From: Hydrangea macrophylla
Lineage: Eukaryota; Streptophyta; Magnoliopsida; Cornales; Hydrangeaceae
NCBI GenBank assembly: GCA_033977485.1
Contig: CM066984.1
Span: 114,817,251-114,881,250 of the forward strand
Length of the DNA stretch: 64,000 bases
Direction: 5' to 3'
Position 1 is the first letter of the stretch. Each line of letters begins with the position of its first letter. Positions 1 to 64,000 of this stretch are shown here, in pieces. The notes under the pieces were generated by a model that was given only the letters and a program-made list of their open reading frames with translations, was not told the DNA's origin and did no database searches. A program made the position numbers and the translations under genes.

Positions 1-13
1 AACATAAAGAAAG

Positions 14-301
14 TAAGGGTGTGTTTGATAAAACTGAAAATTAAGTGCTGAAAATTAAGTGCTGAATTTTAAGTACTGAAAATTTTAAGTGATTGAATTT
101 GTAATACTGAAAATAGTGCTTCAACTACTGAAATAGAATGCATTCAGTGATTATTTTCAGTAGAAATTTTTCACTTAAAGTTTTCAGTGGTTTTTTGGCT
201 GCTTTTTCAATTAAGTGGTATGTTATCAAATGGACTGAAAAAGAATAAGTGCTGAATCTTTTCATTTTCAGCACTTAATTGGGTTATCAAACATACCCTA
301 A
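14..301. mobile_element. MITE with terminal inverted repeats (hAT-like)
   Basis: The left end reads agggtgtgtttgataa and the right end, reverse-complemented, reads tagggtatgtttgataa. The next bases inward (ctgaaaattaagtgctgaa) are also mirrored at the right end (cagcacttaatt). There is no coding capacity and the size is about 290 bp. A diverged relative lies at 2625-2860. The exact target-site duplication is unclear, so the superfamily is an inference from the terminal sequence. Confidence 0.6.
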
Positions 302-861
302 GTGTCTGGTTGTTCTTTCTCTCTCCAAAAAAAAAATGTGAGAATGAGGGAATTGATGATTAGTTGGGTTATTGAATATGGGTTTTAGAAAGAGAAGGTC
401 ATAAAAGACTCTTCAGTTGTTTGTGGGAGACAAAGAGGTGTATAGAATTTTATAAGGGAAATGAAAAAATAAAAAATCAAAGAAGAGCAAAGAAGACACG
501 TATATGGAAAAGTCTTGCCTTTTAATAAGGGAAAAAAAATCAAATAATAGAAAAATCTATAAAGAAATATGAGAGTGCCACATAGGATATTTGGAGGAAG
601 AAAAGTGGTGCCACTTGGCATACTTTAGAGAAGGCTTTTGGCCTTGTCTTTTATATATATATAATAGATTGAACATTCATTTTCTGTTTCAGGTTTTGGC
701 AAGAGATTGGAGAATTTAGATCATGATGAAAATCAATTATGAGAGTAAAGACTTTATTGAATTTTTTTTTTCCCACTATGAAACAATTATGTATGAATTT
801 TATCTTTAATTAATATGCTTTAAATTTATTGTATTCTTGTCATTAAAAATTAGCATGTCAT
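302..861. other. AT-rich stretch, no gene recognised
   Basis: Short open frames here are low-complexity and have no recognisable protein features. I see nothing beyond AT-rich sequence and a short (TA)n run near 653-664. Confidence 0.5.
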
Positions 862-1525
862 AATTTATTGTGATGGAGAATAATGATTTTTGGTGACAAT
901 GTATAAATTTTCGTCACAAATATTATTTGTGACAGTTTTTGTCATATTTGTGGTTACAATATATTAAATTCTGTCATAAATAAGTATTTGTGATGGTTTT
1001 GGTAATATTTGTAATCACTATATGTAAAATTCCATCACAAATAGTATTTGTGACAATTTTGGAAATATTTGTGGTCATAATATATAAAATTCCGTCACAA
1101 ATAAGTATTTGTGACGGTTGTTGTCACAATATATAAAATTCCGTCACAAAAAGTATTTGTGACGGTTTTGGGCTGACACAAATAAAGTGTCTCAAATCAA
1201 ATGTGATACTACTATTTGTGTCGCACACAAATCCGTCACAAATACTATTTGTGACAGTTTTGAGTCGACACAAATAAATTGTCACAAATAATAAGTATAT
1301 GTGACACTATATTTTGTGTCACACGCAAATCCGACACAAAATCCATCACAAATACTTTTTGTGACGGAATTTGACCTGACACAGACTTTTTGTGACGCTC
1401 CTAATTTGTGTTGGGCACAAATCCGTCACAAAAGGTGCAATTCCGTCACTAAAAGTATTTGTGATGGAATTGCACCTTTTTGTGACGGATTTTTTCCGTC
1501 ACAAAAGACATGTTTTTTTGTAGTG
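862..1525. mobile_element. CACTA (En/Spm-type) element end with subterminal repeats
   Basis: Read on the minus strand from 1525 the sequence begins CACTACAAAAAAA, the classic CACTA terminus. Behind it many direct and inverted copies of a 10-12 bp motif (TTTGTGACGG / CCGTCACAAA) cover about 650 bp, as expected of the subterminal transposase-binding repeats of plant CACTA elements. The other terminus was not found with certainty (a weak candidate, cactatgaaac, lies near 773), so the left boundary is approximate. No transposase gene is visible, so this is a non-autonomous or truncated element. Confidence 0.65.
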
Positions 1526-2620
1526 GGGGTAGTGTCCTGAGACGAATTTTTTTGAGTCTGCTAATACATAATTATATATAAAATTAATTTTTTATCACAT
1601 CTGTAATTGAAATTAAAAACCTTTTTAGGAGTAGGGGCCCCAAACAGTTGCTTACTATGTTTTCCGCAGGCCAGGCCTTGTATCCGACCGTTACATGAGC
1701 AGTTGGTTGGATGATTTGGTTATGATTCTCTGTTGTACTTGTATTGACTATGAGCCTATTTGTACCATAAAAATTCAGTCTAGTAATATATTGACACGTG
1801 TAAGATTCAAGAGTTCTAGTAAGATGTTGGCACGTGTAATGCTTAAAGACATTTACATTGCTCGTTGTGGAAGAATAAAAGTGTGACATGTGAAAGGAGT
1901 TAAACAAGAAGATTTAAGCACGAGCAGTTTCTCTTTCAATAAAATTTAAATTCAAAGATCAACTGTCAAGACACGTGTTGAAAGGAGATCGAGAAGTTTG
2001 AGGTAACAGGTTATAGCACGTGAAAATCTGAAGGAACAGTTACTTCGAGATCCTATAAATAGAAGAAGAGATGAAGAGCAATGGGACACACGTAAACACG
2101 CGAACCAACTCTTCATAAATGCATTTCTATTGTTACTCTTTTTTCACTTCCTTAGGAGTAGAATACCACTTCGAAGTCCCCTTCGAGGTTGGGATTTGTA
2201 ATTTACTTTATGTTGAATAAAGCATTTCCTTCATTTTCACTGTTTTATAGTATTTAATATTAGAATAACTTATTTTATAGTTTATAACTGTTTGTCAATT
2301 CTACACGATAAAAGTCCTTTTAATTAAGGCATTCGAACGGTCATAATTAATTTGGTGAGGCGTATTTGGATTACACAATTATATTAACATATTAACAACT
2401 TGCTTGCCTGGCATGCTCGCACACACAAAATTACTCATATCATTATAGCCAAATAGAGCCACATAGACATTACCCTTTTGGATCAATATATGCCTCTATG
2501 ATTATTTTGATTGATTGAGCATGTTTATTTGACTTTAGCAATAATATGTCATGTTAATAAATATATGCGACATGATCTGAAAAATCAAATTGGTCCCAGA
2601 TGCACCGGATCTTTGCCCTG
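1526..2620 (+). promoter_or_regulatory. Promoter-like module: four CACGTG boxes, TATA box, AATAAA, no ORF
   Basis: CACGTG (G-box) occurs at 1795-1800, 1831-1836, 1972-1977 and 2017-2022. It is followed by a strong TATA box (ctataaatag, 2052-2061) and, about 155 bp further on, by an AATAAA signal near 2214. No coding frame follows. A TATA box with a poly(A) signal this close behind it is typical of an LTR R region, or of the intergenic region of an integrated pararetrovirus-like element. I could not find convincing TG...CA ends or a TSD, so the identity is open. The rest of this stretch holds nothing I recognise. Confidence 0.35.
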
Positions 2621-2624
2621 TTAT

Positions 2625-2860
2625 GGGTTAAGTACTAAAAATTTTATCTGATTGAATTTACAATACTGAAAATAGTTTATCAAGTACTGCAATAGACTGC
2701 ATAGAGTGATCATTTTCAGAAAAAATTTCACTTAAGGTTTTTAGTGTTTTTTTTGCTACTTTTTCAATTAAGTGGTATATTATCAAACACACTTAAACAA
2801 AATAAGTACTAAAAGTTTTCATTTTCATCACTTAATTGGGTTATCAAACACACACCCTTA
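2625..2860. mobile_element. Diverged copy of the 14-301 MITE family
   Basis: The order of motifs matches the element at the left edge: gggttaagtactaaaaatttt at the start, a central fragment like cactgaaaatagt, and ttaattgggttatcaaacacacaccctta at the end. The left terminus is eroded. Confidence 0.55.
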
Positions 2861-2908
2861 TTGTATGTGCATGTGTGCGCTTTTATTTTTAATTTTTGAA
2901 AAACTTAT

Positions 2909-3042
2909 GGCTCGCATGGTAACGTAGTGGTTTTTAGTTTTCAATTTTTATTTCCATTTTTTGTATTGAAAGTTGGCTGTGATCAATTCAAAAAATGAAA
3001 ATAAAAACCAAAAACTATAACATAACATTACTATGCGAGCCC
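2909..3042. mobile_element. Small inverted-repeat MITE
   Basis: ggctcgcatggtaacgtagt at the left pairs with the reverse complement of the right end (ggctcgcatagtaatgtta). The second inverted block is gtttttagttttc / gaaaataaaaacc. The 5-mer cttat lies immediately outside both ends and may be a target-site duplication. The size is about 134 bp and there is no coding capacity. Confidence 0.6.
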
Positions 3043-3070
3043 TTATTTTTTGAAGACGGACGGGAAACAG

Positions 3071-3107
<37 letters not shown>
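3071..3107. repeat. A37 homopolymer
   Basis: Uninterrupted run of 37 A residues. It could be the tail of a retroposed sequence or a slippage tract; no LINE or SINE body was recognised next to it. Confidence 0.85.
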
Positions 3108-3111
<4 letters not shown>

Positions 3112-3854
3112 ATTTAAGGTAGGGTGAGATGGAGTCATCTCCTATAGGAGTGAAAGGCCAATTCACTATCAAGAATGACTAGCATTGCCTATTGAAACCA
3201 TACTAAGAGCATCTGCAACGATGCTTGTTTGGATTGAGTTTTAGTGTTAGTATTTGTCACGCCCCGACGTAGTATAAATTAGGAAAGCATTTAATTTCCT
3301 TTATGGACTCGTAGGTCGTGACAAGTGTGTATGACCAATTGTCCCTGCAACAAATAACTTAAACAACATTTCTAAAGAAAATGTTATTTATAAACATAAG
3401 CTCCAATATTAAAACTTATTAAACTATTACAGCAGTCATAAACTTAGGCACAAACCATCTTATGCAAATCTATCATAAAGTCTACTACAACTCCAAAATA
3501 AAAGACATCAAAAACATAAAGCAACCTCCTGGAAAGTCTCCTGCCTCTAACTAGCATAGTCGAAATACCCTGGTTGCTCCAGACCTGGAAAATCTGGACA
3601 TAGAGTCCAGGACGCATCGACGCCGTCAGCTTATGAAAGCTGGTGAGCAAAACAAACATGTGCTCACAAAGTATATATAAGCATATCTAATAACAGTGCA
3701 ATATAAACATTTAAACGATAAATTCAAGGTCCCAACTTCAACATAAATCATGAGAGAAAAATAAGCAAATAAACATGCGACCGTGCATGAACAATGTATC
3801 ATCTCATCTTTCTGACTCTTTTCACTCGACAAACTCAATTCAAACATACCATTA

Positions 3855-4385
3855 CCTCAAATACCAGGAATAATATCCGATCAAAATCCGGGTTGCACAC
3901 TACACAGTCGCCTCAGATACCAGGAATAATATCTGATCGATATCTAGGTCGTACAACACATCGTCGCTTTAGATACCAGGAATAATATCTGATCAGTATC
4001 CAAGTTGCACACCATATCATCGCTTCGGATACTAGGAATAATATCCGATCGATATTCGAAATGCGCGCCTTAGATACCAGGAATAATATCCGATCGATAT
4101 CTAAGTCGTACACAACATTGTCGCCTCCAATACCAGGAATAATATCCGATCGATATTGAGGTCGCACACCACGCTATCGCCTTAGATACCAAGAATAATA
4201 TCCGATCGATATCTACGTCGATTACGACCAACCAACGCTTCGGATTCCAGGAATGATATCCGATCGATATCCGAAACGCGTGCCTTAGATACCATGTATA
4301 ATATCTTATCGATATCTAAGTCGTACACAACACTGTCGCCTCCAATACCAGGAATAAAATCCGATCGATATTGAGGTCGCACACC
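3855..4385. repeat. Hairpin minisatellite inside LTR A, 10 units
   Basis: Ten units share the core ataccaggaataatatc followed by cgatcgatat, beginning at 3861, 3917, 3973, 4029, 4074, 4130, 4186, 4244, 4289 and 4345. Spacings are 56, 56, 56, 45, 56, 56, 58, 45 and 56 bp, and the 45-bp gaps always follow the ttcgg units. The bases flanking the core form an inverted repeat whose sequence changes in step on both sides: ttagata/tatctaa, ttcggata/tatccgaa, ccaata/tattgagg. The same array sits in LTR B. Confidence 0.88.
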
Positions 4386-5334
4386 AGACAGCCATGCTTT
4401 ACTCTTTTCACGCTTTCTCACACACATGCATGTCGACACAACCTCGATCCTAATATGTATGTCAATGTTCATAAATTGTAGCAACAGTTATTAATCTCAA
4501 AGCTGGATATTCGTTCAACATAAATCTCAGTCTTAATCGTTCTTATAAATCCAATTCCTACGCAATGGCCTTTAAAGCAGTATATCCGTCAAACAGTTCT
4601 TTAAAAACTTTCAAAACCTTTTCCAAACAGTCCCTTATACAAAAATATACCAAACTGCTCAAAATGCCTAGGTCGCGCGAGCAGGTCGCACGCGCAATTA
4701 AGCCTTTTTTTGTAAAATCTGTTAAAAATTCAATTCCGCCAAAATTTGTACAGGTCACGTGAGCGAGTTGTCACAGAATGTCATCTTCTTCGTTTGTCAC
4801 AAAATCTGTTTCAAACATGTCATGTAATATTTTGTTTTCTTTGGTTTTCCGCGTAGATTAAGAATACGTGATCAATTGAAACCAATACGAATTGTATCTC
4901 TCTAAATTCGCGATTAAAGTAAGGATGACAAAACTTTAAATCGACAATACGTCGCGATATAGATGATTTACTCCGTAGGATTCGAACCGTAGCTTATTGG
5001 GACTAAAACCTTTCATTCCCAATTTACAGAATTGATTTTGATTAAGTTTTGTAAAACTCCAATTTCAAGCTTTAATGGTGTATCTATATATACACATATA
5101 TACACAGCTATATATATACTAAAATACATATATTTATACATATATATACTGAATTATACATATATAGACATTGGGAGTGAGTTTATAATACTCACAGAGG
5201 GCAATTATACCGAGAATTTGAGATCGAGAATTCGGCCGAATAATCCGTCGTTAGAGTTTTATCCGTTCTTAATTTTGAGATATATCAATATATAACTATC
5301 TATATGTGTATGTGTATATCATATGTATAATCTC

Positions 5335-5363
5335 TGTGTGTGTATGTGTGTGTGTGTGTGTGT
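5335..5363. repeat. (TG)n microsatellite
   Basis: Imperfect TG dinucleotide run inside LTR A. In LTR B the corresponding place is much shorter (about 15714-15722), so the tract has changed length since the two LTRs were identical. Confidence 0.8.
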
Positions 5364-5821
5364 ATTAGTGTCTTGAGAGAGCAAGAGAGTGTTGAGAGAA
5401 TTTGAGAGAGACAGTGAGTGAATGAGAGGATTGAGAGACTGATTCATATAAATATAAATCACTGTTGTGGCCTCCAAGCAAGCCACGGAAAACCCACGGT
5501 GTGGTTGAGCTCACGTGCTCCCACACCAAAAAAAACGCGGTATAGTCATGGTATTAAAACAAGACTGGTATTTTACGGTTGAAATAAAAATACAGAAAAT
5601 TATATTAGTGTAGGAAATAAATTCGTAGTTTATATAAAAATATAGAGATTGCTTTTAAAACCATAGAAAGCATTTCTATATTTATGGAAATTATGGTTTG
5701 ACCCCAAATGAATATTATAAAAGGAAATAAAATGATATACTCATTTATAAATGAAAAAGGAATTACAGGGTGTTACACTTTACCCACCTTAATAGAGATT
5801 TTGCCCCAAAATCTGAGCTAA

Positions 5822-6270
5822 CTAATCCTGAAACAACTCGGGGTATCTAGTCATCATGTCTGACTCTAACTCCCATGACGCTTCTCCCTCGTCATGGTGC
5901 TTCCACTGAACTTTAACCAAAGGAACGTCCCTCCTCCTCAACCTCTTGATACTCTGGTCAAGAATCCTTACGGGTCTATCCTTGTAAACAACATTCTGAC
6001 TCGTCTCAATATCATCAAAATTTACTACGTGTGAAGGATCCCATATGTATTTCCTTAACATACTGACATGGAATATATTATAAACACTAGACATCTTTGG
6101 TGGCAACGCGAGTCGATAATCCACTTTTCTGACACGCTTCAGTATCTCAAACGGTTCGATGAACGAAGTGCCAACTTTCCTCTTTTCTGATCGAAACGTA
6201 CTACTCCCCGAACGGGTGAGACTTTAAGAAGTATGTGATCTCCGATACTGAACTCCAAATTCTTTCAACG
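5822..6270 (-). pseudogene. Integrase C-terminus with chromodomain (gypsy copy 1)
   Basis: The readable part (5822-6124) has the linker motif NIFHVSMLRKY followed by PVRILDQSIKRLRRRD, PLVKVQWKHH and EASWE, a chromodomain fold of the kind fused to plant chromovirus integrases. In chromoviruses this domain directs integration to marked chromatin. Upstream of 6124 the frame is broken; the better preserved version in copy 2 (16180-16638) shows continuous sequence through the GKLAPRFIEPFEI motif. It ends with a normal stop at 5822. Confidence 0.85.
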
Positions 6271-7191
6271 TCAATCCGTATAACTTTTGTGTCTACTCTG
6301 TGTAGTTTTCATTCTTTCATTGACCAGTGAAATCTTTTCATTGGTTTCTCTCACTAAATCTGGTCCCAATAGTTCTGTGTCTCCCACTTCAGCCCTACAC
6401 AACGGAGAGCGACATGGCCATCTGTACAAGGCTTCAAACGGTGCCATCCCAATACTCGAGTGATAGCTGTTGTTATACGCAAATTCGACCAATGGAAAAT
6501 GCGTCTCCCAAGACTCTTCAAAGTCGATTGCACAAGCCCTGAGCATATCTTCCATAATCTGATTTACATGCTCGGTCTGTCCATCGGTCTGAGGGTGGAA
6601 AGCAGTACTCATCTTGAGCGAAGTTCCCATAGCCTTCTGCAGACTTTCCCAAAACCCTGAAGTAAAGCGTGTGTCGCGGTCTGATACAATAGACACCGGT
6701 GCACCATATAGTCGTACCAATTGCTGGATATACATTCGACTCATCCTTTCTACTAGGTAAGTCATACTATACGCGATGAAATGTGCAGACTTCGTCAGAC
6801 GATCCACGATTACCGAAATTGCATCATGGTTCTGTTGTGACCGGGGTAGTCCAACTACAAAATCCATAGTTATGTGTTCCCACTTCCATCCTAGAACAGG
6901 TAAGGGTTGCAACAATCCCGAGGGTCTCTGATGTTCGGCCTTCACTTGTTGACAAGTCAAACATTTAGACACGAACTCGGCTACTTCTCTTTTCATTCCT
7001 TCCTACCAAAAGTTTCCCTTCAGATCCTTATACATCTTTGTTCCTCTTGGGTGTAATGCTAGTCTCGATTTATGTGCTTCTTCGAGAATATCTTTTCTCA
7101 AATCTCTTAAATCTGGCACACACAATCTGTCTCGACATCGGTATCCTCCATCGGTCCCAACCTTCCATTCCGTAGGGTCCTTTTCTAACAT
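6271..7191 (-). pseudogene. Ty3/gypsy integrase, zinc-binding and catalytic core (copy 1)
   Basis: The N-terminal H2C2 zinc region (EEAHKSRLALHPRGTKMY ... CLTCQQVK) runs from about 7191 to 6930 with a stop between FW and MKRE near 7003. The catalytic core follows, with D in TMDFVVGLP, D in IVSDRDTRF and E in QTEHVNQ, the DDE triad. The downstream motifs NNSYHSSIGMAPFEALY and CRSPLC are intact. The enzyme would insert retrotransposon cDNA into the genome. The in-frame stop and the break near 6270 make this copy non-functional. Confidence 0.88.
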
Positions 7192-7215
7192 CTTGATGAA
7201 CCATACTAGAAATTT

Positions 7216-8118
7216 TTAATCTCCCTTTTGGGCCTCGATTATTCGACTCACAAGTGTTGGTTGAACCATGAGGCATCCAAGGTGATGTCCGTCATTTTCC
7301 TCAGAAATATGCATATCAAATTCAGTGATTGTTTCTAAAGCTTTCCATTCCCTTATCATCAATGAAGCAATCATTCCTAGAGGTTTCCGACTTAGGGTGT
7401 CAGCGACAACGTTAGCCTTACCAGGGTGGTACTCTAATGTAAAGTCATAGTCCTTAATCAATTCCATCCATCGGCGTTGCCTCATGTTTAGCTCTTTCTG
7501 AGTAAACAAATACTTAAGGCTCTTGTGGTCCGAGAACAAATCAAACTTCTCCCCATAGAGGTAATGTCTCCAGATCTTAAGTGCGAATACGACAGCTGCT
7601 AGTTCCAAATCATGAGTTGGGTAATTCAATTCATTCAGCTTCAACTGTCATGAACCATATGCGATAACCTTTCCGTCTTGCATAAGGACACATCCCAGCC
7701 CTTGGTAAGAGGCGTCACTAAAAATAGTGAACTTCTCACCATCTTTTGGTATTGCAAGCACTGGTGCTGTTGTCATCCTTTCTTTCAATTCCTAAAAGGC
7801 GTGTTCATGCTGATCAGTCCATTCAAACTTCAAATCTTTCTTAGTCAAACCAGTTAACGGGGCTGCTATCTTTGAGAATCCCTCCACAAATCTCCGATAG
7901 TAATCAGCCAATCCTAGAAAACTTCTAATTTCTGTAGCATTGGTCGGTCGAGTCCAATTCACAACTGCATCGGTCTTTGATGAGTCAACCGCGATTCCTC
8001 GTTGAGAGATCTCATGCCCAAGAAACTTAACTTCTTGAAGCCAGAATTCACACTTGCTGAATTTAGCATACAAGCAATGATCCTTGAGAGTCTGCATCGC
8101 AATCTGTAGATGATGTTC
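7216..8118 (-). pseudogene. RT C-terminal part and RNase H (gypsy copy 1)
   Basis: The RT thumb/connection sequence ([41 protein letters not shown]) runs 8118-7792 and leads to an RNase H domain in 7644-7216 ([48 protein letters not shown]). A frame break separates them near 7640-7790, where the sequence reads as diverged [14 protein letters not shown]. The 5' part of RT lies on the far side of the inserted solo LTR, at 10250-10774. Confidence 0.86.
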
Positions 8119-10244
8119 TGTCACAGCCCGATCCCACCATAGCGGAACCGGAGCCCGTGGCACGCCACCGAGGCTAAACCAATTCATTAATGTTCCCAAA
8201 AATTAGTTTGAAGAACACATGCTGCGGAATAAAATAAGTTATTTTGAAAACCATCTGTCCAGTCGACTGATCTTCGGATCCAGTCGACTGATCCTGGTCC
8301 AGCAGAAAGTTGGGTTTTAAAACACCATCCAGTCGACTGCTTTCTACACCTGGTCGACTGGGGCTTCAAATTTTCAGTCGACTGGTAAAGTCCGGTCGAC
8401 TGAAGTCCAGCCTGGCCAAAATATCAGTTTTGAAAACCATGATCCAGTCGACTGTGTCGGAGACCCAGTCGACTGATCCCCTATGAAACAATGTAGAAAG
8501 TTGCTGAAAAGGAGGCTCCAGTCGACTGTTCAACAAACCAGTCGACTGATCCCCTGACAGCAGCATATTCTGCAGCATTTTTAAGTTTTAAAAGCTTTTG
8601 AATTCAAATGGGGATCAAACACACACTCTTCCAAAAGTACTCCAAAACAATTCTAACTGTATTAACATATTACCGAAGCACAGTTACAACATGTTACTAA
8701 ATATTACAACATTTTAGATTCGTTCTAACATACCAAGTTAAACATAACTAAAAACCATAAGAATTTTTATTACAACATTCCTATCGTCTCAAAACTACAA
8801 GATTAACGTTCAAGTTGCCTTCTAAAAGAACTCCCAACCCACGTGCTCACTTCTGCGATTCCTCGCCAGCATTTACACCTGAAATGGTTATTTGAATAAC
8901 CACACATATTCGATTTGTTTAAGTTAACGCTTAGTGAATAACACAACATATGCACATGAATGATAAACATATCCGCATTCACATCTCTACAATTCATACT
9001 AGTCGCCGGAGACTCACGTGTCCGTCCATACTCCCAATCCACAACTCCTCGCCAATAAGTCCACGCGAAAGGGTAAGACCCACGATTCTTCTCTTCAATC
9101 GTGCGACCTTAATGCCTATATCGGCTCCACAAAATGGCACGGTGACCACGTGCTCCTTATGACCCAAATAAGCAACTTAACATGCTCAAATACATATCAC
9201 CATGCTCGCGGTAATCAAAACATTTCATCGTGCTATTGGGCCTACTTATCAATATAAATGCCCAATATGAACTACACAAGATATCTCTAAGTATTAATAC
9301 ATGCTATTCAAACATAACATGAATACATATCAAGAAACCATTCTAAAAACATAGTTGAATCACTCACCTCTGAATTACGCTCTTAAACTTCGATTCAAAG
9401 AAAACCCGTGTACAAAGAACGTGTAGAAGTCCGTCTAGTACAATTCCTATGGATCAAAATTCCATTTATCAACTTTTATGAAAAATTCTAGAAAAAGACT
9501 TTTCGAAAAACTTGGCCAAACAAGTCCTAACATATATCAAAACGAAGCTCTTACCTCGAGGAGCTCGAATATGAAATCTGGGAGAAAACAAACTGACGGA
9601 AGGTCGTCGTTTGGCGTCGCAAAGCTCTAAGCTTCAAAATCTCCCTATGGACCCTTTTTGGAATTTAGGTTAAGAACTTAGAAAATATCTCAACCATCTC
9701 TATCTATATATAGGCAAAACTCTCGGAAATTACGTTTACCTCCCTACGAGTTTCCAAACTCCTAATTAGTCTCTGAAACTTTTTATACAGCTTATTCATA
9801 GCTTTATAAGTGAAAACTCAAAATTATAAAAGTTTTCGACTAAGTTTCGTTTGGTCGCTAAAACGCGAATTTCTACATGACGTTTCTGAAGTTGCTAATT
9901 AGCCTACCAAATTAATAGCGTGTTAATTCGTTCTCACCAGGATACTAAAACTAGCAATAGATATAAATTCTAAAACAGAAATTAATACAGATATTGAAAT
10001 ACACAGGTAAACATTTATTTTCAGATAAACATTTAAAGTATTCCACAGTGACCGTCTCACATTCGGAGAGACGTCACAACAACAAATCCCCAATCACTAC
10101 AGTTTCAAAGGGTTCTCTAATACAGACATCCAAATCAACTCGTGAGTCAAAACTCACCCAAACATGTGTCAAAAGACACGCCACATCACATTATCATGCA
10201 TGACAATGTAATGCAAAAGCAATAACACAAATGCGGGTGTTATA
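8119..10244 (-). repeat. Solo LTR of a second gypsy-type element, TSD tgttc
   Basis: The ends are tgtcacagccc at 8119 and gcgggtgttata at 10244 (minus strand TATAACACCCGC...GTGACA; the first dinucleotide appears mutated from TG). The 5-bp direct repeat tgttc flanks it exactly (8114-8118 and 10245-10249). It interrupts the RT coding sequence: FIDD-ILIYSKSEEEHE on the 10250 side joins [13 protein letters not shown] on the 8118 side. There is no internal region, so LTR-LTR recombination has removed it. A TATA box on the minus strand lies near 9703-9716. Its most unusual part is a cluster of CAGTCGACTG palindromes (8260-8548). Confidence 0.88.
8260..8548. repeat. Cluster of CAGTCGACTG palindromes in the solo LTR
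   Basis: Exact cagtcgactg starts at 8260, 8281, 8330, 8375, 8445, 8466, 8519 and 8539. Near matches are at 8351 (tggtcgactg) and 8393 (cggtcgactg). Several copies extend to ccagtcgactgatc. Spacing is irregular and sequence between copies is unrelated, so this is not a simple tandem repeat. Relative to the minus-strand TATA box near 9710 the cluster would lie in the transcribed leader (R/U5). Confidence 0.9.
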
Positions 10245-10249
10245 TGTTC

Positions 10250-10774
10250 ATGCTCTTCCTCTGACTTGGAATAGATCAAAATATCGTCGATGAAGACAAT
10301 AACGAATTAATCTAAGTATGGCTTGAATACTCTGTTCATCAAGTCCATAAACACAGTCGGAACATTCGTCATCCCAAATGGCATCACTAAGAACTCATAG
10401 TGTTCGTACCTCATCCTGAAAGCTGTTTTAGGTATGTCTTCCTTTCGTACCCTTAACTGATGATACCCTGACTGTAGATCTATCTTGGAAAAGGTTGTGG
10501 CTCCTTGCAATTGATTGAACAGATCATCTATCCGAGGTAAAGGATACTTATTCTTGATAGTAACCTTATCCAGTTCTCGGTAGTCAATATACAACTGCAT
10601 GGTCTCATCTTTCTTCTTCACAAATAATGCTGGTGCTTCCCAGGGTGAAGTACTTGGACGAACAAAACCCAACTTCTCAAGTTCTTGAACTTGCTCCTTC
10701 AATTCCAATAGCTCGGTAGGGGCCATCCTATAGGGAACTTTGGTTATAGGTCGAGTACCTGTCACCAATTCCAC
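10250..10774 (-). pseudogene. Reverse transcriptase N-terminal part (gypsy copy 1)
   Basis: Reads [84 protein letters not shown] and [27 protein letters not shown] stop follows PYLD (10307-10309), and the frame continues through the catalytic box FIDD (plus-strand 10283-10294), then ILIYSKSEEEHE to the solo LTR boundary. This is the polymerase of a Ty3/gypsy element. The catalytic aspartates are present, but the stop and the LTR insertion inactivate it. Confidence 0.88.
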
Positions 10775-10816
10775 ACAGAATTCTATGTCCCTTTCAGGAG
10801 GTAATCCTGAAGTATC

Positions 10817-11260
10817 TCAGAATACTTCCTCGAATTCTTTAATCACCGGTATTGATGACACCGTCACTTTCGTATTGATAACTTCGATGTTTGCTACGCA
10901 TCTGGTGAGAAACATATCACCTAAAGGGTTACATTGGAAATCAAAGGGTTGCTTTCCATTGTCCGCAAATGTGATCCTCTTCCTTACATAATCTAACTTC
11001 GCATAATTCTTCTCGAGCCAATCCATTCCCAGGATTATATCGAACTCCTTCATCGGCAAAGCCACCAATCTCGCCAAACGTTCACGGTCTCCTAATCGTA
11101 GAGGGCAATCTTTACATACATTTGCTAACTAGACGGTGGTCCCTAGGGGTGAGACAACACTTAAAGCTTCATCTAAATGTTGCGGTACTAAACCCAATTT
11201 TCGAACAATCTTAATAGATATAAAGGAATGTGTAGCATCCGTGTCAAATAAAGTTTTAAC
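10817..11260 (-). pseudogene. Retropepsin-type protease, active site altered
   Basis: The active-site segment reads LFDTDATHSFIS near 11250-11220, where Ty3/gypsy proteases have D-T/S-G; the glycine codon has become GAT (11237-11239). Further on the flap and C-terminal signature EFDIILGMDWLEKNYAKLDY is intact, leading into PVIKEFEEVF, the usual junction to RT. Stops interrupt the sequence around 11080-11130. The family cleaves the Gag-Pol polyprotein; loss of the active-site glycine and the stops indicate an inactive copy. Confidence 0.78.
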
Positions 11261-11339
11261 ATGAGAGTTAAACAAGGTTAGAGTACCTTCAACTGCTCGT
11301 TGCTCAGGCGGTTCCTTCTCATAAGTACCTTCTTCATAC

Positions 11340-12427
11340 CCTGTTTCTTCATAACTAGCAGCCTCGGGGATAACAGCATTCAGGCGGGCCTATCCTTGCT
11401 GACCATGATTACCTCTTCTAGGAGCCTTGCAGTCCGGACATATATGACCTGGCATCCCATAATTATAGCACACAACTCCCAGACGATTAGCACGCCTAGT
11501 TACTCTGCAATCTTTAGCTCGGTGACCGGGAATACCACAATTAAAGTAGTTATTGTTGTTGTTCCCTGCTGTTGCTCGAGGCGGATACTACTGTACTGCT
11601 TGTGTCTGTTGAGGTTTCTTCCCTCCATCCCAGGTCCTTTTCTGTCCCTGAGGGTACCCAGGTTTCTGTCCGGGATAGCCTTTCTGCGGGAGTCGATTTC
11701 CAAATGGTTTCGAATTCTGAAAACCATCATTCTCCAACCCCGTAGCCAATCTCACCAGAGCTTCAAATGACTAGCCCAAATGTCCCATAGTCAAATGTCG
11801 AAGAGACAGGTTGAGACCTTGGTGATATTTCTTGATTTTCTTCTGGGGTGTGTCCACTATGTGTGGAGCAAAGCGGGACAACCATTCAAATCGAGTAGTA
11901 TACTCACGGACAGTCAGATTCCCTTGTGCTAATTCCATGAACTCTCTCTCTCTCTCTCTTGTCCTTCTCTTTTTCAAGGAAATACTTCTCGAAAAAAAAT
12001 TTCTTGAACACCACCCAGGGCATTCTCCTTGCGACTTCTTCCCTAATAGTTGCCTTTTAGGCATCCCATCAATCTGCCGCTACATATGACAACTAAAAGA
12101 TAGCCAGACGCTTATTTTCCAGATCAGTGCACTCTATGGTCTTAAAGATACGCTCCATCTAGCGTAGCCATTGTTCTGCTTACCATGGCTCATCAGTCCC
12201 AGCAAAATATTCAATCCGCAGAGCGCGAAATTCTTTGATAAGCTTGTCCCCAGTCTGGTGGGCTCACCTTTCATTCCCGTTATGATTCCCATTCTGATTA
12301 TTATTCCTTGTGTTTTGATCACTGACCCTTTCTAATGTCTTACAAAAGCCTCAAACATCTCGGTTGGATCTGCTACCGGGGGTGCAGCTTCAATCGCAGG
12401 ACGATTCCTGAGATTTCTACCAGCCAT
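11340..12427 (-). pseudogene. Gag of Ty3/gypsy chromovirus (broken)
   Basis: A likely start ATG at 12427 reads MAGRNLRNRPAIEAAPP and then PTEMFEAFVRH before a stop near 12334. The capsid-like Retrotrans_gag segment is seen at 11771-12064 (FMELAQGNLTVREYTTRFEWLSRF and KKYHQGLNLSLR), with a TC-rich expansion near 11942-11960 inside it. Two zinc knuckles lie near 11400-11550: YFNCGIPGHRAKDC and CYNYGMPGHICPDC. Each has lost one zinc ligand (first Cys to Tyr in one, second Cys to Tyr in the other). Gag would package the element RNA; this copy cannot. Confidence 0.8.
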
Positions 12428-12608
12428 ATGATCGAGAGAAAAAGGTACCTATTCATCAAATAACAGAATTCGGTCAAACTCCAGATAAGGAAGAAAGTCT
12501 TCAACAATCGAAAATGCCTAAATGCAGAACAAAGTCGAACTATCTTATCTTAATTCTATCTTAAGGGGAGGTCCTATGTATTCTAGACAATTGGTCGAGC
12601 CATAACCT

Positions 12609-12621
12609 GGCTCTGATACCA
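12609..12621 (-). other. Primer binding site, initiator tRNA-Met type (gypsy)
   Basis: On the minus strand, seven bases after the end of LTR B (...GTGACA ggctttt), the sequence is TGGTATCAGAGCC. This matches the 3' end complement of plant initiator tRNA-Met, the usual primer for plant LTR retrotransposons. It fixes the element's orientation as minus. Confidence 0.85.
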
Positions 12622-12837
12622 AAAAGCCTGTCACGTCCCGCCGTAGCATAAATCAGGAAAGCATTTAATTTTCTTTACGGACTCGTAGATCGTGACAAGT
12701 GTGTATGACCAATTGTCCCTGCAACAAATAACTTAAACAGCATTTCTAAAGAAAATGTTACTAATAAACATAAGCCCCAACATTAAAACATACTAAACTA
12801 TTACAGCAGTCATAAACTTAGGCACAAACCGCCTTAT

Positions 12838-13399
12838 TAGGGGTGGGCAATCGGACAGTTCGGGTTCGAACCGATAAGTTCGGGTCGGGTTACTCGGGTT
12901 TGGATTGGGTTTTTTGGTACCGAAATTCGAACTGAAGTAAAGTTCGAAACTATAGTTCGGGTTCCGAAATATAAGTTCGGTTTCGGGTTGGAAGTTCGGG
13001 TTAGAAATACAATAGATTTGGTCACATTCAAAATCAAGATTTTTAAAATTAGAAGAAAAAATCAACACCCACTGAAATTAAAAAGAGACCCAAATGGACA
13101 CAAGTAAAGAGAACCTAGAACTTAGAAAATATACATATATATATATATGTGTATATGTGTGTATACGTGTATATAAGGAAACAGAGGATTTGTACGAGTT
13201 GCGATTGTGTGTGGATTTTGTGGAAAATGAAGATCTGGGAAGATCAAGTAATAGAAAGAAAAAAAAAATACAAACCCCATGAGATTGACTCTGAGAGTAG
13301 CTTTGAGAGAAAGAACTATAACTATATGTATATATACATATAGAGAGAGAGATAGAGAGATACCTCATGGTCCTCGTGGACCCGTCGCCGTTGTGACTC

Positions 13400-13437
<38 letters not shown>

Positions 13438-13819
13438 ACGCCGCCGAAATGAGACACGCCATTGACCGTCGTCGTCGCCGAGAGGAGTCGGGAGTGTGAG
13501 CCGTGAGGTACTGAGGTCGCTGTCTCCGCCTCTGTGTCGTGACTTCCTAAGTGTGGCTGCGTGAGTTGAGGAGTTTGGGGTAACTGAGATATTTTGTTTT
13601 AGCCCTTATACCTAATATATGTATTTATTTATTCAATGAAATTCGGATATTCGGTTTCGAACCGAACTTATTTCACATACCGAAAACCGAACCAAAGTTA
13701 TTAATCAGTTCGATTTCGAACTGGACTAATTTCAGTTCGATTTTTATCCAAACCGAATTGTGCAAAAATTTCGGGTTCAGGTCGAAACTTCGGGTCGACC
13801 CAAAGTGTACCCACCCCTA
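12838..13819. mobile_element. Non-autonomous hAT-type element in LTR B, 8-bp TSD
   Basis: Ends are taggggtgggcaa at the left and tacccacccct(a) at the right, an inverted pair. The 8-bp repeat cgccttat flanks it exactly (12830-12837 and 13820-13827). This is the length expected of hAT insertions. It is 982 bp with no transposase. Subterminal regions are rich in ttcgggtt/aaccgaa motifs on both sides (12860-13010 and 13640-13800). A (GA)n tract and GC-rich sequence (13370-13520) fill the middle. It is absent from LTR A, so it arrived after the chromovirus. Confidence 0.85.
13402..13435. repeat. (GA)n microsatellite
   Basis: About 17 GA dinucleotides inside the hAT-type element. Confidence 0.85.
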
Positions 13820-14220
13820 CGCCTTATGCAAATCTATCATAAAGTCTACTACAACTCCAAAATAAAAGACATCAGAAACATAAAGCAGCCTCCTGGAAAG
13901 TCCCCTGCCTCTAACTAGCATAGCCGAAATACCCTGGCTGCTCCTGACTTGGAAAATCTGGACATAGAGTCCAGGACGCATCAACGACATCAGCTTATGA
14001 AAGCTGGTGAGCAAAATAAACATGTGCTCACAAAGCATAAATAAGCATATCTAACAACAGTGCAATATAAACATTTAAACGATAAATTCAAGGTCTCAAC
14101 TTCAACATAAATCATGAGAGATAAAAATAAGCAAATAAACATGCGACCGTGCATGAACAATGTATCATCTCATCTTTCTGACTCTTTTCTCTCGACAAAC
14201 TCAATTCAAACATACCATTA

Positions 14221-14750
14221 CCTCAGATACCAGGAATAATATCCGATCAGCATCCGGGTTGCACACTACACAGTCGCCTCAGATACCAGGAATAATATCC
14301 GATCGATATCTGGGTCGCATAAAACATTATCGCTTTAGATACCAGGAATAATATCCGATCAGTATCCAAGTTGCATACCATACCATCGCTTCGGATATCA
14401 GGAATAATATCCGATCGATATCCGAAAAGCGCGCCTTAGATACCAGGAATAATATTCGATCGATACTAAGTCATACACAACACTGTCGCCTCCAATACCA
14501 GGAATAATATCCGATCGATATTGAGGTCGCACACCACGCTATCGCCTTAGATACCAGGAATAATATCCGATCGATATCTAGGTCGATTATGACCAACCAA
14601 CGCTTCGGATACCAGGAAGAATATCCGATCGATATCCGAAATGTGCCCCTTAGATACCAGGAATAATATCTGATCGATATCTAAGTCGTACACAACACTG
14701 TTGCCTCCAATACCAGGAATAATATCCGATTGATATTGAGATTGCACACC
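14221..14750. repeat. Hairpin minisatellite inside LTR B
   Basis: Counterpart of 3855-4385 with the same ten units in the same order and the same three stem classes. For example ttcggata/tatccgaa surrounds the unit near 14390 and ttagata/tatctaa the unit near 14655. Some cores differ by single substitutions from LTR A, while the complementary flanks are mostly kept. Confidence 0.85.
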
Positions 14751-16179
14751 AGACCGCCACTCTTTACCCTTTTCACGCTTTCTCACACACATGCATGTCG
14801 ACACAACCTCGACCCTAATATGTATGTCAATGTTCATAAATTGTAGCAACAGTTATTAATCTCAAAGCTAGATATTCGTTTAACATAAATCTCAGTCTTA
14901 ATCGTTCTTATAAATCCAATTCCTACGCAATGGCCTTTAAAGCAGTATATCCGTCAAACAGTTCTTTAAAAACTTTCAAAACTTTTTCCAAATAGTCCCT
15001 TATACAAACGTATACCAAACTGCATAAAATGCCCAGGTCGTGCGAGCGGGTCGCACGCGCGATTAAGCCTTTTTTTTTTGTAAAATCTGTTAAAAATTCA
15101 ATTCTGCCAAAATCTGTACAGGTCGCGCGAGCGAGTTGTCACAGAATGTCATCTTCTTCGTTTTTCTCCCCTGTTTCGATTTTAAAACTGAAAGTATACC
15201 CATTTCTGTTTTCTGTTTCAAACATGTCATGTAATATTTGGTTTTCTTTGGTTTTCTGCGTAGATTAAGAATACGCGATCAATTTAAACCAATACGAATT
15301 GTATCTCTCTAAATTCGCGATTAAAGTAAGGATGACAAAACTTTAAATCGACAATACGTCGCGATACGGATGATTTACTCCGTAGGATTCGAACCGTAGC
15401 TTATTGGGACTAAAACCTTTCATTCCCAATTTACAGAATTGATTTTGATTAAGTTTTGTAAAACTCCAATTTCAAGCTTTAATGGTGTATCTATATATAC
15501 ACATATATACACAGCTATATATACTGAATTATACATATATAGACATGGGGAGTGAGTTTATAATACTCACAGAGAGCAATTATACCGAGAATTTGAGACA
15601 GAGAATTCCGTCGAATAATCCGTCATTAGAGTTTTCTCCGTTCTTGATTTTGAGATATATCAATATATAACTATGTATATGTGTATGTGTATATCATATG
15701 TATAATCTCTATATGTGTGTATATTGGTGTCTTGAGAGAGCAAGAGAGTGTTGAGAGAATTTGAGAGAGACAGTGAGTGAATGAGAGAATTGAGAGACTG
15801 ATACATATAAATATAAATCATTGTTGTGGCCTCCAAGCAAGCCACGGAAAACCCACGGTGTGGTTGAGCTCACGGGCTCCCACACCAAAAAAACGCGGTA
15901 TAGTCATAGTATTAAAACAAAACTGGTATTTTACGATTGATATAAAAATACAGAAAATTACATTAGTTTAGGAAATAAATTCCTAGTTTATACAAAAATA
16001 TAGATATTATTTTTAAAACCATAGAATGCATTTCTATATTTATGGAAATTACAGTTTGACCCCAAATGAATAATATAAAAGGAAATAAAATGATATACTC
16101 ATTTATAAATGAAAAAGGAATTACAGGGTGTTACACTCTACCCACCTTAATAGAGATTTCGCTCCGAAATATGAGATAA

Positions 16180-16956
16180 CTAATCCTGAAACAACTCGGG
16201 GTATCTAGTCCTCATGTCTAACTCTAACTCCCATGACGCTTCTCCCTCGTCATGGTGCTTCCACTGAACCTTAACCAAAGGATTATCCCTCCTCCTCAAC
16301 CTCTTGATACTCTGGTCAAGAATCCTTACGGGTCTATCCTTGTAGACAACATTCTGACTCGTCTCAATATCATCAAAATTTACTACGTGTGAAGGATCTC
16401 GTATGTATTTCCTTAACATACTGACATGGAATACATTATGAACACCAAACATCTTTGGTGGCAACGCGAGTCGATAAGCCACTTTCCCAACACGCTCCAG
16501 TATCTCAAACGGTTCGATGAAACGAGGTGCCAACTTTCCTCTTTTATGACCGAAACGTACGACTCTCCGAACGGGTGAAACTTTAAGGAGTACGTGATCT
16601 CCGATACTGAACCAAATCCTTTCGACGCCGATCCGCATAACTTTTGTGTCTACTCTGTGCAGTTTTCATTCTTTCCTTGACCAGTGGAATCTTTTCATTA
16701 GTTTCTCTCACTAAATCTGGTCCCAATAGTATTGTGTCTCCCACTTCAGTCCAACACAACGGAGAGCGACATGGCCGTCCGTACAAGGCTTCAAACGGTG
16801 CCATCCCAATACTCGAGTGATAGCTGTTGTTATACGCAAATTCAACCAATGGCAAATGCGTCTCCCAAGACTCTTCAACGTCTACTGCACAAGCTCTGAG
16901 CATATCTTCCATAATCTGATTTCGCTCGGTCTATCTATCGGTTTGAGGGTGAAAAG
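16180..16956 (-). pseudogene. Integrase C-terminal half with chromodomain (gypsy copy 2)
   Basis: 16583-16912 reads MEDMLRACAVDVEESWETH, NNSYHSSIGMAPFEALYGRP and VGDTILLGPDLVRETNEK. 16180-16638 continues, in another frame, with FSIGDHVLLKVSPVRRVVRF, KLAPRFIEPFEILERVGKVAYRL, the NVFHVSMLRKY linker and a complete chromodomain (PVRILDQSIKRLRRRDNPLVKVQW and onward, EASWE). This C-terminus is better preserved than copy 1, where the stretch before the linker is frame-broken. One frameshift near 16600 separates the two parts. Confidence 0.85.
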
Positions 16957-18456
16957 TGTTGGAAAAACCGGTTTAAGTTCTAAGTTTAAACGCGCAGCGG
17001 AAAAATCAAGTTATAAAACTTAATTGGCATGCCCGGATCTACTACCCATCAACTCTATAGATGCGCACAAGAGGGGACAAGAGTTTATACCTTAGTGTCT
17101 TGAACCCAATTCTGAAATCTTTAACTTCCAGCAGCCTCCACTAGATGGCCTTCACACTTATGACTCCTATGGATGCTCGCAGGAAGGACTAGGGTTGGTG
17201 GGAACCCTAATGGAGAGGATTGGAAGGTTTTGGGAAACCTAAACAGTTTCTGCAGCTTTTACGTATAAAAAACGACGAACCTCTTTTCCAGAACGCAGCT
17301 GCCCTATTTATAGATTCCCAGAACCGACCTAGACTTCGACCGATCAAAGTGACTTCGATCGATCGACACTTCGATCGATCGAACCATTCTCGATCGATCG
17401 AACCTGCCATGACTTCAATCGATCGAACATACTTCAATCGATCGAACTTGTCTTGACAGCTTCCTCATTTGCCTTCCCAAGCATCCTAGCGGAGCTAAGA
17501 GTGGGACCTCCTAGGCTCTTTATTGTTGGCTCAGATCAGTTGATTAACTCCCATGACCAAACTCTTTGATCAGCAAATTAATCGACTGATCAGTTAACGT
17601 TTACTCCACTATAAAACGATAACTGAACTCCAACGCAAAAGAACATATCCGAAGCGATAACTAGACTTGTATGTTGTACTAATGTCCCTCTACCATCAGC
17701 ATTCGCAATCATATTCAGGTAGTCGGATAAACAGTTACTGTCAACCTGAATCATGATTACTTCTTATAATCCTTGAGTCCCATTCACCTCTCGTGATTAC
17801 CAAACATGTTGATAACTCTTATCAACAAGACTGCAGTACTCAGTAATCGACTTGGTGACATTCTCAAGGGAATGCTTACTCTGAAACAGAGGGTAGATTC
17901 TGTCTTGACAATATATGTTCACAACCCTATGAATATGACATACCCAAGATACCCAGGTGTTGATCTTCTATAGACCTCACTGATTGGTAAGTCAAAGCAG
18001 TCATATCCACAGTCTGTGTTCATAATCGTCTCAAGATTGAGAACACGTACCTTACACAAGTTATGAGTTCCTATCGACTGATTGACAGCCTTGAGCGTCA
18101 ATAGGAAACTCAGGTCCGTCAATGCACTATAAGCACTAGCATATTAACTAAGAGTTACACACTAGTGATCTGAGATTAATCACTCCATCCAATGGTAGTT
18201 AATCATGATACAGTGTAAACCTGATGAGATATCCTAGTCCCAACATCCACTGTGACATGTTCTAAGTAACAAAGAATAGCAATTCGTATCTCACTTGTAT
18301 GTATCTCATACATACACGAATTACTTACTATGATACTTAAGGATAACAATCATCTCATGAAAGAAACATACATAACAAAATGTAAAGCTGATATCCATAT
18401 ATTAAAATGTCAATGTCTCCTATATAAAGTAATGGTTTGAGGGCACAAACCCAACA
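16957..18456 (-). repeat. Copia 3' LTR (left copy)
   Basis: Exactly 1500 bp, tgttggaaaaacc to aaacccaaca. The minus-strand promoter has a TATA box at plus 17305-17312 (tatttata). A cluster of TCGATCGATCGA palindromes starts about 24 bp upstream of it (17336-17445). It differs from the right LTR (24164-25663) by six substitutions that I can count, all transitions. The 5-bp TSD aaaag lies at 16952-16956 and again at 25664-25668. Confidence 0.93.
17336..17445 (-). repeat. TCGATCGATCGA palindrome cluster upstream of Copia TATA box
   Basis: Six copies of a tcgatcgatcga-like motif: three exact (17355, 17371, 17390), two tcaatcgatcga (17416, 17434) and one degenerate (17336). The same block occurs in the right LTR at about 24543-24652. 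On the transcribed strand it is immediately upstream of the TATA box, the position of a proximal promoter element. Confidence 0.88.
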
Positions 18457-18471
18457 AACTCCCACTTGCAC

Positions 18472-21400
18472 TCACAACCATACAGGATTACATCTGAGAC
18501 CTAGACTATCTAGATGACGATCAAAGACCTTCTGTGGCAAGGCCTTTGTAAACGGATCAGCAAGATTGTCAGCGGTGGCAATCTTGGTGACAGTCACATC
18601 TCCACGTTGAACAATATCTCGGATAAGATGATATTTCCGCTCTACGTGCTTTCCCTTTCCGTGGTTTCTTGGGTCCTTGGACTGAGCCACTGCCCCACTA
18701 TTATCATAATAAAGCGTAATAGGTGACAGCGACGCTGGTACCACCTCGAGCTCCATAAGGAACTTCTTGAGCCAAACTTCCTTTGCGGCTTCACAAGCAG
18801 CCACATACTCAGCTTCTGTAGTTGAGTCTGCAATGCATTTCTGCTTAATGCTCCTCCAACTGACAGCACCACCTCCCAAGGTAAAGAGATGACCGGACGT
18901 CGACTTCCTCGAATCTTTATCTGACATAAAGTCCGAGTCAGTGTATCCTACTGGAATTAACTCACTACCACCGTACATAAGCATGTAATCTTTAGTCCTT
19001 CTCAAGTACTTAAGAATGTGCTTGACGGCTGTCCAGTGCTCTGGACCTAGATTCGACTGATATCTGCTAACCATGCCAACGGCAAAACAAGTATCTGGTC
19101 TAGTGCATAACATCGCATACATAAGACTTCCCACTGCTGAAGCATAGGGAACTCCTATCATGCGATTCCTCTCCTCCTATGTCTTTGGACACTGGTCCTT
19201 GGAGAACGCTAAACCATGCCTGAAAGGTAACAAACCTTTCTTCGAATTATCCATTGAAAACTTAGTTAGCACCTTATCGATATAACCAGCTTGAGACAAT
19301 CCCATTATCTTTCGCTTGCGATCCCGAAAGAGCTTTATCCCAAGAATATAGCTCACCTCTCCTAGATCCTTCATATCGAAAGTACTAGCTAGCCAAACCT
19401 TGACCGTTGACAATGCCGCTACATCATTCCCAATGAGTAGAATATCGTCAACGTAAAGCACAAGAAAGGCCATCACTTTCCCTTCACACTTCTTGTATAC
19501 ACAAGGTTCATCCAGATTCTGTATGAAACCAAACGACTTGACCACTTGGTCGAATCGGATGTTCCAACTCCTGGATGCCTGCTTAAGCCCATAAATGGAC
19601 TTTTACAGCTTGCATACCAAGTTACCTTTCCGACCAGCTATGAACCCTTTTGGTTGTTGCATATAGATGTCCTCCTCAAGATTGCCATTCAAGAATGCAG
19701 TCTTGACGTCCATCTGCCAGATTTCATAATCTAGACATGCAACAATGGATAAGAGTATTCTGATGGACTTGAGCATGGCTACCGGTGAGAAGGTTTCCTC
19801 ATAGTCAATGCCCTCCCTCTGAGTATAACCTTTCGCTACAAGCCTAGCCTTAAAGGTCTCAACCTTTCCATCAGATGCTCTTTTCCTCTTGTAGACCCAC
19901 TTACAACCAATGGGTTTAATATTGGTTGGAAGTTCTACAAGATCCCAGACCTGATTAGAATCCATAGATTCTAATTCAGCCTTCATAGCTTTAGCCCAAT
20001 GTTCTGAATCAACATCAGTCATTGCCTCTTCGTATGTGGCAGGATCAGATTCAGATTCTATGGAGACGGCTTCAAAAACTTCTCCTAAGAACATGTATCT
20101 ATCAGGCTGGCTGATAATCCTCCCACTACGACGAGGTACCGGTGCGGAAATGGGTGAAGAAGTGGTATTTTCTTGATTTATATCGTTATCAACTACGGGT
20201 TGGACTGAGGGCTCTCCTTCTATCTCTCTAAGATCTATCCTTCCCTTAGGTTTATGGTTCATGATATAGTCATCCTCCAAGAAAACAGCATTCGTACTAA
20301 CAAACACTTTCTGCTCTCTTGGATCATAAAAATACCATCCATAAGTACCCTTTGGATACCCTACGAAGTAACATACTTCCGATCTAGAATCCAACTTGCT
20401 TATCTTTCCTTTCAGCACATGTGCCGGACACCCCCATATCCGGAGATGTTACAAAGAAGGCTTGCGCCCAATCCACATCTCTCGTGGTGTCCTGGGAACA
20501 GATTTGATTGGTACTAGATTTAGTATGTACGTAGCGGTTTCCAAAGCATAACCCCAAAGGAATAATGGCAACTCCGAGTAACTCATCATCGACCTAGTCA
20601 TGTCTAAAAGAGTCCGATTCCTTCTCTCTGCTACACCGTTCTGCTGAGGCGTACCAGGTGCAGTCAACTGTGACAGAATCCCATTCTGTACGAGGTGATC
20701 AATAAACTCATTAGAGAGGTACTCGCCACCTCGATCAGATCGAATGGCCTTGATATGTGTGCCTAATTGCTTCTCCACTTCAGCCCTAAACTCTTTGAAC
20801 TTTTCAAAGGCTTCAGACTTGTGCTGCATTAGGTACACATATCCATACCTGGAGTGGTCATCGGTAAATGTTATGAAATACTCATAACCACCCCTTGCTC
20901 TAATATTTATTGGTCCACACACATCAGTATGAACTAATTCCAATAATGCATTGGTCCTATTGCCCTTTGCGGGAAAGGGCCTTTTGGTCATCTTACCCTC
21001 TAAACAAGACTCACAGACTTCCATTGGTTCGAGAACCAAATCGCCTAAGATCCTTTCTTTGACTAGTCTGCCAATCCTATTTAGATTGATATGGCCAAGC
21101 CTCATGTGCCAAAGCCTTGTTGGGTTAGTGGAAGGTTCTTTTCTTTTAGATGGTATAGTTACCATTGAGTTATTAAGTTCCAAGCAAGAATCTTTAGAAA
21201 TATTGGGAGTAATCACATACAAACCATTTGATTTAACACCAGAACATATAAAAGAACTATTTCTTTTAATCACAACTTCAGTTCCAAAATGAAAAGAATA
21301 ACCATTATTCGATAAATTAGAAACTGAAATTAAATTACGTCTCATTAAAGGGACGTAAAGTACATCTGATAAAATCAAAACTTTATTGTCTAGAAATTCT

Positions 21401-22458
21401 AAAACTACGACTCCTATAGCAACCGCAGAAACGGTTGCGCTAGAACCTAGAGTAAGTACGATTTCCCCATCACTGCACCTCCTGGTTGATCTGAACCCCT
21501 GCAATGAATTACAGATATGGTTAGTCGCACCAGAATCAATGCACCAAGTGTTTGAAGTATCCGTTATAAAACTTACTTCAATCACATGTGATTCAATCAT
21601 ACCTTGAACTCTTGTAGCTAAGAATTCTGGACAGTTCCTCTTCCAGTGGCCCTTCTCACCGCATTGGAAACATTTTCCTTTTCCTTGGCCACCCACCTTC
21701 CCTTTGCCCTTACCTTTTCCCTTAGATTTTGCAATCTTAGGGACTGGTCCAACACTTGAACCACCAGTGCTAGCTTTCTTCTTCCCTTTCTTTCCTTTTG
21801 GCACAGATCGGGAGGAGAAAGCGCTTTTCTCAACGTTCAAAACGTTGACCCCAGGTTTGATCACCCCTTCCGCTGCCAAAAGAGAACTCATCAATTCGCT
21901 CATTGAAAAATTCATTTGATTCATATTATAGTTAAGTTTAAATTGAGCGAATGAAGGCGACAGCGAATTGAGGATCATATCAACTTGGGTTTGTGCATCG
22001 ATGTTGGCACCTAGGGTCTCCAGCTCGTTTAAATAACCAATCATTTTTAAAACATGTTCCTTGACTGGAGTCCCTTCCGACATCTTTGCACTCATTATCT
22101 TTTGCATGGCTACCTGCCTGGCAGGCCTGCCATGCTCCCCAAACATCTTTTTCAGGGATGTGATAATGTCACTGGCAGAATCATTCGATTGGAATTGGTG
22201 TTGCAACACACCAGCCATTGAGGCCAGAATATAGCAACGAGCCATTCCATTCGACTTCTTCCATTTGTCGAACTCGCGTCTGGCAGCTGCCGAAGCATTT
22301 GCCGCGGGTTCTTCGGGGCATAGGGTGGTGAGGACATATATGTGATCCTCCGCAGTTAACACGATGTCAAGGTTACGTTTCCATTCAGTGTAGTTGTTTC
22401 CAGTTAACTTGTTTTGAGTGAGTATGGTGGCAAGTGGACTAAATGCAGATCCAGACAT
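18472..22458 (-). pseudogene. Copia gag-pol polyprotein, one frame, three premature stops
   Basis: From ATG at 22458 a single 1329-codon frame encodes all domains. These are Gag (residues 1-260), a CCHC knuckle [14 protein letters not shown] (263-276) and protease with DSGA (308-311). Integrase has H451, H456, C482, C485 for zinc and D512, D575, E611 as catalytic residues. RT follows (WVYKRKRASDGKVETFKARLVAKG, then YVDD near 1002-1005), then Copia-type RNase H (YADSDF-like TDSDF, STTEAEYVA, ending in ADNLADPFTKALP). Gag, PR, IN, RT, RH order is diagnostic of Ty1/copia. There are no frameshifts. Stops occur only at codons 670 (TAA, 20449-20451), 952 (TAA, 19603-19605) and 1094 (TAG, 19177-19179). 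The element is therefore recently inactivated; copies elsewhere may be active. Confidence 0.93.
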
Positions 22459-24163
22459 TATGACTACTGAAAATCAAACAAACAAAATAAACATGGATAT
22501 CAGGATTTGACAGTTTGAAATAAAAGAATCCTTAAAACTCTTATTTTAAAACAAAGTCGCCGGAATATCGAAACAAAAGAATAAAGCCTCCGTGTGGAGG
22601 TCAATTTTCTATTTTTTCGATTAATCAAGACTTGTCCGCTATGCAACTCTTGCAAAAACAAGTTATGACTCCCGATCCCTTTTGATCTCTAAGTTTCTGA
22701 ACAATGCCCCGTGTGGGATCCCTTATCCATAGCTTAGCTAGTGTGTACCATTAACTAGGATCCAATCACAACCGTCTCAAGTAGTGCCTCCGTGTGGTGG
22801 TCACCCTCTAACACATCTGATTGATCCTATCATAAGAAGTTCACATCTAGTAACCAATGGGTAATGCACCCTCCGTATGGAATGATCACCCCTGACGAGG
22901 TGACACAGAATGCACCACTCATCTTACAGTGAACCATTAATGGAAGATCGTGGGTGTAATTAATAAGACCCTCTCCCACTAGTTTTTTTTTTTTTTTTTA
23001 AAAGGATTTTGCTTTTTGAGAAAATCTGTTTCTACACACTTCCCATAAACATCTAATGTTTACTAATGTGTTGAAAACGGTTTTTGAATTTTATTTTAGA
23101 AAACTTGTTTTGTGTGCATGCTACAATGTATTATACGCCAATCAAAAACCAAGCACATAAAACAAAAAACTAAAATGAAATAAAGGCATTCAAACAATGC
23201 CTCTATCTCCCATGGCTCTATCTCTATAGAACCTCCTTTTGGTTTGATCGCCTCTAGCTCCATCTTCATGGATAATGGCTCCTTGCTCCATCTTCATGGA
23301 TTTTCTAATTCTATTACATTTGTCCTATGCTTCTTTCGAAGTTTACAATTTATCTAGAAATAGAAATAACAACAAAATAAAAGGCTAGGGAAACCGATGC
23401 AACTTTCCTTTTCGTAGGATTGAAGTCGCAGCGCCCTTTACATATGCCTTAAAACCAAACCAAACTTAAATTACAACATGCACCAATCTCAAACAATTTA
23501 AATACAAATATTCAAATGATTTGGTGCCATGGGAGATAGCGACTAATCTAGCTGCAAAAGGGTTAGTCGTACACGCATCCATACATACATAACAAATATA
23601 TGTAACTGTTGAAACACTTAATTGATTCACACAGTATATAAACTATTTACATACTGAATTAGAACTTAAAACAGCATCTTACTTCTCTGTCACAGTTCGA
23701 TCGATCGAAGACCGTTCGATCGCTCGAACCTTCGATCGATTGAACACTGTTCAATCGCTTGAACATTCTGTTTCACAGAATGATTTGAAAATTTTACAGA
23801 ATATTTTAAAATTAAAGTTTTTAATTTCAAAACACTTTAAAACTGTGAAACAGAGAACCTGACAAAGAATCTATCTCGATCGATCGAACTTTATTTGATC
23901 GATCGAATACCAGAAGGTTTCGATCGATCGAAGACTGTTCGATCGCTTTGAGAACAGATGTTCGATCGATCGAAATATGTTCGATCGATCGAATCCTCCT
24001 TGCATCCTATGCAATCACAGATTTATATACTGCTGTGATAACACTGCAGAAACAGATCTGTGACGATGCAGTTTCGAAAACAGTTCTAAAATCAACATGC
24101 AAATCAAAATAGTGTTCCAAAAACGCATCTATAGATCCAAACGAGCGTGGCTCTGATACCAAT
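22459..24163 (-). other. Copia 5' leader with PBS and palindrome cluster
   Basis: The PBS TGGTATCAGAGCC (minus, 24149-24161) lies two bases inside the right LTR and matches initiator tRNA-Met. The leader before gag is unusually long at about 1.7 kb. It carries about ten TCGATCGATCGA-type motifs between 23697 and 23998, including variants with cgatcgctcgaa, and a T15 run near 22984-22998. No convincing ORF is seen in the leader. Confidence 0.8.
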
Positions 24164-25663
24164 TGTTGGAAAAACCGGTTTAAGTTCTAAGTTTAAACGC
24201 GCAGCGGAAAAATCAAGTTATAAAACTTAATTGGCATGCCCGGATCTACTACCCATCAACTCTATAGATGCGCACAAGAGGGGACAAGAGTTTATACCTT
24301 AGTGTCTTGAACCCAATTCTGAAATCTTCAACTTCCAGCAGCCTCCACTAGATGGCCTTCACACTTATGACTCCTATGGATGCTCGCAGGAAGGACTAGG
24401 GTTGGTGGGAACCCTAATGGAGAGGATTGGAAGGTTTTGGGAAACCTAAACAGTTTCTGCAGCTTTTACGTATAAAAAACGACGAACCTCTTTTCCAGAA
24501 CGCAGCTGCCCTATTTATAGATTCCCAGAACCGACCTAGACTTCGACCGATCGAAGTGACTTCGATCGATCGACACTTCGATCGATCGAACCATTCTCGA
24601 TCGATCGAACCTGCCATGACTTCAATCGATCGAACATACTTCAATCGATCGAACTTGTCTTGACAGCTTCCTCATTTGCCTTCCCAAGCATCCTAGCGGA
24701 GCTAAGAGTGGGACCTCCTAGGCTCTTTATTGTTGGCTCAGATCAGTTGATTAACTCCCATGACCAAACTCTTTGATCAGCAAATTAATCGACTGATCAG
24801 TTAACGTTTACTCCACTATAAAACGATAACTGAACTCCAACGCAAAAGAACATATCCGAAGCGATAACTAGACTTGTATGTTGTACTAATGTCCCTCTAC
24901 CATCAGCATTCGCAATCATATTCAGGTAGTCGGATAAACAGTTACTGTCAACCTGAATCATGATTACTTCTTATAATCCTTGAGTCCCATTCACCTCTCG
25001 TGATTACCAAACATGTTGATAACTCTTATCAACAAGACTGCAGTACTCAGTAATCGACTTGGTGACATTCTCAAGGGAATGCTTACTCTGAAACAGAGGG
25101 TAGATTCTGTCTTGACAATATATGTTCACAACCCTATGAATATGACATACCCAAGATACCCAGGTGTTGATCTTCTATAGACCTCACTGATTGGTAAGTC
25201 AAAGCAGTCATATCCACAGTCTGTGTTCATAATCGTCTCAAGATTGAGAACATGTACCTTACACAAGTTATGAGTTCCTATCGACTGATTGACAGCCTTG
25301 AGCGTCAATAGGAAACTCAGGTCCGTCAATGCACTATAAGCACTAGCATATTAACTAAGAGTTACACACTAATGATCTGAGATTGATCACTCCATCCAAT
25401 GGTAGTTAATCATGATACAGTGTAAACCTGATGAGATATCCTAGTCCCAACATCCACTGTGACATGTTCTAAGTAACAAAGAATAGCAATTCGTATCTCA
25501 CTTGTATGTATCTCATACATACACGAATTACTTACTATGATACTTAAGGATAACAATCATCTCATGAAAGAAACATACATAACAAAATGTAAAGCTGATA
25601 TCCATATATTAAAATGTCAATGTCTCCTATATAAAGTAATGGTTTGAGGGCACAAACTCAACA
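24164..25663 (-). repeat. Copia 5' LTR (right copy)
   Basis: 1500 bp, the same length as the left LTR, with the same TATA box (24512-24519) and palindrome cluster. The PBS follows it on the minus strand, making it the 5' LTR. The terminal aaactcaaca carries one of the six differences from the left LTR (aaacccaaca). Confidence 0.93.
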
Positions 25664-25668
25664 AAAAG

Positions 25669-26230
25669 CAGTACTCATCTTGAGCGAAGTTCCCATAGCC
25701 TTCTGTAGACTTTCCCAAAACCCTGAAGTAAAGCGTGCGTCGCGGTCTGATACAATAGACACTGGTGCACCGTGCAGTCGTACCATTTGTTGGATATACA
25801 TTCGACTCATCCTTTCTACTGGGTAAGTCATACTATACGCGATGAAATGTGCAGACTTTGTCAGACGATCCACGATTACCCAAATCGCGTCATAGTTCTG
25901 TTGTGACCGGGGTAGTCCAACTACAAAATCCATAGTTATGTGTTCCCACTTCCATCCTGGAATAAGTAAGGGTTGCAACAATCCTGAGGGTCTCTGATGT
26001 TCGGCCTTCACTTGTTGACAAGTCAAACATTTAGACACGAACTCGGCTACTTCTCTTTTCATTCCTTCCCACCAAAAGTTTCTCTTCAGATCCTTATACA
26101 TCTTTGTTCCTCCTGGGTGTACTGTCAATCTTGATTTATGTGCTTCTTCGAGAATATCTTTTCTCAAATCTCCTAAATCTGGCACACACAATCTGTCTCA
26201 ACATCGGTATCCTCCATCGATCCCAACCTT
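25669..26230 (-). pseudogene. Integrase N-terminal half (gypsy copy 2)
   Basis: Reads CVPDLGDLRKDILEEAHKSRLTVHPGGTKMY, then FWWEGMKREVAEFVSKCLTCQQVK, the H2C2 zinc region without the stop seen in copy 1. The core follows with TMDFVVGLP, VIVDRLTKSAHF and SDRDARFTSGFW. It is cut by the Copia insertion just after KMSTAF; the remainder including the catalytic Glu region is across the Copia element. Confidence 0.87.
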
Positions 26231-26374
26231 CCATTCCGTAGGGTCTTTTTCTGACATCTTGACGAACCATACTTGAAATTTCTCATCTCCCTTTTGGGCC
26301 TCGATAAGTTAACTCACAAGTGTTGGTTGAACCATGAGGCATCCAAGGTGATGTCCGTTACTTCCCTCAGAAAT

Positions 26375-27127
26375 CTACATATCAAATTCAGTGATTGTCT
26401 CTAAAGCTTTCCATTCCCTTATCATCAATGAAGCAATCATTCCTCGAGGTTTCTGACTTAGGGCGTCAGCGACTACATTAACCTTACCAGGGTGATACTC
26501 TAATGTAAAGTCATAGTCCTTAATCAATTCCATCAATTGGTGTTGCCTCATGTTTAGCTCTTTCTGAGTAAACAAATACTTAAGGCTCTTGTGGTCCGAG
26601 AACAAATCAAACTTCTCCCCATAGAGGTAATGTCTCCAGATCTTAAGTGCGAATACGACGGCTGCTAGTTCCAAATCATGAGTTGGGTAATTCAATTCAT
26701 TCGGCTTCAATTATCATGAACTATATGAGATAACCTTTTCGTCTTGCATAAGGACACATCCCAGCCCTTGGTAAGAGGCATCACTAAAAATAGTGAACTT
26801 CTCACTATCTTTAGGTATTACAAGCACTGGCGCTATTGTCAGCCTTTCTTTCAATTCCTGAAAAGTGCGTTCGTGCTGATCAGTCCATTCAAACTTCAAA
26901 TATTTCTTAGTCAAACCAGTTAACGGGGCTGCTATCTTTGAGAATCCCTCCACAAATCTTCGATAGTAAACAGTCAATCCTAGAAAACTTCTGACTTCTG
27001 TAGCATTGGTCGGCCGAGTCCAATTCGCAACTGCATCGGTCTTTGATGAGTCAACAGCGATTCCTCGTTGAGAGATCACATGCCCGAGAAACTTAACTTC
27101 TTGAAGCCAGAATTCACACTTGCTGAA
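26375..27127 (-). pseudogene. RNase H and RT C-terminal part (gypsy copy 2), truncated
   Basis: 26375-26710 is the RNase H half ([48 protein letters not shown]). 26714-27127 covers the RT connection ([31 protein letters not shown]) and [22 protein letters not shown]. One stop or frame break separates them near 26712. Homology stops at about 27127, giving the right edge of the chromovirus complex. Confidence 0.84.
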
Positions 27128-28434
27128 ATACTTGAGTGAGCATTGATGAACCATTTTTGGGGTGAGCAAAAACCCTCTCCTTCATATATTATGGTAGCGT
27201 TGATAAGATAGAATGAAGGAGCGGAGTGTCATAGTCTCTTCAAATTGTCCAGTTCATGCATCATCTATCCTTCATGGTGACCAAAATTTCTTTGATTTTT
27301 TTTAATACAAATCAATGACAATTTATTATTGCCTCTTCTAACCAAAAATAAATTATAACTCCATATTCTAGGAAAAAAGCTTTACTACATGCATGACCAG
27401 GAAAAAAGTTTCTCAAATTACATGCAAATGGAAATGTATTTTTTCATGTACAATCCAACGATATCTCAATTGATTAAGATTAGTATTACATAACAAACAC
27501 AACGCATTGCACACACAACGTGTGTGCCTCCACGGCTAGTATACCAAAAATAATAGTGATGTCAGTATATATACGCAAAGCCCGTTCCTTGAGAACATAA
27601 AATAGAAAGACTCTAGCATCTCCAAATTCCAATTTAAATACAAAATTTTTTCATTTCAATCATATTTTTGGCAATCCTAAAGTGTCAAAATATCAAATTG
27701 AAGCACATTTGCTCCAGTTTTGAAACATCCAAAATTCGACCAAATCGAACCGATAACACCCTTACCATTCAAGAAAGCACCATCTGGCACCATTTGGTTC
27801 CTTTAATTTAGTTGTTTGGTCCAAACTTGTCTGTTGTCTATACTCAGCGGCGGATGTATTGAGGACAGGGGGAACTTAAAACCCCCTTAATTTTAGAAAA
27901 AAAAAAATGCTTATATACCCCAAAAGAAATTATTTTTTTACCCAAGTTTCCTATTTTCTTTTAGTTTTTGAGTTTTAAAAAATTCTTCAATACATCCAAG
28001 TATAATACATTCAATTAATAAGGTGTTAATTTGTTGTACCTTTGGTGCCATTTAACATTATCTTTTCTTATGTGCTATTTGATAATTATTAAAATGTGGC
28101 ATCTAATTGTAATTTTTAAGTGCTATTTGTTAGTTATAACTTTATATTGGATAGCAATATATAAGTATGGTCCCAAAGTATTGCAGCTTTGATATATGTA
28201 TCATACAAATAAAGATAATTTTTTTTGAGCTTTTGTATTAATATTTATAGCATTATCTTATATTATCTACACGAAAAATTTGTATAAACAGACCCTCCAA
28301 AAAATTATCTTGGGGGTGTTGCCTCCGAATAACCGTCCACTCAACTATCCCAAGCCCCCCCAACTTGTAATTTCTAGATCCATCTCGGTGTATACTGTAA
28401 CTTATGTTTTAAGATCAAAAATTTCTCTGAATAG
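27128..28434. other. AT-rich region with a transposon remnant
   Basis: No gene recognised. A segment from about 27846 (cagcggcggatgta) to 28392 (tctagatccatctcgg) has roughly inverted ends and a GGGGG/CCCCC pair just inside them (27888-27895 and 28304-28364). This resembles a small eroded DNA transposon. No TSD could be defined. Confidence 0.35.
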
Positions 28435-28516
28435 GTGGACGTGCCGGAGTGGTTATCGGGCATGACTAGAAATCATGTGGGCTCTGCCCGCGCAGGTTCG
28501 AATCCTGCCGTTCACG
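28435..28516 (+). tRNA. tRNA-Ser (anticodon AGA)
   Basis: 82 nt. The acceptor stem gtggacg pairs with cgttcac, followed by discriminator g. The anticodon stem catga/tcatg encloses the loop ctagaaa, giving anticodon AGA (reads UCU, serine). A long variable arm (gggctctgccc), typical of tRNA-Ser, and a T arm gcagg-ttcgaat-cctgc follow. Internal promoters are visible: A box tgccggagtggt and B box ggttcgaatcc. A CTTTTTC run right after the 3' end is a Pol III terminator. No intron. All stems are intact, so it is likely functional. Confidence 0.95.
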
Positions 28517-29690
28517 CTTTTTCAACAAACGTGTAAGTTCCTAACCAAATCTCTTTTACACCCTCTTTTCGAGGTGCCCAAAAACTGAACAGCTTGTGTT
28601 TTGCAATGGGTGTTTTTTTTACTTTTCACCTCTTTATATGGTAACTATTCACAAAAAGTTGTGTTTAAAGTATGGTTGGATTGGAATGGCATTGAAAAAT
28701 TAATGTACTCTGGACAATTATAATTACACTATTATTTTCTTTTCCAGCTTATTAATAATATGTGATGAAGCCAAAAATCTGCACGTACTTTGGATTGAGA
28801 GTGCACGCGCCTCACATCTTCATGTGCTTCATACAATACCTGCAAAACAATAGGTGTATACCCAAAGTACCCAAAGCCTCCTCCGACGATCAAGCTAGTC
28901 CCTGAGGGAGTATGAAATATATCAATTTGAGAGAGAGGAATTATGTACATTTTTACGAGTTAGAGCTATGTATATATATAGGGATTGCAACTGTATTTTT
29001 CTAGGAGCACTACTCCACTACACAGTAATGGGTTGGACTAAGTCATAGCACTAATCCCACTACTCCACTACTTGGTAGAGTGGGCTGAACTACCCATTGT
29101 TTGGGCTATAATCGTGGGATTGTGTGCACCACTCTCTTTTTCTATGATCATTGATGAACGGTCATGGGCTATGGTCATGGGGTTGGCCCATCCTAGGCTC
29201 CACTTGGCGGTATGTGATTGGGTGATGTTTTGGGGCATATCAATATGTATTTTAATATAGTTTTTGCTTTTTTTTTAAAAGCAAAAGTTATGCTTATTCT
29301 CTTTTAAGTTAGAGGAGATGTCTCGTATATATGAACATGGATTAAGAATTGATGGAATCACATGCTCTTTCACCTCCATTGAGTTTAATTTTTGGTAATA
29401 CTCAAAATTCATTCAGTTTAATTTTGGGTAATAGTTTAACTCTTAATCCAATTAACGTTGTTCATATACTCAAAATTTGACATGGATTGGGAAAAGGAAG
29501 AGTTGGAACATATAAGAAAAGATATTGTGTCATTTGTTATAGGTGCCATTTGTTTCTGCCATTTGATATTGGACCTTTTTGGAGGTCTTTTTTTTAAGAG
29601 TTTTGTTCAGAATTTGATTGATATGAGTTTAAGGAAAAGTTGAAGATGCTCTTATTCAAATTTAATTTTTTATCGAACAAAAATAAATAA
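28517..29690. other. No gene recognised
   Basis: Anonymous AT-rich sequence. A short open segment on the minus strand (28732-28950) has a splice-acceptor-like ttgttttgcag, but I recognise no protein family in it. Confidence 0.4.
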
Positions 29691-30075
29691 GGGCAAATTA
29701 TATTTTGCACTTTTGTAGTTTGGGTGTGATATTATTTTGGTTTTTGTAGTTTTAATTTTTTCAATTTGGTCCTTAAAATTGAAAATTTAGGTTCAATGTA
29801 GTCTATTCACCAAATTTTCTACTATTTTTGACAGAAATAGGTCATGTGATGCACACGGAATGCATCATTAGGGGCATAATGATAATTTAATTAGGAAAAT
29901 TACACTTTACACAGCTATATTGAACCTAATTCTGTCAAAAATTATAAGAAAATTTGACAAATGAATTGCATTGAACCTAAATTGAAGCTGTAAGAATCAA
30001 AATGATAAAATTGAAACTATAGAGACCAAAATAACATCACACTCAAACTACAAGGGTGCAAAGTGTAATTTACAG
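29691..30075. mobile_element. MITE with about 50-bp terminal inverted repeats
   Basis: The left end caaattatattttgcacttttgtagtttgggtgtga is matched in inverted form by tcacactcaaactacaagggtgcaaagtgtaattt at the right. Inner blocks also pair (ggtccttaaaattg..., aggttcaatgtag / gaacctaa). No coding capacity. Confidence 0.7.
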
Positions 30076-31452
30076 AAGTAAATAAATTTATGAGATTGTT
30101 CGAGTAAACTCATTAGAGATCTTCATATCAAATTAAACTTTTACTCAAATTAACTTAAAATTTGAGCAAGGGTTTGAAAGGGTCTTCATTAATCACCTTA
30201 CCAAATGATGAACTGAATTTATCATGTATGACAAATGAAGGCGCCGATTTGGGAACTCCGTTGGCTGTCATGGATTCCGCTATTGCAAAGTACAATTTGA
30301 AAAAATGCACCGCAATACAAGGGATTATCAAACAGTTTTCGGAACCTTAAAATACACATAAATACAGTACTTATATAGCGAAAATTCTCTAGAGAGGGTC
30401 TCTATTTTGACTGTCGGATCGTGTTTAAAAATTGGATTTAACGGCCAAAACAGAGTACCTCTCTTTAATAAAGAGATGGAGCCCTCTTTAGAGCCTAACT
30501 GTTTATATAGACACATGTTTTTGCTTAAAATTGTGATTGACATGTGTTTAAATAGTGACCTCTTATTGGTTTGTGATATCACGTCAGCAAAATAACCGTT
30601 GTAAGTCTTTAACGAATATTTTCTCCTTTCCTATGAAGATTACAAAAAAATAATAATAAATAAATAAATAAAAATGCACTCACTTAAAAAGATATGAATA
30701 ATATTTGAGGTAATAACAAAATTTCACTAACACTCACATCCACACTCTCTGTCTCTCGTAGTGACATTGTGTGATAGGTAGAAATATTGCTGAAAAGATA
30801 TTGTTGAAAAGATATTGGGGGCTACAAGAAAATAATTGGGTTCAAGCAATGGATAGGTAGTGAAGCAGCCAGCCACACACACACATATCTAAAGTACCTT
30901 CTGATGTAGCACAGATGAGGAGAGAGAGAGAGAGAACCTTCAGATGTTAGCATAGATGGCCAAACATTATATAATAAGCCTATAGCTACTCCAGAGAACA
31001 AAGGCAATGTATAAATAAATACAACTTAAAAGAAACTCCAACTTACCCAATCAGTTTTTATGTCATTGTCATAAATATGTCAAACAAATACTACCTTAAC
31101 CTTAATGCAGCAGGGAAGGAAATCACCACCTTCATTTGCAGCAGTTGGCCTCTGTAAAGCATCAATATCATTTACTTATCTTGCTTCTCTCTCCTAGAAA
31201 AAACATGTAGCGCCACCTCCGGGTTCTTAATTACTACTCAATTTCATGTCCTCGTACGTACTTGCATATATTCAGGTCCCCGGCTAAGTCGTTCACACAC
31301 GCCGACATTCTTGGTTTCCCTTTTCAAGTACTCATGGTGTACTGCTTGCGCGCAATGTCCTCTACTCCTCTTCGTTTTCCTCTGTATGTCCCAACCATCT
31401 ATCTTCGTATACATATAATTATATAAAACATACTATATGTATGACGTTGAGT
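30076..31452. other. No gene recognised
   Basis: Low-complexity and AT-rich stretches. A short triplicated motif, gaaaagatattg, lies at about 30790-30820, and GA and CA runs lie near 30870-30935. A region near 30370-30500 has a weak inverted repeat (ctctagagagggtctct / agagatggagccctcttta). Nothing with gene structure is seen. Confidence 0.4.
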
Positions 31453-31460
31453 GTCATTAA

Positions 31461-31765
31461 CGTTAAGTTACCAATTACTCCAAAAGCTTAAGCTGTTAGA
31501 GAATGGGTCCAACAATATTTATCAAGCTTCAACACCTTCCCTCACGTGCAACCCCGACTTGCACGTGGAGAGCAAACAAACCAAACTCTATCACAGTGGA
31601 GAGACAAATAATAAAGTGCAAATATGCACAACAAAGCGGGGATGGAGAATCGAACCCAAGACCTCCCACAAACGAGGCTTTGATACCATGTTAAGTTACC
31701 AACAACTCCAAAATCTTAAGCTGTTAGATAATAACAATATTTATCAATCTTCAACAATAAAGTCA
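31461..31765 (-). repeat. 70-bp direct repeats flanking a SINE-like segment
   Basis: gttaagttaccaattactccaaaagcttaagctgttag... (31461-31534) is repeated with about 85-90 percent identity at 31692-31762, through aacaatatttatca(a)tcttcaac. On the minus strand the sequence between reads aacatggtatcaaagcct, then a B-box-like gggttcgattc, resembling tRNA-derived plant SINEs. No poly(A) or clear TSD was found, so the SINE assignment is tentative. Confidence 0.4.
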
Positions 31766-32084
31766 GGAGATCCTGCATTTGCATATATACACGTACAGGT
31801 GTGCATATATTCAAATAGTATCTTTTAATGAGGAAGTCACACACATACACACACACAAAAAAAAACCCTCAAAGTTGACAAGAACTTCACGAAAACACAA
31901 ACGGCTCAAAAAAACATATAAAAAAAAAAAAAAAATTGGCAGAAATTCTGCAATAAACTAATGGCCATCACAACTTTATAACTTTAAAACTACACAAAAT
32001 GTGTGAAATACTAGCCAAAACTCAAAAGTGTCAAGACAATTTATTAAACCTGGGGCTTTGACACAAGAAGCTCAGGCGAACAGC

Positions 32085-32580
32085 CACTGATTTTAGCCTT
32101 GCATCAAGTGAGAGGAAGATCAGGGGGGGTCTATGGCTGTAAGGCATATTTAATGGTCATGTTGTTGATGCTGCCAGAGAAGCTTGTGGCCCCAGTACTG
32201 TTACATCAGTTGGGATTCCGTTTGTGGGAAATTTTTGGGAAGCATCGCGTACTCCAAAACAAAATATCATGTCTCTCGGTGGCTCAATTAGGTTTTCTCA
32301 TTTTACTTGGGATGCTTTTGGTGCCCAAGTACAGAAAAAATTGAACTTAATTCTCTAGTAACTAATGCTGAGTATCATCGAAAAAACAAAGCCCAGGCCA
32401 GGTCTGGGCACCAGACATTCATATCTGGAAAAATGGAGCATAGAAGAAGGCTCATGGATGTGTTCTCTTCCAACAAATATAATATCAGTACTGACATATA
32501 TAGAAGCACTGATAATCAGAAGAAAAAAAAAACGCGCTTACTGACGGAAAATTAAGTATGAAGATGAATTCCGACATGGA
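32085..32580. repeat. Dispersed duplication, copy 1
   Basis: Shares long blocks in the same order and orientation with 57398-58060. Examples are a block with catcaagtgagaggaagatc, a block with gtttgtgggaaattt, and one with cggaaaattaagtatgaag and gaattccgacatggacac. Copy 1 lacks about 150 bp present in copy 2. No protein recognised in either copy. The remaining sequence around it (31766-32084) is low-complexity. Confidence 0.75.
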
Positions 32581-33650
32581 CACATTAATGTGATCAGTAC
32601 AAACATTAAACATTCATTAAACATTAATCTCTCTGTCTCTCTCTCTCAAATCTCAATACTGAACTAGCCTTTTCATGTCTCATATCATACCTTGTTCATA
32701 TTCTGAAAATTTGCGAATGGGAAAAGTCCAAACTCTTTGCTTGAATACCATAAATTGTTGGAGCTCTTATTTCTTTTATTGCTTCACAATGCCATAACTG
32801 GTGACTATAGTACCATTTTTTAGCACTAAAAGGAGTTATAAAGGCCCTGTTTGACGCAGATTCTGCGCCTGTGGTGCAATTAAACCGGCCCAGAAAACTG
32901 TGACTTGACAGAAGGCATTATGGCCAATCGTATTGCCAAAACGGTTATAAAAACCAAAATTGGAAGCTCATTCGCAGATTAGGCCACCAATTTAAATTTA
33001 TTTCCCAAACGTGGCCCAAGTTGAAAACTTAAACATAGCCTCTGTGGATGAACCACCAGCAACATATACTTTGTAGCTTCAAGGCCAAAAACTTTCCTAA
33101 CATTTTTTCTTTTAAAATTCTTGAAAGTAGATGGAAGCCTGATAAGACTCCAGTTTCTTAACTTGTTCTTGAGCCAACAGTGGATATATAGAAGTAGATT
33201 TTGTTATATGTATATGTATATATATTGGGTTGGTTTTTGATCATAGTTACCTCAACCAACTGTACTTGCCATAAACTTGAGCACTGCTGACTGATTCAAC
33301 ATCAAAAATAGTTGATAAAACTAAAGATGAAAAAGGCAAAGCATTTTTTTGGGGGAAAAAAAAGGCAAGTATTTTTATTTAATATATACAACGTTCATTG
33401 AAATTAGAAGTAAAAAGTTCCTAAACCGAAAAGATCGAACAATAAGAGATTTTTTTTTTTTTTTTTTTTTAACAATCTTAATCTAAACATGAGCTAATTA
33501 TAAGAAAGGTGGATTAACTAAACAAGTAATGGAATTCACAAAAATCGTAACCCTCTTCAATCCCACAATATCGATGTGAAGAAATCATCGTCAAATTCTT
33601 CGATGATTGGATCGGCCACGTGGGTCTCAGGGCCCACAGTAACACTCTCT
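32581..33650. other. 3' flank of the MADS-box gene, no other gene seen
   Basis: Contains TC-rich and T-rich stretches, including T21 at about 33450-33470. The part next to 33651 is the likely 3' untranslated region of the minus-strand MADS gene. No additional reading frame was recognised. Confidence 0.45.
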
Positions 33651-34388
33651 TTAGCGCAAATTGGTGTTATTTTCCGAGTTGAAATCAAAAGCTTTTGGAG
33701 TTGTAATGTTGGCATAGTCTGGAGTACTTACAAAATTTTCATCCTGTTGATCAAAGTCAAATCCTAGATCAGCCAAGACCATAGGTTCCGCGATGCCACC
33801 ATCACCAACCACGATACTCATATCCTCAATATCATACCCATCGATCATTCGTTCCAACTCCTCCACTGTTAGATCATGATCATCAACACCATCACAAAGA
33901 TGATCATTAGGACTAGAACTCGAATTCCCGGATCTTGAAGAAATTTCATTCAACCGATTCATCACATTGTTTCTTACTTTTTTCATAGCTATCATCTTCT
34001 CTTCTAATTCCTCGAGTGAGTCACTCTCTTGATCAAATTCTTCGTGCTTCCACCAAAAGACGTCTTTTTTCTTTTGTTCGATCTTGAGCTCTTTCTCTAG
34101 TCTTTTCACTTCACTATATAGTGAATCTGCCGATTTTTTGGTTTCATTGCTCACGACAAGTGAGGAACGGGTAAGAAATGCATCGATAACCGTATCAGTT
34201 GATGGATAAGCGAACGTATAAAATTTTTGTATTCCGCTAGGCGCAGATAATATAATAGCCATTTGAGCATCAAAATTCATGCAAAATTCAGCAGCCTTGC
34301 TATATAGACCGTTGCGTCTCTTCAAAAATGTTGTATATTTCTGAACTGGATCTTCTATTTTCTTGAACTCAATTTTCCTCCGACCCAT
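33651..34388 (-). CDS. Type I (M-alpha) MADS-box transcription factor
   Basis: 245 aa from ATG at 34388, intronless as usual for M-alpha genes. The MADS domain is residues 1-60: MGRRKIEFKKIED, TTFLKRRNGLYSKAAEFC and QMAIILSAPSG, then FYTFAYPSTDTVIDAFL, the M-alpha continuation. After it come a heptad-rich stretch (87-150) with the FWW...LEELEEKM motif seen in AGL61/AGL62-like proteins and an acidic, probably disordered tail. The family binds CArG-type DNA as dimers in the nucleus, often in female gametophyte or endosperm. The start codon lies inside the 5-bp TSD (34385-34389) of an 18.6-kb LTR concatemer, so the former 5'UTR now begins at 53019. The frame is otherwise intact. An upstream in-frame ATG in the LTR (34463) could add 25 residues. 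Divergent MADS positions (PVQKY, MNFDAQ) suggest relaxed constraint or fast evolution. Confidence 0.9.
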   Translation of the reverse strand: MGRRKIEFKKIEDPVQKYTTFLKRRNGLYSKAAEFCMNFDAQMAIILSAPSGIQKFYTFAYPSTDTVIDAFLTRSSLVVSNETKKSADSLYSEVKRLEKELKIEQKKKDVFWWKHEEFDQESDSLEELEEKMIAMKKVRNNVMNRLNEISSRSGNSSSSPNDHLCDGVDDHDLTVEELERMIDGYDIEDMSIVVGDGGIAEPMVLADLGFDFDQQDENFVSTPDYANITTPKAFDFNSENNTNLR

Positions 34389-34389
34389 A
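34385..34389. other. Left target-site duplication ccata
   Basis: ccata immediately precedes the TG of LTR1; the identical 5-mer follows the CA of LTR7 at 53019-53023. On the minus strand it reads TATGG and contains the ATG of the MADS gene. Confidence 0.9.
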
Positions 34390-35814
34390 TGATTGCACCT
34401 AAAAAATACATTTTTTAAATCAAAATTGGTAGAGGCCGATTGGATCTTTTTAATCGGACTCATGAGACCGATGGCAAAATTAATGCCCAAGTGGTTACTT
34501 TAAAGGTTGATCGAACTGACCACTATTCACTCGGGCTCATCACCATTTCATCGGGCTTGCTACCGTTGCGCTAGTACTATTACTCACTCGAACTGATCAC
34601 TCTTTAGTCGGGCTGACTAATGCATAAGATCGGACTCATGAGACCGATTGTGTAAATTATTGGCTAAGTGACTGGTTCAAATTCAATCGGACTGGAGGCT
34701 GTATTCGGGCTTGGGCTTAATTCTCTCAGGCTCTTTCATTTAATCAGTGCATTTGTTTGGCAGTCAAAGGGTGGGCCACGTTTCATTTTGCCAAACCTCA
34801 ACAGCCAAAGTGCCAATACAGGGATGATTAGCCACGTGGATGATTACTTTATCAAAAGATTACAGTGGGCCCCTCGTTTTAGTCACCATACATAATTGTA
34901 TCGCCCTTAGCTGTAATGGCCACGTGGAATAACCAATTCGGACTGATACAATTCTTATTGTAATGGCCGATTGGTTAAATTAGGACACATATAATTTGGC
35001 CACCTTAGTAATATATATATATATATATATATATACGTGTGTATATATATAGAGAGTCCATTATGGCAGGATACTAATTCTAAAAGGTCTCCTATTTTGG
35101 TACTACTGATAAGGGTAATTTTCCATATATCATTAAGAGAAGATTTTAAGATATGGAAACATTATCAGAATAGGCAAGATATATTATCAACTTTTGGGAA
35201 GATAATATCAGATTTTGTGGGAGTTATCTTTTACTTGGAGGGTAAGTCAGACGAATGAAGCCACAAGATGGACCAGGTTCAGATTCCAGATATATATGTG
35301 TATATATATTATTGAAGATATAGCAGCTATTATCAGTTTATGGAAATAAACTGGTATTTTTTACCAGATAATGATTCATCAGATTTCCTACCTAATCTAG
35401 AAGACCTCCATGGCCGCTATAAATACAGCAGGCAGGCCAAACTATCAATGCACTCCGCGTCTCTTCGACAAAGCATTCAAACATGCATTCTTAAAGCATT
35501 CTTAGCATTCTTAGTTTTATTTTCTTAGCTTTTCAATTACATCCTTGTAATTTCTTTCTTATTAATTAAATAAAATTTGCTTTTATTTAATTTCTTGTGT
35601 CTTTTCATCACTTGTATGGCTTGTATGCTTCAATACTGCCATAGGACCTTAGGCCAAGGGTACTTTCCTACTTGGTCATCACAATCACCCGATAAAAGTC
35701 AGATTTTCAAACCTTGTGTATCACTCACACAAGTGCTTTAGGAAATTTTGTATTAATTAGTTTGGGTCTACCTCACAAGGCTCTGGCACGCCCGAACAAC
35801 ATTTACAGCAAACA
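34390..35814 (+). repeat. Concatemer LTR1 (1425 bp)
   Basis: Starts TGATTGCACC; all other LTRs start TGTTTGCACC. It ends acagcaaaca. It contains two copies of the imperfect palindrome atcggactcatgagaccgat (34453-34472, 34629-34648), the longest TA microsatellite of the set (about 35010-35034), a TATA box TATAAATA (35418-35425), a cattc-rich stretch after it (35472-35515), and an AATAAA signal (35569-35574). The TATA-to-AATAAA interval is the probable R region. Transcription would run on the plus strand, away from the MADS gene. Confidence 0.92.
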
Positions 35815-37263
35815 ATTTGGCACGCCCGGTGGGACAGCCAAGTGATGAGCCATGCATACACTGAAGCATGGCTATACTTCTACAAGAACCAGATTGGTTG
35901 GCGGAATGAGTCAATACGCCAACTTCGCGAAGAAATCTATCGTCTCTACAATGATGGATATTGGAATGAAACTGGTCATCTTTATAATGAGATAGACCGT
36001 TTTGAGGCCGACATGCGATTTTTTAATCAAGAAATCGGCCACCTCAAAGCTTCGAGTGGAGCTGATGAACCGCCGCCCGAGGGAAATTCGTTCATGTCTC
36101 TAGACGATTTTCTATACGGTGACTGGCGAAAGAATCTACTTTGTGACAACATTCTTCGTGCTCTTGAAGATATGAAGGCGCACTCGAGAGAACAGCAGGC
36201 AAAGCTTAGCCGGTTTGAAGAAGACACGAAAGCAAGCCTGGCAATACTAGAGGCTCAAGGGCAAAAGATCGAACAATTTTTAAAGTCACGACAACGGCCC
36301 GAGAAGGCCGATGTTTCCACTCCAAATCAAGAGACCGATGTCTCTGGTCATCTTGATTCTACGCCGTCCGAGCCGCTCGGGGGGCAAGACGGCAAAAAAT
36401 TAAATAAAGAGCCGAGTGATCTTATATCGGCCATAGAGCCCCTCCTTGATGTTGAAGACGACGAAGCACCCGGGGGGCAAATTCAAGACGAGCCTCAAAA
36501 TTTCATTGAGGCCGAAGAGGAAAGTGATAGGCCGAGTGATCTTGAACTGGCCATAGAACCTCCCGTTGATGAGGAGGGCGATGATGAAGACCCCATTATT
36601 GACAAAGCAATCGGTGATGAACCGCTCGGGGGGCAAGTTTCGCAGAGACCGATTGAAATTAATTCGGTCCATGAAGCTTTTGAAAATATTTCTTTGAGGA
36701 AAATCAGCCTCAAGGAATTATTTAATTTTTTCGGTCTCCTTGTAATGACCGATTATTATTTTTATTTTAAGCTAATCAATTATTTGGTTTGGGTTGATTT
36801 ACATCCACGTTGGCTGTGTGGATGTCACCAAAAATTAAATATTATTTGGTGGTTATTTCTCCAACAATGGTATTATCAAAAGACTGAGAAGGATGCTTGG
36901 GATGAAGATCGGACTGAATTAATTCAGTCAGTAGGCTATTCGGACTCACAAGACCGAAAGCAAGAAATAAATAAAGTAATGCCAGAAGGATGCTTGGGAT
37001 GCTGATCGGACATAGAGGCCGATGGGGTAATTAATTTCAGAAGTGTGTGTAACAGTCAAGTGGTGGAGCTCGATAAAGTAATTACATGTCTCAGTCAAGC
37101 TACAACGTGAGGTGTCAAACGGTCTCTTGGCCAAGCCCGATGTTAGTCCAAAGATCATCGGTCTACATGATGAGCCCGATCGCAGTCTAAAGGTAATCGG
37201 GCTAGATAAACATGGTCATTCAAAATTTCACTTGTTTTTATTTTAAACGGCCAGGGGGGCAAT
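35815..37263 (+). other. Concatemer internal region 1 (PBS, ORF, PPT)
   Basis: 1449 bp. PBS-like tttggcacgcccggtgggac lies at the left edge (the primer tRNA is not assigned). The ORF is 35845-37005 and the purine tract aggggggcaa lies at 37253-37262, abutting LTR2. Three near copies of that tract, cggggggcaa, occur inside the ORF at 36378, 36471 and 36627. The last 250 bp are non-coding and rich in ccgat/cgggct motifs shared with the LTR. Confidence 0.88.
35845..37005 (+). CDS. Unrecognised 386-aa protein of the concatemer, unit 1
   Basis: ATG at 35845 (a GTG lies just before it). I do not recognise the family. Residues 18-70 and 95-150 are charged and helical-looking, probably coiled coil. 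Residues 155-275 are acidic and repetitive, with SEPLGGQ, APGGQ and DEPLGGQ and the paired units PSDLISAIEPLLDVEDDE and PSDLELAIEPPVDEEGDDE. Residues 288-345 are strongly hydrophobic and aromatic (ELFNFFGLLV, FYFKLINYLVW, NIIWWLFLQQWYY), possibly membrane-associated. No zinc knuckle, protease or polymerase motif. It occupies the usual gag position after the PBS. Unit 1 has Leu at residue 235, where units 2-6 have Pro. Confidence 0.6.
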   Translation: MSHAYTEAWLYFYKNQIGWRNESIRQLREEIYRLYNDGYWNETGHLYNEIDRFEADMRFFNQEIGHLKASSGADEPPPEGNSFMSLDDFLYGDWRKNLLCDNILRALEDMKAHSREQQAKLSRFEEDTKASLAILEAQGQKIEQFLKSRQRPEKADVSTPNQETDVSGHLDSTPSEPLGGQDGKKLNKEPSDLISAIEPLLDVEDDEAPGGQIQDEPQNFIEAEEESDRPSDLELAIEPPVDEEGDDEDPIIDKAIGDEPLGGQVSQRPIEINSVHEAFENISLRKISLKELFNFFGLLVMTDYYFYFKLINYLVWVDLHPRWLCGCHQKLNIIWWLFLQQWYYQKTEKDAWDEDRTELIQSVGYSDSQDRKQEINKVMPEGCLGC

Positions 37264-38678
37264 TGTTTGCACCTAAAAAATACATTTTTTAAATCAAAAT
37301 TGGTAGAGGCCGATTGGATCTTTTTAATCGGACTCATGAGACCGATGGCAAAATTAATGCCCAAGTGGTTACTTTAAAGGTTGATCGAACTGACCACTAT
37401 TCACTCGGGCTCATCACCATTTCATCGGGCTTGCTACCGTTGCGCTAGTACTATTACTCACTCGAACTGATCACTCTTTAGTCGGGCTGACTAATGCATA
37501 AGATCGGACTCATGAGACCGATTGTGTAAATTATTGGCTAAGTGACTGGTTCAAATTCAATCGGACTGGAGGCTGTATTCGGGCTTGGGCTTAATTCTCT
37601 CAGGCTCTTTCATTTAATCAGTGCATTTGTTTGGCAGTCAAAGGGTGGGCCACGTTTCATTTTGCCAAACCTCAACAGCCAAAGTGCCAATACAGGGATG
37701 ATTAGCCACGTGGATGATTACTTTATCAAAAGATTACAGTGGGCCCCTCGTTTTAGTCACCATACATAATTGTATCGCCCTTAGCTGTAATGGCCACGTG
37801 GAATAACCAATTCGGACTGATACAATTCTTATTGTAATGGCCGATTGGTTAAATTAGGACACATATAATTTGGCCACCTTAGTAATATATATATATATAC
37901 GTGTGTATATATATAGAGAGTCCATTATGGCAGGATACTAATTCTAAAAGGTCTCCTATTTTGGTACTACTGATAAGGGTAATTTTCCATATATCATTAA
38001 GAGAAGATTTTAAGATATGGAAACATTATCAGAATAGGCAAGATATATTATCAACTTTTGGGAAGATAATATCAGATTTTGTGGGAGTTATCTTTTACTT
38101 GGAGGGTAAGTCAGACGAATGAAGCCACAAGATGGACCAGGTTCAGATTCCAGATATATATGTGTATATATATTATTGAAGATATAGCAGCTATTATCAG
38201 TTTATGGAAATAAACTGGTATTTTTTACCAGATAATGATTCATCAGATTTCCTACCTAATCTAGAAGACCTCCATGGCCGCTATAAATACAGCAGGCAGG
38301 CCAAACTATCAATGCACTCCGCGTCTCTTCGACAAAGCATTCAAACATGCATTCTTAAAGCATTCTTAGCATTCTTAGTTTTATTTTCTTAGCTTTTCAA
38401 TTACATCCTTGTAATTTCTTTCTTATTAATTAAATAAAATTTGCTTTTATTTAATTTCTTGTGTCTTTTCATCACTTGTATGGCTTGTATGCTTCAATAC
38501 TGCCATAGGACCTTAGGCCAAGGGTACTTTCCTACTTGGTCATCACAATCACCCGATAAAAGTCAGATTTTCAAACCTTGTGTATCACTCACACAAGTGC
38601 TTTAGGAAATTTTGTATTAATTAGTTTGGGTCTACCTCACAAGGCTCTGGCACGCCCGAACAACATTTACAGCAAACA
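37264..38678 (+). repeat. Concatemer LTR2 (1415 bp)
   Basis: Shortest LTR, because its TA tract (about 37886-37900) is the shortest. TATA box, AATAAA and both 20-bp palindromes are as in LTR1. Confidence 0.92.
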
Positions 38679-38708
38679 ATTTGGCACGCCCGGTGGGACA
38701 GCCAAGTG

Positions 38709-39869
38709 ATGAGCCATGCATACACTGAAGCATGGCTATACTTCTACAAGAACCAGATTGGTTGGCGGAATGAGTCAATACGCCAACTTCGCGAAGAAAT
38801 CTATCGTCTCTACAATGATGGATATTGGAATGAAACTGGTCATCTTTATAATGAGATAGACCGTTTTGAGGCCGACATGCGATTTTTTAATCAAGAAATC
38901 GGCCACCTCAAAGCTTCGAGTGGAGCTGATGAACCGCCGCCCGAGGGAAATTCGTTCATGTCTCTAGACGATTTTCTATACGGTGACTGGCGAAAGAATC
39001 TACTTTGTGACAACATTCTTCGTGCTCTTGAAGATATGAAGGCGCACTCGAGAGAACAGCAGGCAAAGCTTAGCCGGTTTGAAGAAGACACGAAAGCAAG
39101 CCTGGCAATACTAGAGGCTCAAGGGCAAAAGATCGAACAATTTTTAAAGTCACGACAACGGCCCGAGAAGGCCGATGTTTCCACTCCAAATCAAGAGACC
39201 GATGTCTCTGGTCATCTTGATTCTACGCCGTCCGAGCCGCTCGGGGGGCAAGACGGCAAAAAATTAAATAAAGAGCCGAGTGATCTTATATCGGCCATAG
39301 AGCCCCTCCTTGATGTTGAAGACGACGAAGCACCCGGGGGGCAAATTCAAGACGAGCCTCAAAATTTCATTGAGGCCGAAGAGGAAAGTGATAGGCCGAG
39401 TGATCTTGAACCGGCCATAGAACCTCCCGTTGATGAGGAGGGCGATGATGAAGACCCCATTATTGACAAAGCAATCGGTGATGAACCGCTCGGGGGGCAA
39501 GTTTCGCAGAGACCGATTGAAATTAATTCGGTCCATGAAGCTTTTGAAAATATTTCTTTGAGGAAAATCAGCCTCAAGGAATTATTTAATTTTTTCGGTC
39601 TCCTTGTAATGACCGATTATTATTTTTATTTTAAGCTAATCAATTATTTGGTTTGGGTTGATTTACATCCACGTTGGCTGTGTGGATGTCACCAAAAATT
39701 AAATATTATTTGGTGGTTATTTCTCCAACAATGGTATTATCAAAAGACTGAGAAGGATGCTTGGGATGAAGATCGGACTGAATTAATTCAGTCAGTAGGC
39801 TATTCGGACTCACAAGACCGAAAGCAAGAAATAAATAAAGTAATGCCAGAAGGATGCTTGGGATGCTGA
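38709..39869 (+). CDS. Unrecognised 386-aa protein, unit 2
   Basis: Same protein as at 35845-37005 with Pro235. It lies in internal region 2 (38679-40127, 1449 bp). Confidence 0.58.
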   Translation: MSHAYTEAWLYFYKNQIGWRNESIRQLREEIYRLYNDGYWNETGHLYNEIDRFEADMRFFNQEIGHLKASSGADEPPPEGNSFMSLDDFLYGDWRKNLLCDNILRALEDMKAHSREQQAKLSRFEEDTKASLAILEAQGQKIEQFLKSRQRPEKADVSTPNQETDVSGHLDSTPSEPLGGQDGKKLNKEPSDLISAIEPLLDVEDDEAPGGQIQDEPQNFIEAEEESDRPSDLEPAIEPPVDEEGDDEDPIIDKAIGDEPLGGQVSQRPIEINSVHEAFENISLRKISLKELFNFFGLLVMTDYYFYFKLINYLVWVDLHPRWLCGCHQKLNIIWWLFLQQWYYQKTEKDAWDEDRTELIQSVGYSDSQDRKQEINKVMPEGCLGC

Positions 39870-40127
39870 TCGGACATAGAGGCCGATGGGGTAATTAATT
39901 TCAGAAGTGTGTGTAACAGTCAAGTGGTGGAGCTCGATAAAGTAATTACATGTCTCAGTCAAGCTACAACGTGAGGTGTCAAACGGTCTCTTGGCCAAGC
40001 CCGATGTTAGTCCAAAGATCATCGGTCTACATGATGAGCCCGATCGCAGTCTAAAGGTAATCGGGCTAGATAAACATGGTCATTCAAAATTTCACTTGTT
40101 TTTATTTTAAACGGCCAGGGGGGCAAT

Positions 40128-41546
40128 TGTTTGCACCTAAAAAATACATTTTTTAAATCAAAATTGGTAGAGGCCGATTGGATCTTTTTAATCGGACTCA
40201 TGAGACCGATGGCAAAATTAATGCCCAAGTGGTTACTTTAAAGGTTGATCGAACTGACCACTATTCACTCGGGCTCATCACCATTTCATCGGGCTTGCTA
40301 CCGTTGCGCTAGTACTATTACTCACTCGAACTGATCACTCTTTAGTCGGGCTGACTAATGCATAAGATCGGACTCATGAGACCGATTGTGTAAATTATTG
40401 GCTAAGTGACTGGTTCAAATTCAATCGGACTGGAGGCTGTATTCGGGCTTGGGCTTAATTCTCTCAGGCTCTTTCATTTAATCAGTGCATTTGTTTGGCA
40501 GTCAAAGGGTGGGCCACGTTTCATTTTGCCAAACCTCAACAGCCAAAGTGCCAATACAGGGATGATTAGCCACGTGGATGATTACTTTATCAAAAGATTA
40601 CAGTGGGCCCCTCGTTTTAGTCACCATACATAATTGTATCGCCCTTAGCTGTAATGGCCACGTGGAATAACCAATTCGGACTGATACAATTCTTATTGTA
40701 ATGGCCGATTGGTTAAATTAGGACACATATAATTTGGCCACCTTAGTAATATATATATATATATATACGTGTGTATATATATAGAGAGTCCATTATGGCA
40801 GGATACTAATTCTAAAAGGTCTCCTATTTTGGTACTACTGATAAGGGTAATTTTCCATATATCATTAAGAGAAGATTTTAAGATATGGAAACATTATCAG
40901 AATAGGCAAGATATATTATCAACTTTTGGGAAGATAATATCAGATTTTGTGGGAGTTATCTTTTACTTGGAGGGTAAGTCAGACGAATGAAGCCACAAGA
41001 TGGACCAGGTTCAGATTCCAGATATATATGTGTATATATATTATTGAAGATATAGCAGCTATTATCAGTTTATGGAAATAAACTGGTATTTTTTACCAGA
41101 TAATGATTCATCAGATTTCCTACCTAATCTAGAAGACCTCCATGGCCGCTATAAATACAGCAGGCAGGCCAAACTATCAATGCACTCCGCGTCTCTTCGA
41201 CAAAGCATTCAAACATGCATTCTTAAAGCATTCTTAGCATTCTTAGTTTTATTTTCTTAGCTTTTCAATTACATCCTTGTAATTTCTTTCTTATTAATTA
41301 AATAAAATTTGCTTTTATTTAATTTCTTGTGTCTTTTCATCACTTGTATGGCTTGTATGCTTCAATACTGCCATAGGACCTTAGGCCAAGGGTACTTTCC
41401 TACTTGGTCATCACAATCACCCGATAAAAGTCAGATTTTCAAACCTTGTGTATCACTCACACAAGTGCTTTAGGAAATTTTGTATTAATTAGTTTGGGTC
41501 TACCTCACAAGGCTCTGGCACGCCCGAACAACATTTACAGCAAACA
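40128..41546 (+). repeat. Concatemer LTR3 (1419 bp)
   Basis: TGTTTGCACC to acagcaaaca; differs from neighbours in TA-tract length. Confidence 0.92.
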
Positions 41547-41576
41547 ATTTGGCACGCCCGGTGGGACAGCCAAGTG

Positions 41577-42737
41577 ATGAGCCATGCATACACTGAAGCA
41601 TGGCTATACTTCTACAAGAACCAGATTGGTTGGCGGAATGAGTCAATACGCCAACTTCGCGAAGAAATCTATCGTCTCTACAATGATGGATATTGGAATG
41701 AAACTGGTCATCTTTATAATGAGATAGACCGTTTTGAGGCCGACATGCTATTTTTTAATCAAGAAATCGGCCACCTCAAAGCTTCGAGTGGAGCTGATGA
41801 ACCGCCGCCCGAGGGAAATTCGTTCATGTCTCTAGACGATTTTCTATACGGTGACTGGCGAAAGAATCTACTTTGTGACAACATTCTTCGTGCTCTTGAA
41901 GATATGAAGGCGCACTCGAGAGAACAGCAGGCAAAGCTTAGCCGGTTTGAAGAAGACACGAAAGCAAGCCTGGCAATACTAGAGGCTCAAGGGCAAAAGA
42001 TCGAACAATTTTTAAAGTCACGACAACGGCCCGAGAAGGCCGATGTTTCCACTCCAAATCAAGAGACCGATGTCTCTGGTCATCTTGATTCTACGCCGTC
42101 CGAGCCGCTCGGGGGGCAAGACGGCAAAAAATTAAATAAAGAGCCGAGTGATCTTATATCGGCCATAGAGCCCCTCCTTGATGTTGAAGACGACGAAGCA
42201 CCCGGGGGGCAAATTCAAGACGAGCCTCAAAATTTCATTGAGGCCGAAGAGGAAAGTGATAGGCCGAGTGATCTTGAACCGGCCATAGAACCTCCCGTTG
42301 ATGAGGAGGGCGATGATGAAGACCCCATTATTGACAAAGCAATCGGTGATGAACCGCTCGGGGGGCAAGTTTCGCAGAGACCGATTGAAATTAATTCGGT
42401 CCATGAAGCTTTTGAAAATATTTCTTTGAGGAAAATCAGCCTCAAGGAATTATTTAATTTTTTCGGTCTCCTTGTAATGACCGATTATTATTTTTATTTT
42501 AAGCTAATCAATTATTTGGTTTGGGTTGATTTACATCCACGTTGGCTGTGTGGATGTCACCAAAAATTAAATATTATTTGGTGGTTATTTCTCCAACAAT
42601 GGTATTATCAAAAGACTGAGAAGGATGCTTGGGATGAAGATCGGACTGAATTAATTCAGTCAGTAGGCTATTCGGACTCACAAGACCGAAAGCAAGAAAT
42701 AAATAAAGTAATGCCAGAAGGATGCTTGGGATGCTGA
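41577..42737 (+). CDS. Unrecognised 386-aa protein, unit 3
   Basis: As in unit 2, but residue 58 is Leu instead of Arg (gacatgctattt at about 41743-41754). It lies in internal region 3 (41547-42995, 1449 bp). Confidence 0.58.
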   Translation: MSHAYTEAWLYFYKNQIGWRNESIRQLREEIYRLYNDGYWNETGHLYNEIDRFEADMLFFNQEIGHLKASSGADEPPPEGNSFMSLDDFLYGDWRKNLLCDNILRALEDMKAHSREQQAKLSRFEEDTKASLAILEAQGQKIEQFLKSRQRPEKADVSTPNQETDVSGHLDSTPSEPLGGQDGKKLNKEPSDLISAIEPLLDVEDDEAPGGQIQDEPQNFIEAEEESDRPSDLEPAIEPPVDEEGDDEDPIIDKAIGDEPLGGQVSQRPIEINSVHEAFENISLRKISLKELFNFFGLLVMTDYYFYFKLINYLVWVDLHPRWLCGCHQKLNIIWWLFLQQWYYQKTEKDAWDEDRTELIQSVGYSDSQDRKQEINKVMPEGCLGC

Positions 42738-42995
42738 TCGGACATAGAGGCCGATGGGGTAATTAATTTCAGAAGTGTGTGTAACAGTCAAGTGGTGGAG
42801 CTCGATAAAGTAATTACATGTCTCAGTCAAGCTACAACGTGAGGTGTCAAACGGTCTCTTGGCCAAGCCCGATGTTAGTCCAAAGATCATCGGTCTACAT
42901 GATGAGCCCGATCGCAGTCTAAAGGTAATCGGGCTAGATAAACATGGTCATTCAAAATTTCACTTGTTTTTATTTTAAACGGCCAGGGGGGCAAT

Positions 42996-44412
42996 TGTTT
43001 GCACCTAAAAAATACATTTTTTAAATCAAAATTGGTAGAGGCCGATTGGATCTTTTTAATCGGACTCATGAGACCGATGGCAAAATTAATGCCCAAGTGG
43101 TTACTTTAAAGGTTGATCGAACTGACCACTATTCACTCGGGCTCATCACCATTTCATCGGGCTTGCTACCGTTGCGCTAGTACTATTACTCACTCGAACT
43201 GATCACTCTTTAGTCGGGCTGACTAATGCATAAGATCGGACTCATGAGACCGATTGTGTAAATTATTGGCTAAGTGACTGGTTCAAATTCAATCGGACTG
43301 GAGGCTGTATTCGGGCTTGGGCTTAATTCTCTCAGGCTCTTTCATTTAATCAGTGCATTTGTTTGGCAGTCAAAGGGTGGGCCACGTTTCATTTTGCCAA
43401 ACCTCAACAGCCAAAGTGCCAATACAGGGATGATTAGCCACGTGGATGATTACTTTATCAAAAGATTACAGTGGGCCCCTCGTTTTAGTCACCATACATA
43501 ATTGTATCGCCCTTAGCTGTAATGGCCACGTGGAATAACCAATTCGGACTGATACAATTCTTATTGTAATGGCCGATTGGTTAAATTAGGACACATATAA
43601 TTTGGCCACCTTAGTAATATATATATATATATACGTGTGTATATATATAGAGAGTCCATTATGGCAGGATACTAATTCTAAAAGGTCTCCTATTTTGGTA
43701 CTACTGATAAGGGTAATTTTCCATATATCATTAAGAGAAGATTTTAAGATATGGAAACATTATCAGAATAGGCAAGATATATTATCAACTTTTGGGAAGA
43801 TAATATCAGATTTTGTGGGAGTTATCTTTTACTTGGAGGGTAAGTCAGACGAATGAAGCCACAAGATGGACCAGGTTCAGATTCCAGATATATATGTGTA
43901 TATATATTATTGAAGATATAGCAGCTATTATCAGTTTATGGAAATAAACTGGTATTTTTTACCAGATAATGATTCATCAGATTTCCTACCTAATCTAGAA
44001 GACCTCCATGGCCGCTATAAATACAGCAGGCAGGCCAAACTATCAATGCACTCCGCGTCTCTTCGACAAAGCATTCAAACATGCATTCTTAAAGCATTCT
44101 TAGCATTCTTAGTTTTATTTTCTTAGCTTTTCAATTACATCCTTGTAATTTCTTTCTTATTAATTAAATAAAATTTGCTTTTATTTAATTTCTTGTGTCT
44201 TTTCATCACTTGTATGGCTTGTATGCTTCAATACTGCCATAGGACCTTAGGCCAAGGGTACTTTCCTACTTGGTCATCACAATCACCCGATAAAAGTCAG
44301 ATTTTCAAACCTTGTGTATCACTCACACAAGTGCTTTAGGAAATTTTGTATTAATTAGTTTGGGTCTACCTCACAAGGCTCTGGCACGCCCGAACAACAT
44401 TTACAGCAAACA
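42996..44412 (+). repeat. Concatemer LTR4 (1417 bp)
   Basis: TGTTTGCACC to acagcaaaca; TA tract one repeat shorter than LTR3. Confidence 0.92.
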
Positions 44413-44442
44413 ATTTGGCACGCCCGGTGGGACAGCCAAGTG

Positions 44443-45603
44443 ATGAGCCATGCATACACTGAAGCATGGCTATACTTCTACAAGAACCAGATTGGTTGGC
44501 GGAATGAGTCAATACGCCAACTTCGCGAAGAAATCTATCGTCTCTACAATGATGGATATTGGAATGAAACTGGTCATCTTTATAATGAGATAGACCGTTT
44601 TGAGGCCGACATGCGATTTTTTAATCAAGAAATCGGCCACCTCAAAGCTTCGAGTGGAGCTGATGAACCGCCGCCCGAGGGAAATTCGTTCATGTCTCTA
44701 GACGATTTTCTATACGGTGACTGGCGAAAGAATCTACTTTGTGACAACATTCTTCGTGCTCTTGAAGATATGAAGGCGCACTCGAGAGAACAGCAGGCAA
44801 AGCTTAGCCGGTTTGAAGAAGACACGAAAGCAAGCCTGGCAATACTAGAGGCTCAAGGGCAAAAGATCGAACAATTTTTAAAGTCACGACAACGGCCCGA
44901 GAAGGCCGATGTTTCCACTCCAAATCAAGAGACCGATGTCTCTGGTCATCTTGATTCTACGCCGTCCGAGCCGCTCGGGGGGCAAGACGGCAAAAAATTA
45001 AATAAAGAGCCGAGTGATCTTATATCGGCCATAGAGCCCCTCCTTGATGTTGAAGACGACGAAGCACCCGGGGGGCAAATTCAAGACGAGCCTCAAAATT
45101 TCATTGAGGCCGAAGAGGAAAGTGATAGGCCGAGTGATCTTGAACCGGCCATAGAACCTCCCGTTGATGAGGAGGGCGATGATGAAGACCCCATTATTGA
45201 CAAAGCAATCGGTGATGAACCGCTCGGGGGGCAAGTTTCGCAGAGACCGATTGAAATTAATTCGGTCCATGAAGCTTTTGAAAATATTTCTTTGAGGAAA
45301 ATCAGCCTCAAGGAATTATTTAATTTTTTCGGTCTCCTTGTAATGACCGATTATTATTTTTATTTTAAGCTAATCAATTATTTGGTTTGGGTTGATTTAC
45401 ATCCACGTTGGCTGTGTGGATGTCACCAAAAATTAAATATTATTTGGTGGTTATTTCTCCAACAATGGTATTATCAAAAGACTGAGAAGGATGCTTGGGA
45501 TGAAGATCGGACTGAATTAATTCAGTCAGTAGGCTATTCGGACTCACAAGACCGAAAGCAAGAAATAAATAAAGTAATGCCAGAAGGATGCTTGGGATGC
45601 TGA
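44443..45603 (+). CDS. Unrecognised 386-aa protein, unit 4
   Basis: Protein identical to unit 2. Internal region 4 is 44413-45861 (1449 bp). Confidence 0.58.
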   Translation: MSHAYTEAWLYFYKNQIGWRNESIRQLREEIYRLYNDGYWNETGHLYNEIDRFEADMRFFNQEIGHLKASSGADEPPPEGNSFMSLDDFLYGDWRKNLLCDNILRALEDMKAHSREQQAKLSRFEEDTKASLAILEAQGQKIEQFLKSRQRPEKADVSTPNQETDVSGHLDSTPSEPLGGQDGKKLNKEPSDLISAIEPLLDVEDDEAPGGQIQDEPQNFIEAEEESDRPSDLEPAIEPPVDEEGDDEDPIIDKAIGDEPLGGQVSQRPIEINSVHEAFENISLRKISLKELFNFFGLLVMTDYYFYFKLINYLVWVDLHPRWLCGCHQKLNIIWWLFLQQWYYQKTEKDAWDEDRTELIQSVGYSDSQDRKQEINKVMPEGCLGC

Positions 45604-45861
45604 TCGGACATAGAGGCCGATGGGGTAATTAATTTCAGAAGTGTGTGTAACAGTCAAGTGGTGGAGCTCGATAAAGTAATTACATGTCTCAGTCAAGCTA
45701 CAACGTGAGGTGTCAAACGGTCTCTTGGCCAAGCCCGATGTTAGTCCAAAGATCATCGGTCTACATGATGAGCCCGATCGCAGTCTAAAGGTAATCGGGC
45801 TAGATAAACATGGTCATTCAAAATTTCACTTGTTTTTATTTTAAACGGCCAGGGGGGCAAT

Positions 45862-47280
45862 TGTTTGCACCTAAAAAATACATTTTTTAAATCAAAATTG
45901 GTAGAGGCCGATTGGATCTTTTTAATCGGACTCATGAGACCGATGGCAAAATTAATGCCCAAGTGGTTACTTTAAAGGTTGATCGAACTGACCACTATTC
46001 ACTCGGGCTCATCACCATTTCATCGGGCTTGCTACCGTTGCGCTAGTACTATTACTCACTCGAACTGATCACTCTTTAGTCGGGCTGACTAATGCATAAG
46101 ATCGGACTCATGAGACCGATTGTGTAAATTATTGGCTAAGTGACTGGTTCAAATTCAATCGGACTGGAGGCTGTATTCGGGCTTGGGCTTAATTCTCTCA
46201 GGCTCTTTCATTTAATCAGTGCATTTGTTTGGCAGTCAAAGGGTGGGCCACGTTTCATTTTGCCAAACCTCAACAGCCAAAGTGCCAATACAGGGATGAT
46301 TAGCCACGTGGATGATTACTTTATCAAAAGATTACAGTGGGCCCCTCGTTTTAGTCACCATACATAATTGTATCGCCCTTAGCTGTAATGGCCACGTGGA
46401 ATAACCAATTCGGACTGATACAATTCTTATTGTAATGGCCGATTGGTTAAATTAGGACACATATAATTTGGCCACCTTAGTAATATATATATATATATAT
46501 ACGTGTGTATATATATAGAGAGTCCATTATGGCAGGATACTAATTCTAAAAGGTCTCCTATTTTGGTACTACTGATAAGGGTAATTTTCCATATATCATT
46601 AAGAGAAGATTTTAAGATATGGAAACATTATCAGAATAGGCAAGATATATTATCAACTTTTGGGAAGATAATATCAGATTTTGTGGGAGTTATCTTTTAC
46701 TTGGAGGGTAAGTCAGACGAATGAAGCCACAAGATGGACCAGGTTCAGATTCCAGATATATATGTGTATATATATTATTGAAGATATAGCAGCTATTATC
46801 AGTTTATGGAAATAAACTGGTATTTTTTACCAGATAATGATTCATCAGATTTCCTACCTAATCTAGAAGACCTCCATGGCCGCTATAAATACAGCAGGCA
46901 GGCCAAACTATCAATGCACTCCGCGTCTCTTCGACAAAGCATTCAAACATGCATTCTTAAAGCATTCTTAGCATTCTTAGTTTTATTTTCTTAGCTTTTC
47001 AATTACATCCTTGTAATTTCTTTCTTATTAATTAAATAAAATTTGCTTTTATTTAATTTCTTGTGTCTTTTCATCACTTGTATGGCTTGTATGCTTCAAT
47101 ACTGCCATAGGACCTTAGGCCAAGGGTACTTTCCTACTTGGTCATCACAATCACCCGATAAAAGTCAGATTTTCAAACCTTGTGTATCACTCACACAAGT
47201 GCTTTAGGAAATTTTGTATTAATTAGTTTGGGTCTACCTCACAAGGCTCTGGCACGCCCGAACAACATTTACAGCAAACA
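45862..47280 (+). repeat. Concatemer LTR5 (1419 bp)
   Basis: TGTTTGCACC to acagcaaaca; same length as LTR3 and LTR6. Confidence 0.92.
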
Positions 47281-47310
47281 ATTTGGCACGCCCGGTGGGA
47301 CAGCCAAGTG

Positions 47311-48471
47311 ATGAGCCATGCATACACTGAAGCATGGCTATACTTCTACAAGAACCAGATTGGTTGGCGGAATGAGTCAATACGCCAACTTCGCGAAGAA
47401 ATCTATCGTCTCTACAATGATGGATATTGGAATGAAACTGGTCATCTTTATAATGAGATAGACCGTTTTGAGGCCGACATGCGATTTTTTAATCAAGAAA
47501 TCGGCCACCTCAAAGCTTCGAGTGGAGCTGATGAACCGCCGCCCGAGGGAAATTCGTTCATGTCTCTAGACGATTTTCTATACGGTGACTGGCGAAAGAA
47601 TCTACTTTGTGACAACATTCTTCGTGCTCTTGAAGATATGAAGGCGCACTCGAGAGAACAGCAGGCAAAGCTTAGCCGGTTTGAAGAAGACACGAAAGCA
47701 AGCCTGGCAATACTAGAGGCTCAAGGGCAAAAGATCGAACAATTTTTAAAGTCACGACAACGGCCCGAGAAGGCCGATGTTTCCACTCCAAATCAAGAGA
47801 CCGATGTCTCTGGTCATCTTGATTCTACGCCGTCCGAGCCGCTCGGGGGGCAAGACGGCAAAAAATTAAATAAAGAGCCGAGTGATCTTATATCGGCCAT
47901 AGAGCCCCTCCTTGATGTTGAAGACGACGAAGCACCCGGGGGGCAAATTCAAGACGAGCCTCAAAATTTCATTGAGGCCGAAGAGGAAAGTGATAGGCCG
48001 AGTGATCTTGAACCGGCCATAGAACCTCCCGTTGATGAGGAGGGCGATGATGAAGACCCCATTATTGACAAAGCAATCGGTGATGAACCGCTCGGGGGGC
48101 AAGTTTCGCAGAGACCGATTGAAATTAATTCGGTCCATGAAGCTTTTGAAAATATTTCTTTGAGGAAAATCAGCCTCAAGGAATTATTTAATTTTTTCGG
48201 TCTCCTTGTAATGACCGATTATTATTTTTATTTTAAGCTAATCAATTATTTGGTTTGGGTTGATTTACATCCACGTTGGCTGTGTGGATGTCACCAAAAA
48301 TTAAATATTATTTGGTGGTTATTTCTCCAACAATGGTATTATCAAAAGACTGAGAAGGATGCTTGGGATGAAGATCGGACTGAATTAATTCAGTCAGTAG
48401 GCTATTCGGACTCACAAGACCGAAAGCAAGAAATAAATAAAGTAATGCCAGAAGGATGCTTGGGATGCTGA
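47311..48471 (+). CDS. Unrecognised 386-aa protein, unit 5
   Basis: Protein identical to unit 2. Internal region 5 is 47281-48729; it has a private A-to-G change in its non-coding part (ctacagcgtgagg near 48566). Confidence 0.58.
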   Translation: MSHAYTEAWLYFYKNQIGWRNESIRQLREEIYRLYNDGYWNETGHLYNEIDRFEADMRFFNQEIGHLKASSGADEPPPEGNSFMSLDDFLYGDWRKNLLCDNILRALEDMKAHSREQQAKLSRFEEDTKASLAILEAQGQKIEQFLKSRQRPEKADVSTPNQETDVSGHLDSTPSEPLGGQDGKKLNKEPSDLISAIEPLLDVEDDEAPGGQIQDEPQNFIEAEEESDRPSDLEPAIEPPVDEEGDDEDPIIDKAIGDEPLGGQVSQRPIEINSVHEAFENISLRKISLKELFNFFGLLVMTDYYFYFKLINYLVWVDLHPRWLCGCHQKLNIIWWLFLQQWYYQKTEKDAWDEDRTELIQSVGYSDSQDRKQEINKVMPEGCLGC

Positions 48472-48729
48472 TCGGACATAGAGGCCGATGGGGTAATTAA
48501 TTTCAGAAGTGTGTGTAACAGTCAAGTGGTGGAGCTCGATAAAGTAATTACATGTCTCAGTCAAGCTACAGCGTGAGGTGTCAAACGGTCTCTTGGCCAA
48601 GCCCGATGTTAGTCCAAAGATCATCGGTCTACATGATGAGCCCGATCGCAGTCTAAAGGTAATCGGGCTAGATAAACATGGTCATTCAAAATTTCACTTG
48701 TTTTTATTTTAAACGGCCAGGGGGGCAAT

Positions 48730-50148
48730 TGTTTGCACCTAAAAAATACATTTTTTAAATCAAAATTGGTAGAGGCCGATTGGATCTTTTTAATCGGACT
48801 CATGAGACCGATGGCAAAATTAATGCCCAAGTGGTTACTTTAAAGGTTGATCGAACTGACCACTATTCACTCGGGCTCATCACCATTTCATCGGGCTTGC
48901 TACCGTTGCGCTAGTACTATTACTCACTCGAACTGATCACTCTTTAGTCGGGCTGACTAATGCATAAGATCGGACTCATGAGACCGATTGTGTAAATTAT
49001 TGGCTAAGTGACTGGTTCAAATTCAATCGGACTGGAGGCTGTATTCGGGCTTGGGCTTAATTCTCTCAGGCTCTTTCATTTAATCAGTGCATTTGTTTGG
49101 CAGTCAAAGGGTGGGCCACGTTTCATTTTGCCAAACCTCAACAGCCAAAGTGCCAATACAGGGATGATTAGCCACGTGGATGATTACTTTATCAAAAGAT
49201 TACAGTGGGCCCCTCGTTTTAGTCACCATACATAATTGTATCGCCCTTAGCTGTAATGGCCACGTGGAATAACCAATTCGGACTGATACAATTCTTATTG
49301 TAATGGCCGATTGGTTAAATTAGGACACATATAATTTGGCCACCTTAGTAATATATATATATATATATACGTGTGTATATATATAGAGAGTCCATTATGG
49401 CAGGATACTAATTCTAAAAGGTCTCCTATTTTGGTACTACTGATAAGGGTAATTTTCCATATATCATTAAGAGAAGATTTTAAGATATGGAAACATTATC
49501 AGAATAGGCAAGATATATTATCAACTTTTGGGAAGATAATATCAGATTTTGTGGGAGTTATCTTTTACTTGGAGGGTAAGTCAGACGAATGAAGCCACAA
49601 GATGGACCAGGTTCAGATTCCAGATATATATGTGTATATATATTATTGAAGATATAGCAGCTATTATCAGTTTATGGAAATAAACTGGTATTTTTTACCA
49701 GATAATGATTCATCAGATTTCCTACCTAATCTAGAAGACCTCCATGGCCGCTATAAATACAGCAGGCAGGCCAAACTATCAATGCACTCCGCGTCTCTTC
49801 GACAAAGCATTCAAACATGCATTCTTAAAGCATTCTTAGCATTCTTAGTTTTATTTTCTTAGCTTTTCAATTACATCCTTGTAATTTCTTTCTTATTAAT
49901 TAAATAAAATTTGCTTTTATTTAATTTCTTGTGTCTTTTCATCACTTGTATGGCTTGTATGCTTCAATACTGCCATAGGACCTTAGGCCAAGGGTACTTT
50001 CCTACTTGGTCATCACAATCACCCGATAAAAGTCAGATTTTCAAACCTTGTGTATCACTCACACAAGTGCTTTAGGAAATTTTGTATTAATTAGTTTGGG
50101 TCTACCTCACAAGGCTCTGGCACGCCCGAACAACATTTACAGCAAACA
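48730..50148 (+). repeat. Concatemer LTR6 (1419 bp)
   Basis: TGTTTGCACC to acagcaaaca; no private substitution noticed. Confidence 0.92.
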
Positions 50149-50178
50149 ATTTGGCACGCCCGGTGGGACAGCCAAGTG

Positions 50179-51339
50179 ATGAGCCATGCATACACTGAAG
50201 CATGGCTATACTTCTACAAGAACCAGATTGGTTGGCGGAATGAGTCAATACGCCAACTTCGCGAAGAAATCTATCGTCTCTACAATGATGGATATTGGAA
50301 TGAAACTGGTCATCTTTATAATGAGATAGACCGTTTTGAGGCCGACATGCGATTTTTTAATCAAGAAATCGGCCACCTCAAAGCTTCGAGTGGAGCTGAT
50401 GAACCGCCGCCCGAGGGAAATTCGTTCATGTCTCTAGACGATTTTCTATACGGTGACTGGCGAAAGAATCTACTTTGTGACAACATTCTTCGTGCTCTTG
50501 AAGATATGAAGGCGCACTCGAGAGAACAGCAGGCAAAGCTTAGCCGGTTTGAAGAAGACACGAAAGCAAGCCTGGCAATACTAGAGGCTCAAGGGCAAAA
50601 GATCGAACAATTTTTAAAGTCACGACAACGGCCCGAGAAGGCCGATGTTTCCACTCCAAATCAAGAGACCGATGTCTCTGGTCATCTTGATTCTACGCCG
50701 TCCGAGCCGCTCGGGGGGCAAGACGGCAAAAAATTAAATAAAGAGCCGAGTGATCTTATATCGGCCATAGAGCCCCTCCTTGATGTTGAAGACGACGAAG
50801 CACCCGGGGGGCAAATTCAAGACGAGCCTCAAAATTTCATTGAGGCCGAAGAGGAAAGTGATAGGCCGAGTGATCTTGAACCGGCCATAGAACCTCCCGT
50901 TGATGAGGAGGGCGATGATGAAGACCCCATTATTGACAAAGCAATCGGTGATGAACCGCTCGGGGGGCAAGTTTCGCAGAGACCGATTGAAATTAATTCG
51001 GTCCATGAAGCTTTTGAAAATATTTCTTTGAGGAAAATCAGCCTCAAGGAATTATTTAATTTTTTCGGTCTCCTTGTAATGACCGATTATTATTTTTATT
51101 TTAAGCTAATCAATTATTTGGTTTGGGTTGATTTACATCCACGTTGGCTGTGTGGATGTCACCAAAAATTAAATATTATTTGGTGGTTATTTCTCCAACA
51201 ATGGTATTATCAAAAGACTGAGAAGGATGCTTGGGATGAAGATCGGACTGAATTAATTCAGTCAGTAGGCTATTCGGACTCACAAGACCGAAAGCAAGAA
51301 ATAAATAAAGTAATGCCAGAAGGATGCTTGGGATGCTGA
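50179..51339 (+). CDS. Unrecognised 386-aa protein, unit 6
   Basis: Protein identical to unit 2. Internal region 6 is 50149-51597 (1449 bp). Confidence 0.58.
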   Translation: MSHAYTEAWLYFYKNQIGWRNESIRQLREEIYRLYNDGYWNETGHLYNEIDRFEADMRFFNQEIGHLKASSGADEPPPEGNSFMSLDDFLYGDWRKNLLCDNILRALEDMKAHSREQQAKLSRFEEDTKASLAILEAQGQKIEQFLKSRQRPEKADVSTPNQETDVSGHLDSTPSEPLGGQDGKKLNKEPSDLISAIEPLLDVEDDEAPGGQIQDEPQNFIEAEEESDRPSDLEPAIEPPVDEEGDDEDPIIDKAIGDEPLGGQVSQRPIEINSVHEAFENISLRKISLKELFNFFGLLVMTDYYFYFKLINYLVWVDLHPRWLCGCHQKLNIIWWLFLQQWYYQKTEKDAWDEDRTELIQSVGYSDSQDRKQEINKVMPEGCLGC

Positions 51340-51597
51340 TCGGACATAGAGGCCGATGGGGTAATTAATTTCAGAAGTGTGTGTAACAGTCAAGTGGTGG
51401 AGCTCGATAAAGTAATTACATGTCTCAGTCAAGCTACAACGTGAGGTGTCAAACGGTCTCTTGGCCAAGCCCGATGTTAGTCCAAAGATCATCGGTCTAC
51501 ATGATGAGCCCGATCGCAGTCTAAAGGTAATCGGGCTAGATAAACATGGTCATTCAAAATTTCACTTGTTTTTATTTTAAACGGCCAGGGGGGCAAT

Positions 51598-53018
51598 TGT
51601 TTGCACCTAAAAAATACATTTTTTAAATCAAAATTGGTAGAGGCCGATTGGATCTTTTTAATCGGACTCATGAGACCGATGGCAAAATTAATGCCCAAGT
51701 GGTTACTTTAAAGGTTGATCGAACTGACCACTATTCACTCGGGCTCATCACCATTTCATCGGGCTTGCTACCGTTGCGCTAGTACTATTACTCACTCGAA
51801 CTGATCACTCTTTAGTCGGGCTGACTAATGCATAAGATCGGACTCATGAGACCGATTGTGTAAATTATTGGCTAAGTGACTGGTTCAAATTCAATCGGAC
51901 TGGAGGTTGTATTCGGGCTTGGGCTTAATTCTCTCAGGCTCTTTCATTTAATCAGTGCATTTGTTTGGCAGTCAAAGGGTGGGCCACGTTTCATTTTGCC
52001 AAACCTCAACAGCCAAAGTGCCAATACAGGGATGATTAGCCACGTGGATGATTACTTTATCAAAAGATTACAGTGGGCCCCTCGTTTTAGTCACCATACA
52101 TAATTGTATCGCCCTTAGCTGTAATGGCCACGTGGAATAACCAATTCGGACTGATACAATTCTTATTGTAATGGCCGATTGGTTAAATTAGGACACATAT
52201 AATTTGGCCACCTTAGTAATATATATATATATATATACGTGTGTATATATATATAGAGTCCATTATGGCAGGATACTAATTCTAAAAGGTCTCCTATTTT
52301 GGTACTACTGATAAGGGTAATTTTCCATATATCATTAAGAGAAGATTTTAAGATATGGAAACATTATCAGAATAGGCAAGATATATTATCAACTTTTGGG
52401 AAGATAATATCAGATTTTGTGGGAGTTATCTTTTACTTGGAGGGTAAGTCAGACGAATGAAGCCACAAGATGGACCAGGTTCAGATTCCAGATATATATA
52501 TGTGTATATATATTATTGAAGATATAGCAGCTATTATCAGTTTATGGAAATAAACTGGTATTTTTTACCAGATAATGATTCATCAGATTTCCTACCTAAT
52601 CTAGAAGACCTCCATGGCCGCTATAAATACAGCAGGCAGGCCAAACTATCAATGCACTCCGCGTCTCTTCGACAAAGCATTCAAACATGCATTCTTAAAG
52701 CATTCTTAGCATTCTTAGTTTTATTTTCTTAGCTTTTCAATTACATCCTTGTAATTTCTTTCTTATTAATTAAATAAAATTTGCTTTTATTTAATTTCTT
52801 GTGTCTTTTCATCACTTGTATGGCTTGTATGCTTCAATACTGCCATAGGACCTTAGGCCAAGGGTACTTTCCTACTTGGTCATCACAATCACCCGATAAA
52901 AGTCAGATTTTCAAACCTTGTGTATCACTCACACAAGTGCTTTAGGAAATTTTGTATTAATTAGTTTGGGTCTACCTCACAAGGCTCTGGCACGCCCGAA
53001 CAACATTTACAGCAAACA
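51598..53018 (+). repeat. Concatemer LTR7 (1421 bp), right terminus
   Basis: Private C-to-T change (ggaggttgtattcgg near 51902) and small changes in the two TA/GA microsatellites (52242-52256, 52493-52512). It ends acagcaaaca followed by the TSD ccata (53019-53023), not by a PBS. Confidence 0.92.
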
Positions 53019-53350
53019 CCATATTGTAAAAACACAAGAAATTTCAAGAACATTAGAAAAAAATAATTGTTGCATGAGATTTGCTTGTTAGATAATCTAT
53101 TTATGATAGAGATTCGCGGGTGGTCACAAAAAGGAAAAAGGAAAAAGGAAAAACATTATGGCATCAGTAAGATGTGTTGGTTTAATCTTATGATTCTTAT
53201 CCATTAATCGATTTGATGACTAAGCATCAAAGCTTTGTAAGACCACCTATTTAGGCTTTAGTCACACACACACTACACACTTTCAAGGTGTTAGTACTAC
53301 CATTTTAATATTTTGCTGCTAACTTAAATTGGACAAAAACTCTCTTTTTG
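53019..53350 (-). promoter_or_regulatory. Displaced 5' flank of the MADS-box gene
   Basis: If the concatemer is removed at its TSD, this sequence directly abuts the MADS coding region. On the minus strand it reads ...gtttttacaatATGG into GTCGG. It should therefore contain the gene's 5'UTR and proximal promoter. A transcript starting here now meets ATG (in the TSD copy) followed by LTR sequence and a stop after 16 codons. No TATA box is obvious close to the ATG. Confidence 0.7.
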
Positions 53351-53354
53351 TTTT

Positions 53355-53640
53355 TTTAGGGTGCGGTTAAATACACCATCTTTTTTATTAAATATACCAT
53401 CATGTAAGGGTGTAAGCAAACCGACTGAACCAATCAGTTCGGTCGATTTTCAGAATTTCTTTTTTCGACAAAACACACTAAGCCGAAACGAACCAAAACC
53501 AATCGATTTGCTTGAAAATCACACTGAACCGTTTTCACCCCCCTAGTAGTTGGTATATTTAGTAAAAAAAAAAAAAAATTTGGTATATAAGGTGGTGTAT
53601 TTAGTAAAATAGTTGGTATATTTAGCCCTATCCATTTTTT
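53355..53640. mobile_element. Nested MITEs
   Basis: The outer element has ggttaaatacaccatc / gatggtgtattta-like inverted ends (left 53365-53400, right 53585-53630). Inside it, from about 53406 to 53547, is a second element with taagggtgtaagcaaaccgac at the left and gaaccgttttcacccccct at the right, a hAT-like end type. Boundaries are approximate. Confidence 0.5.
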
Positions 53641-53656
53641 ATTATGGGCAATGCTA

Positions 53657-53820
53657 GGGGCACTAACAAAATCCACTAACACTTACTAACACACTCTATC
53701 TCTCTCTTAGTGCTCTATCTCTCTCCTAGTGGTACTACGGGGTCCACTGCGGACCCCACAATGCCACTAGGAGAGAGATAGAGTGTGTTAGTAAGTGTTA
53801 GTGGATATTGCTAGTGCCCC
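53657..53820. mobile_element. Long-hairpin MITE, copy 1
   Basis: ggggcactaacaaaatccac at the left mirrors gtggatattgctagtgcccc at the right. The inverted repeat runs on through cactaacacttactaacaca and ctatctctctcctagtgg to a short GC-rich centre (ggggtccactgcggacccc), so nearly the whole element can fold into one hairpin. Confidence 0.75.
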
Positions 53821-53938
53821 AAATATAACTCTTTTATTATTTGGTTTCCTGTTTTTTTATCATAATTGTTGAATCTGTTTAGTGATTTATCCAGCTCTGT
53901 TTAATTGATGAATGATGATATCCATCTGAGTAATATTT

Positions 53939-54084
53939 GAGGCACTAACAACTTCCACTAACACTTACTAACACACTCTATCTCTCTCCTAGTGGTACTG
54001 TGGGGTCCGCAGTGGGCCCCGCAGTACCACTAGGAGAGAGATAGAGTGTGTTAGTAAGTGTTAGTGAAAGTTGTTAGTGCCCCT
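53939..54084. mobile_element. Long-hairpin MITE, copy 2
   Basis: Same family as 53657-53820, 118 bp away. ggcactaacaacttccacta mirrors tagtgaaagttgttagtgcc, with a nearly perfect stem to the centre ggggtccgcagtgggcccc. Confidence 0.75.
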
Positions 54085-54095
54085 AGCATTGCCCT

Positions 54096-55225
54096 TAGGG
54101 GTGGCAATTTTCGACACGACACGACAACCCGACACGACCCGACACGAAAATAAACGGGTTTGGGTGACCCGTATAAGGGCACGGGTCATAAACGAGTCGA
54201 CCCGTGTGACACGATTAATAAACGGGTTGAAGCGGGTCAACCCGTTTGACCCAATTAAGTATTTAAGTGCAGTTGGAGCATTTTTTTTTTTTTTAGTTCT
54301 AAAAATAATTTTTAATAATATGGAAGTCTAAAATACAAATAATATAAATAAGAATTAAAAAATATTTTTTAAAAAAACATATTTATTTAAAATTGATATA
54401 TATAAAAACTAAAATTATTTTTTTTTTTTGGTTTGCTCACCAAAAAAAAAGAGTAGTTACCAACTTACCAAACAAGTAAATTTATATATAATAATTAATA
54501 ACTAATATAATTAAAAAAATTAATTATTATTAATAACTAATAAGGGAGGGAGGAAGCTGGAGCCTAGAAGCATTTATGCATCAAGCATTGTATAAAAAAA
54601 TAATAATAAAATAATAAAATAAAAGGAAGGAAGTCCGCCAGGATTGCTGAATTGGGAGGGAGACAAATTAGTCAATTATACAAATACAATTGTTAATCTT
54701 GATTCTTAATGGATGGCAAGTGGAGAAATTTCTTTATACAGTTAGTAAAAACAATATTTCTTCTTATTCATTTTGTTTGGAAATGCTTGGGTGTTAAGTT
54801 TATAATAGTTGGAGATTTAAGACGTACGTTTTAATAATTGATACATTTTATGAAAGACTTGTTTGTGTTCTTAGTAGGACTGTAAGCTTTTTTCGAATAA
54901 CCAAATCGAGCTAACCGGTCGATTTTTTTAAAATTACCTACAACTAAAAAACCGATCCGACCGCTCAAATTGGAAAAACTGACCGAACCGACCACTTCGG
55001 TTGGTTTTCAAAACATGAAAAAATCGAAAATAAAAATAAAATAAAATAAAATAAAATAAAAATCCGATCCGAACCGATGACACCCTACACGGGTTAGACG
55101 GGTTAAACGGGTGACCCGTGTATGACCCGGCACGATCATAACCCGACACGATTATGACACGTTAAGAATGACACGATTATAACCCGACACGACAATGACC
55201 CGACACGACCCGATTGCCACCCCTA
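54096..55225. mobile_element. hAT-type non-autonomous element
   Basis: Ends taggggtggcaat (54096) and attgccacccct(a) (55225) are perfect inverted repeats. Both arms are filled with cccgacacgac and aaacgggt motifs in opposite orientation. About 1.13 kb, no transposase. A smaller element is nested at about 54874-55088 (taggactgtaagc ... gatgacacccta, with ccgaacc-rich arms). I did not find a matching 8-bp TSD. Confidence 0.7.
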
Positions 55226-56262
55226 CCTAAAATGAATGCAACAAGCTATGTGATAACAAAAATACATACGGTTGGATATTTTCTCCAACGCTAATTCATC
55301 ATCTACTCGGATTGATAAAGAGCAGTGATAAGTTTCCCAATTAAAATTTCCAATTTGATTCTTAGATTCCCAATTATACGTAGCAACCTTCTTATTATTA
55401 GCTCACCTTAATATATTTCTTTTAGTAATGATGCTACGTCCACAGATTAAAGCTACCGAATTTTCACACCGGATGATGTGGCCATTGAACGTGGAAACTT
55501 AAATAAAGAAATGTGAGAAAGCATGAATGCAATAAGGTTGTGTTTGGTTCATGGCTTTCTTGAGGGAAAAGAAAAGGGAAAGGAAAATAACAAGGGATGT
55601 ACTTGGTAATTCATAGATTTCATGAGGCAAAAGAAAAGGGAAAGGAAAACTAATTCCCTCGTGTTTTCCTTCATACTTAAACAATATTAAAATTTGAAAT
55701 TTGTAAAATAGTAATTTGATATATGAACAAATGAATGAAAATTACTCACATTAATCTCTTTTCTTTCCTATTTTCCTAATCGTTTTCCTTATTAACCAAA
55801 CAAAATAGCAGTGTTTTTTTTCTTTCTATTCCCTCGCTAATTAAATCCAAGAACCAATTAACATTTGAAATTTTAAAAATAAAAATAAAAAAGCAATTAC
55901 TATAACTTAAGAAAATGGGAAGAAAACAACTCGCAAAAACCAAATATTATTTTACAGATGCTTTCTAATACAATTTTTACTTTTTTCACAAAAGTAAGTC
56001 TTACTTGCTTCTACTTATAAGTTGGAGATTGTGTTTTGCACACGAGGGCATGAGTTGGGAGTTGACGGAACCCATGCTCCTCAATTCTACCTCTATATAC
56101 ATTATATACCAATATTGGTACATGTACTTTGAGGGGTAAAAAAAAAGTCACTTTCATACCAAACGGAGCATTATATCTATTTGAATTTCTTTTGCTTAAG
56201 CATTGTCGTTCAAATAATTATTCTACTGTGGACTGAAAATTGTTTTAAGTTCAATTTATTGA
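55226..56262. other. No intact gene; MITE-like segment
   Basis: A MITE-like segment lies at about 55538-55805 (tgtttggttcatgg ... ttattaaccaaac, A/G-rich arms with ggaaaagaaaaggg). A related-looking segment lies at 56586-56880, inside an intron-like stretch of the next feature. The expected last exon of the sugar-transporter remnant was looked for here and not seen. Confidence 0.4.
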
Positions 56263-56263
56263 C

Positions 56264-56957
56264 CATAAGAACTCCAGCTCGTGAGAAAGTTGAAAGTGTA
56301 GGAAACTGCCCATGCACCAAACCAGTTCACTAGTGTTGCTAGGCTTCCGGCTACTCCTTTGACATTTATAGGACATATCTGTAAGGAACAAGAATTTCTC
56401 AGTTTTGGCGTACAATAGGATAGTAGATTATTCAATGATTGATGCAACAAAGTTTTAGTTACCTCGGACATTACAGCCCATGGAACTGCTCCCATTCCTG
56501 CTGAAAAGGATCCCATATAGACCTGAGCTCAAAGAACATCAATAGAATATCCATTTTCCAAGAATACAAAAACATTGGACAGTTGAGATTTGTTTGGTTT
56601 CATAAATTTAGTGAGAAAAAAGAAAAGAAATCACTGAGGAAAACATTTTTCTTTGTTTGGTTAACAAGGAAAACATTGAGGAAATTAGAAAGGGAAAAGA
56701 AAATAGGGCAATAAAAATATATTCTCTCTTTTCATGAGTTCCTAATTACACATTTCGAATACTTTTAATTTCTAATGTTGATAAAGCATGGAGCAAAACA
56801 CTAGAAAAAACACCAGGGAAATAGTTTTCCTTCTCATTACCCTTTTTTCTTTTTCTGCTCCAATTCCACAAAGCTAACATAGCCTTTTGTTGCAAAAAGT
56901 TAATGTTGCTAACAATATGCCAGTTACAGCAAGTGCGGGCGCCGCTTGACTGATATT
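56264..56957 (-). pseudogene. ERD6-like sugar transporter remnant
   Basis: Two exons with consensus splice sites remain. 56463-56522 encodes [20 protein letters not shown]. 56264-56378 encodes [31 protein letters not shown], then TSWSSYG, with a gt donor after it. A third piece near 56903-56957 reads PALAVTGIL but lacks a proper donor. These correspond to late transmembrane segments of plant ERD6-like (MFS, vacuolar-type) monosaccharide transporters; SEIFPINVKG is normally conserved, here ICPINVKG. The N-terminal two thirds and the last exon (AAINALAIVF region) are not found nearby, and MITE-like DNA fills the gap between pieces, so it is a decayed fragment. Confidence 0.75.
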
Positions 56958-57397
56958 TCATATTCCTGGTGCACAAGAGATCTAGACATCAGAAAGGGAA
57001 AAAAATAAAAATAAAAAATCATACAGGCTAGGCCCTGCTTGGAATCACTTCTCCACTGCACGTTAATGCGGCCCAAAATGCCTATTTTAGCCAGTTTGGA
57101 TACATTTTAAGTACTTAAGATCCCCAAAAGCACGTTCTGTGACTGAAGTAGGTTAAGAGGTACCTTAGCCCAATGTCCCAACTATGATTCAGAAACAGAT
57201 TTGGATTTAATAATTTTTTTTGTAATTCCTATGTTGCCCTTGTCACCTTGTGCATTGGGCTGCCTATGCCCTTGTGATTAGGGCTTCTGCTTCTGTCTAA
57301 ACGCGAAAGCCACAGCCAATCTAAACGGGCCCTTAATAGTTTGAAGGGTAAAAAAACATTTTAGTACTCTATAGTTTTAGCGTGGCCAACTGCCACA

Positions 57398-58060
57398 GAT
57401 TTTAGCCTTACATCAAGTGAGAGGAAGATCAGGGGGGGTCTATGGCTGTAAGGCAGATTTAATGGCCATGTTGATGCTGCCAGAGAAGCTTGTAACCCTG
57501 TGCTCTCAACCATCAGTGCATCTGAGATTCCAATATATTGTACTTCGAACACAATGCAGAGTAATGGTGAAACTTTTCCTAAAAACTACTTCCCCCAACT
57601 GATTTGGCAGTTGAACCACATCAACCTAATAACTACATAAACTCCAATGAAATCTTGTGGCCCCACTGTTAAGGAATCGGTTTGTGGGAAATTTCTGGGA
57701 AGCATCGCATGCTCGAAAATATAACGCGTACTCGAAAATATAATGTCTCTTGGTGGCTCAATTAGGTAATCTCATTTTACTTGGGAGGGGCGCCCAAGTA
57801 CAGAAAAAAAAAAAAAAAAAAAAAAATTTTGAACTTCTCTAGTAACTAATGTCGAGTATCATGGAAAAAACAAATAGGGCCCCAGACATTCATATCTGGA
57901 AAAATGGAGCATAGACGGCTCATGGATGTGTTCTCTGCCAACAAAGATAATATCAGCACTGACAGAGAAGCACTGATTGTCAGAAAATAAAACTCGCTTA
58001 CTTACGGAAAATTAAGTATGAAGTTGAATTCCGACATGGACACATTAATGTGGGACACAA
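57398..58060. repeat. Dispersed duplication, copy 2
   Basis: Counterpart of 32085-32580, same orientation. It has about 150 bp extra in the middle (57510-57660) and an A-rich tract (57806-57827) where copy 1 has a short A run. Together the two copies bracket the MADS locus. The stretch 56958-57397 before it holds no recognisable gene. Confidence 0.75.
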
Positions 58061-58774
58061 CTTCAGTACAGTTCCTTAGGTGTGGTTGATGTTGTTCCCC
58101 TCATATAAATAGTAAAAACAGTGTAATGTTGAAAAAGAGGGAGGTCCCTGTGTCCTAACCTTACCTCAAGGGAGGCGAGTGTAATTATTCTTAAATTTAA
58201 CGTTTTCCGTTTGGTCGACTAATGGTTGACTAACATTGGTCGACTAATGGTTGACTAACAGAAGGGGAAAAGGTGGTACCAAACTACAAAACTCTAAGGG
58301 ATGTCAGTGTAATTTTCAATACCACAAAGGTCCTGTATTTTGCCCTTACCTCAAGGGAGGTCCCTCTTTCCCCTACCATTGCTCGGTTGGAGGGAAACTC
58401 TCTCTAGGAAGGACGGAATTGGGGAAAGGGAACCCCCAATGGAACCAACTCGGTTGTCATTCCCATTCCACAAACAAGAATTGAGGAACCCTTCACCTTA
58501 AACAAGGTTGAATAAAATCAGATATTTCTGTCACTAAAATCTTTTTAGAATAATAAACATTAAATGAGAGAAAAAGCAAATGCCTCAATATAGTCTAGTT
58601 CTTGACAAGTAATAAATTGTTTTCTAATTTTCAGAAGATCAAAACATGAGATGGTTAAATTTTCTGCCATCTACATTCTAGAAGTTAGCCATGGAACATT
58701 CGACACAGAAAAGCAAAAAATTAGTATGGATATCTGATGAAGAACCAGATACTGCACAGATATAATGAGCACTA
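58061..58774. repeat. Tandem 25-bp duplication and anonymous sequence
   Basis: ttggtcgactaatggttgac followed by taaca occurs twice in direct contact (58211-58235, 58236-58260). Each unit itself holds two near copies of tggtcgactaa. The phrase cttacctcaagggagg occurs at about 58162 and again at 58346. No gene recognised. Confidence 0.6.
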
Positions 58775-58947
58775 CTACACCCACACACTTCTGTACACAC
58801 TTTTTGAGACACAGCTTTAAATGCATGTACCCTGTGTTGTGTGAGTGGTGCACAGAAAAGTGTAAAAAAAATTCAAACAAAACAAGGTACATACATTTAA
58901 AGCATAGTGTGTCAAAAAGTGTGTAAAAAAGTGTGTATACCTAGCAT
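58775..58947. mobile_element. Inverted-repeat MITE
   Basis: tgtacacactttttgagacac and agctttaaatgcatgtacc at the left pair with ggtacatacatttaaagc and gtgtgtcaaaaagtgtgtaa at the right. Hairpin arms of about 75 bp, no coding capacity. Confidence 0.65.
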
Positions 58948-58977
58948 TATTGGTCAAAATAATAAGATCTAACACTA

Positions 58978-59130
58978 GCGAGTAATGCTATGGTCACACC
59001 CAAAAAATCCACGAACACTCAATCATGCGAGTAATGCAATGGTCACACCCAAAAAATCCACCAAGAGTGATTGTGAGTTTGTGGATATTTGGGTGTGAAG
59101 TGAGTGTGACCAAAGCATCACTAATACTAG
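58978..59130. mobile_element. MITE with partly duplicated left arm
   Basis: gcgagtaatgctatggtcac plus acccaaaaaatccac is repeated at 59028 (gcgagtaatgcaatggtcac...). The right arm gtggatatttgggtgtgaag and gtgtgaccaaagcat is inverted relative to both. The left arm has thus been duplicated in place. Confidence 0.65.
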
Positions 59131-59900
59131 AAATATGTTACTGCATAAACGAAGACAACTTGCAACAACAGGACACAAATGACATCAGCTTTGGTGAGTT
59201 CTTGCACTTTCAAAACCAACCCTTCCTATTTAAGCACTTCTAGTATTCTCGCCTCAAATCAAACACCTAAGAGCACTAAACAAAAAAGAAACACAATATT
59301 TTTAATTCTAAAGTCATTGTAACTATGCTTCCAGCTTCCTATTATCTCAGAAACTCACACATTCCACTCTTGCCCATGAACCTATCATTTAAACTTCAAA
59401 CAACATTATTATATATTTCATCATTCAACCATCAAGCCATTAAATTGACGGACAAGTCATAAAGTGTAAGGAACTAAGGATGTCATTGGATTACGAGAAG
59501 ATCATCAACCATACATGCAGACACCAATTCTTGATAGTTCAGTCCGCCTGCTTTCAGATGACAAATTAGACACTGCATATGAAGTTTCGTAAGCAAAGTC
59601 GATCAATTCCTAGCAAGTTCTGTTCAAATAAATAAACCCATAATGGAAAAAGGGAAGAAGTATTCACATAAGGAGAGCTAGATGGAAAAGAAAATGATAA
59701 TAATGAACTTGTTAATTCCTCAATCCTGTATAAACCAAGGTACAGCTTGTTTTCATATAGGAAAAATAACTGACAAGTACAGTTGTCCCTATAATTATTC
59801 TCCGGAGAGAAAATAAGTGCCAGGTCATACACAAAGAAGGAAAAGGCACCAAATTTAAGCACTAATCTTAACATATAATTGAGACAGGCTCCAAACATAC
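59131..59900 (-). other. 3' flank of the PPR gene
   Basis: Probable 3' untranslated and downstream sequence of the minus-strand PPR gene. A 116-codon frame at 59566-59916 overlaps the PPR stop in another frame, has no recognisable features and is not called as a gene. Confidence 0.5.
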
Positions 59901-61305
59901 CTAACGAGTTTTCCACTTTTTCAAAAGCTCATCATAAACAAAACCCTTTCCTGCTTTGGCGAGACTCTGTCTCAATTTCGACATTATGGAGGAGTTCAAC
60001 TTGATCCCTCGATCAATCATATCCTCAGCATACTTGACAGCTTCCGCGACCCTATTATTATCACGAAGTCCCGCAACCAAATAATTCCCAGTATCCTCCA
60101 AGTCCGAATCATAATTCCCAATCATGCATTTCCAAAATTTTATGGCCATATCGGTGTCCCCGCTTTCCATGTAAATCTTAACTCCCGAACTACAATTTGA
60201 GTGTTCCGGGAAGCACTCATTTTTAATCATCTCAGCAAATACTGGTATAGCATCCCGCAATCTCCGACTCTTAATGAAGAATTTCAACATCATATTATAA
60301 GTTTGAGAATCAGGAAAAGCACCATTGTAAACCATCTCATCCAACAACCTTTTAGCTGTGTCTGTGTCCTGAAGATAACTGTGTAAAGCAATCATCGAAT
60401 TGTACATCTCAGTGTCAGGTACAAACCCATTCCTCGAAACCATTGCATCCCAAATAATCGCAGCAGGTCGTGCATCACCTTTCTTCACACAGTCCTCTAG
60501 TGCAGCCTTGAAGAACTTAATCCCCGGATAACACCTTCTATCCTTCATTTTCTCAAAAAACTTCATCGCCTCATGAATCCCACCCGAACCATTAAGCAAA
60601 GTAGTCAAAAACGAATCATAGGCAGGCACATTTCTCGGGTCCCACCCAATCTCAAGCACCATATCTTCATAAATTTGCCTAGCACAGTACGCATCTCCTT
60701 CATTCTCGCACCCCTCCAACAAAATTGCGTAAGAATCCGCATCTGGCCTAATCTTATTCTTTACAACACTCAAAAAATCCTTCGCCTTTACCATCTTCCC
60801 GTCCCTACAAATTGCACTAAGAAGCGAATTCAATGCCACAATGTCTCGAGGACAACCATACTGACCCATAACGTCGAAAGTCATGATTGCTTCATCTACG
60901 CGATCCACAATCACATAACTGCTAAAAACAGAAGCGAAAGTCGCCAAAGAAAGCAACCCTTCTTTCCTCATAGACTTTATCGCGTCCCACATTGCATCAA
61001 ATAAACTATTTTTCCCTAACAAATCAACAACCAAGTTCCAAGCATAAGGGCTATGCTTATCATTGAGTTGAAACCCGGCCCACCGGAAAAACTTCACGGC
61101 GGGTCCGGGAGACCCATAAGACAGCTTAAGGACCTCTTCGACATCCTCTTGAGAAACCCGAATACCCGTTTCGTCAAGAACCTTCTCTACGCTTAGCGAA
61201 TGAGTGTTGGCTATGATTTCGCAGAGTAATTTAACTTTTGGATGCAAATTAGGGGTTTCAAGGTATGAAACAAAGGTCGAACGCTTACCAATTTGCTGCT
61301 TTTGC

Positions 61306-61336
<31 letters not shown>

Positions 61337-61466
61337 CTTCTTGTTGCTGGGTTGAATTTGTTTGATGGTTGGAGGTTGATGAAGAGTGTGGCTTTTTGTA
61401 GTGGTCGATCTTTGAGGATGAAGACGATGAATCATCACGGTCCGATCGCTTCCGCACTTTACCCAT
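59901..61466 (-). CDS. Pentatricopeptide repeat (PPR) protein
   Basis: 521 aa, intronless, ATG at 61466 (the frame stays open three codons upstream to a GTG, which is not a plausible plant start), stop at 59901-59903. The N-terminus is Ser-rich and then polyglutamine (Q11 at residues 45-55, encoded by a CAA-type triplet run). From about residue 95 onward there is a chain of helical P-type PPR motifs, e.g. DAMWDAIKSMRKEGLLSLATF, EAIMTFDVMGQYGC, YAILLEGCENEGD, EMYNSMIALHSYL and SQTYNMMLKFFIKS. PPR proteins bind organellar RNA by a residue-per-base code and act in editing, splicing or stability. It resembles Arabidopsis At1g77360-type P-class proteins as I remember them (moderate confidence). 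No E, DYW or SMR domain is seen. The Ser/Gln-rich start could hold a mitochondrial presequence, but the first residues (MGKVRKRSDRDD) are basic and charged, so targeting is uncertain. Confidence 0.93.
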
Positions 61467-62103
61467 GATTACCACTTGATGAATAGCAGAGAAACCCTAG
61501 AAAGGAAGAACACTCCCAATGTAAAACACTTCGGTGCCCCAAGCTAAGATTACCAAAATACCCATATGCCTCTTTTTTTTTCTTTTTTTCTTTTTGATGA
61601 ATTAGTGATAAATCCAAATTGAAGAAAATTTAGTGATTTGAGTATAAGTACCAAAAGTTTTTGCAATTAGGTCCACTCCTTGGTCTTTTGATAAAACTAC
61701 TCCCAAAATATCTATATAATAAGTTAGAGCGGTGTGGGTTCCTCTTAAATTAGCAACTTACAATCCTAGTCATTGAGACAAGTTGAGATATTTTAAACCG
61801 TTAAATAAAAAATACTACAATTTTCAAACATGTATATATATCTTGCCTTTTATATCTTTGTTGCTAGAATCATGGCCATTCGTGTGTTAACTCCCCTCTC
61901 ACATACTCCCTAATTCCCTCTCTCTTACCAAAAAAATCAATTTGATTTTATAATACATCAATCTCCATGATGGTTGAGAGAAATAGGAAGTGATATATAG
62001 CTAAAACAGGAAATCAATTTAAGTAATGAAATTAAATCCTCCAAATCTCTCTCAACTTTTTCCAGTTGCTTTACAATTTAAGTTTGATAATATCACATTC
62101 ATT
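61467..62103. promoter_or_regulatory. Intergenic region upstream of the PPR gene
   Basis: Contains the PPR 5'UTR and promoter (gaaaccctagaa near 61490, a T-rich block at 61570-61595). On the other side it leads to a CT-rich segment that looks like the start of a plus-strand gene, so it may serve as a bidirectional promoter. That reading is an inference from layout only. Confidence 0.45.
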
Positions 62104-62148
62104 CTCTCTCAATTTCCCTTCTATCCCTCGCTCTGTACGCTCTCCTCC

Positions 62149-62205
<57 letters not shown>

Positions 62206-62300
62206 TCCTCTGTTCTCTCTCTACGCCACTCCGCAGTTCTCTGCACCAGTCCACCACACAACCTGCATTCTAGCCTTTACCACAGTCACCTTTCCTATCA

Positions 62301-62338
<38 letters not shown>
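62104..62338 (+). promoter_or_regulatory. CT-rich 5'UTR-like segment with two (CT)n tracts
   Basis: (CT)n at about 62154-62201 and 62304-62338 enclose non-repetitive C-rich sequence. That sequence ends in tttcctatcag|gttt, an exon-like end followed by a splice-donor-like GT. This composition is typical of plant 5' leader exons. The retrotransposon LTR begins inside the second CT tract, so the rest of any gene would lie beyond it. No protein-coding frame other than CT-repeat translation is seen. Confidence 0.45.
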
Positions 62339-62343
<5 letters not shown>

Positions 62344-64000
62344 CACCCGTACCCGGAGAACGGGTTAATTATCATGTAATATGCATTAATTAATAGAATT
62401 AGTGTATAAAATGGATTAAGGGGAGGCTTGGACTCGCCCGTGGAAAAGGTGTTCAGAAAAGGACACCAATTGGAAAAGTCCCCAGTGAGGAGGGACAGGT
62501 TTGGGAGTGGGACCCAGTGAAGGGCCCGAATAAAAATATGTGCATTTTATGTGATTAAATGCATTTATATGATTACATGATTATTTGTTTAAATGCTTTC
62601 ATATTATATGATGATATATGTTTAGCATTTGGTATTAGTTTAGACATCGAAATAAGGGTATAATTGAAAAAGATTTATAATTGGTAGGTACGATAGCAAC
62701 TTCACAAAATATATGGGACCCACGTTGGAACCCATACGAAACTTAGACAAACACTCATTTAATAATTGGGTAGTTAATGGAATGTTTGGGGGATTTCATA
62801 ATAAGAACTTAAGAAATTCCGGGGGTGTAAGTGAAAAAAGGGAAAAAAAATAGTAATCAAAACACCTCATGCTTATGCATGTATAGGTGTCTAAAGAGAG
62901 TTAGACTCTCATTTTGCTGGAACCAAAAAGAATAAAAAGAGAAGAGAGTTCGGAGAGAGAAACGGAGACGGACCGTCACCGACGACGTTTTTCGCCGTAC
63001 CGTCGCCGCCGTTCGCCGGATTTACGATCCGAGACCACCTTTGGACTCGTGGAGGTAAGAGGATCACATGCACGTAATTTGTTTTCATTTTTGGCAACGT
63101 TTTTCCGTAAACCGTTCTTGATAGACGCTAATTGTTGAACCAAAACCATGTAGGATTTACTTTGGGTAAGAATTGAGCAAGATTTGTGAAGGAATTCTTC
63201 ATTTCTAGCTTGAATTTGGGTAGATTTTGCTAAGGTGAGTTTTCTACACTAAAGAATGGTTGTGTTTGACTATGTTCAATACATCAATGGTGTAGAGATG
63301 ATAATTGATGCTTAGGAACCAAGAGAATGATCTTATTGTGTTGATTACTCATGTTTAGAAATCATGTAGTTACTAAATTGTGAATTTCATGCTAATTTTA
63401 TGAAGGTTATATGTGCCTACATGTGTATGTGCTTATGTGGTTATGTGGTATTCAATGAGCCCGGGATAATGATTCATTAGTTGGGAGTAATAAGGGTGGT
63501 GAAGAGGAAGAATCCGAGAAAGACGGAAGTCCAAGGAATAGAAGTGGCCACGGGACCAAGGGAGGTCCCGGGTCTGAATGAATCATTGAACCGGTGACTC
63601 GGCGATTACAAATATGATTTATATGTTTATTGTTGCATTGCACATGTTAAACATTCAGCCATGTTTAGATGACTCACTAAGCGTAATGCTTAAGAAAACC
63701 GTTTTCTGTTTCTGTTGTGGTAAATAACAACCACCGCAGGTACGGAGCGATATCCGGAGAGGAAATAGCGTGCTCGGGAGTGGGGGAGAGAATTGGGTCT
63801 TGTAAATATGTTCATAACTTGTAATATAATGTAACTAGTGGATTAGTATCCTTAACTTGTGGCTTGGAGACCTAACTCATGTGTTTAATGTCAACATGAA
63901 AGAACTCATGTAAATTTTCCATGTTAATGTTCATATTGGGTACGTTGTATGTTTGGATCATTCCAACGAGTTCGGATACATGGGTTGTAGACTTTAGTCA
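62339..64000 (+). repeat. Start of a chromovirus-type LTR, continues past the window
   Basis: TGTAACACCCGTACCCGG at 62339 is the same type of LTR start as TGTAACACCCTG in the chromovirus at 3255-16135 and the mutated TATAACACCCGC of the solo LTR, here on the plus strand. The rest of the window has no gene. It contains a GC-rich block (62970-63030) with cgccgtaccgtcgccgcc, as often seen in such LTRs. Neither the LTR's 3' end nor a PBS is reached by 64000. Confidence 0.6.

Follow-up and report, generated by a model that had tools for sequence, protein, structure and literature searches.

The window analysed here, a stretch of 64,000 nucleotides (C3:114817251-114881250) from a 2.22-Gb genome assembly in 19 contigs, carries an array of LTR retrotransposon units at positions 34385-53023. 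Seven LTRs of 1415-1425 bp, all on the + strand, alternate with six internal regions of exactly 1449 bp, and an LTR stands at both ends. In the window sequence the two outer LTRs occupy 34390-35814 (LTR1, 1425 bp) and 51598-53018 (LTR7, 1421 bp), and the inner ones 37264-38678 (LTR2, 1415 bp), 40128-41546 (LTR3, 1419 bp), 42996-44412 (LTR4, 1417 bp), 45862-47280 (LTR5, 1419 bp) and 48730-50148 (LTR6, 1419 bp). The internal regions, on the same strand, lie at 35815-37263, 38679-40127, 41547-42995, 44413-45861, 47281-48729 and 50149-51597. The pentanucleotide CCATA is found at 34385-34389 and again at 53019-53023, and thus forms a single 5-bp target-site duplication (TSD) around the whole array.

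The LTRs show the TG...CA termini, and the other hallmarks were assigned by position and repetition. Directly behind an LTR lies the primer-binding site (PBS) region TTTGGCACGCCCGGTGGGAC (35816-35835, + strand), which is present in six exact copies, the others starting at 38680, 41548, 44414, 47282 and 50150. The polypurine tract (PPT) region GGCCAGGGGGGCAA precedes the next LTR (37249-37262, + strand; also at 40113, 42981, 45847, 48715 and 51583). Between them, all six internal regions contain an open reading frame (ORF) of 386 aa (35845-37005, + strand; also from 38709, 41577, 44443, 47311 and 50179) without a Pfam match. At every inner junction an LTR is either followed by the PBS or preceded by the PPT. 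Internal regions alternating with shared LTRs, an LTR at both ends and one TSD enclosing everything are the features of a tandem LTR retrotransposon. The six-unit tandem array, whose unit count is that of the genome assembly, is confirmed as real and far beyond chance. The original prediction of a head-to-tail concatemer of seven LTRs and six internal regions within one TSD was correct in its LTR positions, its 1449-bp internal regions and its outer-only CCATA, and the pentanucleotide, whose absence from either end was to count against it, is present at both. Nested or independent insertions were also considered and rejected, since LTR and internal region meet without interruption at the inner junctions and, among the copies scored, the window units have their nearest relatives in one another.

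The array lies at the start of a putative MADS-box gene. A minus-strand ORF of 245 aa (33651-34388) matches SRF-TF (MADS-box; E=2.7e-11), and its ATG falls inside the left TSD copy. A query made of both flanks with a single CCATA between them (288 bases on the left including the TSD, 111 on the right) matched five places on C18 (35.547-35.606 Mb, 80-88% identity) end to end without an insert. Hence the window array occupies a formerly empty site and goes back to one insertion into an intact MADS-box locus. It separates the MADS-box ORF from the sequence that lies upstream in these uninterrupted relatives.

The window units are very similar to one another. Their internal regions contain three single-copy SNPs among the six, namely a private T at column 734 in the first, a private T at column 203 in the third and a private G at column 1291 in the fifth. 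LTR1 is marked by one private SNP, an A at LTR position 3, and its (AT)n is the longest of the seven. LTR7 has two private SNPs (T310 and T663) together with a 2-bp insertion, so that 3 of 1419 sites distinguish the outer LTRs. The five inner LTRs show no SNP among themselves and vary in (AT)n length alone; they agree with LTR7 at position 3 and with LTR1 at positions 310 and 663. All three LTR SNPs therefore fall in the outer two of the seven LTRs (p=0.023). When LTR length and internal SNPs are combined, all six LTR-plus-internal units are distinct, which argues against duplication by the assembler. An assembly expansion of a single element would suit the near identity of the units, and the evidence is itself an assembly; given six distinguishable units here and ten more arrays with different unit lengths, nine of them with unit-specific variants that an assembler would not create, such an artefact is hardly credible.

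Eleven arrays of the family were read base by base. Besides the window array with its six units, they comprise C8 with eight units, C4a and C4d with four each, C4b and C4c with three each, C18 with four, C1 with three, and C5, C6 and C13 with two each; other clusters of the genome, e.g. on C14, C17, C10 and at C5:31.7 Mb, lie outside this set. LTRs are shared between units in all eleven. Unit-specific variants in LTRs and internal regions were found in nine of the ten arrays outside the window; the tenth, C13, shows just two LTR SNPs. An outer TSD without mismatch surrounds 9 of the 11 arrays. In C4d four of its five bases match (CTTGG/ATTGG), and in C1, whose locus also bears a 16.7-kb segmental duplication, the right junction is altered and ACAT of GACAT is still readable. 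An intact single TSD had been considered unusual for such an array; it is instead the common state in this family, and it is to be expected, because LTR-LTR exchange leaves the outer ends untouched.

The element has no gag-pol domains of its own and its ORF has no Pfam match, as in non-autonomous LTR retrotransposons. A relative (L031) with a Retrotrans_gag match has the same PBS and short LTR stretches in common with it, and we call the element gypsy-like only on the ground of the PBS shared with this gag-bearing relative. With LTRs of more than 1.4 kb and an internal region of similar length, it is too large for a terminal-repeat retrotransposon in miniature (TRIM), in which neither LTR nor internal domain exceeds a few hundred bases. 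Across the arrays read, LTRs measure 1.3-1.9 kb and internal regions 1.35-1.83 kb, with the ORF in many of them. The ORF is shorter in some units of C4b, C6, C18 and C1 (273-324 aa), reaches only 117 and 205 aa in the first two internal regions of C4c and C4d, and measures 148 and 292 aa in two single copies of the family. Nine ORF copies of at least 347 aa, one from each of nine arrays, gave dN/dS values of 0.32-0.71 in all 36 pairs, an estimate that leans towards constraint as the copies were chosen for long ORFs. This codon pattern suggests selection on the ORF protein during the spread of the family.

The genome was then searched for further copies. A 39-base PBS pattern gave 806 matches at up to three mismatches, and a sister pattern gave 228 exact matches. 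The first 100 matches of each were clustered by strand and spacing, 199 of the 200 being used (the remaining one, C9:43449958, falls outside the range common to the two lists). Among these listed matches, 18 of 161 loci are tandem (at least two units), the largest having 8 units. The two clusters on C1 are halves of one duplicated locus, and merging them gives 17/160 (Fisher p=2.7e-4 against the controls). The PPT-LTR junction yielded 12 tandem loci among 79 (100 of 404 matches listed, many loci being common with the PBS lists). Two control repeats were taken from elsewhere in the window. A copia family, classed by Pfam, was tandem at 1 of 99 loci (100 of 5031 matches listed), and an unclassified family, for which the only class evidence is an integrase match below the threshold in an adjacent ORF, at 2 of 97 (100 of 1721 matches listed, 17 exact and 83 with one mismatch). 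Compared with the pooled controls (3/196), the family values of 18/161 and 12/79 among the matches listed gave Fisher p values of 1.4e-4 and 3.4e-5, respectively; an 18.5-kb limit adds one copia pair (17.3 kb apart, which is not a unit multiple) and gives p=5.6e-4. As the controls have a longer unit (spacings 7.1-7.3 kb), the difference may stem from the shortness of the unit or from the large part of it taken up by the LTR, and need not be specific to the family. Short units of which the LTR makes up about half are a plausible reason for the tendency to form tandems. Thus, among the matches listed, tandems are several times more frequent in this family than in two other families of the genome, a case backed by controls. 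Exact LTR starts number 1053, of which 404 have the PPT in front, i.e. 2.6 per PPT junction and not 2. This ratio is compatible with an excess of solo LTRs but equally with decayed PPTs, and was not used.

The regular six-unit array is less unusual than it had been taken to be. An 8-unit array of the same family is present on C8, and in the literature up to 7 LTRs are described for Wukong and up to 13 for Cassandra. In maize, the Wukong TRIM forms arrays of up to seven LTRs, with 15 of 89 intact elements being multi-LTR, and its authors suggest unequal crossing-over (PMC4528315); its LTRs of 230 bp and internal domain of 72 bp differ from the kilobase-sized parts of the arrays described here. 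Cassandra resembles the window array in its long alternation of LTRs and internal regions (up to 13 LTRs by PCR), although it is a short 5S-bearing TRIM, and both formation routes are discussed for it (PMC7215508). The Cassandra passages and discussion of that paper contain no unit-by-unit order test.

Tandem LTR retrotransposons with a single TSD are established in plants (Morales-Diaz et al. 2025, PMC11899658), where tandem elements are reported to be frequent. Like the window array, they are reported to have shared LTRs and a single 5-bp TSD and to recur in the genome; they are mostly young, and gypsy-biased in rice and Arabidopsis. The two loci detailed in that paper have two units, whereas the present family reaches 6 and 8, and all 28 curated rice tandems contain retrotransposon protein domains, unlike the ORF described here. 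According to the same source, its data leave the choice between recombination and complex insertion undecided, a question on which the hybrid LTRs of the present family bear. Tandem LTR arrays are thus already known, and the mechanistic evidence from the sister arrays is a useful addition.

The window array was probably built from a single insertion by stepwise unequal LTR-LTR exchange. One copy of the non-autonomous element (LTR about 1.42 kb, internal region 1.45 kb) would have inserted at the MADS-box start codon with a 5-bp TSD. Its downstream LTR would then have mispaired with the upstream LTR on the partner, which we infer to be the sister chromatid or the homologue, and crossing-over would have added whole LTR-plus-internal units step by step, both outer LTRs and the TSD being spared every time. 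The few informative sites of the window array fit such exchange. The array is too young and uniform to prove the mechanism alone, and the route that we infer for it is carried over from the family.

Under unequal exchange, each new inner LTR would take its 5' part from the downstream neighbour and its 3' part from the upstream one. This prediction, downstream-like first and upstream-like second, was applied as a signed test after consecutive segments with identical SNPs had been merged; 15 of 42 segments carry no order information. LTR4 of C4d and LTR2 of C18 show the predicted order (p ~1e-4), and two more segments show it weakly. The reverse order was significant in none of the 27 segments tested, most of which are barely informative in either direction. 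Sites that break the predicted order occur in C4a, C8, C4b, C1 and the other LTRs of C18 and C4c, and the internal regions give no overall directional signal.

Unit ages differ within arrays as well. In C18, 14 sites separate internal regions 1 and 2, as against 27-43 for the other pairs, and 10 of 12 two-against-two sites group {1,2} against {3,4}; hence one unit is much younger than the others. LTR1, 3, 4 and 5 of C18 are about equally distant (38-43), which points to three units being present near the time of insertion. The inner LTRs of C1 are similar to its LTR1, while 15 private SNPs and a 79-bp indel set the last LTR apart; in C8, variants are common to non-adjacent units. These patterns of C18, C1 and C8 require growth or exchange after insertion. 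Other results run contrary to simple stepwise exchange. In C4b the inner LTRs have six variants in common that its outer LTRs lack, although these might have arisen by mutation while the array was still a dimer with one middle LTR, before a later duplication. LTR1 of C4d is far more divergent than LTR5, with 14 of its 26 private sites being T for C or A for G.

The chief contrary result is C6. Its outer LTRs show no SNP (one 6-bp indel), while its inner LTR has four, all C/T, and its internal regions differ by seven SNPs, five of them transitions. C6 would fit arrival as a dimer with the inner differences already present, a picture that is clear in 1 of 11 arrays. C5 leans the same way, with more divergence inside than between its outer LTRs. 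Thus a ready-made concatemer, e.g. cDNA from the read-through transcript of an array or a product of template switching, might have integrated once. The inner divergence of C6 and C5 looks as if it came with the template; in the basal trimer of C18, in C8 and in C4a the unit divergence is close to the outer-LTR divergence, as if the units were about as old as the insertion; and multi-unit Cassandra transcripts are reported (PMC7215508). However, the directional hybrid LTRs of C4d and C18 and the nested unit ages of C18 and C1 would still need later exchange. Furthermore, the odd C6 unit could not be traced to a source array: among 40 scored candidates, its second internal region has no relative above 93% outside C6 (92% at full length). 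For the window array we therefore regard integration of a ready-made concatemer as rather unlikely.

It is a little more doubtful still that both routes act, some arrays (C6, the basal trimer of C18) arriving with several units from read-through transcripts and then growing by exchange. If this were true, the tandem form would be a mobile form of the element itself. The sign count, and the Z value without the two strongest arrays, slightly lower the confidence in stepwise exchange and slightly raise that in the ready-made and the mixed origin. Integrase-independent recombination into LTRs is reported for yeast LTR elements (PMC11899658), and recombination of cDNA or a circle into the LTR of a resident element would also retain the outer TSD and share LTRs; it could account for inner LTRs with foreign variants, as in C6. 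Such an origin is quite improbable: in the window array and in C6 the units resemble one another far more than any other scored copy, making an outside donor unlikely there, and it does not predict the directional break between neighbours of the same array in C4d and C18. Of the two routes originally offered, stepwise exchange is favoured by the hybrid LTRs and the units of unequal age; the ready-made concatemer is less favoured, though possible for some arrays. Stepwise unequal recombination is thus the best-supported route for the family.

Within a single genome, the family provides numerous arrays that differ in age, and the signed test can read the mechanism from sequence; a literature search of titles and abstract openings brought up no earlier test that we recognised as such. 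Two olive papers (PMC4379980, PMC4007544) have, in the parts seen, no bearing on the tandem array. In humans, HERV-K HML-2 at 7p22.1 likewise forms a tandem at one site (three LTRs, two internal regions) that is polymorphic with a single-unit form, but it is an animal provirus with two units only (PMC11807958). The original prediction further saw in the array the birth of a satellite, which did not find support: no cluster exceeds 8 units among the matches listed, and a TSD, or what is left of one, encloses the arrays read. Six units within a TSD differ from the long, open-ended series of many monomers that makes up satellite DNA. In the retrotransposon-derived satellites described by Vondrak et al. 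(PMC7004042), retrotransposon sequence is likewise the raw material of tandem arrays; there short 3'UTR subrepeats expand, whereas the window array repeats a few whole LTR-plus-internal units.

The clearest breakpoint intervals of the hybrid LTRs, the inner LTRs that are downstream-like in their 5' part and upstream-like in their 3' part, fell at LTR alignment columns 784-973, 679-959 and 932-965 in the sister tandem arrays C4c, C4d and C18, respectively. These three intervals overlap, which possibly represents a preferred exchange region; the LTRs are not of the same length in all arrays. In the C4d array (L042-L043), 26 private SNPs were found in the first LTR versus 4 in the last, and 14 of the 26 have a T in place of C or an A in place of G; this excess is perhaps methylation-driven or derived from a different origin. 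The three-unit C1 array (L013-L016, C1:17097001-17137000) lies within a 16.7-kb tandem segmental duplication, the copies of which share ~99.8% identity across 12.4 kb.

Among the matches listed, both control families also form clusters now and then: the unclassified family gave a cluster of three (C18:113097255-113111839, spacing 7292 bp) and a pair (C1:21813267-21820401, spacing 7134 bp), and the copia family a pair (C1:112912740-112919980, spacing 7240 bp).

The 386-aa ORF of the non-autonomous element (window 35845-37005, plus strand, and in five other units) is open in all six units, and is shorter or disrupted in several units elsewhere in the family. Its dN/dS ranged from 0.32 to 0.71 among nine family copies selected for long ORFs. 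Sequence L031 carries a retrotransposon gag fragment downstream of the PBS that it shares with the family and of a distantly similar LTR, and may be related to the autonomous partner.

At the insertion site, a MADS-box (SRF-TF) ORF (window 33651-34388, minus strand) has its start codon inside the array TSD. Because five uninterrupted relatives are grouped at C18:35.55-35.61 Mb, this locus may be a dispersed duplicate. Elsewhere, within window 3459-27127, a copia element with a Retrotran_gag_2 match lies inside an older repeat; the copia LTRs (16954-18458 and 24161-25665) are 99.5% identical. A second copy of the host repeat, at window 3459-8061, lacks the interruption.
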